Shown: piece after piece, positions 1-64,000 of the stretch | Layout of the letters: the number at the start of each line of letters is the position of its first letter | Position numbering within the stretch: position 1 is the stretch's first letter | NCBI RefSeq assembly: GCF_004570385.1 | Contig: NZ_SPQL01000009.1 | Coordinates: 124,001-188,000, forward strand | Length of the DNA: 64,000 nt | Origin: Blastococcus sp. CT_GayMR19 | GTDB taxonomy: Bacteria; Actinomycetota; Actinomycetes; Mycobacteriales; Geodermatophilaceae | Direction: 5' to 3' | Position numbers and translations under genes: made by a program | Notes under the pieces: generated by a model | Databases searched by the model: none | What the model saw: the letters and a program-made list of their open reading frames with translations, nothing else | Told to the model about the DNA's origin: nothing

Positions 1-1
1 G

Positions 2-697
2 GCCCGCACCGCGCTGGTGCAGGTCACGGTCCTGCAGGAGGCGGCCGCCGCGGCCCTGGCGACCGCCACGACCGCCGAGGTGTCCGCCCGGGCGCAGGCC
101 GCCGAGCTGGCCACCCAGCAGGCGTCGCTGGAGACCGAGCTCGCCTCGGCGCAGGCGGAGCTGCAGGAGCTGGTCGGGGCTCAGGCCGCGGCCGCCCGCA
201 CGGCGCAGGTCGCGCCGACGCCCCCCGCGCCGGTCGACGTCGCCCCCGCCCCGGCCGGCAATACCGCACGGGCCGGCGCCGGCAACTCCTCGGCGGCGCA
301 GGTCGCGATCGACGCGGCGAAGTCCTACCTGGGTACGCCCTACGCGTGGGGCGGCGGGGGCAGCAACGGCCCCGGCCCAGGCCAGGCGCCGGACCTCGGC
401 GTCATCGGCTTCGACTGCAGCGGGCTGACCCAGTACGCCTACGAGCAGGCCGGCATCAGCATCCAGCGCAACAGCCGGGCGCAGTACGCCTCGCTGCCCA
501 AGGTGTCCAGCGACGACCTGCAGCCCGGGGACCTCGTCTTCTGGGCGACGAACCCGGCGAACCCGGGGACGATCCACCACGTCGCCATCTACCTGGGCAA
601 CGGGCAGATCGTCGAGGCGCCCGAGAGCGGCGACGTCGTCAAGGTGTCGCCCATGCGGTGGGGGCACTACGCGGGTGCGGTGCGCCCCAGCGCCTGA
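2..697 (+). CDS. NlpC/P60 (C40) peptidoglycan endopeptidase, 5' truncated
   Basis: The frame is open from the window edge, so the N-terminus (probably a signal peptide) is missing. The first ~70 visible residues are Ala/Gln/Glu-rich and look like a coiled coil. A Pro-rich linker follows, then an NlpC/P60 domain from about base 296. The nucleophile Cys lies in GFDCSG (TGC at 416-418) and the second catalytic residue in the HHVAIYLGNG motif. RipA-type enzymes of this kind cut the D-Glu/meso-DAP peptide bond outside the cell, usually at the septum. The coiled-coil plus hydrolase design is shared with the Rpf-like protein at 24706-25794. Family is certain; the exact paralogue (RipA, RipC and so on) is not. 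Confidence 0.93.
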   Translation, partial: ARTALVQVTVLQEAAAAALATATTAEVSARAQAAELATQQASLETELASAQAELQELVGAQAAAARTAQVAPTPPAPVDVAPAPAGNTARAGAGNSSAAQVAIDAAKSYLGTPYAWGGGGSNGPGPGQAPDLGVIGFDCSGLTQYAYEQAGISIQRNSRAQYASLPKVSSDDLQPGDLVFWATNPANPGTIHHVAIYLGNGQIVEAPESGDVVKVSPMRWGHYAGAVRPSA

Positions 698-1037
698 CGA
701 CAGCCCCGGGAGCATCGCAGCGAGGAACGAGCGAGGAGCAACGGGACGCCGGGCGTGATCACCGGCGGCCATGACGTAGGGGCGTCGGGCAGCCACGGGG
801 GGAGCTGCCCGACGCGGAGCAAACGTTATCAGCCCCCGTCCTCCACGGGCAGGGGTTCTGCGCGCCTCGCCGAACAGTCCGGGATGTCGACCCGCACGCC
901 GCCGTCCGGGGCGCACCGGAACGTCCGCGGGGTGGCTGCCGCGCGCCGGTGTAGGACACTGGGACGGGGCCGGTTCTGCCGCCCCGTCGACGGCCGCCAC
1001 CTCAGGGCGCCGTCGGCCGGTACGACCAGGGAGCCCC
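698..1037. other. Gene-free spacer before the moxR operon
   Basis: No convincing gene is seen. The spacer holds one copy of a 30-bp dispersed repeat (710-739) just after the NlpC/P60 stop. A possible -10 hexamer, TAGGAC, lies at 952-957, but no good -35 accompanies it. Long reading frames through here are high-GC artefacts. Confidence 0.5.
710..739 (+). repeat. 30-bp dispersed repeat, copy 1
   Basis: This 30-bp word begins GAGCATCGCAGCGAGG and ends AGCGAGGAGC. It recurs without mismatch at 41208-41237. Both copies sit a few bases after a stop codon and on the coding strand of the upstream gene. Function unknown. Confidence 0.8.
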
Positions 1038-1108
1038 GTGAGCCAGCTTGCGCGCGAACCGTTCTCCGCTGCGGCGGGAACGCAGCCGACCAGCGTCGAG
1101 GGGGCGGC

Positions 1109-1112
<4 letters not shown>
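1038..1112 (+). CDS. Possible 24-codon upstream ORF coupled to moxR
   Basis: A GTG at 1038 has a good ribosome-binding site (AGGGAG, 5 nt upstream). It opens a 24-codon frame whose TGA (1110-1112) overlaps the moxR GTG (1109-1111) in a GTGA arrangement, so translation of the two could be coupled. The peptide (VSQLAREPFSAAAGTQ...) loosely resembles the start of moxR itself. It may therefore be a former N-terminus split off by a frameshift rather than a true leader peptide. No composition or homology evidence supports it alone. Confidence 0.35.
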
Positions 1113-2274
<1,162 letters not shown>

Positions 2275-2278
<4 letters not shown>

Positions 2279-3303
2279 TCCGGCGTCGCCGCCAGGCCGA
2301 GAGCCTCCAGCCGGGACCCGAGCACCCCGGGCTGCTGCTGCACCCCGCCACCCCTGGCTCCGGCATCGAGCCGGGCAGCGGCGACGGCGCGCCACCGCGG
2401 TTCGCCGACGGCCCGGCCGACGTCCTGCTGCGCCGGCTCGAGCTCACCGTCCGCCGGCGGCTGGACGGCCTGCTGCAGGGCGACCACCTCGGGCTCGTGC
2501 CGGGCTCGGGGTCGGAGGCCGGCGACTCCCGCACCTACCACCCGGGGGACGACGTCCGGCGGATGGACTGGCCGGTCACCGCGCGCACCCAGGTGCCGCA
2601 CATCCGCGAGACCATCGCCGACCGCGAGCTGGAGACCTGGGCGGTCGTCGACCTCTCGGCCAGCCTCGACTTCGGCACCGCCGCCTGCCAGAAGCGTGAC
2701 CTGGCCATCGCCGGGCTGGCCGCCGTCGGGCACCTCACCGTGCACGGCGGGAACCGGCTCGGCGCCGTCGTCACCACCGGAGAGCGGATCGACCGGTACC
2801 CGGCGATGCCCGGCCGGCTGGCCGCCGAACGCCTGCTGCGCTCGGTGGTCGCGACGCCCCGGGCGGCGGGCGGCCGCCGGGGGGACCTCGCTGCCGCCCT
2901 GGAGACGTTGCGGCGTCCCGTGCGCCGCCGGGGTCTGGTCGTGGTCATCTCCGACTTCCTGGGCGACAGCGACTGGGACCGACCGCTCCGGGGGCTGAGC
3001 GCGCGCCATGAGCTGCTGGCGATCGAGGTGGTCGACCCGCGCGAGCTCGAGCTGGTCGACGTCGGGCTGCTGACCGTCGTCGACCCGGAGAGCGGACAGA
3101 CCCTCGAGGTGCCCACCGGCGACCCGGAGTTCCGCTCTCGCTTCGCGCTCGGCGCGGCGGCGCAGCGGGAGGAGATCGCCGCTGCCCTGCGCCGGGCCGG
3201 CGCCGGTCACCTCCAGCTGAGCACCGACCGCGACTGGCTGATGGACGTCGTGCGATTTGTGGCTGAACGACGCCGAGCCGGCTCGGGAGGGGCATCACGA
3301 TGA
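2275..3303 (+). CDS. DUF58 domain protein of the MoxR operon
   Basis: A 342-aa protein with the DUF58 signature YHPGDDVRRMDW (residues 88-99) and a VWA-like DLSAS metal-site motif (126-130). DUF58 proteins almost always follow moxR and precede VWA genes; they are thought to form part of a metal-dependent assembly or stress complex, and their biochemistry is unsettled. The start is the GTG overlapping the moxR stop. The last ~17 codons use codons that are rare for this genome (CGA, TTT, GCA, TCA, GGA). The tail ERRRAGSGGASR is encoded again 63 bp downstream with different codons. Confidence 0.9.
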
Positions 3304-3368
3304 CGTGTTCCGGCCAGACTTCGTCTCGTGAACGCCGTCGCGCCGGCAGCGGGGGTGCGTCGCGATGA
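3300..3368 (+). CDS. 22-codon ORF bridging DUF58 and VWA genes (duplicated junction)
   Basis: An ATG overlaps the DUF58 stop (ATGA) and opens a 22-aa frame whose own TGA overlaps the VWA start (again ATGA). Its last 12 residues, ERRRAGSGGASR, are identical to the DUF58 C-terminus, but most codons differ and the difference is always synonymous. It reads as a duplicated gene junction rather than a functional peptide, although ribosomes could pass through it by coupled re-initiation. Not recognised as any family. Confidence 0.3.
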   Translation: MTCSGQTSSRERRRAGSGGASR

Positions 3369-4321
3369 CGTTCCAGGCACCGCTCTGGCTGCTCGCCCTG
3401 CTCGGCGTCGCCGCGCTGGTCGGGCTCTACGTGCTGGTGCAGCTGCGCCGGAAGGCCTACGCCGCGCGCTTCACCAACGTCGCGCTGCTCGGCTCGATCA
3501 TGCCGAAGCGCCCGGGCTGGCGGCGGCACCTCGCCTTCGGCGTGCTCGCCCTCGGGCTGGCCACGCTGGTGGTGTCCCTCGCCGTCCCGAGCACCGTGGT
3601 GCGGGTGCCGCGCGAGAAGGCGACCGTGGTGATGGCCGTCGACGTGTCCCTCTCCATGCAGGCCACCGACATCGAGCCGGACCGCTTCCGGGCGATGCAG
3701 ACGGCGGCCAAGGAGTTCGTCGACGTGCTGCCCGAGCGGATCAACCTCGGCCTGGTGTCCTTCGCCGGCACCGCGACCACCGTGGTGCCGCCGACGACCG
3801 ACCGCCTGCAGGTGGCCAATGCGATCGACAACCTGGACCTGGCCGAGTCGACGGCGATCGGCGAGGCGGTCTTCACGTCCCTGACGACGATCGAGAACTT
3901 CCAGTCGACCGTCGTCACGCGGGGGGAGGAGCCGCCGCCGGCGCGGATCGTGCTGCTCTCCGACGGCCAGACCACCGTCGGCCGGGAGGACACCCAGGCG
4001 ATCGACGCCGCGAAGGCGGCCGGGGTCCCGGTGTCGACCATCGCCTTCGGTACCGACTACGGAACCCTGGACCTCGACGGCGAGATCGTGCCCGTGCCGG
4101 TCGACCGGGCGGCGCTGGAGGCGATCGCCGATCAGACCGGTGGCAGCTACAGCCAGGCCGTGAGCGCCGCGGAGCTGGAGCAGGTCTACGCCGACCTGGG
4201 CAGCCAGATCGGCTACACGACCGAGCCGCAGGACATCAGCCCCTGGTTCGTGCGCTCCGGGGTGCTGATCGCCGTTCTGGGCGTCGTCCTCAGCCTGCTC
4301 TGGACCAACCGCCTCGTCTGA
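3365..4321 (+). CDS. Membrane-anchored VWA domain protein (BatA-like)
   Basis: A 318-aa protein with two N-terminal membrane helices (about 6-26 and 56-75), a von Willebrand A domain (about 86-280) with the MIDAS motif DVSLS (93-97), and a C-terminal helix (about 292-312). It resembles BatA-type proteins that display a VWA domain at the membrane and work with MoxR and DUF58 partners. It is the last gene of the operon. Its stop is followed within 4 bp by two palindromic repeats facing the convergent oxidoreductase gene. Confidence 0.92.
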   Translation: MTFQAPLWLLALLGVAALVGLYVLVQLRRKAYAARFTNVALLGSIMPKRPGWRRHLAFGVLALGLATLVVSLAVPSTVVRVPREKATVVMAVDVSLSMQATDIEPDRFRAMQTAAKEFVDVLPERINLGLVSFAGTATTVVPPTTDRLQVANAIDNLDLAESTAIGEAVFTSLTTIENFQSTVVTRGEEPPPARIVLLSDGQTTVGREDTQAIDAAKAAGVPVSTIAFGTDYGTLDLDGEIVPVPVDRAALEAIADQTGGSYSQAVSAAELEQVYADLGSQIGYTTEPQDISPWFVRSGVLIAVLGVVLSLLWTNRLV

Positions 4322-4324
4322 CGC

Positions 4325-4376
4325 GCTTTCGGTACCGGAAGCCGCGCGTGGCCGCGCCGCTTTCGGTACCGGAAGC
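4325..4376. repeat. Two copies of a GGTACC-centred palindromic repeat
   Basis: GCTTTCGGTACCGGAAGC occurs at 4325-4342 and again at 4359-4376. Each copy is a near-perfect palindrome. They occupy the short space between the convergent VWA and oxidoreductase genes and could fold as a bidirectional terminator-like structure, though without a T-run. Related copies lie at 43136-43222. Confidence 0.8.
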
Positions 4377-4383
4377 GCGGACT

Positions 4384-5355
4384 TCAGCGGGAGGGGTCGA
4401 GGACGAGCTTCCCGGTGGAGCGGCGGGCCAGCAGGTCCTGATGAGCCTCCCGGACGGCGGCCATCGGGTAGCGCCCGCCGACGACCGGCTTCAGCGCGCC
4501 CTCGGCGACCAGCGGGAGCAGTTCGCCCATGGCGGCGTCCAGCATCTGCGGCCGGGCCATGCAGTGCGCCAGCCAGAAGCCGATGACGGCGCGGCTCTTC
4601 TGCATCAGCGGGCCGACGTTGACGGGCTTGGGCTGCGTGCGGCCGGCCTGGCCGTAGGCGACGAGACGGCCGAACGGCGCGAGGGCCGAGAGCGACCCGT
4701 CGAAGACGTTCCCGCCGGTCATCTCCAGCACGATGTCGACCGGCTTGCCGCCGTTGGCCTCGCGCAGGGCGCCGGTGAACAGCTTCGGGTCGTCGGTGGC
4801 CAGCGCCGGGTCGACAGTGGCGTGGGCCCCGAGCTCTTCCGCCAGCGCCCGCTTCTCCGGGCTGGAGGCGGTGGCGATCACCCGTCCGGCGCCCCAGCGG
4901 CGGGCGAGCTGGACGGCGAGGCTGCCCACCCCGCCCGCGCCCGCGATGACGACGACCGACTCGCCCTCGGCCATGTGCGAGCTGGTCCTCAGCAGGTGCC
5001 AGGCGGTCGCGCCCTGGAGGACGACGGCGAGGGCCTGTTCGTCGCTCACGCCGTCGGGGACCGTCCAGGTGAGGAAGTCGTGGGCCACGACCTTCTGCGC
5101 GTAGCCGCCGCCGTCGAGCAGCCCGACCACCCGCCGGCCGCCGGCGACCGGGGTGCCGACGAACTCCGCGCCGGGGATCAGCGGCAGCTCCTGGGCCGAC
5201 AGGTAGCTGTTCTCGATCTGGTGGGTGTCGGCGTAGTTGATGCCGGCGGTGGAGACGTCGTAGAGCTGCTGCCCCTCGCCCGGGACGGGGTCAGGCAGGT
5301 CGACGACATCGAGGACTTCGGGTCCTCCGAACCGGGTGATCTGGACGGCTCGCAT
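4384..5355 (-). CDS. Quinone oxidoreductase family (zinc-free MDR) protein, intact copy
   Basis: A 323-aa medium-chain dehydrogenase/reductase of the NADPH:quinone reductase type. It has an N-terminal GroES-like fold (1-125) and a Rossmann domain with GAGGVG (139-144), and lacks the structural-zinc cysteines. Such cytoplasmic enzymes reduce quinones or enones with NADPH. A -10-like TAGGGT lies 7 nt before the ATG, which suggests a leaderless mRNA. The first ~45 codons of this gene family recur as three truncated fragments at 6690-6830, 9513-9649 and 11549-11685. This gene looks like the target or anchor of that array. Confidence 0.93.
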   Translation of the reverse strand: MRAVQITRFGGPEVLDVVDLPDPVPGEGQQLYDVSTAGINYADTHQIENSYLSAQELPLIPGAEFVGTPVAGGRRVVGLLDGGGYAQKVVAHDFLTWTVPDGVSDEQALAVVLQGATAWHLLRTSSHMAEGESVVVIAGAGGVGSLAVQLARRWGAGRVIATASSPEKRALAEELGAHATVDPALATDDPKLFTGALREANGGKPVDIVLEMTGGNVFDGSLSALAPFGRLVAYGQAGRTQPKPVNVGPLMQKSRAVIGFWLAHCMARPQMLDAAMGELLPLVAEGALKPVVGGRYPMAAVREAHQDLLARRSTGKLVLDPSR

Positions 5356-5720
5356 GCCAGCGACCCTAGGTCCTCGACGCTGACGGAACTTCCTGCCGCC
5401 CGGGCTCGAGTTCGAGGCTCGGCCGCTTGGTGCTCGCCTGCCCAGGCGATGAATCCAGGGAAGACCTGCTGCGGGGCTGCGCTCCGGCGTCCCTGCCGGC
5501 GATGCGACCTCGGTGCGACCAGGCGCCGAAAGCCGGCCCGGGGTAGCCCGCTGGGAGTTGGCGAGAAGGTCCGCAACCCGCTTCGGCAGGCGGGCAACAG
5601 CCCCCTGACGTGGTCGCGACGTCCCGCAGGTTGCGATACGCCTGCTGCCTCAGGGCGGGAGGCGTCGCGGCGTGGATCTGACTCAGTGCTTCCTCGAGAC
5701 GATGCGTGTTTCCCGCGACG
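5356..5720. other. Gene-free stretch between oxidoreductase and RibD-like gene
   Basis: No gene is recognised on either strand. The minus strand is partly open, but the translation has no recognisable domain. This may be a decayed coding remnant in the accessory region. Confidence 0.4.
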
Positions 5721-6326
5721 TCACGCAGGGGCTCCGAGCGGCGGGTGCTCGAGCACGCGTGGCTTGTACTCGACCAGCAGGATGCGGCCGTCGAACGTCC
5801 GGTGCTCGATCATCTCGAGGGCGACGTCCGGATAGCCGTCGTAGATGCGTTCTTCGCCCGTGGCCCCGGTGATCACCGGGAACATCCCGACCCGGAAGCG
5901 GTCGACGAGTCCGGCCTTCAGCAGGGACCGGCACAGGCTGAGGCTGCCGATCGTGCTGAGGAGCCCCGAGCCGTTCTGCTTCATGGCGCGGACGGCTTCG
6001 ACGGCGTCGTCGCGGACGAGCGTGGAGTTGGCCCACGCCAGTGGCTCCTCGAGCGAGGAGGAGAACACCACCTTGGACGCTTGGGTGAGCTCGTTGACGG
6101 ACGCCTCTTCCTCGGGCCTGAACTCCTCTTGGCCATTCGGGACCTCGCCCGCGGCGAAGCCCGACATCAGGCGGTAGGTGTTCGCTCCCATCAGGTAGGT
6201 GACCTCGGGCTGCTCGCCGAGCCAAGCGAGGTACTCCGGGCCCTCGAGGCCCCAGAACCCGGGCCAGCCCTCTCCCGATGCGTAGCCGTCGAGGGAGGTG
6301 ATGAAGTCGACAAGAAGCTCTGACAT
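5721..6326 (-). CDS. Dihydrofolate reductase-fold (RibD C-terminal) protein
   Basis: A 201-aa protein of the RibD_C/dihydrofolate reductase superfamily. It opens with LLVDFITSLDGYASG, the usual first strand and loop, and continues with the GANTYRLM segment and a C-terminal beta-rich half. Members reduce pteridine or ribityl-aminopyrimidine-like substrates with NADPH, but stand-alone small members such as this mostly have unknown substrates. It lies alone between the intact oxidoreductase gene and its first 5' fragment, so it may be cargo of the accessory array. A paralogue lies at 14379-14999. Confidence 0.85.
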   Translation of the reverse strand: MSELLVDFITSLDGYASGEGWPGFWGLEGPEYLAWLGEQPEVTYLMGANTYRLMSGFAAGEVPNGQEEFRPEEEASVNELTQASKVVFSSSLEEPLAWANSTLVRDDAVEAVRAMKQNGSGLLSTIGSLSLCRSLLKAGLVDRFRVGMFPVITGATGEERIYDGYPDVALEMIEHRTFDGRILLVEYKPRVLEHPPLGAPA

Positions 6327-6689
6327 GGTGGTGTCCGTTCCTAGGGTGTTACGAGCTGGGACCGGCCGGAAGCCACGAACTCATCGGCCGCGCTGCGGGG
6401 TAACGAGGAACCCATGACGCTGCAGCCGAGCGTCCCTGCTCGCCCGCGCCCAGCGCGCTGCTCCGAGCTGACCGATGCCCACCGGGCCACCCGACCCGTC
6501 GCCGGCTTCGGCGGCTTCCTCGACTACGCGAGTCACCAAGATCACCAAAGCGGCCAATACTCGCTCCCTGGACACGAGTCCGGACAGCGCAGGTGGGGCC
6601 AAGACTTCTTCCCACCTGCCGCAGAAGTCGGCCCCGGTGTCTTCGACGGGCGAACCGAGACGCGCGAGGTCGATCAGTGGCGTGTTCTG
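6327..6689. other. Gene-free stretch ending at the first oxidoreductase fragment
   Basis: No gene is supported here. Composition is less GC-biased than in neighbouring coding DNA and reading frames are short. The stretch ends exactly where similarity to the oxidoreductase 5' end begins. Confidence 0.4.
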
Positions 6690-6830
6690 TCAGTGGTAGG
6701 TGTCGGCGAAGTTGACGCCTGCGGTCGAGACGTCGTACAGCCGCTGGCCGTCACCCGGCGTCGGCTGGGGGACGTCGACGACATCGAGGACCTCGGGACC
6801 GCCGAAGCGGGTGATCTGCCCAGCGCGCAT
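6690..6830 (-). pseudogene. Quinone oxidoreductase 5' fragment 1
   Basis: The minus strand encodes MRAGQITRFGGPEVLDVVDV and continues to NFADTYH followed by TGA, 46 residues in all. It aligns without gaps to residues 1-46 of the intact oxidoreductase at 4384-5355. Similarity starts at the ATG (6828-6830) and stops at codon 45-46. The reading frame is intact, but no downstream part of the gene follows. It differs from the intact gene at many positions, so it is not a recent local duplicate. Confidence 0.85.
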
Positions 6831-7060
6831 AGGAGTGGGGCTGGGGGACGGCAGTGCCAGCCTCGTCCCGGACACCTGAGCCACCGGTCGCTGGCCGTCG
6901 GGGTCGGCCTCTGGTCGGAGGACGGCGAGGTCAGGTCGATCATGTTGTGCGACTGACGACCCGGCGGAATGCTTCCGCGTGGGAGCGGTTGACCCCTGGC
7001 GGCAGGCCACTGACCTGTCGGACGCCGAACACCCCCGACCCGATGAACCCGGAGCCCACC

Positions 7061-7849
7061 GTGCGCACGCGCCTGCCCCTGACCCTTGCCCTCGCCACCG
7101 CCCTGCTGCTGACGTCCTGCGGCGGGGGATCAGACGAGGCGGGAGGCGGCAGCGCGAGCGGCTCCGAGGACGTGCTGCGCGTCGGGACGGAGGGCACCTA
7201 CGCGCCCTTCACCTTCCACGACCCGAGCAGCAACGAACTGACCGGCTACGACGTCGAGGTCGCCGAGGCCGTCGGTGCGGAGCTCGGCATGGAGGTCGAG
7301 TTCAGCGAGACGCAGTTCGACGCGATCTTCGCCGGCCTCGAGGCCGACCGGTACGACGTCATCGCCAACCAGGTCACGATCAACCCCGAGCGTGAGGAGA
7401 AGTACCTGTTCTCTGCGCCCTACACCGTCTCGACCGGCGTCGTCATCACGCGGGCGGACGACGACAGCGTCACCTCGCTGGCCGACGTCAAGGGCAAGCG
7501 CAGCGCGCAGTCGACAACCAGCTCGTTCGCCGAGGTCGCCACCGAGGCCGGGGCGCAGGTCGAGGCCGTCGAGGGCTTCACCCAGGCCATCACGCTGCTC
7601 AAGCAGGAGCGCGTCGACGTCACGATCAACGACAGCCTCGCCTTCTTGGAGTACCAGAAGAGCACCGGCGACGAAGACGTGAAGATCGCCACCGAGATCG
7701 ACCAGCCGAGCGAGCAGGCGCTGGTCTTCCGCAAGGACAGCGCCGACCTCCAGGCCCGGGTGGACGAGGCCCTCGCGGCGCTGCGTGCCGACGGTGCGCT
7801 CGCCCGCATCTCCGAGAAGTACTTCGGTGAGGACGTCAGCGGGGAGTGA
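7061..7849 (+). CDS. Amino-acid (cystine-type) ABC transporter substrate-binding lipoprotein
   Basis: A 262-aa SBP_bac_3 family protein. A short hydrophobic signal peptide ends in the lipobox LLTSC (Cys20), so the protein is expected to be a lipid-anchored receptor outside the membrane. Motifs [21 protein letters not shown] and [16 protein letters not shown] resemble cystine binders (TcyA/TcyJ type). The GTG at 7061 is preferred because GGAG lies 6 nt upstream; an ATG at 7043 is an alternative. It is the first gene of a three-gene import operon, immediately right of oxidoreductase fragment 1. Ligand is inferred from family resemblance only. Confidence 0.9.
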
Positions 7850-8514
7850 GCGCGATCGACTGGGAGCTGGTCCGCAGCAGCCTGGGCCCGCTGTTCGACG
7901 GGCTCGTTCGCGGCACGCTGCCTCTCACCGCGGTGAGCTTCGTGCTGGGGCTGGCCATCGCCCTCGTGGTGGCGCTGATGCGGCTGTCGGGGCGGCGACT
8001 GGTGGCTGGGGTGGCCCGGGCCTACGTCTCGGTCATCCGCGGTACGCCGCTGCTGCTCCAGCTGTTCATCGTCTTCTACGGGCTGCCCTCGCTCGGGATC
8101 ACACTCGACCCGTGGCCGAGCGCAATCATCGCCTTGTCCCTCAATGTCGGGGGCTACGCCTCCGAGGCGGTGCGGGGAGCCATCCTCGCCGTGCCGCCCG
8201 GGCAGTGGGAGGCGGCGATGACCGTCGGGATGGGGCCGATCACGACGCTGCGCCGGGTGGTGCTGCCCCAAGCCGCGCGGATCGCCGTTCCGCCGCTGAG
8301 CAACACGCTCATCTCGCTGGTGAAGGACACCTCGCTCGTCTCGGTGGTCCTGGTCACCGAGCTGCTGCGCAGGGCCCAGGAGATCGCCGGGCAGAGCTTC
8401 GAGTTCTTCACGCTCTACGGCGTCGCCGCCGTCTACTACTGGGTGGTGTGCCTCGTGCTCTCCTTCGGTCAGACTCGGCTGGAGACCCGGCTGTCGCGGC
8501 ACGTGGCCGCATGA
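7846..8514 (+). CDS. Amino-acid ABC transporter permease
   Basis: A 222-aa HisM-type (polar amino acid uptake) permease with about five membrane helices. Its cytoplasmic EAA loop ([20 protein letters not shown]) couples to the ATPase. The GTG start overlaps the stop of the binding-protein gene by four bases, and its own stop overlaps the ATPase start, so the three products are probably made in concert. Only one permease gene is present, so a homodimeric channel is expected. Confidence 0.93.
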
Positions 8515-9266
8515 GCACCCCGCTGCTCGAGGCCCGCGGGCTCGTCAAGTCCTTCGGCGCCAACCGCGTGCTGCGCGGCGTCGACGTTGCGGTGCCGGCA
8601 GGGTCGGTCACGTGCCTCATCGGGCCGTCCGGCTCCGGCAAGACAACGGTGCTGCGCAGCCTCAACGGGCTGGAGACACCGGAGGCCGGCACGGTGCGGA
8701 TCGGGGACGTCGAGCTCGACTGGGCGACCCGGCCCGAGGCCCGCGCTGTGTCCCGGCTGCGAGGTCAGAGCGGAATGGTCTTCCAGGCTCACAACCTGTT
8801 CCCACACCTCACCGTGCTGGACAACGTGACCTCCGGGCCGGTGTTCGCGCATGGCCGGCCGCGTGCGGAGGCGCAGGAGGAGGCCCGGGCGCTGCTGACC
8901 CGTGTGGGTCTGTCCGACAAGGCGGACGCCTACCCGGTGCAGCTCTCGGGTGGGCAGCAGCAGCGCGTCGGCATCGCCCGCGCGCTGGCCACTCGGCCGG
9001 AGGTGGTGCTGTTCGACGAGCCGACCAGTGCCCTGGACCCCGAGCTGGTCGGCGAGGTGCTGCAGGTGATGCAGTCGCTGGCCGCAGAGGGCTGGACGAT
9101 GGTCGTGGTGACCCACGAGATGCGGTTCGCCCGGCAGGTGGCCGACCAGGTGCTCTTCCTCGACGGCGGCGTGGTCGTGGAGCATGGGCCGCCGTCGGAG
9201 GTGCTCGTCGAGCCGCGGGAGTCCCGCACCCGGCAGTTCTTGCATCGCCTGCTCGACCCCCTGTAG
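8511..9266 (+). CDS. Amino-acid ABC transporter ATP-binding protein
   Basis: A 251-aa ABC ATPase. It has Walker A GPSGSGKT (38-45), Q-loop [10 protein letters not shown], signature LSGGQQQR (144-151), Walker B with [10 protein letters not shown] (166-175) and the H-loop VTHEM. It is typical of GlnQ/TcyC-type uptake systems and energises import from the cytoplasmic face. The ATG start overlaps the permease stop (ATGA). About 250 bp without a gene separate it from the next oxidoreductase fragment. Confidence 0.95.
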
Positions 9267-9512
9267 CCACGACCGGCCTGGGCGCGTTGGAGCTGCGCGC
9301 CTCCAGGGCTTCGCGAGCGCCTGATGCCCGCAGGCGTCGAGAGCCGCCATCGCGATGTGCTCGAGGCATCGGACTGGGCTCGTTCGATCGGTGCCTTCTC
9401 GGACGTCGTCGCATGCGATCAGTGGGGCGTGAGGTTCCGCCGCGGTCGCCGCCTCGCGTCACTTCGGGGCTACGGCGGGGCTGCGCGGTGCATGTGAGTG
9501 TGACGACGGGGC

Positions 9513-9649
9513 GTGGTGCGTGTCGGCGTAGTTGGTACCGGCTGTCGACACCTCGTAGAGCTGCTGACCGGGACGGGCTCCGGCTCGGCGATGTCGACGA
9601 TCTCCAGGACCTCGGGACCGCCGAAGCGGGTGATCTGCACGGCACGCAT
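9513..9649 (-). pseudogene. Quinone oxidoreductase 5' fragment 2 (frameshifted)
   Basis: On the minus strand the ATG at 9649 begins MRAVQITRFGGPEVLEIVDI. A small deletion shifts the frame near codon 25, after which the next frame reads GQQLYEVSTAGTNYADTHH. Similarity ends at the same codon (45-46) as in fragments 1 and 3. The upstream flank keeps CAGGGT 6 nt before the ATG, matching TAGGGT of the intact gene, so the copied block appears to include the promoter -10 region. Confidence 0.85.
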
Positions 9650-9875
9650 CGCTCGACCCTGGTTCTGACCGTCGAGCAGAAGCTGGGTCCGGCAGCGTTG
9701 ACGATGGATCCCTCCGCCCGCCCGGGTCTCGGCGGAACTGTGCGGCGGGACGGGCCGGAGGATGGGCCGACAGAGACTGTCGGATGGTGTGTCGTCCGGT
9801 CGGACTGCGTGCGCCGGGCTACTGAAAGCTTCAGTCGCAAATGGGGTCTGCCTCTCGCATCTTCATCTGTCGCCG

Positions 9876-11366
9876 TCAGGTCGAGTGGCGCCAGCTCCGG
9901 CCGTCTCGGGCGATGAGCAGGTCCGCCTCCGGGGGGCCCCATGTGGCTGCCTGGTACAGGGGGATGGGCCGCCGGTCCATTGACCAGTACTGCATGACCG
10001 GGTCGACGATGCGCCAGGAGCGGCCGACCTCGTCGGCGCGGATGAAGAGGGTCGGATCGCCGATCAGTGCGTCCAGGATGACTCGCTCGTAGGCGTCCGG
10101 CGACTGCTCTTCGAAACTCTCGTACGAGAAGTCCATGGATGCCTTCTGCACCCGGAACGCATGTCCGGGGACCTTCGCCCCGAACCGCAGGCTCAGTCCC
10201 TCGTCGGGCTGCACGCGCACGATCAGGGCGTCGGGCTCCAGCCCCTCGGCCCTTCCGGGGAACAACGGAAGTTGTGGGGGGCGACGGAATTCCATGGCCA
10301 CCTCCGTGAGACGCGTGGGCAGCCGCTTGCCGGTGCGCACGTAGATGGGGACGCCGGTCCAGCGCCAGTTCTGGACCTCCAGTCGCATCGCCACGAACGT
10401 CTCGGTCGAGCTCAGCGGGTCGACGCCGGGCTCGTCCCGGTACCCGGGCATGAGGTCCTCGCGGGTGCCACCGCGGGTGTACTGCCCGCGCACCGCGTTC
10501 GTCGCGATCTCCGCCTCCTCGTCCAGCGGGCGGATCGCGCGGAGCAGTTTCACCTTCTCGTCGCGGATCGCCTCGGCGTGGAACGAGGTGGGCGGTTCCA
10601 TGAGGAAGAGCGAGAGGACCTGGAGGACGTGGTTCTGGACGATGTCGCGCATCGCGCCGGTCGTCTCGTAGAAACCGCCGCGGTCGCCGACGCCCAGTGT
10701 CTCGGCGACGGTGATCTGCACGTTGTCGACCCAGGTCCGGTTCCAGATCGGCTCGAAGATCGAGTTTGCGAACCGCAGCGCCAGCAGGTTCTGCACCGTC
10801 TCCTTCGCGAGGTAGTGGTCGATCCGGAATATCTGCTCCTCGACGAACGCCGAGGACAGTTCCGCGTAGAGATCCCGGGCGCTGTCCTCGTCCCAGCCGA
10901 ACGGCTTCTCGATGACCGCACGGACGAAGCCGTCGCCGTCCGGGACGGACAACCCCGCCTTGCCGAGGCTCACCGCGATCGGCCCGAACAGGCGGGGTGG
11001 CGTGGCGAAGTAGTACACCCGGTTGCCGGCGGTGCCGTGCCGCTGATCGCTGGCGGCCATCACCTCGGCCAGCCGCTGGTAGGTGGCCGGGTCGTCGTAG
11101 CCGCCGTGGACGTAGCGCGCAGCCTCGGTCAGGTCCTTCCACCGCTGGTCGCCCTCGCCGGACACGCTGCGCCGGCAGAGGTCCCCGAACTCGTCGTCGG
11201 TCATGGGCGTGCGGGCCACGCCGATCAGGGCGACCTCCGCGGGGAGGGCGCCGTAGCCGGCCAGCCGCGCGAGTGCCGGCAGGAGCTTGCGAGCGGTGAG
11301 GTCTCCCGAGGCTCCGAAGATAACCAGCGCACATGGCGGAGAGCGACGGTCCGCATCGACGTTCAT
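9876..11366 (-). CDS. zwf: Glucose-6-phosphate 1-dehydrogenase
   Basis: A 496-aa full-length enzyme that oxidises glucose 6-phosphate to 6-phosphogluconolactone with NADP+, the entry step of the oxidative pentose phosphate pathway. The cofactor motif GASGDL is at 18-23, EKPFG at 153-157 and the active-site motif RIDHYLAKE at 181-189 (consensus RIDHYLGKE). The ATG at 11366 fits family length; no clear Shine-Dalgarno is seen. It stands alone, not in the usual tal-zwf-opcA-pgl cluster. It is flanked on both sides by oxidoreductase 5' fragments, so it is probably an acquired second copy; that is inference. Confidence 0.94.
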   Translation of the reverse strand: MNVDADRRSPPCALVIFGASGDLTARKLLPALARLAGYGALPAEVALIGVARTPMTDDEFGDLCRRSVSGEGDQRWKDLTEAARYVHGGYDDPATYQRLAEVMAASDQRHGTAGNRVYYFATPPRLFGPIAVSLGKAGLSVPDGDGFVRAVIEKPFGWDEDSARDLYAELSSAFVEEQIFRIDHYLAKETVQNLLALRFANSIFEPIWNRTWVDNVQITVAETLGVGDRGGFYETTGAMRDIVQNHVLQVLSLFLMEPPTSFHAEAIRDEKVKLLRAIRPLDEEAEIATNAVRGQYTRGGTREDLMPGYRDEPGVDPLSSTETFVAMRLEVQNWRWTGVPIYVRTGKRLPTRLTEVAMEFRRPPQLPLFPGRAEGLEPDALIVRVQPDEGLSLRFGAKVPGHAFRVQKASMDFSYESFEEQSPDAYERVILDALIGDPTLFIRADEVGRSWRIVDPVMQYWSMDRRPIPLYQAATWGPPEADLLIARDGRSWRHST

Positions 11367-11548
11367 GTGCTGGGAGCATGCCCGGCTCGGAGTGCCACGG
11401 ACAGGCCCCGACACCGGCGTCCGTTGCGCGGCTGGACACGCACCGCGGTGTGTCGTGGCGACGTGGTGCCGCGCCCGGGAGGACGAGTGACGGCGACGCG
11501 GAGCGCGGACCGGCTCAGTTCTACGCGGTGTACCGCTCACGACAGGAA

Positions 11549-11685
11549 GTGGTGCGTGTCGGCGTAGTGGATGCCGGCTGGCGAGACCTCGTAGAGCTGC
11601 TGGCCGGGACCGGGCTCCGGCTCGCCGATGTCGACATCTCCAGGACCTCGGAACCGCCGAAGGGGGTGATCTGCACGGCACGCAT
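11549..11685 (-). pseudogene. Quinone oxidoreductase 5' fragment 3 (frameshifted)
   Basis: The minus strand starts MRAVQITPFGGSEVLE at 11685. A one-base deletion near codon 17 shifts the frame; corrected, the rest reads IGEPEPGPGQQLYEVSPAGI and then HYADTHH before similarity stops. The end point is the same codon as in fragments 1 and 2. Its sequence is closest to fragment 2. It is the rightmost fragment and may mark the outer edge of the accessory array. Confidence 0.85.
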
Positions 11686-11795
11686 GCGGGACAGGCCATG
11701 GCCTGCCGGGCAGCCGCGGCGGTGCCCGGGGCGTGCGCCGGGCGGCCCACCCTGGCGACCGGGCCGGTCGGCCGCGAAGCCTTTATGGTCCTCGG

Positions 11796-12944
11796 ATGCA
11801 ACTGAGCGCAGCGCTGGAACAGCACATCGCAGTGTTCGGCGAGAGCGGCAGCGGCAAGACCGTCCTGCTCTCCTCGTTCTACGGGGCCGCGCAAGAGCCT
11901 GCGTACTTGAAGGACAGCCTCTTCCACGTCGTCGCCGACGACATCGGCCAGGGGAGCCGGCTGCACAAGAACTACCTCGGGATGAAGAGCTCTGCGAGCG
12001 TGCCAGAGGCCAATCGCTTCCGGGCGACGTCCTACTCCCTCTCGGTCAAGATGAGGGCCGGGTCCGATCCGGAGGCGACGAGAGCTCAGCCCTTCAATGC
12101 ACTGCGCCTCGTCTGGCACGACTACCCGGGCGAGTGGTTCGAGGAGGACGTGAGCGGACCGGAAGAGGGGCAACGCCGAGTCGACACGTTCAGGTCTCTG
12201 CTGCGTTCGGACGTCGCCCTGCTGCTGGTGGATGCGCAGCGGATGCTGGACAACGCCGGCGAGGAGGAGCGCTACCTCAAGTCGTTGTTCGCCAACCTGA
12301 AGAACGGGCTCCTGAACCTCAAGGACGACCTGCTGGACGACGGACAGCCGCTCGTCGAGTTCCCGCGCATCTGGGTCCTGGCGCTGTCGAAATCCGACCT
12401 CCTGCCCGACCTCGACGTCTTCGGGTTCCGGGACCTCCTCGTCCTGAAGGCGTCCGACGAGATCACCGAGTTGCGCAACGTCATCGCGGAGATGGTGGAG
12501 GGCAGCGACGCGCTGTCGGTCGGGGAGGACTTCGCGCTGCTCTCGTCGGCGAAATTCGAGGTGGGCAAGATCGAAGTCACCGAGCGGATCGGTCTTGACC
12601 TGCTCCTGCCGCTGGCCGCGATGCTCCCCATCGAGCGACACATCGACTGGACCCAGACGCAGCAGCTGCCGGGGAGGGTGGCGGAGAGCCTGCTGGGCGG
12701 CATCGGCCCTGTGGTGGATGTGCTGTTCAAGCGTCTGTCCAGTTTGCCGGGAAAGCTCGGCATCTTCTTCGGTACTGCCGGTCCCAGCCTGCAACTCGTG
12801 GCTCAGCTGGCCGGAGACAAGCTGAAGGAGATGAACGACGAGGCGCGCGCGAAGGGGGACAACCTCAAGGCCACGTTGACCGGCTTCCGGCTCGACCTCG
12901 AAGGAGGCGAGGAGCGGGGAATCTTCCTCAGGAGCCTGCGATGA
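11796..12944 (+). CDS. P-loop (TRAFAC-type) GTPase-like protein
   Basis: A 382-aa protein with an N-terminal P-loop GESGSGKT (15-22), a switch-like WHDYPGEW segment (107-114, resembling G3 DxPG) and a possible G4 motif SKSD (198-201). The C-terminal third is hydrophobic and helix-rich, perhaps a membrane-associating region. This matches the TRAFAC-clade or double-GTPase-like proteins found next to bacterial conflict genes, but the assignment rests on motifs only. TATGGT lies 6 nt before the ATG, so the message is probably leaderless. The next gene overlaps it by four bases. Base composition is less GC-skewed than in neighbours. Confidence 0.75.
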   Translation: MQLSAALEQHIAVFGESGSGKTVLLSSFYGAAQEPAYLKDSLFHVVADDIGQGSRLHKNYLGMKSSASVPEANRFRATSYSLSVKMRAGSDPEATRAQPFNALRLVWHDYPGEWFEEDVSGPEEGQRRVDTFRSLLRSDVALLLVDAQRMLDNAGEEERYLKSLFANLKNGLLNLKDDLLDDGQPLVEFPRIWVLALSKSDLLPDLDVFGFRDLLVLKASDEITELRNVIAEMVEGSDALSVGEDFALLSSAKFEVGKIEVTERIGLDLLLPLAAMLPIERHIDWTQTQQLPGRVAESLLGGIGPVVDVLFKRLSSLPGKLGIFFGTAGPSLQLVAQLAGDKLKEMNDEARAKGDNLKATLTGFRLDLEGGEERGIFLRSLR

Positions 12945-13303
12945 CCCTGATCTGGGCCACGCGTGGACGGACCTGGGGCTTCCGGTTCCTCCGGGACGGA
13001 GGGATCGAGGAGCCGCTCCGGGTCTACGACATCGCCTTCTCGGGCGTCGAGGAGGACTCGGAGGTCTGGCGCCCTATCACCGGCACGAGGGAACAACGCG
13101 AGATGGTGGCGCTGCGGTTGCCGGATCCGTTGGGGCGGCAGGACCGCGCCGGAAGGGTGATCCCGCACGACTTCGTCGTCCTGCCACCACTGGCTGACGA
13201 GATCGATTCGGTCGAGGACGGTCGCCACAGGATCTGGCCCCTCGTTGCCGATCAGTTCGAGCGCGTCTGGGAGCTGTCGGAACCGCCCTCTCCCACAGAC
13301 TGA
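12941..13303 (+). CDS. Hypothetical partner of the P-loop GTPase
   Basis: A 120-aa protein with no recognised domain. It is rich in charged and aromatic residues (for example TRGRTWGFRFLRDGG near the N-terminus) and has no signal peptide or membrane helix. Its ATG overlaps the GTPase stop (ATGA), implying coupled synthesis and probably a shared function. It could be an effector or adaptor of the GTPase. Function unknown. Confidence 0.75.
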   Translation: MTLIWATRGRTWGFRFLRDGGIEEPLRVYDIAFSGVEEDSEVWRPITGTREQREMVALRLPDPLGRQDRAGRVIPHDFVVLPPLADEIDSVEDGRHRIWPLVADQFERVWELSEPPSPTD

Positions 13304-13493
13304 CCTCAGCGGATCGGCCCACGGCACGTGAATCGGAGGACGGCCACGTCGTGGTGTGTCCACCTGACACCCGGTCCCCGCAGCAGCGCACGGTCCGAGG
13401 CATGAACGAGTTCTCTCATTTGCGCCCTGCCCCGGAGCCCCGGCCAGAGTTGCCCTCGACACGGTGGTCACCACACCCACCAGATTCCTGGTC

Positions 13494-13521
13494 TTGACTC
13501 ATGCCGATATGGGTATACGTT
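13494..13521 (+). promoter_or_regulatory. Promoter of the ArsR-SRPBCC-RibD operon
   Basis: TTGACT (13494-13499) and TACGTT (13516-13521) are separated by 16 bp. The GTG start lies 6 nt after the -10, which predicts a leaderless mRNA. GTATAC at 13513-13518 overlaps the -10 and could be part of an operator for the repressor encoded immediately downstream. Confidence 0.6.
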
Positions 13522-13527
13522 GGCGCC

Positions 13528-13869
13528 GTGGCACGAGCAGCGACGACGTCGGACGTCTTCAACGCGATCGCCGAGCCGCAGCGCCGGGAGATCCTCGTGC
13601 TGCTGCGGGCGGGTGAGCGACCGGTGACCGAGTTGGCCCGGGAGATGGGGATGACTCAGCCAGGGGCGTCCAAACACCTGCGGGTGCTCCGGGAGGTCGG
13701 GCTCGTGCGGGACCGCAAGGCAGGCAAGCAGCGCCTGTACGGCCTCGATGCCCGCGGGCTGCGGCCGGTTCACGAGTGGACCGGCGGGTTCGAGCGGTTC
13801 TGGAACGAGAGCTTCGACCGGCTGGACGCGTACGTGCAGGACCTCGAGCAGGCACGGCAGGAGGAGTAG
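13528..13869 (+). CDS. ArsR-family winged-helix transcriptional regulator
   Basis: A 113-aa ArsR/SmtB-type regulator. Residues DVFNAIAEPQRREILVLL start the helical core, and TELAREMGMTQPGASKHLRVL forms the recognition helix-turn-helix. It lacks the classic metal-binding CVC motif. Members that precede SRPBCC genes, as here, commonly repress their own operon in response to an unknown ligand. GTG at 13528 is chosen over the ATG at 13501 because the latter would lie inside the promoter. Confidence 0.9.
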   Translation: MARAATTSDVFNAIAEPQRREILVLLRAGERPVTELAREMGMTQPGASKHLRVLREVGLVRDRKAGKQRLYGLDARGLRPVHEWTGGFERFWNESFDRLDAYVQDLEQARQEE

Positions 13870-13872
13870 CTC

Positions 13873-14379
13873 ATGAGCGCCACGGGACGAGGAGCGCCGG
13901 CGCAGTCCGCGACGGCCGGCCGCGAGATCGTGATCTCGCGGGTCATCGGCGCCCTACGGGAGCTGGTGTTCGAGGCGTTCACCGAGGTCCGGCACCTGTC
14001 GCGGTGGTGGGGGCCGGACGGGTTCACCACCACCACGCGGTCCTTCGAGTTCCGCGTCGGCGGGGAGTGGGACTTCGTGATGCACGGGCCGGACGGGACG
14101 GACTACCAGGAATGGATCTCCTGGACCGAGATCGTCCCGCCGGAGCGGATCGCGCTGCTGCACGGTGAGTTCCGCGGCGACCCGAACGCCTTCGAGTCGG
14201 TCCTGACGTTCGAGCCCGACGGGGCGGCGACCCGGATCGACATGCGCACGGTGTTCCCCACCAGGGAGTTGCGCGACGAGGCGGTCGAGAAGTACCACGC
14301 GATCGAGGGTGGCCGGCAGACCCTGGGCAACCTGGCTGCCTACGTCACCGAGATCCATCGGCAGGGAGGCGAGGGCTGA
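13873..14379 (+). CDS. SRPBCC / AHSA1-type domain protein
   Basis: A 168-aa START-like (SRPBCC, activator of Hsp90 ATPase homologue 1) protein. The signature WWGPDGFTTTTRSFEFRVGG is followed by WEFVMHGPDG-like sequence (here WDFVMHGPDG) and the C-terminal helix. The fold binds hydrophobic ligands; the ligand is unknown. It follows the regulator by 3 bp, and its TGA shares a base with the next ATG, so it is part of a three-gene operon. Confidence 0.9.
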   Translation: MSATGRGAPAQSATAGREIVISRVIGALRELVFEAFTEVRHLSRWWGPDGFTTTTRSFEFRVGGEWDFVMHGPDGTDYQEWISWTEIVPPERIALLHGEFRGDPNAFESVLTFEPDGAATRIDMRTVFPTRELRDEAVEKYHAIEGGRQTLGNLAAYVTEIHRQGGEG

Positions 14380-14999
14380 TGGCCGGGAAGGTGTTCTTCA
14401 GCGTGTCCATGTCGCTGGACGGGTTCATCGCGCCCGGGTCCCTCGGGGAGTTGATGGGGCGGCAGTGGATGGAACTGCAGCGGTGGGTCTTCCCGACGCG
14501 GTTCTTCCGGGAGAACCTGAAGCTCGGCGGGGGTGGCGAGGAGGGGCGCGACAACGACATCGTGCGGACGACGTTCGAGCGCACCGGCGCGAGCGTGATG
14601 GGCAAGCGCATGTTCGACGCCGGCGAGCAGATGTGGCCGGAGGAGGCGCCCTTCCACACGCCGGTCTTCGTCGTGACGCACGAGAAGCGTGACCCCTGGG
14701 AGCGGCCGGGCGGGACCACCTTCCACTTCGTCAACGACGGCATCGAGGCCGCGCTCGACCGGGCCCGCGAGGCCGCCGGCGACCGCGACGTCCGCATCGC
14801 GGGCGGCGGCGCGACGATCCTGGAGTACGTGAACGCCGGCCTGATCGACGAGTTCTCGATCGCTCTGTCGCCCGTGCTGTTCGGCTCCGGAATCCGCCTG
14901 TTCGAGGGCGTTGACGCGGACCGCGTGGCCCTCGAGCAGGTCCGCGCGGAGCCCTCCCCGAGGGTGACGCACCTGACCTACGCCGTCCGGAAGCGGTAG
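14379..14999 (+). CDS. Dihydrofolate reductase-fold (RibD C-terminal) protein
   Basis: A 206-aa RibD_C/dihydrofolate reductase-like protein. SVSMSLDGFIAPG forms the N-terminal strand, VMGKRMFD the middle motif, and GGGATILEYVNAGLIDEF the NADPH-site region. It is the last gene of the ArsR-SRPBCC operon (TGATG overlap). Similar operons are common in actinobacteria, but the reaction is unknown. A diverged paralogue is at 5721-6326. Confidence 0.9.
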   Translation: MAGKVFFSVSMSLDGFIAPGSLGELMGRQWMELQRWVFPTRFFRENLKLGGGGEEGRDNDIVRTTFERTGASVMGKRMFDAGEQMWPEEAPFHTPVFVVTHEKRDPWERPGGTTFHFVNDGIEAALDRAREAAGDRDVRIAGGGATILEYVNAGLIDEFSIALSPVLFGSGIRLFEGVDADRVALEQVRAEPSPRVTHLTYAVRKR

Positions 15000-15028
15000 G
15001 CGGACGGCGGAGAACGAGCCCCGCATCG

Positions 15029-15083
15029 TGAGCCGAGTCAGGGATCAACCGACGAGGTGCGCACCCGCCTGAGCCGAGTCAGG
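15029..15083. promoter_or_regulatory. Two CRP/FNR-like palindromes upstream of hemerythrin gene
   Basis: TGAGCCGAGTCAGG occurs at 15029-15042 and 15070-15083. Start positions are 41 bp apart, about four helical turns. Each has the TGA-N6-TCA core of CRP/FNR-family sites; the second extends to CCTGA-N6-TCAGG. Placement ~90-150 bp before the hemerythrin start suggests an operator pair. The regulator is not identified. Confidence 0.45.
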
Positions 15084-15175
15084 TATGAGGTGGATCTGCA
15101 AGCGGGCTGCAAGCCGGATGCACGGGGTGGGGTCGATCGTCGTGCTGACGACCCGCCGCAGCCGAGGAGACAGCC

Positions 15176-15844
15176 ATGCACGCCACGACCGGACCGATCG
15201 ACACCAGCGTGATGCCGACCATCCACACCTTCTTCCGTCGTGAGATCCGGCTGGCCGGGGGCGTCGTCCGTCGCGTCGCCGACGGTGACGTGCGCCGGGC
15301 CGGGGTGGTCGCCGACCATCTCGACTTCGTCGCACGGTCGCTGCACGAGCACCACACCGGCGAGGACGAGCTCCTGTGGCCGAAGCTGCTGGAACGCGTG
15401 CCCGAGGAGCTCGCCCCCATCGTGCGGCTGATGGAGGCTCAGCACGGGCAGGTCGACGCGCTGCTCAGCGAGATCGGCGATGTCCGCGTGCGCTGGGCGG
15501 CGACGGCGGCCCCGGCCGACCGCGACCGGCTGGCCGACCTGTTCGACCAGCTGTACGTGCACCTTGCCGAGCACTTGGACGCGGAGGAGGAGCGGCTGCT
15601 GCCGATCGCGGCCCGAGCCGTCACGCAGGCCGAGTGGGCGGAGCTGGGGGAGCGCGGCCGCGCGCGCACCCGGCGATCGGAGCTGTCGCTGGCCCTGGGC
15701 ATGTTCCAGTACGAGGGCGATCCCGCCGTGATCGCGCAGATGCTCGCGGAGGCTCCCGCGCCGGTCCGGTGGATCGTGCCGCGGCTGTCCCGCCGGGCTT
15801 TCCGGCGGCGCGCGCTCGCCATCCACGGCACCGCCACGCCCTGA
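15176..15844 (+). CDS. Hemerythrin-like (HHE) domain protein
   Basis: A 222-aa protein with an N-terminal four-helix hemerythrin-like domain (about 12-150). Expected di-iron ligands occur in HTFFRRE, LHEHHTGEDELLWP, EAQHGQ and HLAEHLDAEEERLLP. Such proteins bind O2, NO or iron, or act in redox sensing. The last ~70 residues are basic and may form a small extra domain. It is followed after 10 bp by the convergent BTAD regulator gene. A second, interrupted hemerythrin gene is at 28687-29322. Confidence 0.88.
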   Translation: MHATTGPIDTSVMPTIHTFFRREIRLAGGVVRRVADGDVRRAGVVADHLDFVARSLHEHHTGEDELLWPKLLERVPEELAPIVRLMEAQHGQVDALLSEIGDVRVRWAATAAPADRDRLADLFDQLYVHLAEHLDAEEERLLPIAARAVTQAEWAELGERGRARTRRSELSLALGMFQYEGDPAVIAQMLAEAPAPVRWIVPRLSRRAFRRRALAIHGTATP

Positions 15845-15854
15845 GGAACGGGAC

Positions 15855-18800
15855 TCAGTCCGGCAACCGTGCCAGCAAGGCCTCGGTGCGGGCCGTCCAC
15901 GGTTCCAGCCCGAGGGACCGGTGCGTGTCCAGTGCGGTGCGGGCGTGCGCCCGGGCGGCGACCGGGTCGCCGTCGGCGGCAGCCAGCCGCGCCAGGGTGT
16001 GGGAGACGCTGCCGAGGAAGAGGGCGGACAGGCCGCCGGAGGCCAGCCGGTCGGCGTAGGGGGTGAGCTGCCGACGGAGATCGGCGACCGCGTCGTCGGT
16101 GGCGAGGCCGCGGTCGGCGAACTCGAGCCACAGCCAGGCGCGCAACACGGTGAGGCTGATCCACAGGTAGTCGCGGATCACCGCCGGCTGCTCGCCCCAC
16201 GGACCGAGCATCCGGCGTGCCTCCTCCGCCCGCCCCGCCTCGACCAGGGCCATGGCGTGCAGGTCGCGCAACTCGCTCGGCTGGTAGGCGGCGGCCTGCC
16301 GGAGGACGGGCTCCAGCTCGCCCAGCCGCCCCTGCACCCACCGGATCGTGGTCCGCTGTGCCAGCCCGATGCCGACGCCCGGGGTGGCCAGCGTGTGCTC
16401 GAGCCGCTCCAGCCGGTCGATGTCCTCCTCGGCGCCGGCGAGGTCGCCGTGGACCTGCCGGAGCAGCGCCAGCCCCCAGCCGGAGACGAGCAGCACCTGC
16501 GGGAGCGAGTGCCGCTCGGCAAGCTGCTGCGCGCGGACCAGATCGGAGTGTGCCTCCTCCAGGCGTCCCGCCTCGGCCCGGATGCCGGCCCGCTGCGTGA
16601 GGGCGCGGGCGCCCGCGCATTCGTCGCCGGCCCGCGCGGCGCGTTCGACCAGCTCCTCGGCGAGCGCGGCGCGGCGGTGCAGCAGATCGGTCCGGGCGAT
16701 CGCCAGCGCGGCGAGCTGCAGCACGGCCCCCATGTCCTGGGGCCCGGCGTCCGTGGTCCGCAGCCGCGCGACGGCGGAGTCGATCAGCCGGAGGCTGGTG
16801 TCGGCCCCGTCGGGGCGGGACAGGTGCTCGACCGCCAGCGCCGCCTCGACGCGGGCGCGCAGGGCAGCGGTCAGGGCGCCGTCCCGGCAGGCGAGCACCT
16901 CGTTCCAGAGGTCGATGGCGGCGTGGTCGACCTGGGCCCGCGTCCGCCATCCCCAGACCGCACTGTGGGTGATCTCCAGCAGGATCCGTGCGGCGGCAGC
17001 CGGGTCGGAGCGGCGCAACGCCGACGTCCCGGCGGTGGCGAACTCCGGCCAGGCGTCGATGGGCCGGCCGAGTCGTAGCAGCGCCCGGCCGCGTCCCACC
17101 CGCACGGACTCGCGCTCCTCCGGGCTGGTCAGCGGGTCCCGTTCCTGCAGCTCGACGGCGAGGGTGAACAGACGGAGCGCCTCCGCGTGCGCCGAGCGGG
17201 TGGCGGCCGATTCCCCGGCCCGTCGCGCGAAGGTCCAGCCCGACCGGGCGTGGGCGGTGCCGGCCAGCCGGTAGTGCTCGGCGAGCTCTGCCGCGTGGTC
17301 GGGAATCCGGCCGGCGTGTGCGTCCTCCAGCGCGGTGGCGACGAGGAGGTGCGTGCGGGCACGGGCCGGCGCCGGCAGCATCTCGTAGACCGCGTCACGT
17401 ACCAGGGAGTGCGTGAACCGGTAGCGGCCGGGCGCCGGCTCGTCGACGAGCCCCAGCGCGATCGCGGATGCCAGCGCCTCGTCCACGTCGACCGGGGAGC
17501 AGGCGGCCGCCTGCTCCACGACGGCCGGCTCGAAGGACCGCCCGGCCACCGCGGCCACCGCGAGGATCTGCGAGGTCGCGTCCGGGAGCCCGGCCAGGCG
17601 CTGCCGGACGACGTCCCGCACGCCGGAGGGCACCGTGCGCCACACCGAGGAGTCCGGCCGGGCCAGCGCTCCCTCGCTCGCCAGCAGGCGCGCCACCTCG
17701 GTCACGAAGAACGGGTTCCCGTCCGTCCGGGCGACGAGCTCTGTCGCGATCTCCGGAGAGATCTCCACCCCGGTGGAGACCGCCACGCAGGAGACGATCG
17801 CGGCCTCGTCGAGGCCGGCCAGATCGATCCGCAGCGGGTCCAGCCGGGCCAGAGCGCCCAGCAGGTCCGCCAGCGAGCCGTCCGCATCGGCGGGGGAGTT
17901 GCGCAGGGCGACGACGAGGACGACCGGGACGTCGGCGACGTCGGCGGCCACCCGGCGGATCAGTCGCAGGCTGTCCGCGTCGGCCCAGTGGACGTCGTCC
18001 AGGACGAGCAGCACGGGTGGGCCCGAACCGACCGCGGTGAGCAGCGTCTCGGCGAGCCGGTAGCTCTCCGATGCGGCGTCCCGCACCCCGCCCTCCGTGG
18101 CAGCGAGGGCCTGGTCGCTGCCGAAGACGGCGCGGGCGGCCCTGGTCCAGCCCCACAGCGGCGGGCTGCCGTCGGGGTCCCAGGTGCCTCGACCGCAGCG
18201 GAAGCCGGCCGCTCTCGCCCGGCCCAGCACCTCCTCGGCGAACCGCGTCTTGCCGATGCCGGGCTCACCGCGGATCACGACGGTGCGGCCTCGGCACCGG
18301 GCCGCTGCGGCGAGGACGTCGTCGACCGCCGCCAGCTCCCGTGCCCGTCCGGCGAGCCCGGCATCGGTGGACGGCGCCCGCGGCCCGGCGGAATGTCGTT
18401 CGGTGGCGGGCCGGTCGGCCAGGCGGGGGAGCAGACCGGGGTCCTGCCGCAGGATCGACTCCTCCAGGGCCCGCAGGTCCGGCCCCGGGTCGATGCCGAG
18501 CTCCTCGGCCAGGTGGTCGCGGGCCCGTCGCAGGCTCGCCAGCGCGTCGGCCTGCCGGCCGGCGCGGTACTGCGCGCGGGCGAGCAGCCCCCACAGCCGT
18601 TCCCGTGCGGGATGCTGCCGCACCAGTTGCTCCAGCTATGCCGCGGCCGTGCGGTCGTCCCGCGCCGTGCGGACCTCCCAGAGATCCTCCAGGGCGGTCA
18701 ACCGCAGTTCTGTGAGCCGGAGCGCCTCGGCAGCCAGTGACGTGCTGGTCTCGGTCAGCCCGGCGTAGGGGTCCCCCCGCCACAGCGCCAGCGCCTCCTC

Positions 18801-19196
18801 GAGCGAAGCCTCCGCCCGGGCCGGGCCGGCGGCCACGTCGGAGCGCGCACGGCGGATCAGCTCGGTGAACCGGCGCGCGTCGACGTGCTCGGCCGCCAGG
18901 GCGAGGGAATAGCCGCCGGGATGCGTGCGCAGCCGGTCGTCCGTGGCGCGCGCCCGCCGGGCCGGCTCCAGCTCCCGGCGGAGGCGGGCGACGTAGGACT
19001 GCAGCGACGCCTCGACCCGGGCCGGCGGCTGCTCGCCCCAGATCTGGTCGACCAGGTGGGACACCGACACCGGCCTGCCCTCAGCGGCGACGAGCAGCGC
19101 GAGCAGTGCCCGTGGCTTGGGCCCACCGAGGTCGGCGGACGCCCCGTCCACCTCCACCGCCAGCTCGCCGAAGACCCGGACCTTCACGGGGCGCAT
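15855..19196 (-). pseudogene. BTAD/AAA-type transcriptional activator interrupted by one in-frame TAG
   Basis: The minus strand encodes a SARP-like regulator: winged helix (codons 1-95, MRPVKVRVFGELAVEVDG), BTAD helical domain, AAA ATPase with GEPGIGKT, and a long helical-repeat C-terminus. Codon 187 is TAG (18636-18638), in the BTAD domain between RTAAA and LEQLV. Both sides are in the same frame and otherwise intact (186 codons before, 926 after). A single CAG-to-TAG or GAG-to-TAG change would explain it. Internal restart at GTG 18623 could make an ATPase without the DNA-binding domain. It is most simply a recent pseudogene, but readthrough or sequencing error is possible. Confidence 0.85.
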
Positions 19197-19234
19197 GCTA
19201 AACGCGACGGGGCGCGACCGGGACCGAGAGCAGC

Positions 19235-19265
19235 AGGCGGCGCCCGGGCATCCCGGGCGCCGCCT
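19235..19265 (-). terminator. Strong hairpin between membrane-protein gene and BTAD gene
   Basis: A perfect 14-bp stem (arm AGGCGGCGCCCGGG) with a 3-nt loop lies just after the stop of the minus-strand membrane gene and ahead of the BTAD gene. There is no T-tract, as is usual in actinobacteria. Confidence 0.75.
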
Positions 19266-19289
19266 GGTCGGTGGGAGGAGTGCGGGCGG

Positions 19290-19979
19290 TCAGCCGACGG
19301 ATGCGAGCTCCTGGGGAGCGGCGGTCTTCTCGGCACGCGCGCCGGTCGCGGCGGTACCGAGCGCCCACAGGGCCAGCAGCACGCCCGCGACCGCGAACAG
19401 CGGCGTGAACTCGGTGTCGGGCGACAGGAAGGTCAGCGGCACCACGACGGCGTGCGCCAGCCCGCCCACGACGCCGAGCAGGGCCACGACGCGGCGCAGG
19501 CCGCCCTGGATCCTGGCCAGCGTCGTGGCGAGGTACACGACGGCCAGACCGCTGACGGGGTACAGCACGGCGGCGAGCCCCAGGTGGGTGAAGGCGACCG
19601 GGGCGGCGTGGCCGGCGTCCAGTGCGTGGCTGTCGACCACGGCGGCGAGGTGGAAGACCGTCTCGACCGCGTAGAGGGAGAGGGCCACGACGGCGACGGC
19701 GAGGGGCCGTCCGGCCGCCTGGGGCCAGACCTGCCGGCGGCGGGCCATCCACAGGCCGACGACGAGGAGCACGGTGCCGATCACGACCAGCGTGTGCCCG
19801 GGCACCCACATCTCGTCGGCGGTCATCGTCGCCAGCTCCTCGCGCATCGAACCCGAAGCGTCGGAGTCGGGGTGCATGGGGCCGCCGGCGAGCAGCGTGG
19901 CTCCGGACGCGAGCAGGGCCAACCGCCAGCCCTGCGGCCGGCGAGGAGCGGGGGTCTGGGTGTTCGGGGAGGTCGTCAT
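19290..19979 (-). CDS. Membrane protein of unknown function
   Basis: A 229-aa protein with about six predicted membrane helices separated by short loops, starting after a short Thr/Pro-rich N-terminus. A periplasmic-type loop after helix 1 holds GPMHPDSDASGSMREELA. The ATG at 19979 is used because upstream codons are low-complexity. The family is not recognised with confidence; it resembles uncharacterised actinobacterial membrane proteins. A strong hairpin follows the stop. Confidence 0.75.
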   Translation of the reverse strand: MTTSPNTQTPAPRRPQGWRLALLASGATLLAGGPMHPDSDASGSMREELATMTADEMWVPGHTLVVIGTVLLVVGLWMARRRQVWPQAAGRPLAVAVVALSLYAVETVFHLAAVVDSHALDAGHAAPVAFTHLGLAAVLYPVSGLAVVYLATTLARIQGGLRRVVALLGVVGGLAHAVVVPLTFLSPDTEFTPLFAVAGVLLALWALGTAATGARAEKTAAPQELASVG

Positions 19980-20405
19980 GGCCGCAACGCTGGCGGCAGG
20001 GACTTGCAACCTGCTGGACGACCTCTGGACTCCGGGCGCAAGGCGCCGCATGTCGGCGCGGCCCGTGGCCAGCGCCCGGTCGGCGCTCGTGAACCGCTGA
20101 GACCGGCACGGCCGACTATCAGGAACATGACAACCTCCACCCACGCAGGAGCGTCGGGGTCCACTCGGGTGACCTGGACAGCGCGTACGCCCCGAGGCCC
20201 GCGTCCGGGAGCCCCCGGTTCGGTGCCGACGGTTGGCACCGGACGCGCGCGGTGGGGAGGCGGCGGGCGGTCTGCGCATCCCTCACCAAGGTGGCGAGGG
20301 TCGACACCTCGTGAGGCCGTCGATCACCCCTGCAGTGACTGTTCCGGCCTCTCGCCGGAGGCGACCCTGATCGTGACGGATCCCCCGGACACCCAGAGGT
20401 TCCAC
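19980..20405. other. Gene-free divergent spacer before the kinase gene
   Basis: The spacer between the minus-strand membrane gene and the plus-strand kinase gene has no supported ORF. Inverted arms GCGTCCGG (20201-20208) and CCGGACGC (20239-20246) enclose the shorter pair CGGTGCC/GGCACCG, so a structured RNA leader is possible. A ~23-bp stretch at 20166-20188 resembles the oxidoreductase start but is too short to assign. Confidence 0.4.
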
Positions 20406-23087
20406 GTGCCCAGAGCATCCACTTCGGTGACCACGTACGAACCGGGCAGCGCGATCGCTGACTACCGGATCGATTCCCTGATCGGCCGCGGCGGCATGGC
20501 GGTCGTGTACCGCGCGGAGGACATGCGCCTCGGCCGCAAGGTCGCGTTGAAGCTGCTCACGCCGGACCTCGCCGACAGCGAGCAGTTCCGGCTGCGCTTC
20601 ATCCAGGAATCCCGGATGGCCGCCTCGCTGGACCACCCGAACATCGTGCCGATCTACGAGGCCGGCGAGGCCGACGGGCAGCTGTACATCGCGATGCGGT
20701 ACGTGGCCGGCCCCGACCTGAAGGGCCTGCTGGCCGACCAGGGTGGCCAGCTGCCACTGGACTGGGCGGTCGGGTTGTTCGGCCAGATCGGGGATGCGCT
20801 GGACTCCGCCCACCGCGCCGGGCTGGTCCACCGCGACGTGAAGCCGGCGAACATCCTGATCGCCGAGAGCCAGGAGCGGCCGGATGCCGTTCGCGACTCC
20901 CACGTCTACCTCACGGACTTCGGCCTCACCAAGCGCACGTCCGAGCTGTCGGCCGGGCTGACCAGCGCCGGGCACTTCCTCGGCACGGTCGACTACGTCT
21001 CGCCCGAGCAGATCCAGGGCAAGCCGGTGGGGCCGGGAGCGGACATCTACGCGCTGGGCTGCGTCCTCTACGAGTGCCTGACCGGGTTGCCGCCCTTCCG
21101 GCGGGACGATGACGCCGCGCTGCTGTGGGCGCACCTGGTCGGGACGCCGCCGCCCATCGCCGAGATCCGTCCCGAGGTTCCCGTGGCGGTCAGCGCCGTG
21201 GTGGCGCGGGCGATGGCGAAGGACCCGGCGGACCGGTACCAGTCGTGCGAGGAGCTCGTGAGCGAGCTCGAGGCGGCCCTCGACGTGCCGGTGCCGATGA
21301 CCACCCCTGGTGGCGGCTGGACCCCGGACATCGGAGCGGCCACGCACGGCGCCGACGCGACGTCGGACAGCCCCCTTTCGGACGGCGGGACCGTCGCCGC
21401 GGACAAGTCCGGCGGAGGTCTCCACGCGTCCGGGCCGATCGCGGGCCTCCCGGCCCCGGCAGACGCCCCGTACGAGACCGCACAGTCGGCGGACCACCGA
21501 CCCGTCCTCCGGATGGACCCCGGGTCCGAGCCCGGCTGCGTCGGCGAGCAGCGCGAGCCTGTGGCGGGTACGGCGCCGCTCTCGGTCGAGGGCGACCGTC
21601 CGCCCGTCGTTGCTGCCGCCTCCGCGACCCCCTCCGTGCCGACCGAGGGTCCGCGGCCGAGCGCTTCGAAGCGACGTCGTCCGGCCGTGCGGCTCGTCGT
21701 CGTCGGCCTGCTCGCCCTCGTACTGGGAGCGGATGCGGCGGGGGCCAGTCGGCTCGACCCGGTCGGCGCCACATCCGTCGTGGCAGAACGCGCAGACTCC
21801 GCCGGCGGTGACCCCTTCGCCCCGCCGCCCGTTGGCGCGGCATCCGAGTCGGCACCCCCGGCCGACGGTGGATCAACGCCGGACACCGAGGGTGGTGCAC
21901 CGACGGAGGACGTTCCGGGTCCTGGAGACACCATGGGTATCTACGGCGGTACCGGTGCCGATGCATGCAGCGCGTCGTCCCTGGCCACGTTCTTCGACAC
22001 CCATCCGGACCGGGCAGCGGCCTGGGCGCGTGCCCAGGGAATCCACCCGAGCGACATCCGGTCGTTCCTGAGGTCGCTCACTCCCGTCGTCCTCAGCACC
22101 GACACGGCCGTCACCAACCACGGCTTCCGGGACGGCCGGGCGAATGCCTACCAGGCAGTTCTGCAAGCCGGGACCGCTGTGCTGGTGGACGAGGACGGCG
22201 TACCCCGCGTCCGTTGCGCCTGCGGCAACCCGCTCGACGGGCCCTCGGCGCGCCGGCAGGTCCGCTACACAGGACAAGCGTGGCCCGAGCTGGGGAGTCG
22301 ACCCGTGGCGGTCGAGGCCGCTCCGGTGGAGGACCCGGCGAATGCGGGGTCGGGCGGGGAGCCGACCTCGGACGGGTCCGCCGGATCGAGGGAGGAGCCG
22401 GCCACGGACGGGTCCGACGCGTCGGGCGACGCGGCGGCTGTGGACGGGTCCGCTGGGACCGGCGGCCAGCCGGCCACCGACGGGTCCGCCGGGTCGGGGG
22501 AGGTGACGATCGCGGACGGGGTCGCCGGAACGGGCGACGCGGCGGCTGCCGACGGGTCCGCCGGGACCGGCGAGGCGACGGCCACCGACCGGTCGGCCGG
22601 TTCGGGCGACACTGCGAATGCGGACAGGTCTGCGTCCGCGGGAACGGGGGAGGAGCCGGCCACCGACGGGTCCGCCGGTTCGGGCGACACGGCGGCTGCG
22701 GACGGCTCCGCCGGATCGGGTGAGGTGCCGGCCCCCGACGGGTCCGCCGGTTCGGGCGACACAGCGGCTGCGGACGGGTCCGCCGGGTCGGGGGACGTGC
22801 CGGCCCCCGACGGATCTGCCGGCTCGGGGCAGGTGCCGGCCACGGACGGGTCCGCCGCGTCGGGCGACGCGGCTGCGGCCGGGGCCACCGGGTCGGGGGA
22901 CGTGCCGGCCCCCGAGGGGTCAGCCGGTTCGGGTGACACGGCGGCGACGGACGGGTCCGAGGGTTCGGGGGAGCTGCCGACCGCGGACGGGTCCGCGGGC
23001 TCGGGCGAGGTGCCGACCACGGACGCGTCCACCGGCACCGGCGAGGAGCCGGCCACGGACGGGTCCGCGGAGTCGGGTGACAGGTGA
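20406..23087 (+). CDS. Transmembrane Ser/Thr protein kinase with DUF6777-like extracellular domain
   Basis: An 893-aa PknB-type kinase. The glycine loop GRGGMAVVY is at 27-35, catalytic Lys49, HRDVKPANIL at 142-151 and DFG at 171-173. The kinase domain ends near 290, followed by a disordered linker, one membrane helix (about 428-447) and an outer region. The outer region contains a segment near 515-625 ending VPRVRCACGNPL, typical of DUF6777 domains attached to actinobacterial kinases. The last ~250 residues are acidic 12-residue repeats. GTG at 20406 has AGAGG 7 nt upstream; GTGs at 20373 and 20427 are alternatives. The signal sensed is unknown. Confidence 0.88.
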   Translation: MPRASTSVTTYEPGSAIADYRIDSLIGRGGMAVVYRAEDMRLGRKVALKLLTPDLADSEQFRLRFIQESRMAASLDHPNIVPIYEAGEADGQLYIAMRYVAGPDLKGLLADQGGQLPLDWAVGLFGQIGDALDSAHRAGLVHRDVKPANILIAESQERPDAVRDSHVYLTDFGLTKRTSELSAGLTSAGHFLGTVDYVSPEQIQGKPVGPGADIYALGCVLYECLTGLPPFRRDDDAALLWAHLVGTPPPIAEIRPEVPVAVSAVVARAMAKDPADRYQSCEELVSELEAALDVPVPMTTPGGGWTPDIGAATHGADATSDSPLSDGGTVAADKSGGGLHASGPIAGLPAPADAPYETAQSADHRPVLRMDPGSEPGCVGEQREPVAGTAPLSVEGDRPPVVAAASATPSVPTEGPRPSASKRRRPAVRLVVVGLLALVLGADAAGASRLDPVGATSVVAERADSAGGDPFAPPPVGAASESAPPADGGSTPDTEGGAPTEDVPGPGDTMGIYGGTGADACSASSLATFFDTHPDRAAAWARAQGIHPSDIRSFLRSLTPVVLSTDTAVTNHGFRDGRANAYQAVLQAGTAVLVDEDGVPRVRCACGNPLDGPSARRQVRYTGQAWPELGSRPVAVEAAPVEDPANAGSGGEPTSDGSAGSREEPATDGSDASGDAAAVDGSAGTGGQPATDGSAGSGEVTIADGVAGTGDAAAADGSAGTGEATATDRSAGSGDTANADRSASAGTGEEPATDGSAGSGDTAAADGSAGSGEVPAPDGSAGSGDTAAADGSAGSGDVPAPDGSAGSGQVPATDGSAASGDAAAAGATGSGDVPAPEGSAGSGDTAATDGSEGSGELPTADGSAGSGEVPTTDASTGTGEEPATDGSAESGDR
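22330..23085 (+). repeat. 36-bp coding repeats in the kinase tail
   Basis: About twenty degenerate 36-bp units encode alternating versions of DGSAGSGDTAAA and DGSAGSGEVPAP. The array forms a Gly/Ser/Ala/Asp-rich extracellular stalk or tail. Copy number is likely to vary between strains by slippage. Confidence 0.85.
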
Positions 23088-23183
23088 CCCCGGCTGAGAC
23101 CAGATCTCTGCCGCAGGCACCTCAACTCACGTGACTTGGACGGCGCACACCGCCGGTCACTACGCCCACAATGCCTGCCTGAC

Positions 23184-24281
23184 CTAGGAGCCGGCCAGCC
23201 ACGCCAGCAGGCGGCCCCGCGACCAGCAGCGACCGATGGCCTGGCTGTGCAGAGCCGACCGGTCGAGCACCGCGAGGCCGATGATGCTGTGGCCGGCGGC
23301 GCGGCGATCGCCGAGTGTCGGTATCGCCGGCGCGACGCCGACCCCCTCCACTGACACCCACGCCACCGCCCGGCCGTCCGCCGCTTCGTCGAGGCGGTGC
23401 AGGAAGCGCAGGCGGCTCTCGAGCGGGAGGGCTGACAGCGCCCACGTCGTGGTGACGACTGGCAGGGCGTCCGCCGGCACACGGGCGACGGCGTCGGCCA
23501 GGACCTCGAGGGGGTCACCCCGCAGCAGCAGCGGAGGGGCGGTTGCCACCAACGCCATCTCCGCGTCGAGCCCCGCCATCCGCTCCGGCTGATCGGGCCA
23601 CAGGCAGGCGCGTAGCCAGCGGGCGTCGTCCGCGTCGGTCACGTCGACCGGATCGGGGTCGACGCCGACCCGGGCGACGACGTCGGGCATCGCCGCTATC
23701 GGGATGGGTCGGTCTCCCACGATCGAGGACGACAGCTGCACGGGAGAGGACGGGTCGCCCAGCGACGGTCCGTTGCTGTACGTGATCCCGACGCGATCGA
23801 CATGGAGATTGAGCCCGGAAGAACAGCCCACGTCGACCAGCCCGACCGCATGCGCGCCCACCCGGCGCGCCGCCTCGGCAATGGCCGGGTACAGCACGGC
23901 GCAGCGTCCGGCCTCGAACGTCCGCGTCCGCCGGCGCACGGCGATGGCCACGACCTCGTCGGTCATCCGCACGAGCGTGTCGATCGCCGCGCCGGCGGCA
24001 GCGTCGCCGTCGGCGGCGGCATAGGCCGCGGCAAGCGCTGGGGCGCGGCCGGCGAGGGCGAGGTCGTGCAGCGCGGCGAGGATCACCGGAGGGGGCCGCT
24101 TGCGCGCCGGTGCCGCCTCGATGGCGCGCAGCGCCTCGTCCGACTCGCTCAGGGCGACGGCGACGCGCTGGTACAGCGGCGATGCTCCGGCGGCGTCGAC
24201 CTCACCGAAGGTCCGGTACGCCTGAGCCAGCGTGCGGGCCCTCCCCACCGGCACGGCGCCTCCTGCGGCCGGCTCTGGCAT
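23184..24281 (-). CDS. DUF2332 domain protein (possible methyltransferase fold)
   Basis: A 365-aa protein of the DUF2332 family. VDVGCSSGLNLHVDR in the middle resembles a SAM-binding motif I, followed by SLGDPSSPVQLSSSIVG, a stretch conserved in the family. Function is not established; many databases group it near SAM-dependent methyltransferases. It stands alone, convergent with the kinase gene. The stop is TAG. Confidence 0.85.
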   Translation of the reverse strand: MPEPAAGGAVPVGRARTLAQAYRTFGEVDAAGASPLYQRVAVALSESDEALRAIEAAPARKRPPPVILAALHDLALAGRAPALAAAYAAADGDAAAGAAIDTLVRMTDEVVAIAVRRRTRTFEAGRCAVLYPAIAEAARRVGAHAVGLVDVGCSSGLNLHVDRVGITYSNGPSLGDPSSPVQLSSSIVGDRPIPIAAMPDVVARVGVDPDPVDVTDADDARWLRACLWPDQPERMAGLDAEMALVATAPPLLLRGDPLEVLADAVARVPADALPVVTTTWALSALPLESRLRFLHRLDEAADGRAVAWVSVEGVGVAPAIPTLGDRRAAGHSIIGLAVLDRSALHSQAIGRCWSRGRLLAWLAGS

Positions 24282-24359
24282 CCCGCCAGTGTCCCGCCAT
24301 GGGAGCGACGACCCCCGGCCGGGCCCGAGGCCGACTACCGGACCAGGGCGCCACCGTGC

Positions 24360-24563
24360 TCACAGCTCGACGGCGGCGCCGCAGATGCCGCAGATCTCGA
24401 GCTGCCGACGCCCCCACCGGGCTACCGGCACGAAGAACACCGTGAACTGCCGGAACTGCCGCACCCTCGCCCACTGCGAGGTGTTGCCGCAGCGCGGGCA
24501 GGCACGGACCGCCCCGGGACCCAGGTCCTCGTGCTTGGTGCCGAAGCCGAAGAGAAGGAACAC
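24360..24563 (-). CDS. Small zinc-ribbon protein
   Basis: A 67-aa protein starting VFLLFGFGTKHEDLG with two CxxC pairs (CPRCG and CGICG), consistent with one zinc ribbon. The aromatic segment between the pairs (TVFFVPVARWG) is typical of the zinc-ribbon family often annotated as zinc-ribbon domain-containing protein. The GTG at 24563 is chosen to match family length; a much longer ORF upstream is not supported. Role unknown. Confidence 0.8.
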   Translation of the reverse strand: MFLLFGFGTKHEDLGPGAVRACPRCGNTSQWARVRQFRQFTVFFVPVARWGRRQLEICGICGAAVEL

Positions 24564-24696
24564 GCCGCCAGCGTAGGTGGCCGACCGATCGCCGTCCGCC
24601 GTCGAATCGGGTCTCAAGGACTGCTCCCGACTGGCCGATTCCCATGGTGGAGCGCTCGAACGGGCGATCCCGGGACCGGGAGCTTCCGGACGCTGA

Positions 24697-26607
<1,911 letters not shown>

Positions 26608-26611
26608 GGGC

Positions 26612-27388
26612 ATGGGCATCCTCGAGGGCAAGAAGATCCTGGTCACGGGCGTGCTGACCGAGGCGTCCATCGCCTACGCCACGGCGCGCATCGCGCAGGA
26701 GCAGGGCGCCACGGTGGTGCTGTCCAACTTCGGGCGGACCCTGTCGCTGTGCCGGCGGGTCGCCAAGCGGCTGCCCCAGGAGGCGGCTGTCATCGAGCTC
26801 GACGTCACGAACACCGAGCACCTGTCGACGCTGGCCGACCGGCTCCGGGAGGAGCTCGGCGCCGACGCCACCCTCGACGGCGTCGTCCACTCCATCGGCT
26901 TCGCGCCGCAGGAGGCGATGGGGGAGGGCTTCCCCGAGGTCGCCTGGGAGCACGCCGCGACGGCGTTCCACGTCTCCGCCTGGTCCTACGCCTCGCTGGC
27001 CCAGGCCTGCCGGCCGATGCTGGCCAATCCGTCCTCGATCGTCGGGCTCACCTTCGACGCCACCGTCGCCTGGCCGGTCTACGGGTGGATGGGTGCCGCG
27101 AAGGCGGCGCTGGAGTCCACCTCCCGCTACCTCGCGCGGGAGCTGGGGTCGGAAGGCGTGCGGTCCAACCTCGTCGCGGCGGGCCCGCTGCGCAGCATGG
27201 CCATGAAGGCCATCCCCGGCAGCAACCAGTTCGAGGAGGCCTGGGAGTCCCGTGCGCCGCTGGGCTGGTCGGTCACCGACACCGAGCCGTCGGGCAAGGC
27301 CGTCGTCGCCCTGCTGTCGGACTGGTTCCCCGCCACGACCGGCGAGATCATCCACGTCGACGGAGGCTTCCACGCCGTCGGCGTGTGA
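26612..27388 (+). CDS. inhA: Enoyl-ACP reductase (InhA/FabI)
   Basis: A 258-aa NADH-dependent enoyl-ACP reductase. It has the atypical N-terminal motif LVTGVLTEASIAYATARIA, HSIGFAP, and the catalytic Tyr/Lys in VYGWMGAAKAALES. It catalyses the last reduction of each FAS-II cycle and is the homologue of the isoniazid target. It overlaps functionally and positionally with fabG upstream. A hairpin lies in the spacer before cpfC. Confidence 0.95.
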   Translation: MGILEGKKILVTGVLTEASIAYATARIAQEQGATVVLSNFGRTLSLCRRVAKRLPQEAAVIELDVTNTEHLSTLADRLREELGADATLDGVVHSIGFAPQEAMGEGFPEVAWEHAATAFHVSAWSYASLAQACRPMLANPSSIVGLTFDATVAWPVYGWMGAAKAALESTSRYLARELGSEGVRSNLVAAGPLRSMAMKAIPGSNQFEEAWESRAPLGWSVTDTEPSGKAVVALLSDWFPATTGEIIHVDGGFHAVGV

Positions 27389-27403
27389 CGTCCCCCGAAT
27401 GAT

Positions 27404-27432
27404 CGTCGGTGGATGAACTGCATCCGCCGACG
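27404..27432 (+). terminator. Hairpin between inhA and cpfC
   Basis: CGTCGGTGGATG and CATCCGCCGACG pair (12 bp, one G-T pair) around a 5-nt loop. It begins 15 nt after the inhA stop and ends 21 nt before the cpfC start. It may partly terminate transcription or set the ratio of lipid to heme gene expression. Confidence 0.55.
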
Positions 27433-27453
27433 CCGTGAGAGAGAAGAACAGTC

Positions 27454-28575
27454 GTGCCCCGCGCCACCGACGTCGAGATCACACCCGCAGGTCAGCGACC
27501 CGACGAGGACTCGTCCCTCGCCGTCCGGAACAACGGGGGAGTGCCGCCGTCCACCGACCCGGCACCGGCCGGACGGCGCGAGGCGCTGCTGGTGCTCTCC
27601 TTCGGCGGTCCCGAGGGGCACGAGGACGTGATGCCGTTCCTCGAGAACGTGACCCGGGGTCGCGGCATCCCGCGCGAGCGGCTGCTGGACGTCGCCGAGC
27701 ACTACCACCACTTCGGCGGCGTCAGCCCGATCAACGAGCAGAACAAGGCCCTGATCGCGGCGGTCGAGCAGGACCTCGCCGCGGCCGGCGTCGACCTGCC
27801 CGTCTACTGGGGCAACCGCAACTGGGCGCCCTACGTCGAGGACGTCTGGCGCCAGATGTATGACGACGGCGTCGAGCACGTCTACGTCTTCGCCACGTCC
27901 GCCTACGCCTCGTTCTCCGGGTGCCGGCAGTACCACGAGGACATCGCACGGGCCCGCGCCGTGTCCGGGGGCGGCCCCACCGCCGAGAAGCTCCCGCACT
28001 ACTTCGACACCCCGGGCTTCATCCAGGCCAACGCCGACGCGCTGGCCGCGGCCCTGGCCTCGCTGCCCGAGGGCCTGCGGGACACCGCCCGCCTGGTCGC
28101 GACGGCGCACAGCATCCCCGACGCGATGGCCGCCGTCGCCGGACCGGACGGCGGGGCCTACCAGGCCGAACTGCTGGCTGCCGCGGACCGCATCGTGGCC
28201 GAGGTCGCCCCGGGCCGGCCGTTCGACCTGGTGTGGCAGAGCCGCAGCGGCCCGCCGTCCGTGCCGTGGCTGGAGCCCGACGTCAACGACCACCTCCGGG
28301 CCCTGGCCAAGGACGGCGAGACGGCGGTCGTGCTCTTCCCGGTGGGCTTCATCAGCGACCACCTCGAGGTGATCTGGGACCTCGACAACGAGGCGAGGGA
28401 GACCGCCGAGGAGGTCGGACTGGCGTTCGCGCGGGCCGCCACCGCCGGCACCCACCCCGCGTTCGTCAGCACGGTGCGGGAACTGCTGGAGGAGCGCCGC
28501 GCCGGCGGGCTGCCCCGCCTGGGCACCAACTGCCCTGCCGCGTGTTGTTTCGTGGGTCGCCCGAGCCGAACGTGA
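27454..28575 (+). CDS. cpfC: Coproporphyrin ferrochelatase
   Basis: A 373-aa ferrochelatase. LLVLSFGGPEGHEDV is the N-terminal signature, GGVSPINEQN follows, the catalytic His is in TAHSIP and the second metal ligand Glu lies in the SDHLEV region. Cys residues in SGCRQY and TNCPAACC near the C-terminus fit the [2Fe-2S] cluster of actinobacterial enzymes. In this phylum it inserts iron into coproporphyrin III (coproheme route). Third gene of the fabG-inhA-cpfC block. The N-terminal ~45 residues are disordered, so a later start is possible. Confidence 0.94.
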   Translation: MPRATDVEITPAGQRPDEDSSLAVRNNGGVPPSTDPAPAGRREALLVLSFGGPEGHEDVMPFLENVTRGRGIPRERLLDVAEHYHHFGGVSPINEQNKALIAAVEQDLAAAGVDLPVYWGNRNWAPYVEDVWRQMYDDGVEHVYVFATSAYASFSGCRQYHEDIARARAVSGGGPTAEKLPHYFDTPGFIQANADALAAALASLPEGLRDTARLVATAHSIPDAMAAVAGPDGGAYQAELLAAADRIVAEVAPGRPFDLVWQSRSGPPSVPWLEPDVNDHLRALAKDGETAVVLFPVGFISDHLEVIWDLDNEARETAEEVGLAFARAATAGTHPAFVSTVRELLEERRAGGLPRLGTNCPAACCFVGRPSRT

Positions 28576-28580
28576 CGCCT

Positions 28581-28684
28581 GGTCACGCCGAGTGGGGCCC
28601 GGAGGGTCCCGCGCAGGCGTGACGCAGCGGCTCCGCGGCGCCGGGGGACGGCTCGTGGCCGCGGCGTCGTCCGGAGGACGACGG
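28581..28684 (-). repeat. ~105-bp intergenic repeat, copy near cpfC
   Basis: Read on the minus strand, this segment begins GTCGTCCTCCGGACGACG, continues through GAGCCGCTGCGTC and ends with CCTCCGGGCCCCACTCGG. It matches repeats at 45537-45806 and 47124-47275. It fills the space between the cpfC stop and the end of the interrupted hemerythrin gene. Confidence 0.8.
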
Positions 28685-28686
28685 TG

Positions 28687-29322
28687 TCATCGCCACATCG
28701 GGGCGATGCCGCGGTTGTAGCGGCGGCCGAACACCTTCGCGAGCACGGTGACGACCGGCGCCGGGATCAGCGTGCGCAGGAAGGCCCGGTGCTCGTCGCT
28801 CATCCCGTCGGTGAGCCAGGCGAAGAACGGGCCGGCCACGCCCGGCGGCTGCCGGCTCAGCTTCTTCTCCACCGCCTTCCACTCGGGTGTCTCGGTGTGC
28901 GGGTGGAGCTGCGGCTCGAGTTCGGACTCCTCGTGGAGCAGGTGCCGCTCCACGACGGCCTGCGTCCGGACGACGCTCTCGCGCGCGGCCGCCGCGTCGG
29001 CGCCGGAACCGCTGCTCGCCAGCGCGGTCATCGCGGCGCCGGTCTCCGACAGGGCCTCGGCCATCGCGTGGTGCTCGGACTCCATCTCGTGCAGCAGGTC
29101 CTACGCGACCCCGACCTTGGCCAGCATCGGCCAGATGTGGGTGTCCTCGCCCTCGTGGTGGTGGGTCAGCTCCCTGCGGAGGTTCACGTACGCGCGGTCG
29201 AGGTCACGGGCGCGGGCGGTGTCGCCGTCGCGGAACGACTGCAGCGCGCCCGAGAGACGGTCCAGGTCGCGCCGCACGGCAGCGTGGATCAGCCGGTTCA
29301 TCGTCAGCTGCGGCTCGGTCAT
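28687..29322 (-). pseudogene. Hemerythrin-like protein gene interrupted by one in-frame TAG
   Basis: Minus-strand frame of 212 codons. It starts MTEPQLTMNRLIHAAVRRDL and has ligand motifs HHHEGEDTHIWP and later ESEHHAMAEAL and HEESELEPQLHPH. Codon 74 is TAG (29101-29103), between VGVA and DLLHEM. Both parts are in the same frame and together form one complete HHE domain protein, so a single point mutation (for example CAG to TAG) explains the break. The part after the stop could restart at ATG 29085. It is the second gene in this window broken in this way. Confidence 0.85.
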
Positions 29323-29348
29323 GCCGGCGACCGTAGCCAGGGGAGGCC

Positions 29349-30083
29349 CTAGCGCGGAACGGTGTTGAACGCGGCGGTCACGGCGTCGCGGACGGCGTCG
29401 GCCAGCGGGCGCAGGGCGGAGTCGCGGGCGGCGGCCTGGGCGTGGTTGACCGCCGCGCCGGGCGCGTCGGCCATCGCCAGGTCGAGGACGGCGGCCAGCC
29501 GCTGCGCCCGGCCGAGCACCGACAGCGCCAGCGGGTCGTGGTCGTGAGGGAGCCCCGGCGCGGTCGCTTTCGACAGGCCGGCCAGCAGCCCCGGGACCTC
29601 CGGGTTCCAGCGGGCCACGTCGAGCCCGGCGAGGGTGCGGGCGGCGCCGGTGACCGCGAGGTCGAGGGCGCCCGAGACCGCGCGCAGCGTGCCCTCGACC
29701 GGCGGTGGAACAGGTTCCGCGCCGTCGAGCGGGAACGCCGTCCAGGCGACCGCCTCCGGCCCCCCGGCTTCCGGCACCAGGGTCAGCCGGCTGCCCACCG
29801 CGGCCTGTCCCGCCTCCAGCGCCAACGGGGCCAGGCCCGGTAGCCGTGGCAGACCGCGGACGTCGCCGGGCACCGGGAGGACGAGCCGGAACCGGCGCTC
29901 CCCGAGGCCGCGCAGGGTGGTCAGGGCCCGGCCCAGCGGCACCGCCCGGTCGGTGTCCGGCAGCCCGGCCACGGTGTGCACGCGGTCGCCGAGCAGGGCG
30001 TCGAGTGCCTCGTCGTAGGACGTGCGACCGCCCAGCCAGGCCGTCGTCCAGGCCGCGAACCGGCCGGCGGGGAAGTCGTGCAC
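29349..30083 (-). CDS. Hypothetical protein
   Basis: A 244-aa Ala/Leu/Gly/Pro-rich protein with no signal peptide or clear membrane helix. It starts MHDFPAGRFAAWTTAWLGG, and the visible motifs do not match a family I can name. It is divergent from nfeD, with about 90 bp between the two starts, and its stop lies 26 bp beyond the start of the interrupted hemerythrin gene. Codon bias fits a real gene. Function unknown. Confidence 0.75.
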   Translation of the reverse strand: MHDFPAGRFAAWTTAWLGGRTSYDEALDALLGDRVHTVAGLPDTDRAVPLGRALTTLRGLGERRFRLVLPVPGDVRGLPRLPGLAPLALEAGQAAVGSRLTLVPEAGGPEAVAWTAFPLDGAEPVPPPVEGTLRAVSGALDLAVTGAARTLAGLDVARWNPEVPGLLAGLSKATAPGLPHDHDPLALSVLGRAQRLAAVLDLAMADAPGAAVNHAQAAARDSALRPLADAVRDAVTAAFNTVPR

Positions 30084-30175
30084 CCCGCGAGGCTACGACG
30101 GCGTCCGGGGGAGTTCCGGAAACCTGTGATCAAAAGGCAATCCCGATCGGCGTGACGTTCTGCGACACTCCGGGC

Positions 30176-30613
30176 ATGGCTGCGTGGTTGCTCTGGCTGA
30201 TCGCCGCAGGCCTGTTCGCCGCCGGCGAGGTCGTGAGCCTCGATCTGGTCCTGCTGATGTTCGCCGGTGGCGCCCTCGGGGGCATGACGGTCGCCCTGCT
30301 GGGGGGCGCCACGGTGTTCCAGCTGATCGCGTTCATCGCGGTCTCGGCGCTGCTCCTGGCAGTGGTGCGGCCGATCGCGACGAAGCACCTCACCAACCGG
30401 ACGCCGCTCCAGCTGGACGGCGTCGACACGCTGATCGGCCGCACCGCCAAGGTGACCCGCGACGTGGACGTCTCCGGTGGCCGGATCCGGATGGGCGCCG
30501 ACGAGTGGAGTGCCCGGAGCCAGCACAGCGGGGAGTCCTACGCCGTCGGCGAGATGGTCCGGATCCTCCAGGTCGACGGTGCCACCGCCGTCGTCGGCGA
30601 CGCGCTGGAGTGA
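30176..30613 (+). CDS. NfeD-like membrane protein
   Basis: A 145-aa NfeD-family protein with an N-terminal membrane region of about three helices (residues 1-65) and a C-terminal OB-fold domain (about 80-145, DTLIGRTAKVTRDVD...). NfeD proteins accompany SPFH proteins, as here with the gene at 30691, and are thought to help build or regulate membrane microdomains. GACACT lies 6 nt before the ATG, so a leaderless start is likely. Confidence 0.9.
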   Translation: MAAWLLWLIAAGLFAAGEVVSLDLVLLMFAGGALGGMTVALLGGATVFQLIAFIAVSALLLAVVRPIATKHLTNRTPLQLDGVDTLIGRTAKVTRDVDVSGGRIRMGADEWSARSQHSGESYAVGEMVRILQVDGATAVVGDALE

Positions 30614-30690
30614 ACCCTGTGCACAGCTGGTGATCGTCGCGGACCCGACAGTGCAGGATCAGCCCTGACCCCCGAGGAAGGGAGCCCCCG

Positions 30691-31899
30691 ATGGAACCCG
30701 CCATCATCGCGCTGCTCGTCATCGCCCTGCTGGTGATCGTCGTGCTGGCCAAGAGCGTGACGATCGTGCCGCAGGCACAGGCGAAGGTGATCGAGCGGCT
30801 GGGCCGCTACAGCCGGACGTTGCAGCCCGGCCTGTCCATCCTCGTGCCGTTCGTCGACCGCGTGCGAGCGACGATCGACCTCCGCGAGCAGGTCATCTCC
30901 TTCCCGCCCCAGCCGGTGATCACCTCCGACAACCTCCAGGTCGGGATCGACACCGTTCTCTACTTCCAGGTGACCGACCCCCGCCTGGCCGTCTACGGGA
31001 TCGCGAACTACATCACCGGCATGGAGCAGCTCACGACGACGACGCTGCGCAACGTCGTCGGCGGGCTGAACCTCGAAGGCGCGCTGACCGGCCGCGACGG
31101 CATCAACAGCCAGCTGCGCGAGGTCCTCGACGGGACGACGGGGCCGTGGGGGCTCCGGGTCGCGCGCGTGGAGATCAAGGCGATCGACCCGCCGGCGTCC
31201 ATCCGCGACTCGATGGAGAAGCAGATGCGCGCCGACCGCGACAAGCGCGCCATCATCCTCACCGCGGAAGGCGCGCGGCAGTCGGCGATCACCACCGCCG
31301 AGGGCCAGAAGGCCGCGGCCATCCTGTCGGCCGAGGGCAAGAAGCAGGCGGCGATCCTCGAGGCCGAGGCCGAGCGGCAGAGCCGGATCCTCCGGGCCGA
31401 GGGTGAGCGCGCCGCGCTGTTCCTGCAGGCGCAGGGGCAGGCGAAGTCGATCGAGACGGTGTTCCAGGCGATCCACGACGGCAAGCCCGATCAGGGCCTG
31501 CTGGCCTACCAGTACCTGCAGACGCTGCCCAAGATCGCGCAGGGGGACGCGAACAAGATGTGGATCGTCCCCAGCGAGTTCAGCAAGGCGCTCGAGGGGC
31601 TGTCCCGCCTGGGCGGCGCCGAGGGGGACGGGAAGTCCTGGCTCGACGTCGAGCCCTCCGCGAACGGCAGCTCCACGCCGACCGCGGCGATGGACACCAC
31701 CGGCTGGTTCGAGTCGCAGCTCCCGCGGGCCGCCGATCAGCCCGAGGCCAAGATCGAGCTCTCGAGCATCGCCGACGCCCCGCCGCCGACCCCGCAGATG
31801 CCGGTGACGCCGTCGCTGACGCAGGCGAAGCAGGAGGTCCGGGAGCTGCCGGCCGACCCGTCGCAGACGGCCAACGGCCAGCCCGGCTCTCCGAGCTAG
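30691..31899 (+). CDS. SPFH/Band 7 (stomatin-like) protein
   Basis: A 402-aa protein with one N-terminal membrane helix (4-24), an SPFH domain (about 25-200, including AKVIERLGRYSRTLQPGLS) and an Ala/Glu coiled coil with QSAITTAEGQKAAAILSAEG. A Pro/Ser-rich tail follows. Proteins of this type form ring-like scaffolds at the membrane (QmcA/stomatin). A strong site (GAAGGGAG) precedes the ATG. Its TAG stop shares bases with the stop of the convergent sigma-factor gene in the palindrome CTAG. Confidence 0.93.
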   Translation: MEPAIIALLVIALLVIVVLAKSVTIVPQAQAKVIERLGRYSRTLQPGLSILVPFVDRVRATIDLREQVISFPPQPVITSDNLQVGIDTVLYFQVTDPRLAVYGIANYITGMEQLTTTTLRNVVGGLNLEGALTGRDGINSQLREVLDGTTGPWGLRVARVEIKAIDPPASIRDSMEKQMRADRDKRAIILTAEGARQSAITTAEGQKAAAILSAEGKKQAAILEAEAERQSRILRAEGERAALFLQAQGQAKSIETVFQAIHDGKPDQGLLAYQYLQTLPKIAQGDANKMWIVPSEFSKALEGLSRLGGAEGDGKSWLDVEPSANGSSTPTAAMDTTGWFESQLPRAADQPEAKIELSSIADAPPPTPQMPVTPSLTQAKQEVRELPADPSQTANGQPGSPS

Positions 31900-32945
31900 T
31901 CCTTCAGCAGGCCCTCGCGCAGCTTGGCCAGTGTCTGGCTGAGCAGCCGCGACACGTGCATCTGCGAGATGCCGATGTCGGCGGCGATCTGCGACTGGGT
32001 CATGTTGCCGAAGAACCGCAGGATCAGGATGCGGCGCTCGCGGGCCGGGATCGTGGCGAGCAGCGGCTGCAGCGACTCCCGGTACTCCACGCCCTCGAGC
32101 GCGGCGTCCTCCTCGCCCAGGGTCGCGGCCAGCGTGGGGGAGTCGTCCTCGCCCGAGAGCCGCTCGTCCAGCGAGCTGCTCCGGTAGGCGTTGGCGACGG
32201 CGAGCCCCTCGAGGACCTCGGCCCGCGGGATCCGCAGGTGGTCGGCCAGTTCCGAGGGCGTCGGCGCGCGGCCGTTCTTCTGGGCCAGCTCGCCGACGGC
32301 GGCGTTGAGCGACAGGTGCAGCTCCTGCAGCCGGCGCGGCACCCGGACCGACCAGCCCTGGTCGCGGAAGTGCCGCTTGATCTCGCCGGTGATCGTGGGG
32401 ACGGCGAAGGACAGGAACTCGACCCCGCGGGTCGGGTCGAACCGGTCGATGGCCGCGATCAGCCCGAGCGTGCCGACCTGCAGCAGGTCGTCGAAGGGCT
32501 CACCGCGGTTGGAGAAGCGGCGGGCGAAGTGCCGGACGAGGGGGAGGTGCTCCTCGACCAGGATCTCGCGGAGCCGCTCGCGTCGAGGGTCGCCCTTCTC
32601 GAGCGTGGCCAGCTCGGCGAACAACGGAGCAGTCCGCTCGGCGCGCCGCCGGTTGTCCGAGATGGGTGGTGCGTCGGGCTCGGCCGGCACCGGGAGCACG
32701 TCGGCGACGACCTCGGCGTCGTCCGTCGCGACCTCGGCGTCGTCGGTCGCATCCTCGGCGTCGTCGGCCACGACCTCGGCGTCGTCGGTCGCGACCTCGG
32801 TCCGCGGGTCCGGGACGCCGTCCGGCGCCTCGACCGCGTGGTCAGGGGTCACGTCGTCCTCGGGGCCGGGCCCTCCGTTCGAACGCTGGCCGGGCAGCGG
32901 TACCGCCACGACGGGGGTCTCGCCGGTGGATGTAGACCGGCTCAC
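31896..32945 (-). CDS. sigF: SigB/SigF/SigG-type RNA polymerase sigma factor
   Basis: A 349-aa sigma-70 group 3 factor. The acidic N-terminal extension (about 50-82) repeats ATDDAEV-like units. Region 2 includes FDDLLQVGTLGLIAAIDRFD and EFLSFAVPTITGEIKRHFRD; region 4 holds QSQIAADIGISQMHVSRLL. This is the general-stress type controlled by partner switching. The GTG start overlaps the anti-sigma gene stop (GTGA), giving an rsbW-sigF operon. A SigF-like promoter upstream of the operon suggests positive autoregulation. Confidence 0.92.
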   Translation of the reverse strand: MSRSTSTGETPVVAVPLPGQRSNGGPGPEDDVTPDHAVEAPDGVPDPRTEVATDDAEVVADDAEDATDDAEVATDDAEVVADVLPVPAEPDAPPISDNRRRAERTAPLFAELATLEKGDPRRERLREILVEEHLPLVRHFARRFSNRGEPFDDLLQVGTLGLIAAIDRFDPTRGVEFLSFAVPTITGEIKRHFRDQGWSVRVPRRLQELHLSLNAAVGELAQKNGRAPTPSELADHLRIPRAEVLEGLAVANAYRSSSLDERLSGEDDSPTLAATLGEEDAALEGVEYRESLQPLLATIPARERRILILRFFGNMTQSQIAADIGISQMHVSRLLSQTLAKLREGLLKD

Positions 32946-33436
32946 CGGGCGACCGAGAGGTTCTGTCCCGCGCCGTTCGCCTCGGTCGGGTGCTGGCCGG
33001 GGAGGAACTTGTCCATGGAGATCACGCCCACCGGAGCGTCGGTGCCGTTGCCGCCGGGGACGGCGTCCTGGGTCGAGCGACGTGCCTCGACCGCGTCGAC
33101 CAGCGTGGCGAGCACCGCCCAGCCGAATCCGTCCCGGGGTACGTCGGTGCCCTGCGCCGTCGGCACCCAGGCGTCGATGTGCAGCCCGGAGCGGGTGGTC
33201 TCGAAGACCACCGTCAACGGCGCGCCGGATGCCGCGATCTGGCTGAGCGTGGCGCAGGCCTCGTCGACCGCGAGGCGCAGATCCTCGACGGCGTCCAGGT
33301 CGTAGTCCATCCGCAGGGCGAGGTCAGCCGCCATGGCCCGGACCGCGGGCAGCTGGGTCGCGGTGGTGGGCACCCGCAGCTCGAGCCTCTCGCCGCGCCG
33401 GGCGTCCTGCGCGAGTGCGCCCCTCGAGTCGACCAT
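32942..33436 (-). CDS. rsbW: Anti-sigma factor (RsbW-like serine kinase)
   Basis: A 164-aa GHKL ATPase-type anti-sigma factor. The N-box-like segment is DLRLAVDEACATL, and the C-terminal part has GFGWAVLATLVDAVE. RsbW-type proteins hold the sigma factor inactive and phosphorylate an anti-anti-sigma (STAS) protein. Here the likely partners are the sigma factor just downstream and the STAS domains at 33664-35541 or 36702-37100. The ATG at 33436 gives the normal length. Confidence 0.88.
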   Translation of the reverse strand: MVDSRGALAQDARRGERLELRVPTTATQLPAVRAMAADLALRMDYDLDAVEDLRLAVDEACATLSQIAASGAPLTVVFETTRSGLHIDAWVPTAQGTDVPRDGFGWAVLATLVDAVEARRSTQDAVPGGNGTDAPVGVISMDKFLPGQHPTEANGAGQNLSVAR

Positions 33437-33561
33437 CCGTCGTCCGCTCCTTCGTTGCTGCGCACTCGGCCCTCGAGTGGCGGCGCTCCATCGTGCCGGG
33501 CTCGGATCGAGCCGGTGGGCGGCACGGGCAGTAGTGCCCGGACGCCGCGCAAGAGCGTTGA

Positions 33562-33588
33562 CTACCCCCGTCCCGCACCGTGGCAAAC
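33562..33588 (-). promoter_or_regulatory. SigF-type promoter of the rsbW-sigF operon
   Basis: On the minus strand GTTT (33588-33585) and GGGTAG (33567-33562) are 17 bp apart, close to the actinobacterial SigF consensus GTTT-N15-17-GGGTAT. The predicted start lies ~120 nt before the rsbW ATG. Confidence 0.6.
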
Positions 33589-33625
33589 GTGGCGTGGGCC
33601 ACGATGACACGGGCGTCCGGGCGCG

Positions 33626-33650
33626 GTTGCCGGGGCCTGAACCCTGGTAT
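33626..33650 (+). promoter_or_regulatory. Possible SigF-type promoter of the phosphatase gene
   Basis: GTTG (33626-33629) and TGGTAT (33645-33650) are 15 bp apart, one base off the consensus in each box. The phosphatase ATG is at 33664, so the leader would be very short. Confidence 0.4.
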
Positions 33651-33663
33651 TGGCTGACCTGAG

Positions 33664-35541
33664 ATGACCACCAGTCGAGGCAGTGTGCCACCCCCGCCCG
33701 ACCCCGCCGGGGACGTGGGCGGCCCTGGCCTGGACATGGCGGCCGCCGTCCTCGTCGCGGCCATGGAGTCGGCACCCGCCGCCATCTACTGTCTCGCCGC
33801 TGCAGGCGGGGCACCCGTGTGGGCCAACGCGCGCGCCCGCTCGCTGGGCATCGAGGCGGCCGACCTGCCGGTCGTCGACGGTCGGCCGGTCGCCGACGTG
33901 GTCGACGCGGTGCTCCGCACCGGCCGCACCGAGACGGTCTGCGGACCGATGGACAGCGACGGCTCGGCCGCCACCGTGGTCGTGCGGCCGATGCGCGTCG
34001 CGGGCGGTCCCGGCGCGCTGCTCGTCCTCGAATCCGACGACGTCGCAACCGACACCTCGGTCTGGCCCAAGCCGCCCCCGGACGTGGTCGAACAGGCCCA
34101 GCTGTCGCTGCTGCCGCCGTCCCTGCCGATGCTGCCCGACATCCGGCTCTCCGGGAGCTATCACCGGGCCACCGTCGCCGGTGCCGCAGGCGGTGACTGG
34201 TACGACGCCGTAGCGCTGGGCGGCGGGCGGGTCGCGCTGGTGGTGGGGGATGCCGTCGGCCACGGTGTGCCGGCCGCCGGCGCCATGAGCCGCCTCCGCG
34301 GAGCCATGCGCTCCTCCGCCCTCCGCGACCCGTCGCCGCGCGCGGTCCTCGGCGCCCTCGACGCGTTCGCCGCGGAGATGGACGACGTCGAGGGCGCGTC
34401 GGTCTGCTACGGCGTACTCGACGCCGGAACGGGCCGGCTGATCTACGGCGCGGCCGGGCACCCGGCGCCGCTGGTCGTCCACGCCGACGGCAGCACCGAG
34501 TTCCTCCCGGTGGTGGCGAGGCCGCCGCTGGGCAGCCTGCCGGGCTCCGTCACGGAGGTCGCCGAGCACGTCCTGGAGCAGGGGGCGACCCTCGTCCTGT
34601 TCTCCAACGGGGCCGTCGCCGGTGCTCCCGGCCCGGACGTCGCCCTCGACCGGCTCGCGGACGTGGCGCGCGAGGTGCTGTCGCCTCCCGATGCCCTGGA
34701 GGCCGAGGCGTCGGCAGGGCTTGCCGCAGCCATCGCCGAAGGTGTCCGCCGCCCGCAGGGGTGGCCCGACGACGTCGCCGTGCTCGTGGCCCATCGCCGG
34801 GCGACGTCCCTGTCGCCGCTCCGCCTCGAGCTGGTGGCGCTCCCGGCCGCCCTGCCGGGCGTGCGGCGGCAGCTCGGCACCTGGCTGACCGGGGTCGGCA
34901 TGGGAGAGCAGGACCGGGTCGGGGTCATGGTCGCGGTGGGTGAGGCCTGCGCGAACGCGGCCGAGCACGCCTACCGGGGCGCCGAGCCGGGGCCGATGGC
35001 GGTCACCGCCGACGTCGACGTCGACGGGGTGCTGACCGTGACCGTCCGCGACGAGGGTTCGTGGCGTCCCCCGGACCGCGACCCCGGCGACCGGGGGCGG
35101 GGCCTGCTGATCATGCGCCAGCTGGTCGACACGGTGACCCTGGCCGAGGAGCCCCAGGGGACGACGGTGACCCTCAGCCTCCGGCTGCGCCGGGGGCCCG
35201 ACGGGGAGACCGAACGGGGCGCCGGGATCACCGACGCCACCGTCACGGTCGACCGCAGCGGAGCCCGTCCGGTCGTCGTCGCCAGCGGCGCGATCGACGA
35301 GGCCGGCGCCGAGCAGCTGCGCATCCGGCTGCTCGAGGCGAGCCACGGCGGCACCGGCCGGATCGAGCTCGACCTCGCCGAGGTGGACCTGTTCAGCAGC
35401 GCCGCCGTGCGGGTGGTGCTCGCCATCGCGCGCATCGCCCGCAGCGAGAGCTGGCGTCTGGTCGTCCACGCTCCGGAGGGCGGCGTGACCCGGCACGTGC
35501 TGCAGATCAGCGGCCTCGGCGACCTGGTCGACCTGCGCTGA
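33664..35541 (+). CDS. PAS-PP2C phosphatase-HATPase-STAS partner-switching protein
   Basis: A 625-aa multidomain regulator. It carries a PAS-like sensor (about 25-130), a PP2C/SpoIIE phosphatase (about 155-385, with GGDWYDAV and DAVGHG metal motifs), a GHKL ATPase (about 390-505, with VGEACANAAEHAY and RGRGLLIM) and a STAS domain (about 515-620, with LDLAEVDLFSSAAVRVVL). It thus joins the RsbU, RsbW and RsbV activities of sigma control in one chain. It is divergent from rsbW-sigF, so it probably senses a signal and releases SigF by dephosphorylating an anti-anti-sigma factor. Confidence 0.92.
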   Translation: MTTSRGSVPPPPDPAGDVGGPGLDMAAAVLVAAMESAPAAIYCLAAAGGAPVWANARARSLGIEAADLPVVDGRPVADVVDAVLRTGRTETVCGPMDSDGSAATVVVRPMRVAGGPGALLVLESDDVATDTSVWPKPPPDVVEQAQLSLLPPSLPMLPDIRLSGSYHRATVAGAAGGDWYDAVALGGGRVALVVGDAVGHGVPAAGAMSRLRGAMRSSALRDPSPRAVLGALDAFAAEMDDVEGASVCYGVLDAGTGRLIYGAAGHPAPLVVHADGSTEFLPVVARPPLGSLPGSVTEVAEHVLEQGATLVLFSNGAVAGAPGPDVALDRLADVAREVLSPPDALEAEASAGLAAAIAEGVRRPQGWPDDVAVLVAHRRATSLSPLRLELVALPAALPGVRRQLGTWLTGVGMGEQDRVGVMVAVGEACANAAEHAYRGAEPGPMAVTADVDVDGVLTVTVRDEGSWRPPDRDPGDRGRGLLIMRQLVDTVTLAEEPQGTTVTLSLRLRRGPDGETERGAGITDATVTVDRSGARPVVVASGAIDEAGAEQLRIRLLEASHGGTGRIELDLAEVDLFSSAAVRVVLAIARIARSESWRLVVHAPEGGVTRHVLQISGLGDLVDLR

Positions 35542-35620
35542 CCACCGTCCTCTGCCCGACCCGCCCGCCGCATCCGGCGGCCGGGTTTGTCGGCGCCGTC
35601 CCGTGTCCATCCCTCCTGCC

Positions 35621-36628
35621 GTGAGACTCCGCCGCAGTGATGTGAACGCGCCGGGTTACCGGCGCCGTCGGGCCGGGCGGGGCTTCGCCTACTTCGACAC
35701 CGACGGGACGCTGATCAGGGACGACCGGCTCGACCGCATCCGGGCGCTGGCCATCCCGCCGGCGTGGCGCGACGTGTGGATCTGCCCCTGGCCCAACGGG
35801 CACATCCAGGCCACCGGGGTCGATGCCGCCGGCCGGCGGCAGTACCGGTACCACGACCAGTGGCGGGCCCGGCGCGACGCCGAGAAGCACGAGCGGGTCC
35901 TGGAGATCGCCCGGGGGCTCCCCGACGTCCGCGACGCGGTCAAGGCCGGCCTGCGCACCCGCGGCCTGAACCGCGACCGCGTGCTGGCCACCGCCATCCG
36001 AATGCTCGACCTCGGTGCCTTCCGGGTGGGCAGCGAGCAGTACGAGGAGGAGAACGGCACCTACGGCCTCGCCACGCTCAAGCGCGACCACGTGTCGGTC
36101 CGCGGGGAGCGGACGTTCTACTCCTACACCGCGAAGGGCGGCGTCGAGCGCGAGGTCGAGATCACCGATCAGCCGACGGCGACCGTCGTCCGGCAGCTTC
36201 TCGAGCGGCCCGCGGACGCCGGTGAGGACCTGCTGGCCTACCGGACCGAGGACGGCGAGTGGCGGGACGTGACCAGCGCCGAGATCAACGCCTATCTCAA
36301 GGAGATCAGCGGCGCGGAGATCACCGCCAAGGACTTCCGCACCTGGACGGCGACCGTGCTGATGGCCGCGGCGCTCGCCGAGGCGCCGCCCCCGGCCAGC
36401 AGGACCGCGCGCAAGAAGGCGATCAGCGCTGCCTACCGGCAGGTCAGCGAGCAGCTCGGGAACACCCCGGCGGTGTGCAAGGCGAGCTACGTCGACCCCC
36501 GCGTCGTGGACAAGTTCGAGAACGGGGAGACCGTGGCACCGGTGCTGCGGAAGGCCGAGCAGGCCGAGGCCGATCGCGACGCCCAGAAGGTGCTCGAGGC
36601 CGCCGTGTGCCAGCTGCTCTCCGCCTGA
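35621..36628 (+). CDS. DNA topoisomerase IB
   Basis: A 335-aa bacterial type IB topoisomerase, poxvirus-like. It has the N-terminal domain motif GFAYFDTDGTLI, WICPWPNGHIQATG, and a catalytic domain with FRVGSEQYEEENGTYGLAT and KDFRTWTATV. The active-site Tyr is in CKASYVDP. It relaxes supercoils through a 3'-phosphotyrosine intermediate. GTG 35621 gives the family-typical start VRLRRSD; GTG 35603 would add six residues. A strong terminator follows. Confidence 0.93.
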   Translation: MRLRRSDVNAPGYRRRRAGRGFAYFDTDGTLIRDDRLDRIRALAIPPAWRDVWICPWPNGHIQATGVDAAGRRQYRYHDQWRARRDAEKHERVLEIARGLPDVRDAVKAGLRTRGLNRDRVLATAIRMLDLGAFRVGSEQYEEENGTYGLATLKRDHVSVRGERTFYSYTAKGGVEREVEITDQPTATVVRQLLERPADAGEDLLAYRTEDGEWRDVTSAEINAYLKEISGAEITAKDFRTWTATVLMAAALAEAPPPASRTARKKAISAAYRQVSEQLGNTPAVCKASYVDPRVVDKFENGETVAPVLRKAEQAEADRDAQKVLEAAVCQLLSA

Positions 36629-36640
36629 GCCCGGAACGAC

Positions 36641-36670
36641 GACAGGCCCCGCCGGAAGGCGGGGCCTGTC
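36641..36670. terminator. Bidirectional terminator hairpin
   Basis: A perfect 13-bp stem (GACAGGCCCCGCC) with a GGAA loop lies between the convergent topoisomerase and STAS genes, 12 nt after the first stop and 31 nt after the second. Confidence 0.85.
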
Positions 36671-36701
36671 GTTAGTCACCGGGGTGGTGCCCCGACTGCG
36701 G

Positions 36702-37100
36702 TCAGCGGGCGGTGCTGTCCGCGATGGTGAACAGGTCGATCAGGCCGGTCACCTCGAGGGGACGGGTGACCGCCCGGGTGCTGGCGATGAGCCGCAGGCC
36801 GACCTCGCGGGAGCGGGACGACTTCTGCGTCTCGACGAGCACGGCCAGCCCGGCCGAGCCGAGGAACTGGACACCGGAGAGGTCGATGACGAGCTCGCGC
36901 GGCTGCTGCTCCAGCTGACCGTCGAGCGTCGAGCGGAGGACGGGGGCGGTGAAGGTGTCCACCTCGCCGACGACCGTCACGGTCACCACGCCGTCCTCGT
37001 CGGTCGAGGTGGAGAGCGTGATCACATCGTCGAAGGGTGCCTCGGTGCCCTCGGCGGACACGTCGGACTGGCCTTCGGCGGGAAGGTCGGAAGTGGTCAC
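36702..37100 (-). CDS. STAS-domain anti-anti-sigma factor (RsbV-like)
   Basis: A 132-aa protein with a ~35-residue acidic N-terminus and a STAS domain containing VIDLSGVQFLGSAGLAVLVE. The Ser in LGSAG is the expected phosphorylation site of an RsbW-type kinase. It is probably the free anti-anti-sigma factor for the rsbW-sigF pair 3-5 kb away. The GTG at 37100 is preceded by GAGGAG at 9-nt spacing; an upstream ATG at 37151 is less likely. Confidence 0.88.
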   Translation of the reverse strand: MTTSDLPAEGQSDVSAEGTEAPFDDVITLSTSTDEDGVVTVTVVGEVDTFTAPVLRSTLDGQLEQQPRELVIDLSGVQFLGSAGLAVLVETQKSSRSREVGLRLIASTRAVTRPLEVTGLIDLFTIADSTAR

Positions 37101-37354
37101 GGACAGTGGCTCCTCTCGGCAGCGGAACCCGGGGGCGGACCGCCGGGACAATCTACCGCTGGGCGGTCCGGGGCTCGTGGTCCCCGGTCCCGCAGGTGGT
37201 CGAACGTGTCGGCGGCCGGCTCACAGGGACCCGGCCGCACGGCGGCTGCCTGCTGAACCGCGATCCAAACGTAGACAACCGATCGGGGACACGCCAACCC
37301 ACCCCCGGACATGGCGCCGACGCGCCACGTCCGGCGGGCAGCCGGCGCCCCGGC

Positions 37355-37768
37355 TCAGCCGTCGGTGAGGTGCATCGCGCCCTGTTCGGGGCCTTCACCA
37401 CCCACGGACGGGTCCGCGGTCGCCTCGACGTCGTCCGCGGTGCGGTTCGTGCCGGAATCGGTGTCCGGCGTGGTGGAGGTGTCCTGCTCGAGCTGGCCCA
37501 CGGAGCGGTCCGGATCCTCGGCCGGGCGGATGTCCGGGCCCTCGTCGGGAAGCTCCCGCGCCAGACGGCCTTCGAGCGACTCGCCCTCGGCCTGCTCGAA
37601 GGCCGTCGTCCCGAAGTCGGCGCTGGCGTTGGCCCGCTCTCCGGGGAGCGGCGCGAACTGCGGGTCCTCGGCGCGCTCCTGGGTGGGCGAGTCGTCCTGG
37701 GCGACCTCGGGCAGGCCCTCGTCCTCCGGGAACACGTCGCGTGCGGTCTGGCCCTCGGGCTGGGTCAT
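37355..37768 (-). CDS. DUF5709-like acidic protein
   Basis: A 137-aa acidic, probably disordered cytoplasmic protein with SLEGRLARELPDEGPD in the middle, the segment typical of DUF5709 proteins of actinobacteria. AGGGAGG lies 5 nt before the ATG. Such proteins are often stress-induced, but their function is unknown. Confidence 0.8.
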   Translation of the reverse strand: MTQPEGQTARDVFPEDEGLPEVAQDDSPTQERAEDPQFAPLPGERANASADFGTTAFEQAEGESLEGRLARELPDEGPDIRPAEDPDRSVGQLEQDTSTTPDTDSGTNRTADDVEATADPSVGGEGPEQGAMHLTDG

Positions 37769-37958
37769 GGGTGCCTCCCTGTTCTGCGCGGCGTCCGCGG
37801 CCGGCCCGGTGGGGTCCGGGAGCGGACGGAGCCGGGCATCCGCCCGGCGTCGGACCCTCGCCCTACCCGTGCCCCGCCCGGGCATGCGCCGGTGTGCGGT
37901 GGACCACGGTCGGCCCTGCCGGGCTTGGGCGGCCGACGGCGGGGGTAGCGCGGCTGGC

Positions 37959-38534
37959 ATGGCGATCGCAGACGAGGTCCAACGGTTCAGCCGCCCGGTG
38001 TTGCGGTGGGCCCGCCACCAGGAGCGGGAGTACACCAACGGTGAGCCGCGGCCGCTGGCCGGCGACCTCGGCGCGATGGGCGTGTACCTGGGCCTGGTGT
38101 CCGCGGCAGGGGCCGCGGTGCGCGCCTCGGGCCGTGAGCTGCCCGAGCGGATCCCGGCCGCGGATGCCTTCCTGCTGACGGTGGCGACCTTCCGGCTCGC
38201 CCGGCGGATCGCGAAGGACCCGGTGACCGCGCCGATCCGGGCGCCCTTCACCACGTTCCAGGGGCCCTCCGGGCATGCGGAGATCGCCGAGGAGGTACGC
38301 GAGCACGGCGGCGTCAAGCACGCGGTCGGGGAACTGCTCACCTGCCCGTTCTGCCTCGCGCAGTGGGTCGGGACCGGGTTCGTCCTCGGGTACGTGGCCG
38401 CCCCCAAAGCGACTCGGCTGGCCGCCCTGACCATGACGATGGTGGCAGGGTCCGACGTGCTGCAGTTCGTCTACGACGCGATCCAGACCGGCCTGGTGCC
38501 GCCGCCCAAGATGGACGAGGTCGGCGAGGCCTGA
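37959..38534 (+). CDS. DUF1360 membrane protein
   Basis: A 191-aa protein of the DUF1360 family. It has membrane helices near 40-58 and 145-175, a basic loop (FRLARRIAKDPVTAPIRAPF) and the conserved motif LLTCPFCLAQWVG with two cysteines. Spore-related relatives exist in firmicutes; the function in actinobacteria is unknown. TAGCGC lies 7 nt before the ATG, so it may be leaderless. Confidence 0.85.
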   Translation: MAIADEVQRFSRPVLRWARHQEREYTNGEPRPLAGDLGAMGVYLGLVSAAGAAVRASGRELPERIPAADAFLLTVATFRLARRIAKDPVTAPIRAPFTTFQGPSGHAEIAEEVREHGGVKHAVGELLTCPFCLAQWVGTGFVLGYVAAPKATRLAALTMTMVAGSDVLQFVYDAIQTGLVPPPKMDEVGEA

Positions 38535-38705
38535 GGTTCCCCGGGACGGCGGCTCCTCCCGGTCGGGGGGACGTCCTCCGTCCGGGGGACGGCGGAGAGG
38601 CGCGAACCTGCCGCGCGCGGGGCTCCGCGCCTATCCTGTGATCTTGACCCGGCGACGGGTTCGCGAGGCGCCGGGACGTCCGGTCGCCCGGTGGGAAGGG
38701 GCGGC

Positions 38706-39719
38706 ATGCGATCGATCTGGCGCGGGGCCGTGTCGTTCGGCCTCGTCAGCATCGCCGTGAAGCTCTACTCCGCCACCGAGGACAAGGACATCCGCTTCCA
38801 CCAGGTGCACGCCACCGACGGCGGCCGGGTGAAGTACAAGCGTGTCTGCTCGATCGACGGCGAGGAGGTCGAGTACCGCGACATCGCCAAGGGCTTCGAG
38901 CTGCCCGACGGCCAGGTCGTCATCCTCACCGACGAGGACTTCGAAGAACTCCCGCTCAGCACCCGCCGCGAGATCGAGGTGCTCGAGTTCGTCGACCAGG
39001 ACCAGATCGACCCGATCCACTTCGAGAAGACCTACTACCTCGAGCCCGAGGGCCCCGCGGCCCGGCCCTACGTCCTGCTCCGGCAGGCCCTGGAGAACGC
39101 CGGCCAGGTCGCCATCACCAAGATCGCCATCCGGCAGCGCGAGTCTCTGGCCGCGTTGCGCGTGCTGGACGGCGTCCTGACGCTGCACACGATGCGCTGG
39201 CCCGACGAGATCCGCGCCCCCGAGTTCGCCTTCCTCGACGAGGACATCACGGTCCGGCCGCAGGAACTGAAGATGGCCGAGGCGCTGATCGCCTCGATGA
39301 CCGGGGAGTTCGACCCCAGTGAGTTCACCGACGACTACCGCGAGGCCATGACGGCGCTGCTCGAGGCGAAGCAGAGTGGCGGCGAGGTGCAGCAGGTGCC
39401 CGAGGTGCCCGACGACGGCGCAGCGGTGGTCGACCTCATGAGCGCCCTGCGGCGCAGCGTCGAGCGGGCCCGTGGCGGCTCGGCCGACGACGGGTCCGAC
39501 GCCGCCGAGAAGCCTGCCGCCGAGAAGGCCGCCGCCAAGCGGGCCCCGGCGAAGAAGGCCGCGTCGAGCGACGACGACGCCCCCGCGAAGAAGGCGCCGG
39601 CCAAGAAGGCCGCCCCGGCCAAGGCCACCGCGGCGAAGAAGGCCGCGCCGGCCAAGGCGACCGCGGCGAAGAAGACCGCGGACAAGCCGCCGGCCAAGCG
39701 CGCGCGTCGCAGCGCCTGA
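38706..39719 (+). CDS. ku: Non-homologous end-joining protein Ku
   Basis: A 337-aa bacterial Ku. MRSIWRGAVSFGLVSIAVKLYSATE is the standard start, preceded by AAGGGG. The core dimer domain runs to about 260, followed by a Lys/Ala-rich tail of AKKA and PAKKA repeats that binds DNA, as in mycobacteria. Ku caps double-strand breaks and recruits LigD, whose gene begins one base after the Ku stop. Confidence 0.96.
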   Translation: MRSIWRGAVSFGLVSIAVKLYSATEDKDIRFHQVHATDGGRVKYKRVCSIDGEEVEYRDIAKGFELPDGQVVILTDEDFEELPLSTRREIEVLEFVDQDQIDPIHFEKTYYLEPEGPAARPYVLLRQALENAGQVAITKIAIRQRESLAALRVLDGVLTLHTMRWPDEIRAPEFAFLDEDITVRPQELKMAEALIASMTGEFDPSEFTDDYREAMTALLEAKQSGGEVQQVPEVPDDGAAVVDLMSALRRSVERARGGSADDGSDAAEKPAAEKAAAKRAPAKKAASSDDDAPAKKAPAKKAAPAKATAAKKAAPAKATAAKKTADKPPAKRARRSA

Positions 39720-39720
39720 C

Positions 39721-41193
39721 GTGCCCGCGCGGCCGCGCGCCCGGCGGGAGGACCCGCTCGCCGAGTACCGCGCCAAGCGGGACCCCCGGCGGACCGCGGA
39801 GCCGGTCCCGCCGGCCGGTCAGCCGCTCCCGGTGGGGAACGACGACACGTTCGTCGTCCAGGAGCACCACACGCCCCGCGGTGGGGGCGAGCGCGTGCAC
39901 TGGGATCTGCGGCTGGAGCGGGACGGCGTCCTGAAGAGCTGGGCGGTGCCCAAGGGGCCGCCGACGACCCCGGGGAGCAACCGGCTCGCCGTCCCCACCG
40001 AGGACCACCCGCTGGAGTACGCGTCCTTCGCCGGGACGATCGCCGCCGGCGAGTACGGCGGCGGCCACGTCACCATCTGGGACTCCGGTCGGTACAGCAC
40101 CGAGAAGTGGGACGAGCGGCACGTCATCGTGTCCTTCGAGGGCCGCCGGCTGGCCGGGCGGTACGCGCTCTTCCCGCTGGACGACGGCGCCTGGAACATC
40201 CGCAAGCTCGACGCCACCCCCGCACCCGCCGACGTCGAGGCGCGGGTCCCGCTGCCGATGCTGGCCACGCCCGGCGAGCTGCCCCCGCCGGCGGACGACG
40301 ACCGCTGGGGCTACGAGTTCAAGTGGGACGGCGTCCGCGCGGTGGCGGCCGTGGACGGCGGCGTCCTGGGCCTGACCTCGCGCAAGGGCACCGACATCAC
40401 GGTGCGCTATCCGGAGGTGGCCCGGCTGCCGGACGGGCTGCTCGGTCACCGCGCCGTCGTCGACGGCGAGATCGTCGCGATGGACGAGCGGGGCCGGCCG
40501 GACTTCGGTGCGCTGCAGAACCGCATGCACCGGACCGGTCCCGAGGTGCGCGGGCTGGCGGCGGCCAGGCCGGTCACGTTCCTGGTGTTCGACCTGCTGT
40601 CCCTGGACGGCGAGGACCTGCTGGAGCGGCCCTACGCCGAGCGCCGCGAGCGGCTGGACGCGCTCGGGCTGGCCGGCCACCGCTGGGTGACCACCCCGTG
40701 GTTCCGCGGCGGCGGCGAGCGGGTGCACGCGGCCAGCCTGGAGAACGAGCTCGAAGGGATCGTCGCCAAGAAGCTCGACTCGCCGTACCGGCCGGGGGTG
40801 CGCAGCCCCGAGTGGCGCAAGGTGAAGAACGTCCGGGTGCAGTCGGTGGTGGTCGGGGGCTGGCGGCCCGGTCAGGGCCGGCGGGCGGGCGGCATCGGAT
40901 CGCTGCTGTTCGGCGTCCCGGACGACGAGGGCCGGCTCATCTACGCCGGCCACGTCGGCACCGGGTTCAGCGATCAGGACCTGAAGGACCTGCAGCGGAT
41001 GCTCACCACGCGGAAGACCTGCCCCTTCGACGGCGACCTGCCGCGCGACATCACCCGCGACGCCCACTGGGTCGAGCCCGACCTGGTCGGCGAGGTGGCC
41101 TACGCGGTGTGGACCGCCGAGGGACGTCTGCGCCACCCCTCGTGGCGCGGGATCCGGGACGACCTGGAGCCGGACGACGTCGTGGTGGAGTGA
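39721..41193 (+). CDS. ligD: ATP-dependent DNA ligase LigD (phosphoesterase-ligase form)
   Basis: A 490-aa protein with an N-terminal 3'-phosphoesterase domain (about 40-165, QEHHTPRGGGERVHWDLRLE) and a ligase domain with adenylated Lys201 in KWDG. The OB-fold follows (RRAGGIGSLLFGV). The polymerase module found in one-piece LigD is absent here and is encoded by the separate gene at 41270. The GTG lies directly after the ku stop. It trims and seals broken ends in NHEJ. Confidence 0.95.
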   Translation: MPARPRARREDPLAEYRAKRDPRRTAEPVPPAGQPLPVGNDDTFVVQEHHTPRGGGERVHWDLRLERDGVLKSWAVPKGPPTTPGSNRLAVPTEDHPLEYASFAGTIAAGEYGGGHVTIWDSGRYSTEKWDERHVIVSFEGRRLAGRYALFPLDDGAWNIRKLDATPAPADVEARVPLPMLATPGELPPPADDDRWGYEFKWDGVRAVAAVDGGVLGLTSRKGTDITVRYPEVARLPDGLLGHRAVVDGEIVAMDERGRPDFGALQNRMHRTGPEVRGLAAARPVTFLVFDLLSLDGEDLLERPYAERRERLDALGLAGHRWVTTPWFRGGGERVHAASLENELEGIVAKKLDSPYRPGVRSPEWRKVKNVRVQSVVVGGWRPGQGRRAGGIGSLLFGVPDDEGRLIYAGHVGTGFSDQDLKDLQRMLTTRKTCPFDGDLPRDITRDAHWVEPDLVGEVAYAVWTAEGRLRHPSWRGIRDDLEPDDVVVE

Positions 41194-41207
41194 GCGGACA
41201 GGGGCGT

Positions 41208-41237
41208 GAGCATCGCAGCGAGGAACGAGCGAGGAGC
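41208..41237 (+). repeat. 30-bp dispersed repeat, copy 2
   Basis: Identical to the element at 710-739. It begins 15 nt after the ligD stop. The sequence after it includes the palindrome GCGGAGCGCTCCGC, overlapping its 3' end. Confidence 0.8.
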
Positions 41238-41269
41238 GGAGCGCTCCGCGGGAGCGAACTGGTGACGGC

Positions 41270-42190
41270 ATGAAGAAGCAGCGGGTGGAGATCGACGGCC
41301 GGACGCTGTCGGTGTCCAACCTGGAGAAGGTCCTGTTCCCCGAGGTCGCGTTCACCAAGGCGCAGGTCATCGACTACTACGTGCGCGTCGCGCCCGTGCT
41401 GCTGCCGCACCTGGCCGGCCGGCCGGTCACCTTCACCCGCTGGCCCGACGGCGTCGAGGGGCAGACGTTCTTCGAGAAGAACAGCGCCCGGCACGCGCCG
41501 GAGTGGGTGCGCCGGGTGACCATCCCCAGCCCGGGCAGCTCGACCGGCCGGGAGACGCTGGACATGGTCGTCCTGGAGTCGGTCGCCGACCTGGCGTGGT
41601 CGGCCAACCTGGCGGCGCTGGAGATCCACGTGCCGCAGTGGCAGGTCGACGACGACGGCGTCCCGCAGCTGCCGGACCTGCTCGTGCTCGACCTCGACCC
41701 GGGCCCCGACACCGGGCTGGCGGAGTGCTGCGCCGTGGCCGAGCGGCTGGGCGCACGGCTGGAGGCCGACGGCCTGGACCCGGTGGTGAAGACGTCGGGG
41801 TCCAAGGGCATGCAGGTCTACGCGCCCATCGAGGCGGCCGACCGGGACCACCCCAGCCGGTACGCGAAGGCGCTCGCCCAGGAGCTCTCGAACGAGACGC
41901 CCGACGACGTGGTCTGGCGGATGGAGAAGGTGCTCCGCCCGGGCAAGGTGCTGATCGACTGGAGCCAGAACAACCCGGCGAAGACGACGGTCGCCCCCTA
42001 CTCGCTGCGCGCCCGGCCGCACGCCACGGTGTCCACGCCGATCGGCTGGGACGAGGTGGACGCGGTGCGCGAGGGCGCCGACCCGGCCACCCTGCGCTTC
42101 CGCGCCGACGACGTCCTGGCGCGCGTCGAGGAGTACGGCGACCTGTTCGACGTCGCCGGTGCGCGGCGGGCCGCGCTGCCCGAGGTCTGA
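41270..42190 (+). CDS. LigD-type DNA polymerase/primase (stand-alone Pol domain)
   Basis: A 306-aa LigD Prim-Pol domain protein. Catalytic Asp residues lie in LDLDPG (141 and 143), with FFEKNSARHAPEW and KTSGSKGMQVYAPI as nucleotide-binding segments and DWSQNNPAKTTVAPYSLR near the end. It fills in or adds nucleotides at breaks, with a preference for ribonucleotides in characterised homologues. It forms the third gene of the ku-ligD-pol set. Confidence 0.95.
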   Translation: MKKQRVEIDGRTLSVSNLEKVLFPEVAFTKAQVIDYYVRVAPVLLPHLAGRPVTFTRWPDGVEGQTFFEKNSARHAPEWVRRVTIPSPGSSTGRETLDMVVLESVADLAWSANLAALEIHVPQWQVDDDGVPQLPDLLVLDLDPGPDTGLAECCAVAERLGARLEADGLDPVVKTSGSKGMQVYAPIEAADRDHPSRYAKALAQELSNETPDDVVWRMEKVLRPGKVLIDWSQNNPAKTTVAPYSLRARPHATVSTPIGWDEVDAVREGADPATLRFRADDVLARVEEYGDLFDVAGARRAALPEV

Positions 42191-42223
42191 GCGGTCGCGG
42201 GCGGTCTGGGACGATTCCGCACC

Positions 42224-43123
42224 ATGTCGCCTGGGGAGTCCGCCGCCGGCCCGCCCGATCCCCGCTTCACCGACGTGGGGCGCCTCGTCGTCCGCTGCCC
42301 GGACCGGCCGGGCATCGTCGCCGTCCTCAGTGGGCTCATGGCCGAGGTCGGCGCCAACATCACCGACTCCCAGCAGCACTCCTCCGACCCCTACGGCGGC
42401 ACGTTCTTCCTGCGGCTGGAGTTCCACCTCACGGGCCTGCCCGCGCGACGGGCGGAGCTGGAACAGCGGCTGGCCACGCTGGCGGGGGAGTGGGGGATGG
42501 TCTGGCGGCTCGTCGACGCCTCGCACCGGCCGACGCTGGCGGTCTTCGTGAGCAGGACCGACCACGTGCTCCAGGAGCTGATCTACCGGGTGCGCGCCGG
42601 CGACCTGCGCGCCGAGATCAGCTGCGTCGTCTCCAACCACCGTGACCTCGAGCCGGTCGCGGTCGGCGCGGGCATCCCGTTCCACCATGTCCCTGTGACC
42701 CCGGAGTCCAAGGCCAAGGCCGAGGCCGAGGCGGCGGCGCTCGGGCTGCTCGGGGACGTCGACCTGGTGGTCCTCGCGCGGTACATGCAGATCCTCTCGG
42801 CGGACTTCTGCGGCCGGTTCCCCGAGCGGCTGATCAACATCCACCACAGCTTCCTGCCGGCCTTCGTCGGGGCGAACCCGTACCAGGCGGCGCACGACCG
42901 GGGCGTGAAGCTGATCGGCGCGACGGCGCACTACGTGACCGCCGAGCTGGACGCCGGGCCGATCATCGAGCAGGAGGTCGCCCGGGTCGACCACCGCGCG
43001 ACGGTGGAGGACATGCGCCGGGTCGGCCGCTACGTCGAACGCCAGGTCCTGGCCCAGGCGGTCACCTGGCACGTCGAGGACCGGGTGATCGTCGACGGCG
43101 AGAAGACCATCGTCTTCGCCTGA
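42224..43123 (+). CDS. purU: Formyltetrahydrofolate deformylase
   Basis: A 299-aa enzyme that hydrolyses 10-formyl-THF to formate and THF. It has an N-terminal ACT domain (about 19-95, LVVRCPDRPGIVAVLSGLMA) and a formyltransferase-like catalytic domain with N205 and H207 in INIHHSFLPAF and D243 in AELDAGPIIEQ. It balances one-carbon pools and supplies formate for purine synthesis. Single gene; three palindromic repeats follow. Confidence 0.95.
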   Translation: MSPGESAAGPPDPRFTDVGRLVVRCPDRPGIVAVLSGLMAEVGANITDSQQHSSDPYGGTFFLRLEFHLTGLPARRAELEQRLATLAGEWGMVWRLVDASHRPTLAVFVSRTDHVLQELIYRVRAGDLRAEISCVVSNHRDLEPVAVGAGIPFHHVPVTPESKAKAEAEAAALGLLGDVDLVVLARYMQILSADFCGRFPERLINIHHSFLPAFVGANPYQAAHDRGVKLIGATAHYVTAELDAGPIIEQEVARVDHRATVEDMRRVGRYVERQVLAQAVTWHVEDRVIVDGEKTIVFA

Positions 43124-43135
43124 GGCCGCCCCTCC

Positions 43136-43222
43136 GCTTTCGGTACCGAAAAGCCGGGCGCCGTCCCTCCGCCTCCGGTACCGAAAGCCGGGCGCCGTCC
43201 CTCCGCTTCCGGTACCGAAAGC
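43136..43222. repeat. Three tandem GGTACC-centred palindromic repeats
   Basis: GCTTTCGGTACCGAAAAGC (43136-43154), GCCTCCGGTACCGAAAGC (43171-43188) and GCTTCCGGTACCGAAAGC (43205-43222) recur every ~34 bp, separated by the near-identical spacer CGGGCGCCGTCCCTCC. They belong to the same family as the pair at 4325-4376 and lie between purU and furA. Confidence 0.85.
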
Positions 43223-43269
43223 GGAACCGTGGCGCCGGGGGACAGCGGGAGCCTCCGGGCACGCAGATC

Positions 43270-43304
43270 CTTGATTTGACTGATGCAAGACAACGGCGTT
43301 GAGT
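43270..43304 (+). promoter_or_regulatory. FurA promoter/operator region
   Basis: An A/T-rich island in GC-rich DNA. CTTG (43270-43273) and CAAG (43286-43289) form an inverted repeat around a -35-like TTGACT (43276-43281). The furA ATG at 43313 would be at or very near the transcription start. Autorepression by the encoded Fur-type protein is likely by analogy with mycobacterial furA-katG. Confidence 0.5.
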
Positions 43305-43312
43305 GGTCGCTG

Positions 43313-43804
43313 ATGGAGACGACCCGGGCGCACCAGCTCCGAGCGGTCGGGCTGCGCGTGACGCGGCCCCGGCTCTCGGTGCTCGACGTCCTGGCCGACC
43401 GCCCGCACGCCGACGCCGACACGATCGTCACCGCCGCCCGTGCGGCGCACCCGTCGCTGTCGCCGCAGGCCGTCTACGGCGTCCTCCGCGCGCTGGTGGA
43501 GCGCGGCCTGGCCCGGCGGATCGAGCCGGCGGGCGCCCCGGCGCTGTTCGAGCTCCGGGTCGCCGACAACCACCATCACCTGGTCTGCCGCTCGTGCGGT
43601 GCCGTCGCGGATGTCGACTGCGCCGTCGGGGCGGCTCCCTGCCTGGACCCCTCGGACACGGCGGGCTTCGTCGTCGACGAGGCCGAGGTCGTGTTCTGGG
43701 GACTGTGCCGTGACTGTCAGGTCGCGGGCTCTCCAGGGATCGCAGTTCCGGCAGGTGCAGTGCAGTTTTCCGCGCAGGAAACCCGAGGAGGAGCAATCGC
43801 ATGA
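43313..43804 (+). CDS. furA: Fur-family peroxide-type regulator (FurA/CatR-like)
   Basis: A 163-aa Fur-family repressor. It has winged helix [24 protein letters not shown], metal motif [11 protein letters not shown] (Cys92, Cys95) and second zinc pair CRDC (132, 135). It overlaps katA by four bases (ATGA), the classic arrangement in which peroxide or metal status controls catalase. ATG 43313 is preferred; ATG 43283 would start inside the operator and add ten residues. Confidence 0.92.
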
Positions 43805-45468
43805 CCGACGTCGCATCGCAGGGCCCAGCCGCCAGCGAGGCCGACCGGGCCGTCCTGACCAACCGTCAGGGCCACCCCGTCTACGACAACCAGAACTCGC
43901 GCACGGTGGGCGCCCGTGGCCCTGCGACCCTGGAGAACTACCAGTTCCTCGAGAAGATCAGCCACTTCGACCGTGAGCGCATCCCCGAGCGCGTCGTCCA
44001 CGCCCGCGGCGTCACCGCGTTAGGCGTCTTCGAGGCCGACGGCACCGTCGGCGACGAGCCGATCGCGACGTACACCCGCGCCAAGCTCTTCTCGGAGAAG
44101 GGCAAGAAGACCGACGTCGCCCTGCGGTTCTCCACCGTGGCCGGTGGCCGGGACTCCTCGGAGGTCGCCCGCGACCCGCGCGGATTCGCGGTGAAGTTCT
44201 ACACCGAGGACGGCAACTGGGACCTCGTCGGTAACAACCTGGGCGTCTTCTTCATCCGCGACGCGATCAAGTTCCCCGACTTCATCCACTCGCAGAAGCC
44301 CGACCCGGTCACCTTCGAGGCCAGCGTGGCCCAGCGCGCGTTCGACTTCATCAGCCAGACCCCCGAGGCCATGCACATGGTCACGCTGGTCTTCGGCCCG
44401 CGCGGCATCCCGGCCAGCTACCGGCACATGCAGGGCTTCGGCGTGAACACCTACAAGTGGGTCAACGCCGCCGGCGAGACCCAGCTGGTCAAGTACCACT
44501 GGCTGCCCAAGCAGGGCGTGACGTCGCTGACCGCCGTCGAGGCCTCCGCCGTCCAGGCGCAGACCCTTGGATCGCACACCAAGGACCTCTACGACGCCAT
44601 CGAGGCCGGCGACTTCCCCCAGTGGGAGCTGCATGTCCAGCTCATGGACGACCACGACCACCCCGAGCTGGACTTCGACCCGCTCGACGACACCAAGGTG
44701 TGGCCGGAGGAGCTATTCCCGCTGCGCAAGGTCGGCACGATGACGCTGAACCGCATGCCGGAGAACTTCTTCACCGAGAACGAGCAGATCGCGTTCGGCA
44801 CCGGTGTGCTGGTCGACGGGCTGGACTTCTCCGACGACAAGATGCTGGTCGGCCGGACGTTCTCCTACTCCGACACCCAGCGGTACCGCGTCGGCCCGAA
44901 CTACCTGCAGCTGCCGGTGAACCAGGCCAAGAACGCCCGCGTGGCCACCAACCAGCGCGACGGGCAGATGGCCTACGGCGTCGACCTCGGCGAGGGTCAG
45001 AACCCGCACGTGAACTACGAGCCGTCGATCACCGGTGGACTGCGTGAGGCGACCTACCCGACGCACGACGAGCAGGGTCCGGAGATCGTCGGCCGGCTCA
45101 CCCGCAAGCGGATCCCGCGCACCAACGACTACGCGCAGGCCGGTGAGCGGTACCTGCTCAGCGAGCAGTGGGAGAAGGACGACCTGGTGACGAACCTGGT
45201 CGGCGCCCTGTCCCAGTGCAACCGGGACATCCAGGAGCGGATGGTCTGGCACCTGTTCATGTGCGAGGACGAGCTAGGCCAGCGGGTCGGCGAGGGCATC
45301 GGCATCTCTGCGGACGACGTCCGTGGGCTTGCCCCGCTGCAGACCCAGACGCTCACCGAGGACGAGCTCCAGCGGGCCGCCAACCTCGGAAAGAACGGTC
45401 CCCGTGACGTCACGGGGCACGTGATGACGCACTGCGTGCCGAACTCCCGGATCGGTGCCTCGATCTGA
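43801..45468 (+). CDS. katA: Catalase (monofunctional, heme)
   Basis: A 555-aa small-to-medium-subunit catalase that dismutates hydrogen peroxide. Catalytic His67 is in RVVHARG, the Asn is in VGNNLGVFF, and the proximal heme Tyr is in [14 protein letters not shown]. It is co-transcribed with furA. The C-terminal segment lacks the flavodoxin-like domain of large catalases. A strong terminator follows. Confidence 0.96.
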
Positions 45469-45488
45469 GGTAGCCACATCCCCTGAGC

Positions 45489-45521
45489 AGCGGGCCGCGA
45501 CCGGATCGGTCGCGGCCCGCT
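45489..45521 (+). terminator. Terminator after katA
   Basis: A perfect 14-bp stem (AGCGGGCCGCGACC) with a 5-nt loop lies 21 nt after the katA stop and is followed by TGTGTCCT. Confidence 0.85.
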
Positions 45522-45536
45522 GTGTCCTGCACATTG

Positions 45537-45806
45537 TCGTCCTCCGGACGACGACCGCGGCCAGGTGACGTCCCCGGCTCACGGTGAGCCGCTGCGTCGT
45601 GCCTGCGCGGAACCCTCCGGGCCCCACTCGCCACGACAGTGCCGGGCGCCTGCGCGGAACCCTCCGGGCCCCACTCGGCACGACGGTGCCGGGCGTGCGT
45701 CCGCGCACACGCTCGCCGCCGTGTCGCGGCCAGGTTCCGTCCCGCCTCACGCTCGCCGCTGCGTCGGGCCTGAGCGGACCCCTCCGGGGCCCGCTCGTCA
45801 GGACAA
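45537..45806 (+). repeat. ~105-bp intergenic repeat, two copies plus partial duplication
   Basis: One copy spans about 45537-45641 (from TCGTCCTCCGGACGACGAC to CCCACTCGCCACGAC). Its 3' half, from CCTGCGCGGAACCCTCC on, is repeated directly to about 45690. A more diverged copy covers about 45717-45806. The spacer between katA and the MFS gene (45469-45833) otherwise holds only the katA terminator. Confidence 0.8.
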
Positions 45807-45833
45807 CCGGCGGTGGCGGACTACCTTGCCCGC

Positions 45834-47132
45834 GTGCACACCTCCTCCGGTACCGCTGCCCGTGCGACCGGGTGGGTCGCCCCGCTCTGCTGGATCGCCG
45901 TCCTCCTCGACGGCTTCGACCTCGTCGTGGTCGGCACCGTGGTCCCGGTGCTGCAGCAGCCCGACGAATGGGCGCTGACCGGCGCGGGCACGACCTTCGT
46001 CATCACGATCGGCCTGGTCGGGATGATGATCGGCGCCCTCACCGTCGGCGCCCTCACCGACCTGGTGGGCCGGCGGAAGTCCCTGATCGGGGCGGTCACG
46101 TTCTTCTCCCTGCTGACCCTGGCCTGCGCCTTCGCGCCGAACGAGGTCGTGTTCGGCATCCTGCGCTTCCTCGCCGGCCTCGGTCTGGGCGGCTGCCTGC
46201 CGACGGCGATCGCGATGGTCAACGAGTTCAGCCGCAGCGGGCGCAGCGGCCGGGCCACCACGACGGTCATGACCGGCTACCACGTGGGCGCCGTTACCAC
46301 CGCCGCACTCGCGATCGTGGTCATCCCGAAGCTGGGGTGGGAGTGGATGTTCGTCCTGGGCGCGCTGCCGGCCGTCGTCCTCGTGCCGCTCATGCTGCGG
46401 TCGCTGCCCGAGTCGGCCGCCTATCTGGTCGCCCACGGCCGCCGGGCAGAGGCCGAGGAGGTCGCCCGCCGATACGGCCTTGAACTGGAGGACCCCGCCG
46501 CCCCGGTCGCGTCGCACGCCGGCGAGACCGCCGGCGCGACGCTCAAGACGCTGTTCGCCGCCGGCTACCTGCGCAACACAGTGGTCATCGGTGTGACGTC
46601 GTTCATGGGGCTGCTGCTGGTCTACGGCCTCAACAGCTGGTTGCCGACGATCATGCGGGAGGCCGACTACGAGCTCGGCGACGCCCTGGCCTTCCTGCTG
46701 GTGCTCAACCTGGGTGCCATCGCCGGTCTCTTCGTGGCCGGGAAGGTCGCCGACCGGATCGGCGCGCGGGCGGCCGGCATCGGATGGTTCGGCGGCGCGG
46801 CGGTGTTCCTCGCACTGCTCTCGATCCGGCTCCCGATCGGGGGCATCTACGTGATGGTGTTCCTGACCGGATGCTTCGTGTTCAGCGCCCAGGTCCTCGT
46901 CTACGCGTTCGTCAGCGCCAACCACCCGCCGCAGGTGCGCGCCACCGCCCTCGGCTGGTCGGCCGGAGCGGGGCGGATCGGCGCCATCGTCGGCCCGGTG
47001 ATCACCGGCGCCCTGTTCGCCGCCGGGATCGCCTTCCCGTGGGGCTTCTACGTCTTCGCCGTGGTGGGTGCGCTGGGGGCCGCGTCCCTGGCCGTCGCGA
47101 GGACAGTGCGCCTCCGGACCGCGACGCGGTGA
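45834..47132 (+). CDS. MFS transporter (aromatic acid:H+ symporter-like)
   Basis: A 432-aa major facilitator protein with twelve predicted helices. LLDGFDLVVVGTVVP in helix 1 and GALTDLVGRRKSLIG in the first cytoplasmic loop match the AAHS/PcaK-BenK branch, so a hydroxylated aromatic acid is the likely substrate (inference). The GTG at 45834 is preceded by TACCTT at 6 nt, implying a leaderless mRNA; GTG 45813 is an alternative. The last residues (VRLRTATR) are encoded by the start of a tandem repeat. Dispersed repeats flank the gene on both sides. Confidence 0.88.
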   Translation: MHTSSGTAARATGWVAPLCWIAVLLDGFDLVVVGTVVPVLQQPDEWALTGAGTTFVITIGLVGMMIGALTVGALTDLVGRRKSLIGAVTFFSLLTLACAFAPNEVVFGILRFLAGLGLGGCLPTAIAMVNEFSRSGRSGRATTTVMTGYHVGAVTTAALAIVVIPKLGWEWMFVLGALPAVVLVPLMLRSLPESAAYLVAHGRRAEAEEVARRYGLELEDPAAPVASHAGETAGATLKTLFAAGYLRNTVVIGVTSFMGLLLVYGLNSWLPTIMREADYELGDALAFLLVLNLGAIAGLFVAGKVADRIGARAAGIGWFGGAAVFLALLSIRLPIGGIYVMVFLTGCFVFSAQVLVYAFVSANHPPQVRATALGWSAGAGRIGAIVGPVITGALFAAGIAFPWGFYVFAVVGALGAASLAVARTVRLRTATR

Positions 47133-47275
47133 CACGGCGGTCCTCCGGACCGCAACGCGGTGACACGGCGGTCCTCCGGACCGCAACGCGGCCAGGTGCC
47201 GTCCCCCGGATAGCAAGGAGCCCCTGCGTCGCTCGATCGCGGAGACCTCCGGCCCCCACTCCTCACGACATCCGA
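47124..47275 (+). repeat. 31-bp tandem units running into a ~105-bp intergenic repeat
   Basis: Two and a half ~31-bp units containing CGGTCCTCCGGACCGC begin inside the last codons of the MFS gene. They lead into another copy of the dispersed repeat (about 47186-47275: GCGGCCAGGTGCCGTCCC ... CCCACTCCTCACGAC). Confidence 0.8.
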
Positions 47276-47287
47276 TGGTGCGTCCGG

Positions 47288-48238
47288 TTACTCCCGCGGG
47301 CGCTTGCGGTCCTGGTCGGCGAGGAAGCGCTCGAACTCCGCGCCGATCTCCTCGGCGCTGGGCACCTCACCGGTCGCGCCCAGCAGGTCGGTGCCCTCCC
47401 GGGCGGCGGTGAACGTGTCGTACTGCTGCTCCAGGGCGGCGACCACGGCGGTGTTGTCGGCCGAGCGCGCGATCTGCTCGTCGATCTCGGTCCGGTTCGC
47501 CTCGGCGGCCTCACGGAGCGCCTCGATGGGCAGGTGCAGGCCGGTGAGCTGCTCGAGGTGCTCCAGCAGGGTCACCGAGGCCGCCGGGTAGGTGGCCTGG
47601 GCCAGGTAGTGCGGCACGTGGGCGGCCACCCCGAGGGCGTCGACCTCGGCTTCGCCGAGCCGCAGCTCGAGCAGGGCGGAGATGTGACCCGGGATGCGCA
47701 TCTCGCCCCAGTACACGGGATAGGAGTCGATGAGGCCGCGCCGCGTCGCATGAGCCGTCACGGTGACCGGACGGGTGTGGGGGACCGGCATCGGGATGGC
47801 CTGCAGTGCGACCACCGAGGTCACGCCGAGGCGCGCCACGAGTTGCGCGACCGCCGCGACGAAGCGTTCCCAGGCGTAGTCGGGCTCGGTTCCGTGCAGC
47901 AGCAGGAACGGCAGCCCGGCGTCGTCCTCCATGGCGTACAGCAGGATCTCCGGCGCCGCGAAGGACTCGTAGCGGTCGGCGTTGAACGTCATCCGAGGCC
48001 GGTGGGCCCGGTAGTCCACCAAACTGTCGACGTCGAAGCGGGCGATCACCTCGTGCGGGAGACCGGCCAGCAGGTGGGCCCCGGCCAGGGCGCCGGCGTG
48101 GGCGGCGTCGAAGTCGCCCGCGAGGTCGTGCACCAGCACCAGGCCACTGCGCTCGGCCGGTTCGCCGGCGGCGGCCTCGGTGAGGAAGCGCTCGGCCTCG
48201 GGGAGCAGGTCGACGAGCTCCTCCGGTCGCTGGGCCAC
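47288..48238 (-). CDS. PAC2 family protein
   Basis: A 316-aa PAC2 (proteasome assembly chaperone 2-like) protein. Characteristic blocks are LLAGLPHEVIARFDVDSLVDYRAHRP, LHGTEPDYAWERF and MRIPGHISALLELRLGEAEVDALGVAAHVPHYL. Actinobacteria keep several such proteins, possibly linked to the proteasome, but the function is unproven. GAGGAG precedes the GTG start. Confidence 0.9.
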   Translation of the reverse strand: MAQRPEELVDLLPEAERFLTEAAAGEPAERSGLVLVHDLAGDFDAAHAGALAGAHLLAGLPHEVIARFDVDSLVDYRAHRPRMTFNADRYESFAAPEILLYAMEDDAGLPFLLLHGTEPDYAWERFVAAVAQLVARLGVTSVVALQAIPMPVPHTRPVTVTAHATRRGLIDSYPVYWGEMRIPGHISALLELRLGEAEVDALGVAAHVPHYLAQATYPAASVTLLEHLEQLTGLHLPIEALREAAEANRTEIDEQIARSADNTAVVAALEQQYDTFTAAREGTDLLGATGEVPSAEEIGAEFERFLADQDRKRPRE

Positions 48239-48335
48239 GGTCGGGTCTCCTCGGGTCGGTGCGGACGGTCTACCGCTGCAGCCCGCATGGGCCCCGCCGC
48301 ATTCCCATCGTCCCCCGCGCGGCGGCGGGACGCCC

Positions 48336-49613
48336 TCAGCGGTCCGGCTGGTCCTCCGGCGGCTCCACCCGGTCGTGGACCACCTCGGTGCCGGCGTCGT
48401 CCCCCGTGACCCGGGGCCGGGTGCCGTCGTCGGCGACCTCCGGGGACTTGTCGTCGAGCTCGTCCCGGACGTACCGGTAGACGACGGCGATGAGTGCGGC
48501 GACCGGCACCGCGAGGAAGGCGCCGGTGATACCGGCCAGCTGGCTGCCGGCGGTCACGGCGAGGATGACCACGGCGGCGTGCAGGTTGAGCCCGCGCCCC
48601 TGGATGATCGGCTGCAGCACGTTGCCCTCGATCTGCTGCACGAGGACGACGAGGGCCAGCACGATCAGCGCCGTCGTGAAGCCCTGGCTCACCAGCGCGA
48701 CGAGCACGGCGAAGGCGCCGGCCACGAAGGCACCGATGATCGGGATGAACCCGCCCAGGAACGTGAGCACGGCCAGCGGGAGCACCAGCGGGACGCCCAG
48801 GATCAGCAGGCCGATGCCGATGAACACCGCATCGATGAACCCGACGAGCGCCTGCTGGCGGATGAACTCCGACAGCGTCGCCCAGGTCTTCTGGGACAGG
48901 GCGGCCACGTGGGGGGCGGCCCGCGGGCCCGTCTGTGCGGACAGCCACGGCACCCAGCGGGGACCGTCCTTGAGGAAGAAGAAGACGAGCAGCAGCGCGA
49001 GGATCAGGTTCAGCAGGCTGTTCCCGACCACAGTGGCGCCGGTCAGGGCGGCGCCGGCGATGCTCTGCGCGTTCTCCTGCAGCGAGTTGATGGCGTCGTC
49101 GACGGCCTGTCCCACCTGGTCCTCGCCCAGGTTGAACGGCGGGCCGCTGAGCCATTCCTGGATGTCCTGGAGCCCGGTCGTGGCCTGGTCGATGAGGTCG
49201 CCCACCTGGCTGCCGACCTGCGGCGCGACCGCGGCGATGACCCCGCCGAAGGCGGCCAGGAAGCCCAGGAGCACCACGGCGGAGGCCAGCGCCGGCGGCC
49301 AGCCGCGCTTCCGGAGGAACCGGGTGGGCGGCCACAGCACCGTGGCGAAGAGCAGGCCCAGCACGACCGGCAGCAGGATGCCCCAGAGCTTGCCGAGGAC
49401 GTAGCCCACGAGCACGACCGCCGCGACGATGAGCAGCAGCTGGCCGGAGGCGACCGCGAGCTTGCGGGTCGCTGCCTGCAGCTTCGGGCCCCGGCCGGCC
49501 GACGGCGCGGGGGCGGTCGTCGCGCCCTCGACGGCGTCGGGCCTGCCCCCGGCCCGATCCGGGGTCGCGGACTCCGGCTGCTCGGGAGTGCGGCCTGGTA
49601 GACGGAGCCTCAT
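48336..49613 (-). CDS. AI-2E family transporter (PerM-like)
   Basis: A 425-aa membrane protein with about eight helices and the AI-2E/PerM pattern. QLLLIVAAVVLVGYVLG is helix 1, and a large outer loop near 140-210 precedes the conserved VPLVLPLAVLTFLGGFIPIIGA and QQIEGNVLQPIIQGRGLNLH blocks. The family exports small molecules or ions; the autoinducer-2 role applies to few members. N- and C-termini are disordered and charged. A second family member is at 56468-57850. Confidence 0.9.
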   Translation of the reverse strand: MRLRLPGRTPEQPESATPDRAGGRPDAVEGATTAPAPSAGRGPKLQAATRKLAVASGQLLLIVAAVVLVGYVLGKLWGILLPVVLGLLFATVLWPPTRFLRKRGWPPALASAVVLLGFLAAFGGVIAAVAPQVGSQVGDLIDQATTGLQDIQEWLSGPPFNLGEDQVGQAVDDAINSLQENAQSIAGAALTGATVVGNSLLNLILALLLVFFFLKDGPRWVPWLSAQTGPRAAPHVAALSQKTWATLSEFIRQQALVGFIDAVFIGIGLLILGVPLVLPLAVLTFLGGFIPIIGAFVAGAFAVLVALVSQGFTTALIVLALVVLVQQIEGNVLQPIIQGRGLNLHAAVVILAVTAGSQLAGITGAFLAVPVAALIAVVYRYVRDELDDKSPEVADDGTRPRVTGDDAGTEVVHDRVEPPEDQPDR

Positions 49614-49689
49614 GCCCTCGATCAGAACACACCGGGCGCACCGGGACCGGCCGATGCGGACTGTCGTCACCCAGACGTAGCGTCCCGGT

Positions 49690-50157
49690 ATGCCGAAGAC
49701 CGCCACCGCCGACCGGGTCGACCGCGACGCCCTGCTCGCGTTCCTCCGCCCTCGCCACCAGGCAGTTCTCATGACCCGCAGGCGCGAGCGCGGTGCACAG
49801 CTGTCCCCGGTCACCTGCGGGGTCGACGGCGAGGGCCGGATCGTCGTCTCCACGTATCCGCAGCGCGCCAAGGTGGCCAACGCCCGCCGGAACCCGGAGG
49901 TCTCGCTGTGCGTCCTGTCGCCGGAGTGGGACGGCCCCTGGGTGCAGGTGGACGGCCGGGCCGAGGTGCTCGAGCTGCCCGACGCGCTCGAACCGTTCGT
50001 CGAGTACTACCGGTCGATCAGCGGCGAGCACCCCGACTGGGACGAGTACCGCGCCGCCATGACCAGGCAGGGCAAGGCGCTGCTGCGGATCACGGTCACC
50101 GGGTGGGGTCCCGTGGCCACGGGCGGTTTCCCGCCCGAGGTCATCGACAAGCTCTGA
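49690..50157 (+). CDS. PPOX-class (F420/flavin-dependent) oxidoreductase
   Basis: A 155-aa split-barrel protein of the pyridoxamine 5'-phosphate oxidase-like family, F420-dependent class. It has LSPVTCGVDGEGRIVVSTYPQRAKVANARRNPEVSLCVL and a C-terminal KALLRITVTGWGPVATGG. Such enzymes reduce small substrates with F420H2 or bind flavin; the substrate is unknown. TAGCGT at 49678-49683 lies 6 nt before the ATG, a leaderless arrangement. Confidence 0.88.
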   Translation: MPKTATADRVDRDALLAFLRPRHQAVLMTRRRERGAQLSPVTCGVDGEGRIVVSTYPQRAKVANARRNPEVSLCVLSPEWDGPWVQVDGRAEVLELPDALEPFVEYYRSISGEHPDWDEYRAAMTRQGKALLRITVTGWGPVATGGFPPEVIDKL

Positions 50158-50160
50158 GGC

Positions 50161-50189
50161 TTGCATATGCCCAAGAAAGGTGTCAGGCT
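50161..50189 (+). promoter_or_regulatory. Promoter of the SatD-like gene
   Basis: TTGCAT (50161-50166) and CAGGCT (50184-50189) are 17 bp apart. The GTG start is 6 nt further on, so the mRNA is predicted to be leaderless. Confidence 0.6.
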
Positions 50190-50195
50190 TGCCGA

Positions 50196-50783
50196 GTGCC
50201 GTACGTGCTCACGGTCGACCAGCGGGCCAGCCGCCGGAACGCCGACCGCGTTCCGGAGGCCCTCGCGCTGCTCGGCGGAACCGTACCGACCGTTCTCGCT
50301 TTCGAGCGGACGACCGGTGACGAGTTCCAGGGGGTCCTCGCCGAGCCTGACGACGTCGTGGGCGTCGTCCTCCGGCTCGTCCGGCACGGCGGATGGAGCA
50401 TCGGCATCGGGGCCGGCACCGTGCAGACCCCGCTGCCGCGCAGCACCCGGGCGGGCACCGGCCAGGCCTTCCTCAGCGCCCGGCGGGCCGTCGAGGCCGC
50501 CAAGCAGCGACCGACCCGCCTGGCCGTGCGGGGTGCCGTGCCGGCGGAAGCTTCGGACGCGCAGGCCGTGCTGAGCGCGCTGGCCGTCGTCGTCGAGCGG
50601 CGGAGCGGGCAGGCCTGGCAGGCGATCGCGCTCGTGGACGCGGGACGCACCCAGGCGGAGGCGGCGGCCGAGCTCGGGATCTCCCGGCAGGCGGTGGGAC
50701 AGCGGCTCGCGGCCGGCCTGTGGGACCTCGAGCGCGACCTGCGGCCCACCGCCGCGCGGCTGCTCGCGCGGGCGGCCGGATGA
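50196..50783 (+). CDS. SatD-like protein with C-terminal helix-turn-helix
   Basis: A 195-aa protein resembling the SatD family. The N-terminal part YVLTVDQRASRRNADRVPEAL leads to a short central domain (GWSIGIGAGTVQTPLPRSTRAGTG), and the C-terminus has a DNA-binding-type helix-turn-helix (RTQAEAAAELGISRQAVGQRL). It overlaps the next gene by four bases and probably works with that membrane protein. Role unknown. Confidence 0.8.
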   Translation: MPYVLTVDQRASRRNADRVPEALALLGGTVPTVLAFERTTGDEFQGVLAEPDDVVGVVLRLVRHGGWSIGIGAGTVQTPLPRSTRAGTGQAFLSARRAVEAAKQRPTRLAVRGAVPAEASDAQAVLSALAVVVERRSGQAWQAIALVDAGRTQAEAAAELGISRQAVGQRLAAGLWDLERDLRPTAARLLARAAG

Positions 50784-51301
50784 GCGTCGCGGCCCTCGTC
50801 GTCCTCGGCTGCACCGCCGCCGGTGGCCTGCTCCTCACCGCCCGGGGCGAACGTCGCCGCTCGACCTGGGGCGCTGCGGTCCTCACCCTGCTGCTCTCCG
50901 CCTCCGGCGTCCTCGCCTGGGTCGCCGGCGGCGCGTCCGACGGGATCGAGGAGGCCGCCGCGGTCGTCGCCGTCCTCGCGGCGGTCCTCGGCGGGGGCCC
51001 GGTGGCCACCGCCGTGCTGCGGGCGGCCGATCCGGCCGCCATCGGGGTCACCGGCGGCCCGCAGGACCCGGACGTCCTGCGCGGGGGGACGTGGATCGGG
51101 TTCCTCGAGCGCGCCGCGGTCGGCGCCACCATCCTGGCGGGCTCCGCCGAGGGGCTGGTCGTGGTCCTGGCGGTCAAGGGTCTCGGGCGGTACGCCGAGC
51201 TGCGGGCCCCGGCGGCCGCCGAGCGCTTCATCATCGGCACGCTGGCCAGTGCGCTGTGGGCGGCGGCCTGCGTCGGCGTCGCGATCCTGCTGCGCGGCTG
51301 A
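50780..51301 (+). CDS. Small membrane protein paired with SatD-like gene
   Basis: A 173-aa protein with four predicted membrane helices (about 3-20, 30-50, 55-80 and 150-171) and a loop containing TGGPQDPDVLRGGTWIGFLERAAVG. The ATG overlaps the SatD-like stop. It is similar in layout to membrane partners of SatD-like proteins in other actinobacteria. Function unknown. Confidence 0.8.
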   Translation: MSVAALVVLGCTAAGGLLLTARGERRRSTWGAAVLTLLLSASGVLAWVAGGASDGIEEAAAVVAVLAAVLGGGPVATAVLRAADPAAIGVTGGPQDPDVLRGGTWIGFLERAAVGATILAGSAEGLVVVLAVKGLGRYAELRAPAAAERFIIGTLASALWAAACVGVAILLRG

Positions 51302-51409
51302 GCCCGGGTCGGGTCGCCTGATCGGGGGACGACCCGATTGCCGCGCTGACCAGCGGCTACCTACCCTCCGTTGACCGTACGGAGCGCCCGCTCCGGAGAA
51401 GGAGGAGCC

Positions 51410-52069
51410 GTGGCCCAGGACGACGCACTTCGACCGCTCTCCCCGGAGGAGCTCGCCGCCGAGACCGGGGCGGCCCTGCCGGACAAGGAGGTCATCTCCC
51501 TGCTCGATCTCAATGCGGACGTCGACCTCGCCCTGGACGCCGCCGCGCCCATCGACCTCGCGGTCGCCGCCAACGCCAACGTCGCGGCACCGATCGACGC
51601 GGCCGTGGCGGCCAACGTCCTGTCCGTGGGCTCCAACGCGCAGGCGCTCGCCGACCAGGGCGTGATCATCGACCAGGGGATCACCGGCGAGGCCGTCGCG
51701 AACGCGCCGCAGGACAGCACCATCGACCAGTCCGGCGACCCGGCCGACACGACGGAGCCGGCTCCGGCTCCCGCCCCGGCGCCGGGCGGCACGGACGGCG
51801 CGACCGAGACCGTCGGCGACCCGCTGTCCGGCGACCTGCTCGACGTGAACGTCGACCTCGCGGCCGACCTGAACCTCGCCGCCCCGATCGCCGGTGCCGT
51901 CGCGGCGAACGCCAACGTGGCCGCCCCGATCGACGCCGCGGTCGCGGCCAACATCGGCTCCGTCGGTTCCGAGGCGACCGCGCTGGCGCAGCAGGACGCG
52001 ATCATCACCCAGGACATCGACGCGAACGCGGAGGCGACGGCGGACCAGCAGTCCGACATCACGCAGTGA
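51410..52069 (+). CDS. Repeat protein lacking aromatic residues, partner of the M50 protease
   Basis: A 219-aa protein not assigned to a known family. The N-terminus (RPLSPEELAAETGAALPDKE) is followed by two similar modules (about 34-90 and 145-203), each containing NANVAAPIDAAVAAN, joined by a Pro/Ala linker. It has no Phe, Tyr, Trp, His or Cys, and no Lys or Arg after residue 26. There is no signal peptide or membrane helix. GGAGGA precedes the GTG. The PqqD-M50 protease gene starts 25 bp downstream, so this may be its substrate or a cargo with an N-terminal recognition segment. Confidence 0.8.
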   Translation: MAQDDALRPLSPEELAAETGAALPDKEVISLLDLNADVDLALDAAAPIDLAVAANANVAAPIDAAVAANVLSVGSNAQALADQGVIIDQGITGEAVANAPQDSTIDQSGDPADTTEPAPAPAPAPGGTDGATETVGDPLSGDLLDVNVDLAADLNLAAPIAGAVAANANVAAPIDAAVAANIGSVGSEATALAQQDAIITQDIDANAEATADQQSDITQ

Positions 52070-52094
52070 ACGGTGACCTGCTGAGCCCACGCGG

Positions 52095-54539
52095 ATGAGC
52101 GATCCGAAGACGACCCCGATCCCGGTCGCGGGGGCCGCGCCCACCCGGGCGCTCCCCGCGACGGGCGGCGAGGTCCTGGTCAGGGCGGCGGGGATCGAGC
52201 TGCTCGGGGAGACGCCGGGCTCCGGCTACCGGAACCCGCCCGCCCTGGTCCGCCGTGCCGACGGCCAGGTCATCACGCTGACGCCCCTGCTCCAGCAGGT
52301 GCTGCTCGCCGTCGACGGGCGGCGGACCGTCGACGAGGTGGCCGGCGAGGTCAGTGCCTCGTCCGGACGGCTGGTGCGCGGCGACGACGTCCGCCAGCTC
52401 GTGGACGCGTCGCTGCGGCCGCTCGGCCTGCTGCTCCGCGCCGACGGGACCGAGCCGGAGCTCCGCCGGTCGGATCCGCTGCTCGCGCTGTCGTTCCGCC
52501 GGGTCGTCACCGACCCGGCCGTCACGCGCCGGCTGACGGCGCCGTTCGCCCTGCTGTTCTCACCGCTGTTCGTCGTGCCCGTGGTGCTGGCGTTCGGCGC
52601 GATCTCCGGCTGGGTGCTGTTCTCCCAGGGGCTCGCGGCGGCGACTGCCCAGGCCTTCGGCAACCCGGCGCTCTTCCTCGCCGTCGTCGTGCTCACGGTG
52701 CTGTCGGCCGGGTTCCACGAGTTCGGGCATGCGGCGGCCGCCCGCTACGGCGGCTCCACCCCCGGCGCGATGGGGTTCGGCTTCTACCTCTTCTGGCCGG
52801 CGTTCTACACCGATGTCACCGACAGCTACCGCCTCGGGCGGGGCGGCCGGGTGCGCACGGACCTCGGCGGCCTCTACTTCAACGCGCTCGTCGTCCTGGC
52901 GGTGTTCGGGGTCTGGTGGCTGACCGGCTGGCACGCCGTCCTGCTGATCGTGGCCACGCAGATCCTGCAGATGGTCCGGCAGCTCCTGCCGCTGCTGCGC
53001 TTCGACGGCTACCACGTGCTCGCCGACCTCACCGGCGTCCCTGACCTCTACCAGCGCATCGGCCCGATCATGACCGGCCTGCTGCCGGGGCGGTGGCACC
53101 AGCCGGAGGCCACGGCGCTCAAGCCCTGGGCACGCGCCGTCGTCGTGACCTGGATCCTGCTCGTCGTCCCGCTGATGGCCGGCTCCCTGCTGCTGATGGT
53201 CCTGGCGCTCCCGCGGCTGCTGGCGTCGGCGTGGGCCGGGGTCCAGCGGCAGGCCGGTCTGCTGGGGGCCGCCTTCGACGAGGGCGACATCCTCGGCGTG
53301 CTGGCGCGGGCGCTGGCCGTCGTGGTCGTCGTGCTGCCCATCCTGGGTCTGCTGTACGTCCTGGCCCGCCTGGCGCGCAGTGCCGCCGTCGGGGTGTGGC
53401 GGCGCACGGAGGACCGGCCCACCCGCCGGGCCCTGGCCCTGCTCCTGGCCGCGGCGCTCGTCCTCGGGCTCGGCTGGGCGTGGTGGCCCGCCGAGGACCG
53501 CTACCGCCCGGTGCGGGCCTTCGAGGGCGGCACGGTGCTCGATGCGGTCACGGCCGCCGGCAGCGGCCCGCTCGAGGCGGGCTCGCAGGGCGCGGCTCCC
53601 ACCATCTGGCCCGAGGACGCCGGACCGCTCCCCACCGAGGACCGGCCCGCGCTGGCCATGGTGCTGGTCCCCGCGGCGGACGGCGCGGCAGGCGCCGACG
53701 GCGTCGACGGCGGGGGAGCCGCGGAGGGTGACGGGGACGGTGCGGGAGCCGCGGCCGGCGACGGGGACGCCGCCGTCGAGGCGCCCACGTGGGTCTTCCC
53801 GTTCAACCGGCCGCCGGCACCGGGGGAGGGGGACAACCAGGCCCTCGCCGTCAACACCGAGGACGGCTCGGTGGTCTACGACGTCACCTTCGCCCTGGTC
53901 TGGGCCGACGAGGACGCCGTCCTGAACCGCAACGAGGCCTACGCCCTGGCCAGCTGCCGGGACTGCCGGACGGTCGCGGTCGCGTTCCAGGTCGTGCTCG
54001 TGGTCGGCTCGGTCGACGTCGTCGTCCCGCAGAACCTGGCCGCAGCGGTCAACTACGCCTGCCTGCAGTGCGTGACCCAGGCGCTCGCGACCCAGCTCGT
54101 CGTGAGCCTGCCCGGTGAGCTGAGCGAGGACGGCACGCGGTACCTGGCCGCCATCTGGGCCGAGCTGGCCGAGTTCGGCGAGCAGATCGAGGGAGTGCCG
54201 CTGGCCGAGCTGCGCGACCGGCTGACGGAGTTCGAGACGCGGATCCTGGACGTCGTCCGGGCCGATGCCGAGACGTCCGGCACCGAGCCCGCCCAGCCCG
54301 CCGAACCGTCGGAGGACGTCGCTGGGGAGGGTGACCCGGCGGACGGCAGCGCGCCGTCCAGCGGCTCGGCCGGGTCCACCCGGGCCGGGACGTCGGCTGC
54401 GTCGAGCGGGTCGACGGCGACCGGGGATCCCGGCCCGTCCAGCTCGGCGTCGGCGCAGACCACGACACCGGCTCCTCCGCCGAGTTCCGCGCCCGCCGAG
54501 ACCACGTCGGCGACGGCGTCGTCCACTCCCAGCGGCTGA
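52095..54539 (+). CDS. PqqD-like domain/M50 membrane zinc metalloprotease
   Basis: An 814-aa protein. A PqqD-like winged-helix region (about 50-115, ITLTPLLQQVLLAVDGRRTVDEV) precedes a membrane M50 (site-2 protease-type) core with HEFGH at 208-212 and third-ligand region LLRFDGYHVLAD (301-311). About seven helices lie between 150 and 465. An outer domain (about 470-735) with CRDC and CLQC pairs and a Ser/Thr/Pro tail follow. It resembles the putative peptide zinc metalloproteases of the YydH type. PqqD-like domains usually bind leader peptides, so it probably recognises and cuts or exports a partner, most simply the upstream protein. Confidence 0.85.
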   Translation: MSDPKTTPIPVAGAAPTRALPATGGEVLVRAAGIELLGETPGSGYRNPPALVRRADGQVITLTPLLQQVLLAVDGRRTVDEVAGEVSASSGRLVRGDDVRQLVDASLRPLGLLLRADGTEPELRRSDPLLALSFRRVVTDPAVTRRLTAPFALLFSPLFVVPVVLAFGAISGWVLFSQGLAAATAQAFGNPALFLAVVVLTVLSAGFHEFGHAAAARYGGSTPGAMGFGFYLFWPAFYTDVTDSYRLGRGGRVRTDLGGLYFNALVVLAVFGVWWLTGWHAVLLIVATQILQMVRQLLPLLRFDGYHVLADLTGVPDLYQRIGPIMTGLLPGRWHQPEATALKPWARAVVVTWILLVVPLMAGSLLLMVLALPRLLASAWAGVQRQAGLLGAAFDEGDILGVLARALAVVVVVLPILGLLYVLARLARSAAVGVWRRTEDRPTRRALALLLAAALVLGLGWAWWPAEDRYRPVRAFEGGTVLDAVTAAGSGPLEAGSQGAAPTIWPEDAGPLPTEDRPALAMVLVPAADGAAGADGVDGGGAAEGDGDGAGAAAGDGDAAVEAPTWVFPFNRPPAPGEGDNQALAVNTEDGSVVYDVTFALVWADEDAVLNRNEAYALASCRDCRTVAVAFQVVLVVGSVDVVVPQNLAAAVNYACLQCVTQALATQLVVSLPGELSEDGTRYLAAIWAELAEFGEQIEGVPLAELRDRLTEFETRILDVVRADAETSGTEPAQPAEPSEDVAGEGDPADGSAPSSGSAGSTRAGTSAASSGSTATGDPGPSSSASAQTTTPAPPPSSAPAETTSATASSTPSG

Positions 54540-54584
54540 GCCGACGACGCGCGGTGCGCAGGCCTGCCAGGGAGAATGACCGGG

Positions 54585-55154
54585 ATGTCCGATTCCCAGC
54601 CTGGAGGTCACGTGTCCGATCCCGCAGCCGGTGCCGTCCGCAACGTCGACCTGCTCGGCATCTACTGCAACGACCACCTGGCCGCCGCCACCGGCGGGAT
54701 CGAATTGGTCAGCCGGATGCTCGGGCACCACCGGGGCACGGCCCTCGAGCCTCGCCTCGAGGAGCTGCTGGACGAGCTGCGGGAGGAACGGGGCGTGCTC
54801 GCCGCGTCGATGGCCGCGCTCGGCCTGCCCATCCGGCGGTACAAGCAGGTGGCCTCCTGGATCGGGGAGAAGCTGTCCCGGGGCAAGCTCAACGGGCACC
54901 TGCTGTCGCGCTCTCCGCTCAGCGACCTCGTGGAGTTCGAGTTCATCGCCACCGCCGTGCTCGCCAAGCGTGCCGGCTTCGAGTCCCTCCGTGCCCTGGC
55001 CGACCGCGACTCGCGGCTGGACGCCGACGCGCTCGACCGGATGATCGCCCAGGCGGACAAGCAGCACGGCTGGCTGGCCGACGTGCGGCGCGAGGTCGCC
55101 GGCCGGGTGTTCGGCGGGAACCCCGGGGCCGCCGACGCGGCAGCCGACAGCTGA
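54585..55154 (+). CDS. Hypothetical helical protein (ferritin-like?)
   Basis: A 189-aa mainly helical protein. LLGIYCNDHLAAATGGIELVSRMLGHH starts a bundle with acidic and His residues, and the later DADALDRMIAQADKQHGWLADVR resembles a ferritin-like helix pair. No signal peptide. ATG 54585 is chosen because GGAG (54571-54574) lies too close to the ATG at 54576. Function unknown; iron binding is only a possibility. Confidence 0.75.
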   Translation: MSDSQPGGHVSDPAAGAVRNVDLLGIYCNDHLAAATGGIELVSRMLGHHRGTALEPRLEELLDELREERGVLAASMAALGLPIRRYKQVASWIGEKLSRGKLNGHLLSRSPLSDLVEFEFIATAVLAKRAGFESLRALADRDSRLDADALDRMIAQADKQHGWLADVRREVAGRVFGGNPGAADAAADS

Positions 55155-55195
55155 CCGCCGGTTCCCCGCCCCTGCGGCCGGTGTAGAACCGGCGC

Positions 55196-55951
55196 ATGTG
55201 CCACGACCACGACAGCCGCCCGCCGGCCCCACCGCGTAGCGGGGACGTCGCCGAGCGGGGCGTCCTGACCCTGACTTCGGCCGACGGCACCGACTTCTCG
55301 GCCGCCTATGCCGCACCGGCGGTCCCGGCCGGTACGGGGGTGGTGCTCCTGCCCGACGTCCGTGGACTCCACCCGTTCTACGTGGCGCTCGCGGAGCAGT
55401 TCGCGCGGGCCGGCCTGCCCACCGTCGCCATCGACTGGTTCGGTCGGACCGCCGGCGTGGCCGAGGACGGCGTCCGGGACGCGGACTTCGAGTGGCAGCC
55501 GCACGTGGCGGCCGCCACTCCCGAGGGGATGGAGGCCGACATCGCCGCCGGCCTCACCTACCTGCGCGAGCGCGCCGGCGCCGATCTGCCGGTGGTCACG
55601 GTCGGGTTCTGCCTCGGAGGCAGCCTCTCCTGGCGGCAGTCGCGCGGCGACCTCGACCTCGCCGGGTGCGTGGGCTTCTACGGCAAGCCGTCGGTCGTCG
55701 GGGATGCGGCCTCCCGGGCGCACCTGCCCACCGTGATGCTGATCGCGGGCGCCGACCGGGCGACGCCCGTGGAGGAGCAGCTCGCGCTGGCCGAGACGAT
55801 GCGCAACGCCGGCGCCGACGTCGACGCGGTCGTCTACGACGGCGCCCCGCACTCGTTCTTCGACCGGTCCTTCGCGGAGTGGGACGAGGCCTGCCGGGAC
55901 GCGTGGGAGCACGTGCTCGCGCTCACCGACCGCGTGGCGGCCGGGCGCTGA
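55196..55951 (+). CDS. Dienelactone hydrolase family protein
   Basis: A 251-aa alpha/beta hydrolase of the dienelactone hydrolase family. The Cys nucleophile is in GFCLGG (Cys139), the Asp in AGADRATP (Asp187) and the His in PHSFFD (His219). It may open lactone rings in aromatic degradation or act as a general carboxymethylenebutenolidase-like esterase. TAGAAC lies 6 nt before the ATG. The short Cys/His-rich start (MCHDHD) is unusual. Confidence 0.9.
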   Translation: MCHDHDSRPPAPPRSGDVAERGVLTLTSADGTDFSAAYAAPAVPAGTGVVLLPDVRGLHPFYVALAEQFARAGLPTVAIDWFGRTAGVAEDGVRDADFEWQPHVAAATPEGMEADIAAGLTYLRERAGADLPVVTVGFCLGGSLSWRQSRGDLDLAGCVGFYGKPSVVGDAASRAHLPTVMLIAGADRATPVEEQLALAETMRNAGADVDAVVYDGAPHSFFDRSFAEWDEACRDAWEHVLALTDRVAAGR

Positions 55952-56006
55952 CCCCGGTCGCGTGCCCGCGAGGAGCAGCCGGACGACGGCCTCCTAGGCT
56001 GAGCGC

Positions 56007-56405
56007 GTGAGTGCCGAACCGATCGATCCCGGGGTCATCGAACTGGCCGGCCGGGTGTTCGACCTGGCGCGCGGTGGCTACACCGAGGAGCTGGTGGCCT
56101 ACGTCGACGCCGGAGTCCCGGTGAACCTCACCAACGACAAGGGCGACACCCTGCTGATCCTCGCGGCGTACCACCAGCACCCGGACACGGTCGCGGCCCT
56201 GCTGGAGTGCAGCGCGGACCACTCGCGGGTCAACGACCGGGGCCAGACGGCGCTGGCGGCCGCGGTCTTCCGGCAGTCCGTCGAGACCGTGCAGCATCTC
56301 CTCGACGCGGGGGCCGACCCCGACGCCGGAGGCCCCAGCGCCCGGGCGACCGCCGCCTTCTTCGACCTCCCGGTCATGACCGATCTGCTGGCGGGTCACC
56401 CGTAG
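56007..56405 (+). CDS. Ankyrin-repeat protein
   Basis: A 132-aa protein made almost entirely of ankyrin repeats (DKGDTLLILAAYHQHPDTVAALLE, DRGQTALAAAVFRQSVETVQHLLDAGADPD). Such proteins bind other proteins in the cytoplasm. In some bacteria similar genes sit beside catalases, but here katA is ~10 kb away. TAGGCT lies 6 nt before the GTG (leaderless). The stop is TAG. Confidence 0.9.
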   Translation: MSAEPIDPGVIELAGRVFDLARGGYTEELVAYVDAGVPVNLTNDKGDTLLILAAYHQHPDTVAALLECSADHSRVNDRGQTALAAAVFRQSVETVQHLLDAGADPDAGGPSARATAAFFDLPVMTDLLAGHP

Positions 56406-56467
56406 GAACGGTCCCGAGGCATGCGGTGATCGATCTCGGGTAGGCGACCAGGGGGAGTGGGGTGGGC

Positions 56468-57850
56468 ATGTCAGTGCGGCCGGACGTGCGGAGCGGTGGC
56501 AAGGCCGCTCGCCCCGGGACCGTGCGCCCCGGGACGGACGGGGCGGCGACGGCCGACGTCCCGGCGTCGGATGCAGGTGTGCCTGCGGTCGACGCCGCCG
56601 CGCCGGCGGAGCCGGACACGACGGAGACCCCCGAGCCGTCGACGAGCGACGCGGCGTCGGGCTCGACATCGTTGGCGGCGCAACTGACCGCCCCTGCGAT
56701 ACCGCGCTGGATCCTGCTCCTCGTCGGCCTCGCGACCGCGACGACCGCGGTAGCGGGGCTGCGCGCGGTGGCCTGGCTCGTGGCCCCGGTGTTCCTGGCC
56801 CTCGTCGTCGTCGTCGCCCTGGCACCCGTCCAGGGGTGGCTGCGGCGCATCGGCGTCCCCCGATGGCTGGCGACGACTGTGCTGCTGATCCTCGTCTGGG
56901 CGGTGCTGCTGGCCTTCGTCGCGCTGCTGGTCGTCTCCGCGGCCCAGCTGGCGGCGCTGCTGCCCGACTACGCCGATCAGGCCGAGGTCCTCATCAACGA
57001 GGTCGTCACCGAGCTGAACACGGCAGGGCTCGTGTCCGGACAGCTCTCCGACCTGATCGGGCAGATCGACTACGGCCAGGTCGTCGGGCTGGCCACCGGG
57101 CTGCTCACCCAGCTCCTGGGCGCGGCCAGCACCCTCGTCCTGCTCCTGTCGGCGCTGGTGTTCATGGCGATCGAGTCCAGCGGCTTCCCCAGGCGGATGG
57201 CGCTGGTGGGGGAGGAGCGCCCGCACCTGCCGGTCGCGCTGACGCTCTTCACGCAGGGAACGCGCAGCTACCTGCTCGTGAGCACCGTCTTCGGCGCGAT
57301 CGTGGCGGTCGGTGACTGGATCGCCCTGTCGATCATCGGGGTGCCGGCTGCCGCCATGTGGGGGTTGCTGGCGTTCGTCACCAACTACGTGCCCAACATC
57401 GGGTTCGTCCTCGGGGTCATGCCACCCGCGCTCCTCGGTCTGCTGGCCGGCGGATGGAGCGAGCTGATCGCCATCGTGGTCGTGTACTCGCTGCTCAACT
57501 TCGTCGTGCAGACGCTGGTCCAGCCGCGGTTCATCGGCGACTCGGTCGGGCTCTCGATGACCGTCACGTTCATCGCGCTGCTCTTCTGGAGCTGGGTGCT
57601 CGGTGCCCTGGGTGCGCTCCTGGCGATCCCGTTGACACTGCTGGTCAAGGCCCTGCTGGTGGACGTCGACCCACGGGGCCACTGGCTGGACACGCTGCTC
57701 CGCGAGGAACCGCGGGCCCCGCGGACCATGCGGGCCCGGCGGCGCATGGTCGCGCGGCGGGCCGCTCTGGCCTCCGTGCGGCGGCTGCACCATCCGCGCC
57801 GGGCGGCCCACCCGGTGGACGCCGTCGACGACCCGTCCGGCCCCGTCTGA
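56468..57850 (+). CDS. AI-2E family transporter (PerM-like), second copy
   Basis: A 460-aa AI-2E/PerM family membrane protein with a ~70-residue acidic, Ala/Pro/Thr-rich N-terminus. About eight helices include VLIILVWAVLLAFVALLVV-like segments, the TNYVPNIGFVLGVMPPALLGL block and a basic C-terminal tail (RTMRARRRMVARRAAL). Substrate unknown. GGGGGAG lies 10 nt before the ATG; GTG 56462 is an alternative. Paralogue at 48336-49613. Confidence 0.9.
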   Translation: MSVRPDVRSGGKAARPGTVRPGTDGAATADVPASDAGVPAVDAAAPAEPDTTETPEPSTSDAASGSTSLAAQLTAPAIPRWILLLVGLATATTAVAGLRAVAWLVAPVFLALVVVVALAPVQGWLRRIGVPRWLATTVLLILVWAVLLAFVALLVVSAAQLAALLPDYADQAEVLINEVVTELNTAGLVSGQLSDLIGQIDYGQVVGLATGLLTQLLGAASTLVLLLSALVFMAIESSGFPRRMALVGEERPHLPVALTLFTQGTRSYLLVSTVFGAIVAVGDWIALSIIGVPAAAMWGLLAFVTNYVPNIGFVLGVMPPALLGLLAGGWSELIAIVVVYSLLNFVVQTLVQPRFIGDSVGLSMTVTFIALLFWSWVLGALGALLAIPLTLLVKALLVDVDPRGHWLDTLLREEPRAPRTMRARRRMVARRAALASVRRLHHPRRAAHPVDAVDDPSGPV

Positions 57851-57962
57851 TCCGTCTCTTGGCGCAGGTCAGCACGCGTGTCGCGGAATTCCAGAGCGGT
57901 GCTCCGCGTTGGAGATCGTGTGCGGACCGGCGCTCCTGCGCGCCCCCGCGGAGGAGGCAGAC

Positions 57963-58226
57963 ATGAAGGGCGACCGGGTCGAGATCGTGATCGACGCCAG
58001 CGGGAGCACGCGGACCTACGACATCGAGGCGACGCGGGCCGGCCGGCGAGTGGAGGTCACCCATGGGCGTGGGCTGGTCGAGGTGACCGAGACGACGCGC
58101 GGTGGGACGCCGGTGCGCACCGCCAGGTTCATGGCCGGGCGGGTCCTGGCGCTCGTGGAGCACCCGGCACCGCGGCCGGCACTGGCCGACGACGCCGCGG
58201 TCACCGGTCTGCGTCCGTCGGCCTGA
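57963..58226 (+). CDS. Small hypothetical protein
   Basis: An 87-aa protein of alternating beta-strand pattern (RVEIVIDASGSTRTYDIEATRAGRRVEVTHGRG). No domain is recognised. The ATG at 57963 has GGAGG 6-8 nt upstream; a longer frame from 57909 is less likely. It stands alone between the AI-2E and DUF350 genes. Confidence 0.7.
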   Translation: MKGDRVEIVIDASGSTRTYDIEATRAGRRVEVTHGRGLVEVTETTRGGTPVRTARFMAGRVLALVEHPAPRPALADDAAVTGLRPSA

Positions 58227-58329
58227 CACCCGGCGGGCGAGCGGCCGGCTCAGGGGCCTGCGCGCAGGCGGTGGACGTGTGCGGTAGACCTTGCACGCCC
58301 GTTCGCCGTCCCCCCGGAGGTTCCGTCCC

Positions 58330-58749
58330 GTGCTGGAGAGCATCGGCTACGCCGTCGCCTATACCGGGGTCGGCATCGCGCTGCTGACCCTGGGCTTCTT
58401 CGCCCTCGACCTGTTGACACCCGGCCACCTCGGCCGGCACATCTACGAGCACCGGTCGGTCAACGCCGCCGTGACGCTCGCCGCAGGCTTCCTGGGCCAG
58501 GGCGCGATCGTCTTCGCCAGCATCTGGATCAGCGGCACCAGCGGGTTCGGTCAGGCCCTGCTCTACACCGTCGTCTTCGGGATCCTGGGGGTCGTGCTCC
58601 AGGCGGCCGCGTTCGTCGTCCTCGACCTGATCACCCCCGGGCGGCTCGGTGAGCACCTGATGGAGAAGGCGTTCCACCCCGCCTGCCTGGTCAGCGCCGC
58701 GGTCCAGCTGGCCGTGGCCGCGATCATCGTCGCGAGCATCTGGCCCTGA
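58330..58749 (+). CDS. DUF350 membrane protein
   Basis: A 139-aa protein with four membrane helices in two similar halves. Each half contains a LDLxTPG(H/R)LG motif (LDLLTPGHLGRHI and LDLITPGRLGEHL), which fits the DUF350 repeat family. Function unknown. The GTG at 58330 has GGAGG 9 nt upstream. Confidence 0.85.
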   Translation: MLESIGYAVAYTGVGIALLTLGFFALDLLTPGHLGRHIYEHRSVNAAVTLAAGFLGQGAIVFASIWISGTSGFGQALLYTVVFGILGVVLQAAAFVVLDLITPGRLGEHLMEKAFHPACLVSAAVQLAVAAIIVASIWP

Positions 58750-58861
58750 CCCGGCCTCCCTCGGAGCTCCCGCTACCTCTAAGTAACCTGACGGTGGCAG
58801 CTCGGCCCGCGCCGCGGCGCACGAGCCCGGCACAGCCGGCAACCAGACGAAGGGAACCAAC

Positions 58862-59638
58862 ATGGGCGAGGCAGGCACCACCGGGGCGACGTCCCGCGTG
58901 GCCATCGTGACCGGAGCGGCGCGCGGCATCGGCGCCGCGACCGCCGTCCGGCTGGCGCAGGACGGGTTCGCCGTCGCCGTCCTCGACCTGGACGAGGCCG
59001 CCGCGAAGGGCACCGTCGAGGCGATCGAGGCCGCCGGCGGCCGGGCGCTCGCCGTCGGCGCCGACGTGAGCGACGCCGAGCAGGTCGAGACCGCGGTCAA
59101 CCGGGTCGCGGCCGAGCTCGGCCCGCCGACGGTGCTGGTGAACAACGCAGGCGTCCTGCGGGACAACATGCTGTTCAAGATGTCCGACTCGGACTGGGAC
59201 ATCGTCATGAACGTGCACCTGCGCGGTGCCTTCCTCATGACCCGGGCCGTCCAGAAGCACATGATCGAGGCCAAGTGGGGCCGGATCGTGAGCATGTCCA
59301 GCGTCTCGGCGCTGGGCAACCGCGGCCAGGCCAACTACTCCACGGCCAAGGCCGGCCTGCAGGGGTTCACCAAGACGGTGGCGATCGAGCTGGGCAAGTT
59401 CGGGGTCACCGCCAACGCCATCGCGCCCGGGTTCATCCAGACCGAGATGACCAAGTCCACGGCCGACCGGATGGGCATCCCGTTCGACGACTTCATCAAG
59501 GGTGCCGCCGCGCAGATCCCGGTGGCCCGGGTCGGCCAGCCGGAGGACATCGCGCACCTGGTGTCCTTCCTCGTCAGCGAGGGCGCGGGCTTCGTGTCCG
59601 GTCAGGTCGTCTACGCGGCCGGCGGTCCGCGGGTCTGA
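58862..59638 (+). CDS. 3-oxoacyl-ACP reductase-like short-chain dehydrogenase
   Basis: A 258-aa SDR. TGAARGIGAATA is the NAD(P) motif, NNAGVLRDNMLFKM is typical of FabG-like enzymes, and the catalytic YSTAKAG follows SSVSALGNRGQ. It probably acts on 3-hydroxyacyl- or 3-oxoacyl-thioesters. It is followed, after a terminator-like hairpin, by an enoyl-CoA hydratase gene, which suggests fatty-acid breakdown. Confidence 0.92.
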   Translation: MGEAGTTGATSRVAIVTGAARGIGAATAVRLAQDGFAVAVLDLDEAAAKGTVEAIEAAGGRALAVGADVSDAEQVETAVNRVAAELGPPTVLVNNAGVLRDNMLFKMSDSDWDIVMNVHLRGAFLMTRAVQKHMIEAKWGRIVSMSSVSALGNRGQANYSTAKAGLQGFTKTVAIELGKFGVTANAIAPGFIQTEMTKSTADRMGIPFDDFIKGAAAQIPVARVGQPEDIAHLVSFLVSEGAGFVSGQVVYAAGGPRV

Positions 59639-59653
59639 GCTCCGCAGCTCCCC

Positions 59654-59690
59654 GCGGGGCCCGGGCAGCCACTGGCCGCCCGGGCCCCGC
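59654..59690 (+). terminator. Terminator between SDR and enoyl-CoA hydratase genes
   Basis: A perfect 13-bp stem (GCGGGGCCCGGGC) with an 11-nt loop lies 15 nt after the SDR stop and 24 nt before the next start. It may separate or attenuate transcription of the hydratase. Confidence 0.75.
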
Positions 59691-59714
59691 GCCGTTCCGG
59701 CCCAGAGGAGAACC

Positions 59715-60479
59715 GTGTCCGACGAGGTACTGGTCGAGCGCCGCGGCGCCGTGCAGGTCATCACCATCAACCGGCCGCAGGCACGCAACGCCCTCGACGC
59801 CGCGGTCGCGCGCGGGGTCGCCGACGCGGTCGACGAGCTCGACGCGTCCGACGCGCTGCGGGCCGGCGTGCTCACCGGGGCGGGCGGGACCTTCTCGGCC
59901 GGCATGGACCTCAAGGCGTTCCTGCGCGGTGAGGTCCCGGCGATCGAGGGCCGCGGGCTGTGCGGGATCACGGTCACGCCGCCGCGCAAGCCACTGCTGG
60001 CCGCGGTCGAGGGCTGGGCGCTGGCCGGTGGCTTCGAGCTGGTCCTCGCCTGCGATCTCGTGGTCGCGGGACGGACGGCGCGGTTCGGGGTGCCCGAGGT
60101 GACCCGGTCACTGGTCGCCGCCGGGGGAGCCGCCCTCCTGCTGCCCCAGCGTGTGCCGCGGGCCGTCGCGCTGGAGATGCTCCTGACCGGCGAGCCGATC
60201 GACGCCGAGCGGGCTGCTGCCGTCGGTCTGGTCAACCGGGTCGTCGACGAGGGGAGCGCGCTGGAGGCCGCGGTGCAGCTGGCCGGGGTCATCGCGGCGA
60301 ACGGACCGCTGGCCGTGGCGGCGACGAAGCGGATCGTGCAGTCGGCGCCGTCCTGGGCTCCGGAGGACGCCTGGGCCCGCCAGGACGAGATCGTCGCGCC
60401 CGCCTTCGCCTCCGAGGACGCCCGGGAGGGATCCACGGCCTTCGCCGAGCGCCGCGCGCCCGTCTGGCGCGGCCGCTGA
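59715..60479 (+). CDS. Enoyl-CoA hydratase/isomerase family protein
   Basis: A 254-aa crotonase-fold protein. ITINRPQARNALD is the N-terminal signature, the oxyanion-hole residues lie in FSAGMDLKAF and ALAGGFELVLACDL, and RFGVPEVTRSLVAAGGAALLLP follows. In beta-oxidation such enzymes hydrate enoyl-CoA. AGAGGAG lies 4 nt before the GTG. Confidence 0.92.
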   Translation: MSDEVLVERRGAVQVITINRPQARNALDAAVARGVADAVDELDASDALRAGVLTGAGGTFSAGMDLKAFLRGEVPAIEGRGLCGITVTPPRKPLLAAVEGWALAGGFELVLACDLVVAGRTARFGVPEVTRSLVAAGGAALLLPQRVPRAVALEMLLTGEPIDAERAAAVGLVNRVVDEGSALEAAVQLAGVIAANGPLAVAATKRIVQSAPSWAPEDAWARQDEIVAPAFASEDAREGSTAFAERRAPVWRGR

Positions 60480-60575
60480 GCGACGTCCGCGATCCGGCCG
60501 TCGAGTTCTCCGGAACCCGTGGCCCGTCCCGTGCGGCTGGGGAACGTGCGGCGGGGACGCGGGGTTGGACAGTGC

Positions 60576-61196
60576 GTGGAACGGTTTCCCCTGCGGCTCG
60601 TCGTCCTCGGTGACTCGATCGGCTTCGGCACCGGGGCGCTGCGCGTCGAGGACACGCTTGGCCGCCGCCTGGCCACCGCCCTGACCACGGACGGCTTCGA
60701 CGTCGACCTGCACGTCGTGGCCGTCCCCGGCGCCGCCTCGCGGGACCTCGCGGCCCAGGTCCGGCGCGCCGGGCCGCTGGACGCCGACGTCGCCGTCATC
60801 GTGATCGGCGCCAACGACCTGGCCCGCTTCGTCCCGCCGGGGCAGGCCGCGGCGTCGCTCGCCTCGGCCGTCACCGCGCTGCGCACCTCCGGCGCCGACG
60901 TCGTCGTCGTGCCCGCGCCCGACATGTCCTCGGTGCCGTTCGTGCCGCCGGCCTTCCGGGCCGCGGTGCGGGCGGCGTCCCAGCAGTTGCAGCAGCACCA
61001 GGCCGCCGCGGTGGAGGCCGCCGGCGGCCGCATGGCGGCGGTCCACGAGGTCGGAATGGCCTTCGCCGGCGATCCGGCGATGTTCTCCGCCGACCGGTTC
61101 CACCCCTCCTCGGCGGGTTACGCCGCCATCGCGGCCGCCCTCACGCCCGCCGTGCTCGCCGCCGCGCGATCCCGGCGGGGGAACGCAGCGGCCTGA
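60576..61196 (+). CDS. SGNH/GDSL-type esterase
   Basis: A 206-aa SGNH hydrolase. Catalytic Ser14 is in GDSIGFG, the GAND block (VIGANDLARF) gives the Asn, and the Asp/His are in DRFHPSSAGY. It probably hydrolyses an ester on a lipid or polysaccharide. GTG 60576 puts the GDS motif at the usual place; GTG 60519 would add a basic, low-complexity stretch. Confidence 0.88.
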   Translation: MERFPLRLVVLGDSIGFGTGALRVEDTLGRRLATALTTDGFDVDLHVVAVPGAASRDLAAQVRRAGPLDADVAVIVIGANDLARFVPPGQAAASLASAVTALRTSGADVVVVPAPDMSSVPFVPPAFRAAVRAASQQLQQHQAAAVEAAGGRMAAVHEVGMAFAGDPAMFSADRFHPSSAGYAAIAAALTPAVLAAARSRRGNAAA

Positions 61197-61202
61197 CCGC
61201 CG

Positions 61203-62369
61203 TCAGGCCGGGGCCACCGCGGGGCGCCAGCGGGCCGACAGCGGCTCCACGAGCCGGGTCAGCACCGGCCCGCTGACCGCCATCAGCAGGACGTAGCCGG
61301 TCGCGACCGGCCCGATCTCCGGGATCCCGGCGGCCGCGGCCATCCCTGCGATGACGATGGAGAACTCGCCGCGGGCCACGAGCGCGGTGCCGGCGCGCAG
61401 CCGGCCGGGTACCGCCACGCCGTCGCGCCGGGCGGCGAACCAGCCCGTGCCGACCTTGGTGGCGGTCGTGACGACGGCGAGTGCGACGGCCACCGGCAGC
61501 GCAGGCAGGATCTCCCCAGGGTCGGTGGCCAGACCGAAGGCGACGAAGAAGAGGGCGGCGAACAGGTCCCGCAGGGGGCCGAGGATCGCCCGTGCCCGCT
61601 CCGCGAAGGACGCCGGCAGGGCCAGCCCGACCAGGAACGCGCCCACGGCGGCCGAGGCACCCATGGCCTGCGCGAGCCCGGCGACGAGCAGGGTCAGCCC
61701 CACCAGCCGGAGCAGCACCTGCTCGTCGTCCTCGTGGCTGAGCAGCCGGCCGAGCCGGTGGCCGTGCCGTTGAGCGGCGAGCAGCACGAGGAGCACGGCC
61801 CCGACGGCCAGGGCGACGCCGGCGACGGCCGACCCCGGACCCTCACCGGCCAGCGCGACCACGAGCATGGGCAGGAACAGGGCCATCGCGAGGTCCTCGA
61901 GCACGAGCACCGAGAGCACGGCCGGTGTCTCACGGTTGGCCAGCCGGCCCAGGTCGCCCAGCAGACGCGCCACGATGCCGGACGAGGAGATCCAGGTGAC
62001 CCCGGCAAGGGCGAGCGCACCCTCCCAGGGCAGGCCGAGGAGGAGCCCGGCCACGAATCCCGGCGGCGCGTTGAGCACCAGGTCGACGACGCCGGAGGGG
62101 GCGTGCCGGCGGAACGAGCTGAACAGCTCTCCGGCCGAGAACTCCAGGCCCAGCGTGAGCAGCAGCAGCACGACGCCGATCTCCGCGGCCGCGGCGAGGA
62201 ACGGCTCGGCGGTCGTCAGCGGCACCACCCCGCCCTCCCCGAGGGCCAGCGCGGCGACCAGGACGAAGGGGATCGGCGACAGCCCCAGCCTGCGGGCGGC
62301 CAGGCCCAGGACGGAGATCCCGAGGAAGAGCAGGCCGAGTTCGAGCAGGAGCGCGGAGACGTGGTCCAC
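61203..62369 (-). CDS. CPA2 K+(Na+)/H+ antiporter (KhtU-like)
   Basis: A 388-aa monovalent cation:proton antiporter-2 family protein with about twelve helices. AEIGVVLLLLTLGLEFSAGEL and TALVARGEFSIVIAG are characteristic. It lacks the C-terminal TrkA-N domain of KefB/C. Its regulatory partner is encoded 8 bp upstream (62378-62863), matching the KhtT-KhtU arrangement for K+ efflux. Confidence 0.92.
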   Translation of the reverse strand: MDHVSALLLELGLLFLGISVLGLAARRLGLSPIPFVLVAALALGEGGVVPLTTAEPFLAAAAEIGVVLLLLTLGLEFSAGELFSSFRRHAPSGVVDLVLNAPPGFVAGLLLGLPWEGALALAGVTWISSSGIVARLLGDLGRLANRETPAVLSVLVLEDLAMALFLPMLVVALAGEGPGSAVAGVALAVGAVLLVLLAAQRHGHRLGRLLSHEDDEQVLLRLVGLTLLVAGLAQAMGASAAVGAFLVGLALPASFAERARAILGPLRDLFAALFFVAFGLATDPGEILPALPVAVALAVVTTATKVGTGWFAARRDGVAVPGRLRAGTALVARGEFSIVIAGMAAAAGIPEIGPVATGYVLLMAVSGPVLTRLVEPLSARWRPAVAPA

Positions 62370-62377
62370 GCCGGCGC

Positions 62378-62863
62378 CTAGACCTGCCCGGACAGGCGCC
62401 GGGCGAGCTGCTCCAGGCCTTCGCTCGAGCCGATGGCCACCAGGACGTCGCCGGCGCGGAGCTGGTCCGCGGGCGTGGGCGAGGGCACGACGTCGGCGTC
62501 GCGCACGATCGCGACGATCGAGCAGCCCGTGAGGGTGCGGGCGCGGGTGTCGCCCAGCGACCGCCCGTCGAACGGCGACCCGGGCTGGATGGGGATCCGC
62601 GCCGACTGCAGCCCGGGCACCTCCTTGGAGAGGTCGGCGAACCGCTTGGTCAGCCGGGGTGCGCCCAGCACGTCCGCGACGGCGTCGGCTTCCTCGGCGT
62701 TGAGCCGGAACACGCCGCGGGCACGGTCGGGGTCGTGCCGGTCGTACACCGCGATCTCGGCGCCGCCGTCGCGCTGGACGACGATGCCGAGCAGCTGACC
62801 GGAACGGGTCCTCAGCTCGTACCGGACACCCACGCCGGGCAGCAGTGTCTCCTCGAGTTCCAC
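62378..62863 (-). CDS. TrkA-C domain regulator of the antiporter (KhtT-like)
   Basis: A 161-aa cytoplasmic protein. The N-terminal half (VRYELRTRSGQLLGIVVQRDGG) resembles KhtT, and the C-terminal half is a TrkA-C (RCK_C) domain (GRSLGDTRARTLTGCSIVAIVRDADVVPSP...). KhtT proteins gate the KhtU antiporter in response to pH or nucleotides such as c-di-AMP. It is co-transcribed with the antiporter gene. The stop is TAG. Confidence 0.9.
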   Translation of the reverse strand: MELEETLLPGVGVRYELRTRSGQLLGIVVQRDGGAEIAVYDRHDPDRARGVFRLNAEEADAVADVLGAPRLTKRFADLSKEVPGLQSARIPIQPGSPFDGRSLGDTRARTLTGCSIVAIVRDADVVPSPTPADQLRAGDVLVAIGSSEGLEQLARRLSGQV

Positions 62864-62977
62864 CCCGGGATCGTCGCAGAGGGCGGCCGGGGCAGCCGAT
62901 GGGACGGCCGCGCCGTCAGGGACCCCACGGACGGCGCCGGTCGCCGAGCCGTGCGGCCGGGACCGCGCCGACCCGCC

Positions 62978-64000
62978 TCAGGCGCGGTGGTGCACCTCCT
63001 GGAGGCCGTGCACCGGCGTCGGGATGCCCACCTGGCGGGCCTTGAGCTGCAGCGCCAGGTAGAGCGAGTAGTGGCGGGACTGGTGCAGGTTGCCGCCGTG
63101 GAACCACAGCGCCTCCTGCTGGGTGGGCTTCCACATGTTCCGCTGCTCGCCCTCCCACGGGCCGGGGTCCTTCGTCGTCCCCGATCCGAGCCCCCAGACC
63201 TTGCCGACCGTGTCGGCGACCTCCTGCGAGATGAGATCGGCGGCCCAGCCGTTCATCGAGCCGTAGCCGGTGGCGTAGACCACCAGGTCGGCCTCGAGCT
63301 CCGTCCCGTCCTCGAGGACGACGGCGTGCTCGCGCAGCTCGCGGACGCCGCCGTGCGCCAGCTTCACGCTGCCGTTCGCGACGAGCTCGGAGGCCCCCAC
63401 GTCGATGTAGTAGCCGGAGCCGCGGCGCAGGTACTTCATGAAGAGGCCGGAGTCGTCCTCGCCGAAGTCCAGCCAGAAGCCGGCCTCCTCCAGCCGCCGG
63501 TAGAAGTCGGCGTCGCGCTCCCGGATGGCGTCGTACACCGGCTTCTGGAACTCGTGCATGATCCGGTACGGCAGCGACGCGAAGATCATGTCCGCCTTGT
63601 GCGTGGTCACGCCCGCGGCGAGGGCACGCTCGGAGTACAGGTCACCGAGGCCCAGGTCCATCAGCGAGTCCGACCGCACGATGTGCGTCGACGAGCGCTG
63701 GACCATGGTCACGTCGGCCCCGTGCTCCCAGAGCGCCGCGGCGATGTCGTGCGCCGAGTTGTTGGAGCCGATGATGACCGCCTTGCGCCCGCGGTAGGCA
63801 TCCGGGCCCGGGTGCCGCGAGGAGTGGTGCTGGTCGCCCAGGAACCGGTCCTGGCCGGGAATGGCGGGCACGTGCGGCTTCCCGGACATCCCGGTGGCCA
63901 GCACCAGCTGCTTGGGCCGCAGCGTGACCTCGCCCCCGTCCCGCTCGACGACGACGGTCCACTCCTGCGTGTCCTCGTGGTAGGTCGCCTTCGTCACCGT
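62978..64000 (-). CDS. Flavin-containing monooxygenase-like protein, 5' truncated
   Basis: The gene runs off the right window edge; 340 C-terminal residues are visible. They include the end of the FAD domain (LVLATGMSGKPHVPAIPGQ) and the NADPH-binding motif IIGSNNSAHDIAAAL. A later VVYATGY motif is typical of class B flavin monooxygenases. It probably oxygenates a nitrogen- or sulfur-containing substrate or a ketone; the substrate is unknown. The central NADPH motif is GSNNSA rather than GxGxxG. Confidence 0.88.
   Translation of the reverse strand, partial: TVTKATYHEDTQEWTVVVERDGGEVTLRPKQLVLATGMSGKPHVPAIPGQDRFLGDQHHSSRHPGPDAYRGRKAVIIGSNNSAHDIAAALWEHGADVTMVQRSSTHIVRSDSLMDLGLGDLYSERALAAGVTTHKADMIFASLPYRIMHEFQKPVYDAIRERDADFYRRLEEAGFWLDFGEDDSGLFMKYLRRGSGYYIDVGASELVANGSVKLAHGGVRELREHAVVLEDGTELEADLVVYATGYGSMNGWAADLISQEVADTVGKVWGLGSGTTKDPGPWEGEQRNMWKPTQQEALWFHGGNLHQSRHYSLYLALQLKARQVGIPTPVHGLQEVHHRA

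Follow-up and report, generated by a model that had tools for sequence, protein, structure and literature searches.

A quinone oxidoreductase gene as the probable attachment site of a mobile cassette family in Geodermatophilaceae

In Geodermatophilaceae genomes, copies of the 5′ end of a quinone oxidoreductase gene (qor) form arrays; most of the copies end at the same codon, and unrelated genes lie between them. Judging from genome sequence comparisons, qor very probably serves a family of mobile cassettes as attachment site, and a large serine recombinase would join them to the gene at a core, CACCA. The locus was analyzed in a window of 64,000 nt from Blastococcus sp. CT_GayMR19 (contig NZ_SPQL01000009.1, 124,001-188,000; GTDB family Geodermatophilaceae) and in other genomes, designated here by G numbers.

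In the window, the intact qor, the insertion target, occupies 4384-5355 on the minus strand (972 bp). Its current 5′ block, from start codon to break point, lies at 5219-5355 (minus), with the CACCA core at 5219-5223. Used as a query, the full 972-bp gene recovered three orphan copies of bases 1-137 only, on the same strand as qor: block 1 at 6694-6830 (80% identity, E 5e-29), block 2 at 9514-9649 (77%, E 4e-25), and block 3 at 11550-11685 (76%, E 4e-21). As an earlier note on this DNA had described, all three stop at codon 45/46, directly after GACACNNACCA, and two are frameshifted, namely blocks 2 and 3, with block 1 remaining open. Each orphan is followed by an element arm (minus strand), CTGACAGAACACGCC... 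at 6669-6693, which fits the arm consensus given below poorly, CGCCCCGTCGTCACACTCACATG at 9489-9513, and CTTCCTGTCGTGAGCGGTACACCG at 11525-11549.

The blocks delimit cassettes. Cassette 1 (5219-6693, minus, 1475 bp) consists of the 5′ block and a RibD_C-domain gene at 5721-6326 (minus); in G012, sequence 90% identical to this gene region (5698-6479) occurs upstream of the outer orphan. Cassette 2 (6694-9513, plus, 2820 bp) combines a block with an ABC transporter operon at 7043-9266 (plus) and is shared at 84% identity with the Goekera genome G024, where the match stops one base beyond the core. Because a copy of this operon (81%) is found immediately downstream of qor in G018, some of the cargo may be local in origin. 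Cassette 3 (9514-11549, minus, 2036 bp) holds a block and a gene at 9876-11366 (minus) that we take from its sequence to be zwf-like, the name also given in the earlier note. The array continues past the third orphan, with 11550-13290 and 13493-15002 matching arrays of other genomes. The former, cassette 4, is a 1.74 kb match at 73% identity to a G066 cassette of 1.82 kb that adjoins the intact gene; the inner end of the match falls exactly at the core, and the outer border of cassette 4 is not recognizable in the window. The latter, cassette 5 (plus), is 91% identical to part of a G106 array cassette, has no block here, and presumably carries ArsR-like, AHSA1-like, and RibD_C-like genes. The remaining interval between qor and its ancestral neighbor spans 15003-25840, and a sensitive scan of window 11701-40000 gave no further block at E < 1e-4. 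The ancestral upstream neighbors, presumably fabG, a fabI-like gene, and a ferrochelatase-like gene, lie at 25915-28575 (plus), and fabG is separated from qor by 20,560 bp in the window versus about 125 bp in the relative G004.

Orphan 5′ fragments, which the earlier note had suggested looking for in related genomes, are widespread in the family. With up to seven candidates scored per genome, the 5′ 137 bp of qor was matched at E ≤ 1e-10 in 99 of the 112 family genomes, with at least two matches in 56/112, at least three in 31, and at least four in 23. The 5′ 137 bp of the neighboring gene (window 3365-3501), used as a control, gave a single match in 100/112 genomes and two in none. The recurrence of the qor 5′ end is not due to chance. 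The orphans also share a right border: of the 67 found with the complete gene, 58 break off at bases 132-141 (50 exactly at 137) and nine earlier, at bases 42-117. In the block table (113 rows), 103 rows reach position 130 (66 orphans and 37 intact genes), and the ten ending before that position are outside the orphan counts. Measured from core to core, there are 57 cassettes in 20 stretches. The longest runs comprise up to nine full blocks, counting the intact gene, and G011 has seven although it lacks any PF07508 match. The cargo of the arrays is metabolic, transport-related, regulatory, and in some cases defense-like.

After the CACCA core, the orphans have in common an arm of ~24 bp, conserved over +1 to +24, with the majority consensus CCGGCTGTCGTNNNACNNACCTGA; the arm exists in two flavors. 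The consensus of the left half-site is alike in orphans and intact genes (CGCCGGCGTCAACTTCGCCGACACCCACCA), and no difference between the two was found when looked for. Phe at codon 41 is encoded by TTT in 7/21 cases in intact genes versus 0/187 in the rest of the genes, and a partial dyad, GACA/TGTC, can be seen by eye around the core. A -10-like TA[ACG]NNT motif precedes the start codon in 34/37 intact genes and 34/60 full-length orphan blocks, and the reading frame is open in all 37 intact genes versus 42 of the 60 full-length orphans. The cassette appears to supply a putative promoter together with a new 5′ coding end of qor. Chimerism of the intact genes, sought as an identity step at codon 46 in 33 of the 37, gave no decisive result: pairwise identity was 0.78-0.79 at bases 46-135, 0.84 at 136-180, and 0.77 at 271-315, and its correlation with the remainder of the gene was 0.30 versus 0.45 and 0.36. 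As bases 271-315 are equally low and the correlation is indecisive, we do not rely on this step.

The comparison of empty and filled sites supports the proposal of the earlier note that integration is repeated, with a new 5′ end supplied each time and the old one left outside. Relative to G019, whose site is empty, inserts carrying a second 5′ block are present in G071 (1201 bp) and G087 (2233 bp). Upstream (-700 to -200), G019 is 91% identical to the orphan flank in both pairs, versus 42% (G071) and 37% (G087) to the flank of the intact gene; downstream (0 to 800), it is 91% (G071) and 89% (G087) identical to the intact gene, versus 42% to the orphan side. In turn, the own 5′ end of G071 corresponds to the outer orphan of G069, with 94% identity upstream and an insert of 2225 bp. 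In all three pairs, the 137-bp block is nearer to the block of the intact gene than to that of the orphan (0.927 vs 0.876, 0.905 vs 0.869, and 0.949 vs 0.934), which decay of the orphan may explain, and the crossover is not localized to the block by these comparisons. Cassettes shared between genomes have their borders at the core. A 5.9-kb cassette of G104 and G106 is 96.1% identical over 6056 bp, versus 34 and 43% outside its borders, and it occurs with a second shared cassette in opposite order in the two genomes; the right part of this second cassette differs between them.

A large serine recombinase is strongly indicated as the likely enzyme of the arrays. Both recombinase proteins examined contain Resolvase, Recombinase, and Zn_ribbon_recom domains. 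In Actinokineospora (G038), the start of the recombinase gene lies ~20 bp past an orphan qor 5′ block, the 3′ part of qor sits on another contig behind foreign sequence, and CACAAC is common to both qor junctions; in its congener G228, qor is undisturbed. A new 5′ end is not part of this element, whose termini lie on separate contigs. The recombinases of G002 and G024, 92% identical to each other, are on array contigs, and roughly 7 kb separate each from the next block, a distance that spans contig joins deduced from 80 bp of overlap and a common tandem repeat. Cassettes and the large elements that carry these enzymes share one arm. In G056, a homolog is found at a contig end reading CACCA. 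The genomes found to have a homolog of at least 55% identity are these four: G002 (the query), G024, G038, and G056.

The statement of the earlier note that no integrase is present here agrees with the window's contig, for which no PF00589, PF00239, or PF07508 match is among the matches listed; it does not extend to relatives, which hold the large serine recombinase at or near qor. PF07508 matches are absent from 55/112 family genomes, and none lies inside the 57 cassettes (112 genomes). Inside these cassettes there was also no PF00589 match among those listed (29 genomes) and no PF00239 match in a search of 17 genomes only. Tyrosine integrases were considered as the array enzyme and rejected, as none is located at array coordinates among the matches listed. 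No attP-like pattern was found in viral contigs, alignment of the integrase against them gave one distant match only (25% identity), and neither the qor 5′ end nor its N-terminus was found in phage and plasmid records. Among 394 class genomes, the only close integrase relative at E ≤ 1e-85 was the query's own. As these 57 cassettes show no recombinase, we liken them to cis-mobilizable elements moved in trans, with helper elements carrying the serine recombinase as the putative source of the activity.

In the mechanism that we propose, the large serine recombinase would recombine qor with a cassette in circular form where the CACCA core ends, at codon 45/46, and we infer that the crossover occurs there rather than elsewhere within the 137-bp block. 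Each cassette would have the ~24-bp arm at its beginning and its own qor promoter and first 45 codons at its end. After insertion, the cassette 5′ end would be in frame with the host 3′ part, leaving qor open, and the displaced old 5′ end would remain as an orphan on the outer side. The qor of the window would then be chimeric, with its 5′ end from a cassette and its 3′ part from the host. The new junction would again have qor coding sequence as its left half, which would rebuild the target at each entry, so that new cassettes could enter at the same point and arrays would grow inward. Such target regeneration would be the reason for the long arrays; we keep it as a hypothesis, since classical serine integrases are not known to accept attR as a target.

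An origin of the orphans by tandem duplication of qor and separate decay of each copy is hardly credible. It would fit with the divergence of the orphans and the broken frames of some of them, and nine of the 67 matches stop before the common point. However, independent decay fits neither the single break point of the 58 others nor the non-qor arm that follows it, the unrelated cargo in between, the empty and filled pairs, or the occurrence of the same cassettes, bordered by the core, in different genomes. Full-length paralogs with varied break points, which according to the earlier note would speak against its model, were not seen, none of the orphans extending past base 141.

Circular DNA could also have entered by a single homologous crossover at the 137-bp block, without any site-specific enzyme. 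The blocks are similar enough, such an event would likewise leave the block duplicated, and the empty and filled pairs leave the position of the crossover within the block unplaced; the same process could account for shuffled order and for composite cassettes, among them the second one shared by G104 and G106. We nevertheless consider this quite unlikely, as it leaves unexplained the block end at a single base with its conserved ~24-bp arm, the AT-rich codons beside the core, and the position of the Actinokineospora serine recombinase at the same codon. Also improbable is that the arrays are site-specific but depend on a recombinase other than the large serine recombinase found near qor in a few genomes. 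The absence of PF07508 proteins from half of the genomes, the two flavors of the arm, and the gap of ~7 kb between enzyme and block in G002 and G024 would be compatible with another enzyme. Against it, the serine recombinase directly adjoins the same codon in Actinokineospora, its four homolog genomes have it at the qor block (G038), on array contigs (G002 and G024), or at a contig end with CACCA (G056), and the cassette arm is shared by the large recombinase-bearing elements.

The proposed attachment of cassettes to qor by the large serine recombinase has partial counterparts in known systems. Integrons hold a cassette array at one platform, and SCC elements, some of them ccr-less, use serine recombinases and a gene end, the 3′ end of rlmH, as target. 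The qor arrays differ from the former in that no IntI-type PF00589 protein is among the matches listed and the repeats are coding 5′ ends, and from the latter in that the target is the 5′ end of a gene. We tentatively suggest, as a reading with somewhat less than even chances, a serine-recombinase analog of the integron, in which rare helpers would move recombinase-less cassettes in trans, each bearing a coding left half-site, and qor would be a permanent, self-rebuilding platform that stays in an open frame and whose promoter and N-terminus are exchanged at each insertion. The integrases of dusA islands and SXT/R391 elements belong to the tyrosine family. In the part of Farrugia et al. 2015 (PMC4482086) used here, dusA islands insert at the start of a coding gene, replace its 5′ end with new sequence from the island, and leave a remnant 5′ end behind, with putative promoters before and after integration. 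Replacement of the 5′ coding end and retention of the remnant are features that the qor cassettes share. However, dusA is another target gene, the word “tandem” is absent from PMC4482086, and the integrase is named after the islands and found with them, whereas the 57 qor cassettes have no recombinase family match among those listed. SXT/R391 elements, according to the portion of PMC2786100 available to us, also enter the 5′ end of a coding gene, prfC, and form tandem arrays, but they are ~100-kb conjugative elements with a conserved integrase.

Accretion at one gene is described for the Dehalococcoides ssrA islands, which, in the excerpts of PMC3146451 used here, have a CcrB-like serine recombinase, lie in tandem bounded by fragments of the gene, and carry diverse cargo, some without an integration module. 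Their target is the 3′ part of the tmRNA gene with 20-bp repeats, whereas the qor repeat comprises a promoter and 45 codons, and sixteen of them keep the integration module, unlike the qor cassettes. CIMEs, in the passages used of a review (PMC5704250), have lost integration and transfer genes, keep attL and attR, are stacked at attR, and can be moved by a helper; they are presented there as degenerate partners of ICEs or IMEs in tandem, whereas recombinase-less cassettes are the rule in qor arrays, family-wide. As in accretion, the qor elements lie in tandem at one site and keep cores and arms without a recombinase. The view of the earlier note that no system of exactly this form had been described holds only in part: within the portions of these sources used, 5′-end replacement of a gene and tandem accretion of integrase-less elements are known already (PMC4482086, PMC5704250, PMC3146451), and what is new in the qor case is a variation on these, extended arrays without a recombinase at the 5′ end of a coding gene. 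In the open-access literature, qor as an integration site was not found among the best matches listed (titles and abstract openings), and we found no paper joining serine recombinase, quinone oxidoreductase, attB, and integration site.

From a biological perspective, the family gains a cassette-collecting hotspot in which the reading frame of the target gene is kept. This raises the question of whether a serine recombinase can restore the site it acts on and thereby allow integrations to stack up, something that the textbook attP × attB chemistry, as far as we know, does not allow. The enzyme might also provide a recombinase with a defined target for actinobacterial genetics, and a possible path leads from a mobile element that breaks the gene, as in Actinokineospora, to one that carries a spare 5′ end. 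Finally, an order-wide block search (298 genomes, two candidates scored in each) gave a second qor-block match, mostly partial, in five genomes outside the family (G032, G138, G163, G192, and G338), so arrays may exist there as well.

An alignment of the four oxidoreductase 5' ends, together with a search of the genome that contains the window using all of the quinone oxidoreductase gene (qor) as query, confirmed that the 5' blocks described in the earlier note are real. The intact gene (4384-5355) is accompanied by three orphan blocks, that is, qor 5' ends lacking the rest of the gene, at 6694-6830, 9514-9649 and 11550-11685 (80, 77 and 76% identical to the qor 5' end, respectively), all on the minus strand. 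In the alignment each orphan is 137 bp long and all three have the same last base. A block profile run on 45 stretches gave 113 rows at E <= 0.01. At least position 130 is reached by 103 of them (66 orphans and 37 intact genes); the ten that end earlier, six of them at E below 1e-7, may be truncated blocks and were excluded from the orphan and intact counts. Since the cut at position 130 favours blocks that reach the break point, the full intact gene was also run against each stretch. In that search 58 of 67 orphan hits end at bases 132-141, 50 of them exactly at 137, nine end earlier (42-117) and none later. The core at the block end is CACCA in 55/66 orphans and 35/37 intact genes. After the core, orphans run on into an arm whose conservation spans about +1 to +24 and of which there are two types, for example CCGGCTGTCGTGAGACCTACCTGAG and CCGGCTGTCGTCCAACTGACCTGA; intact genes encode Q(I/T)E(N/D)SYL or similar at this place. 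All 37 intact genes and 42 of 60 full-length orphans have an open block, and a -10-like TA[ACG]NNT lies directly 5' of the start codon in 34 of these 37 and 34 of these 60. All blocks within a stretch share one orientation, with no mixed case, and the intact gene is the innermost block wherever it is present on the stretch. Cassettes, measured core to core, span 0.36-12.3 kb (median 3.7 kb; n=57, 20 stretches), and the longest run, in genome G104, has nine full blocks, intact gene counted. Elsewhere in the window's genome, a 47-bp block remnant (query 87-136, 86%; G000:C14:366998-367044, or L005:1501-1547) is a decayed or secondary site; it stops at the core, continues as CTGACTGCCGG, and has an open frame ending shortly before it.

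Such arrays are frequent in the family. The 137-bp block was matched at E <= 1e-10 in 99 of 112 family genomes, two or more times in 56, three or more in 31 and four or more in 23; as at most seven candidates per genome were scored, the block numbers of long arrays are lower bounds. As a control, the equivalent 137-bp 5' end of the neighbouring conserved gene gave one match in 100/112 genomes and two in none.

Comparison of empty and filled sites shows that cassettes were inserted. Genome G019 has one match in the 137-bp block search. Upstream (-700 to -200), it shares 91% identity with the outer-orphan flank in both G071 and G087, and 42 and 37% with the respective intact-gene flanks. Beyond the core, its gene matches the intact gene at 91 and 89% identity and the sequence after the orphan at about 42%. 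Thus 1201 bp (G071) and 2233 bp (G087), second block included, entered qor. The process repeats: the intact 5' end of G071 corresponds to the outer orphan of G069 (upstream 94%), with a further 2225-bp insert behind. One result goes against a simple reading: in each of the three pairs the block resembles that of the intact gene slightly more than that of the orphan (0.927/0.876, 0.905/0.869 and 0.949/0.934), which may be explained by orphan decay. From the empty and filled pairs alone the crossover cannot be assigned to a point in the block; because the right border is fixed and the arm conserved, we infer that it lies at the core.

Cassettes are also shared between genomes. One cassette of G104 and G106 matches over its whole length between the cores (96.1% over 6056 bp, counting the left block), and the likeness ends at both borders, with 34% identity left of the block and 43 and 32% after the right core. 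A second is common over 2.06 kb, differs in its right part, and lies inside the first in G104 and outside it in G106. The ABC transporter cassette of the window has 84% identity to one of Goekera deserti, the match stopping one base past the core, and window 11550-13290 corresponds (73%) to the innermost cassette of G066, with its end exactly at the core. A copy of the ABC operon (81%) lies directly downstream of qor in G018 (L057:8894-11234), so this cargo may have been acquired near qor.

The inserted interval extends beyond the orphans. The genes at window 25915-28575, which we take from their sequence to be fabG, fabI-like and ferrochelatase-like, are the ancestral divergent neighbours of qor. 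The spacing from fabG to qor is 20,560 bp in the window against 125 bp in G004, of the same genus, which puts the inserted interval at about twenty kilobases; the three orphans mark its inner third. In other families the two genes are divergent and 37 bp (G032) or 74 bp (G040) apart. Window 13493-15002, where there is no block, shares 91% identity with a portion of an array cassette of G106. The 4.3-5.3 kb separating fabG from a single qor block in G008, G010 and G017 are probably older inserts whose orphans were lost.

Recombinase families were sought in array genomes (PF00589 in 29, PF00239 in 17 and PF07508 in 112), and among the matches listed none falls inside the 57 measured cassettes. 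Array contigs of Geodermatophilaceae bacterium URHB0062 (G002) and Goekera deserti (G024) carry two PF07508/PF00239 proteins, 92% identical to each other, with Resolvase, Recombinase and Zn_ribbon_recom domains. Each gene sits between the contig's innermost orphan (45 and 102 kb away) and the contig end. These ends seem to join the intact-gene contigs, with which they share an 80-bp exact overlap (G002) or a tandem repeat (G024). Across these putative joints the next block is about 7 kb from the enzyme: in G002 this is a partial block (positions 2-86, E 7e-6) with the enzyme on one side and the intact gene on the other, in G024 the block at C49:4897. In Blastococcus sp. CCUG 61487 (G056), the gene of a 92% homologue begins near a contig end reading CACCA, which is weak evidence. 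A conserved protein of about 400 residues lies near the recombinase in these three genomes (L062:7299-8522, L061:13127-14338 and L071:3446-4654); the G002 copy has no Pfam match. Upstream of qor in G002 are a HerA-like ATPase (Pfam) and a methylase-like neighbour (L063:11428-15630).

Homologues at E <= 1e-60 occur in four of 298 order-sampled genomes: G024 (92%), G038 (55%), G193 (44%) and G068 (38%). In Actinokineospora spheciospongiae (G038), the recombinase gene starts about 20 bp past an orphan qor 5' block, the 3' part of qor is on another contig with foreign sequence before it, and both junctions have CACAAC at codon 45/46; these contigs presumably carry the opposite ends of a single element. 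In the congener G228, qor is undisturbed: its block shares 85% identity with the G038 orphan, and the 600 bp that follow share 81% with the G038 3' part, with only 38% upstream of the block. The G038 element brings no new 5' end, and qor is therefore broken. Beside the more distant homologues is a gene presumed from its sequence to be ssb-like. In Micromonospora globbae (L073), a homologue lies behind a 5' fragment of this gene, with the remainder 9 kb on, and in G193 a homologue adjoins its 3' part; in these two genomes the lifestyle is similar and the target different. Such ssb-associated homologues (42-44%) are at L067:7504-8420 and L073:9700-10030 and 20300-20620. No qor is near the G068 homologue.

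The arms of the large enzyme-bearing elements (CCGGCTGTCTGCCAACTGACTTGAC in G002, CCGCCTGTCGTCCAACTGACCTGAC in G024) are of the same kind as those of recombinase-less cassettes, a likeness that fits movement in trans. At position 41 of intact genes, Phe is encoded by TTT in 7 of 21 cases, against 0 of 187 Phe codons elsewhere in 33 genes (Fisher p 4e-8, only indicative as the sequences are related), and from this codon usage the DNA beside the core seems constrained beyond coding. The left half-site consensus is identical in orphans and intact genes, so that after insertion the left half-site of qor resembles the previous one. Insertion would in this way rebuild the site and permit stacking, and homologous recombination between blocks may add shuffling.

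The qor arrays unite traits reported for several systems: integration of dusA islands replaces the target's 5' end (PMC4482086), at ssrA of Dehalococcoides a serine recombinase and tandem islands occur together (PMC3146451), accretion of integrase-less CIMEs is the subject of a review (PMC5704250), and SXT/R391 elements use the prfC 5' end and form tandem arrays (PMC2786100). Each trait is known from other systems; among the best matches listed from the open-access literature, we did not find such a combination described.

The cargo scan covered 183 of 190 called proteins of >= 80 residues from 20 stretches (the other seven crossed stretch ends), and the families named here are from the 25 commonest per protein set. 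It found alpha/beta hydrolases, short-chain dehydrogenases, MFS and ABC transporters, regulators and some defence-like genes. In one set two proteins match RmrA models and two match PDC-S44 models. In the other, two proteins match PycC models and are probably the pair of a Goekera cassette (L049:6848-8904) in which two proteins resembling Pycsar cyclases lie beside a PycTM protein (Pfam).
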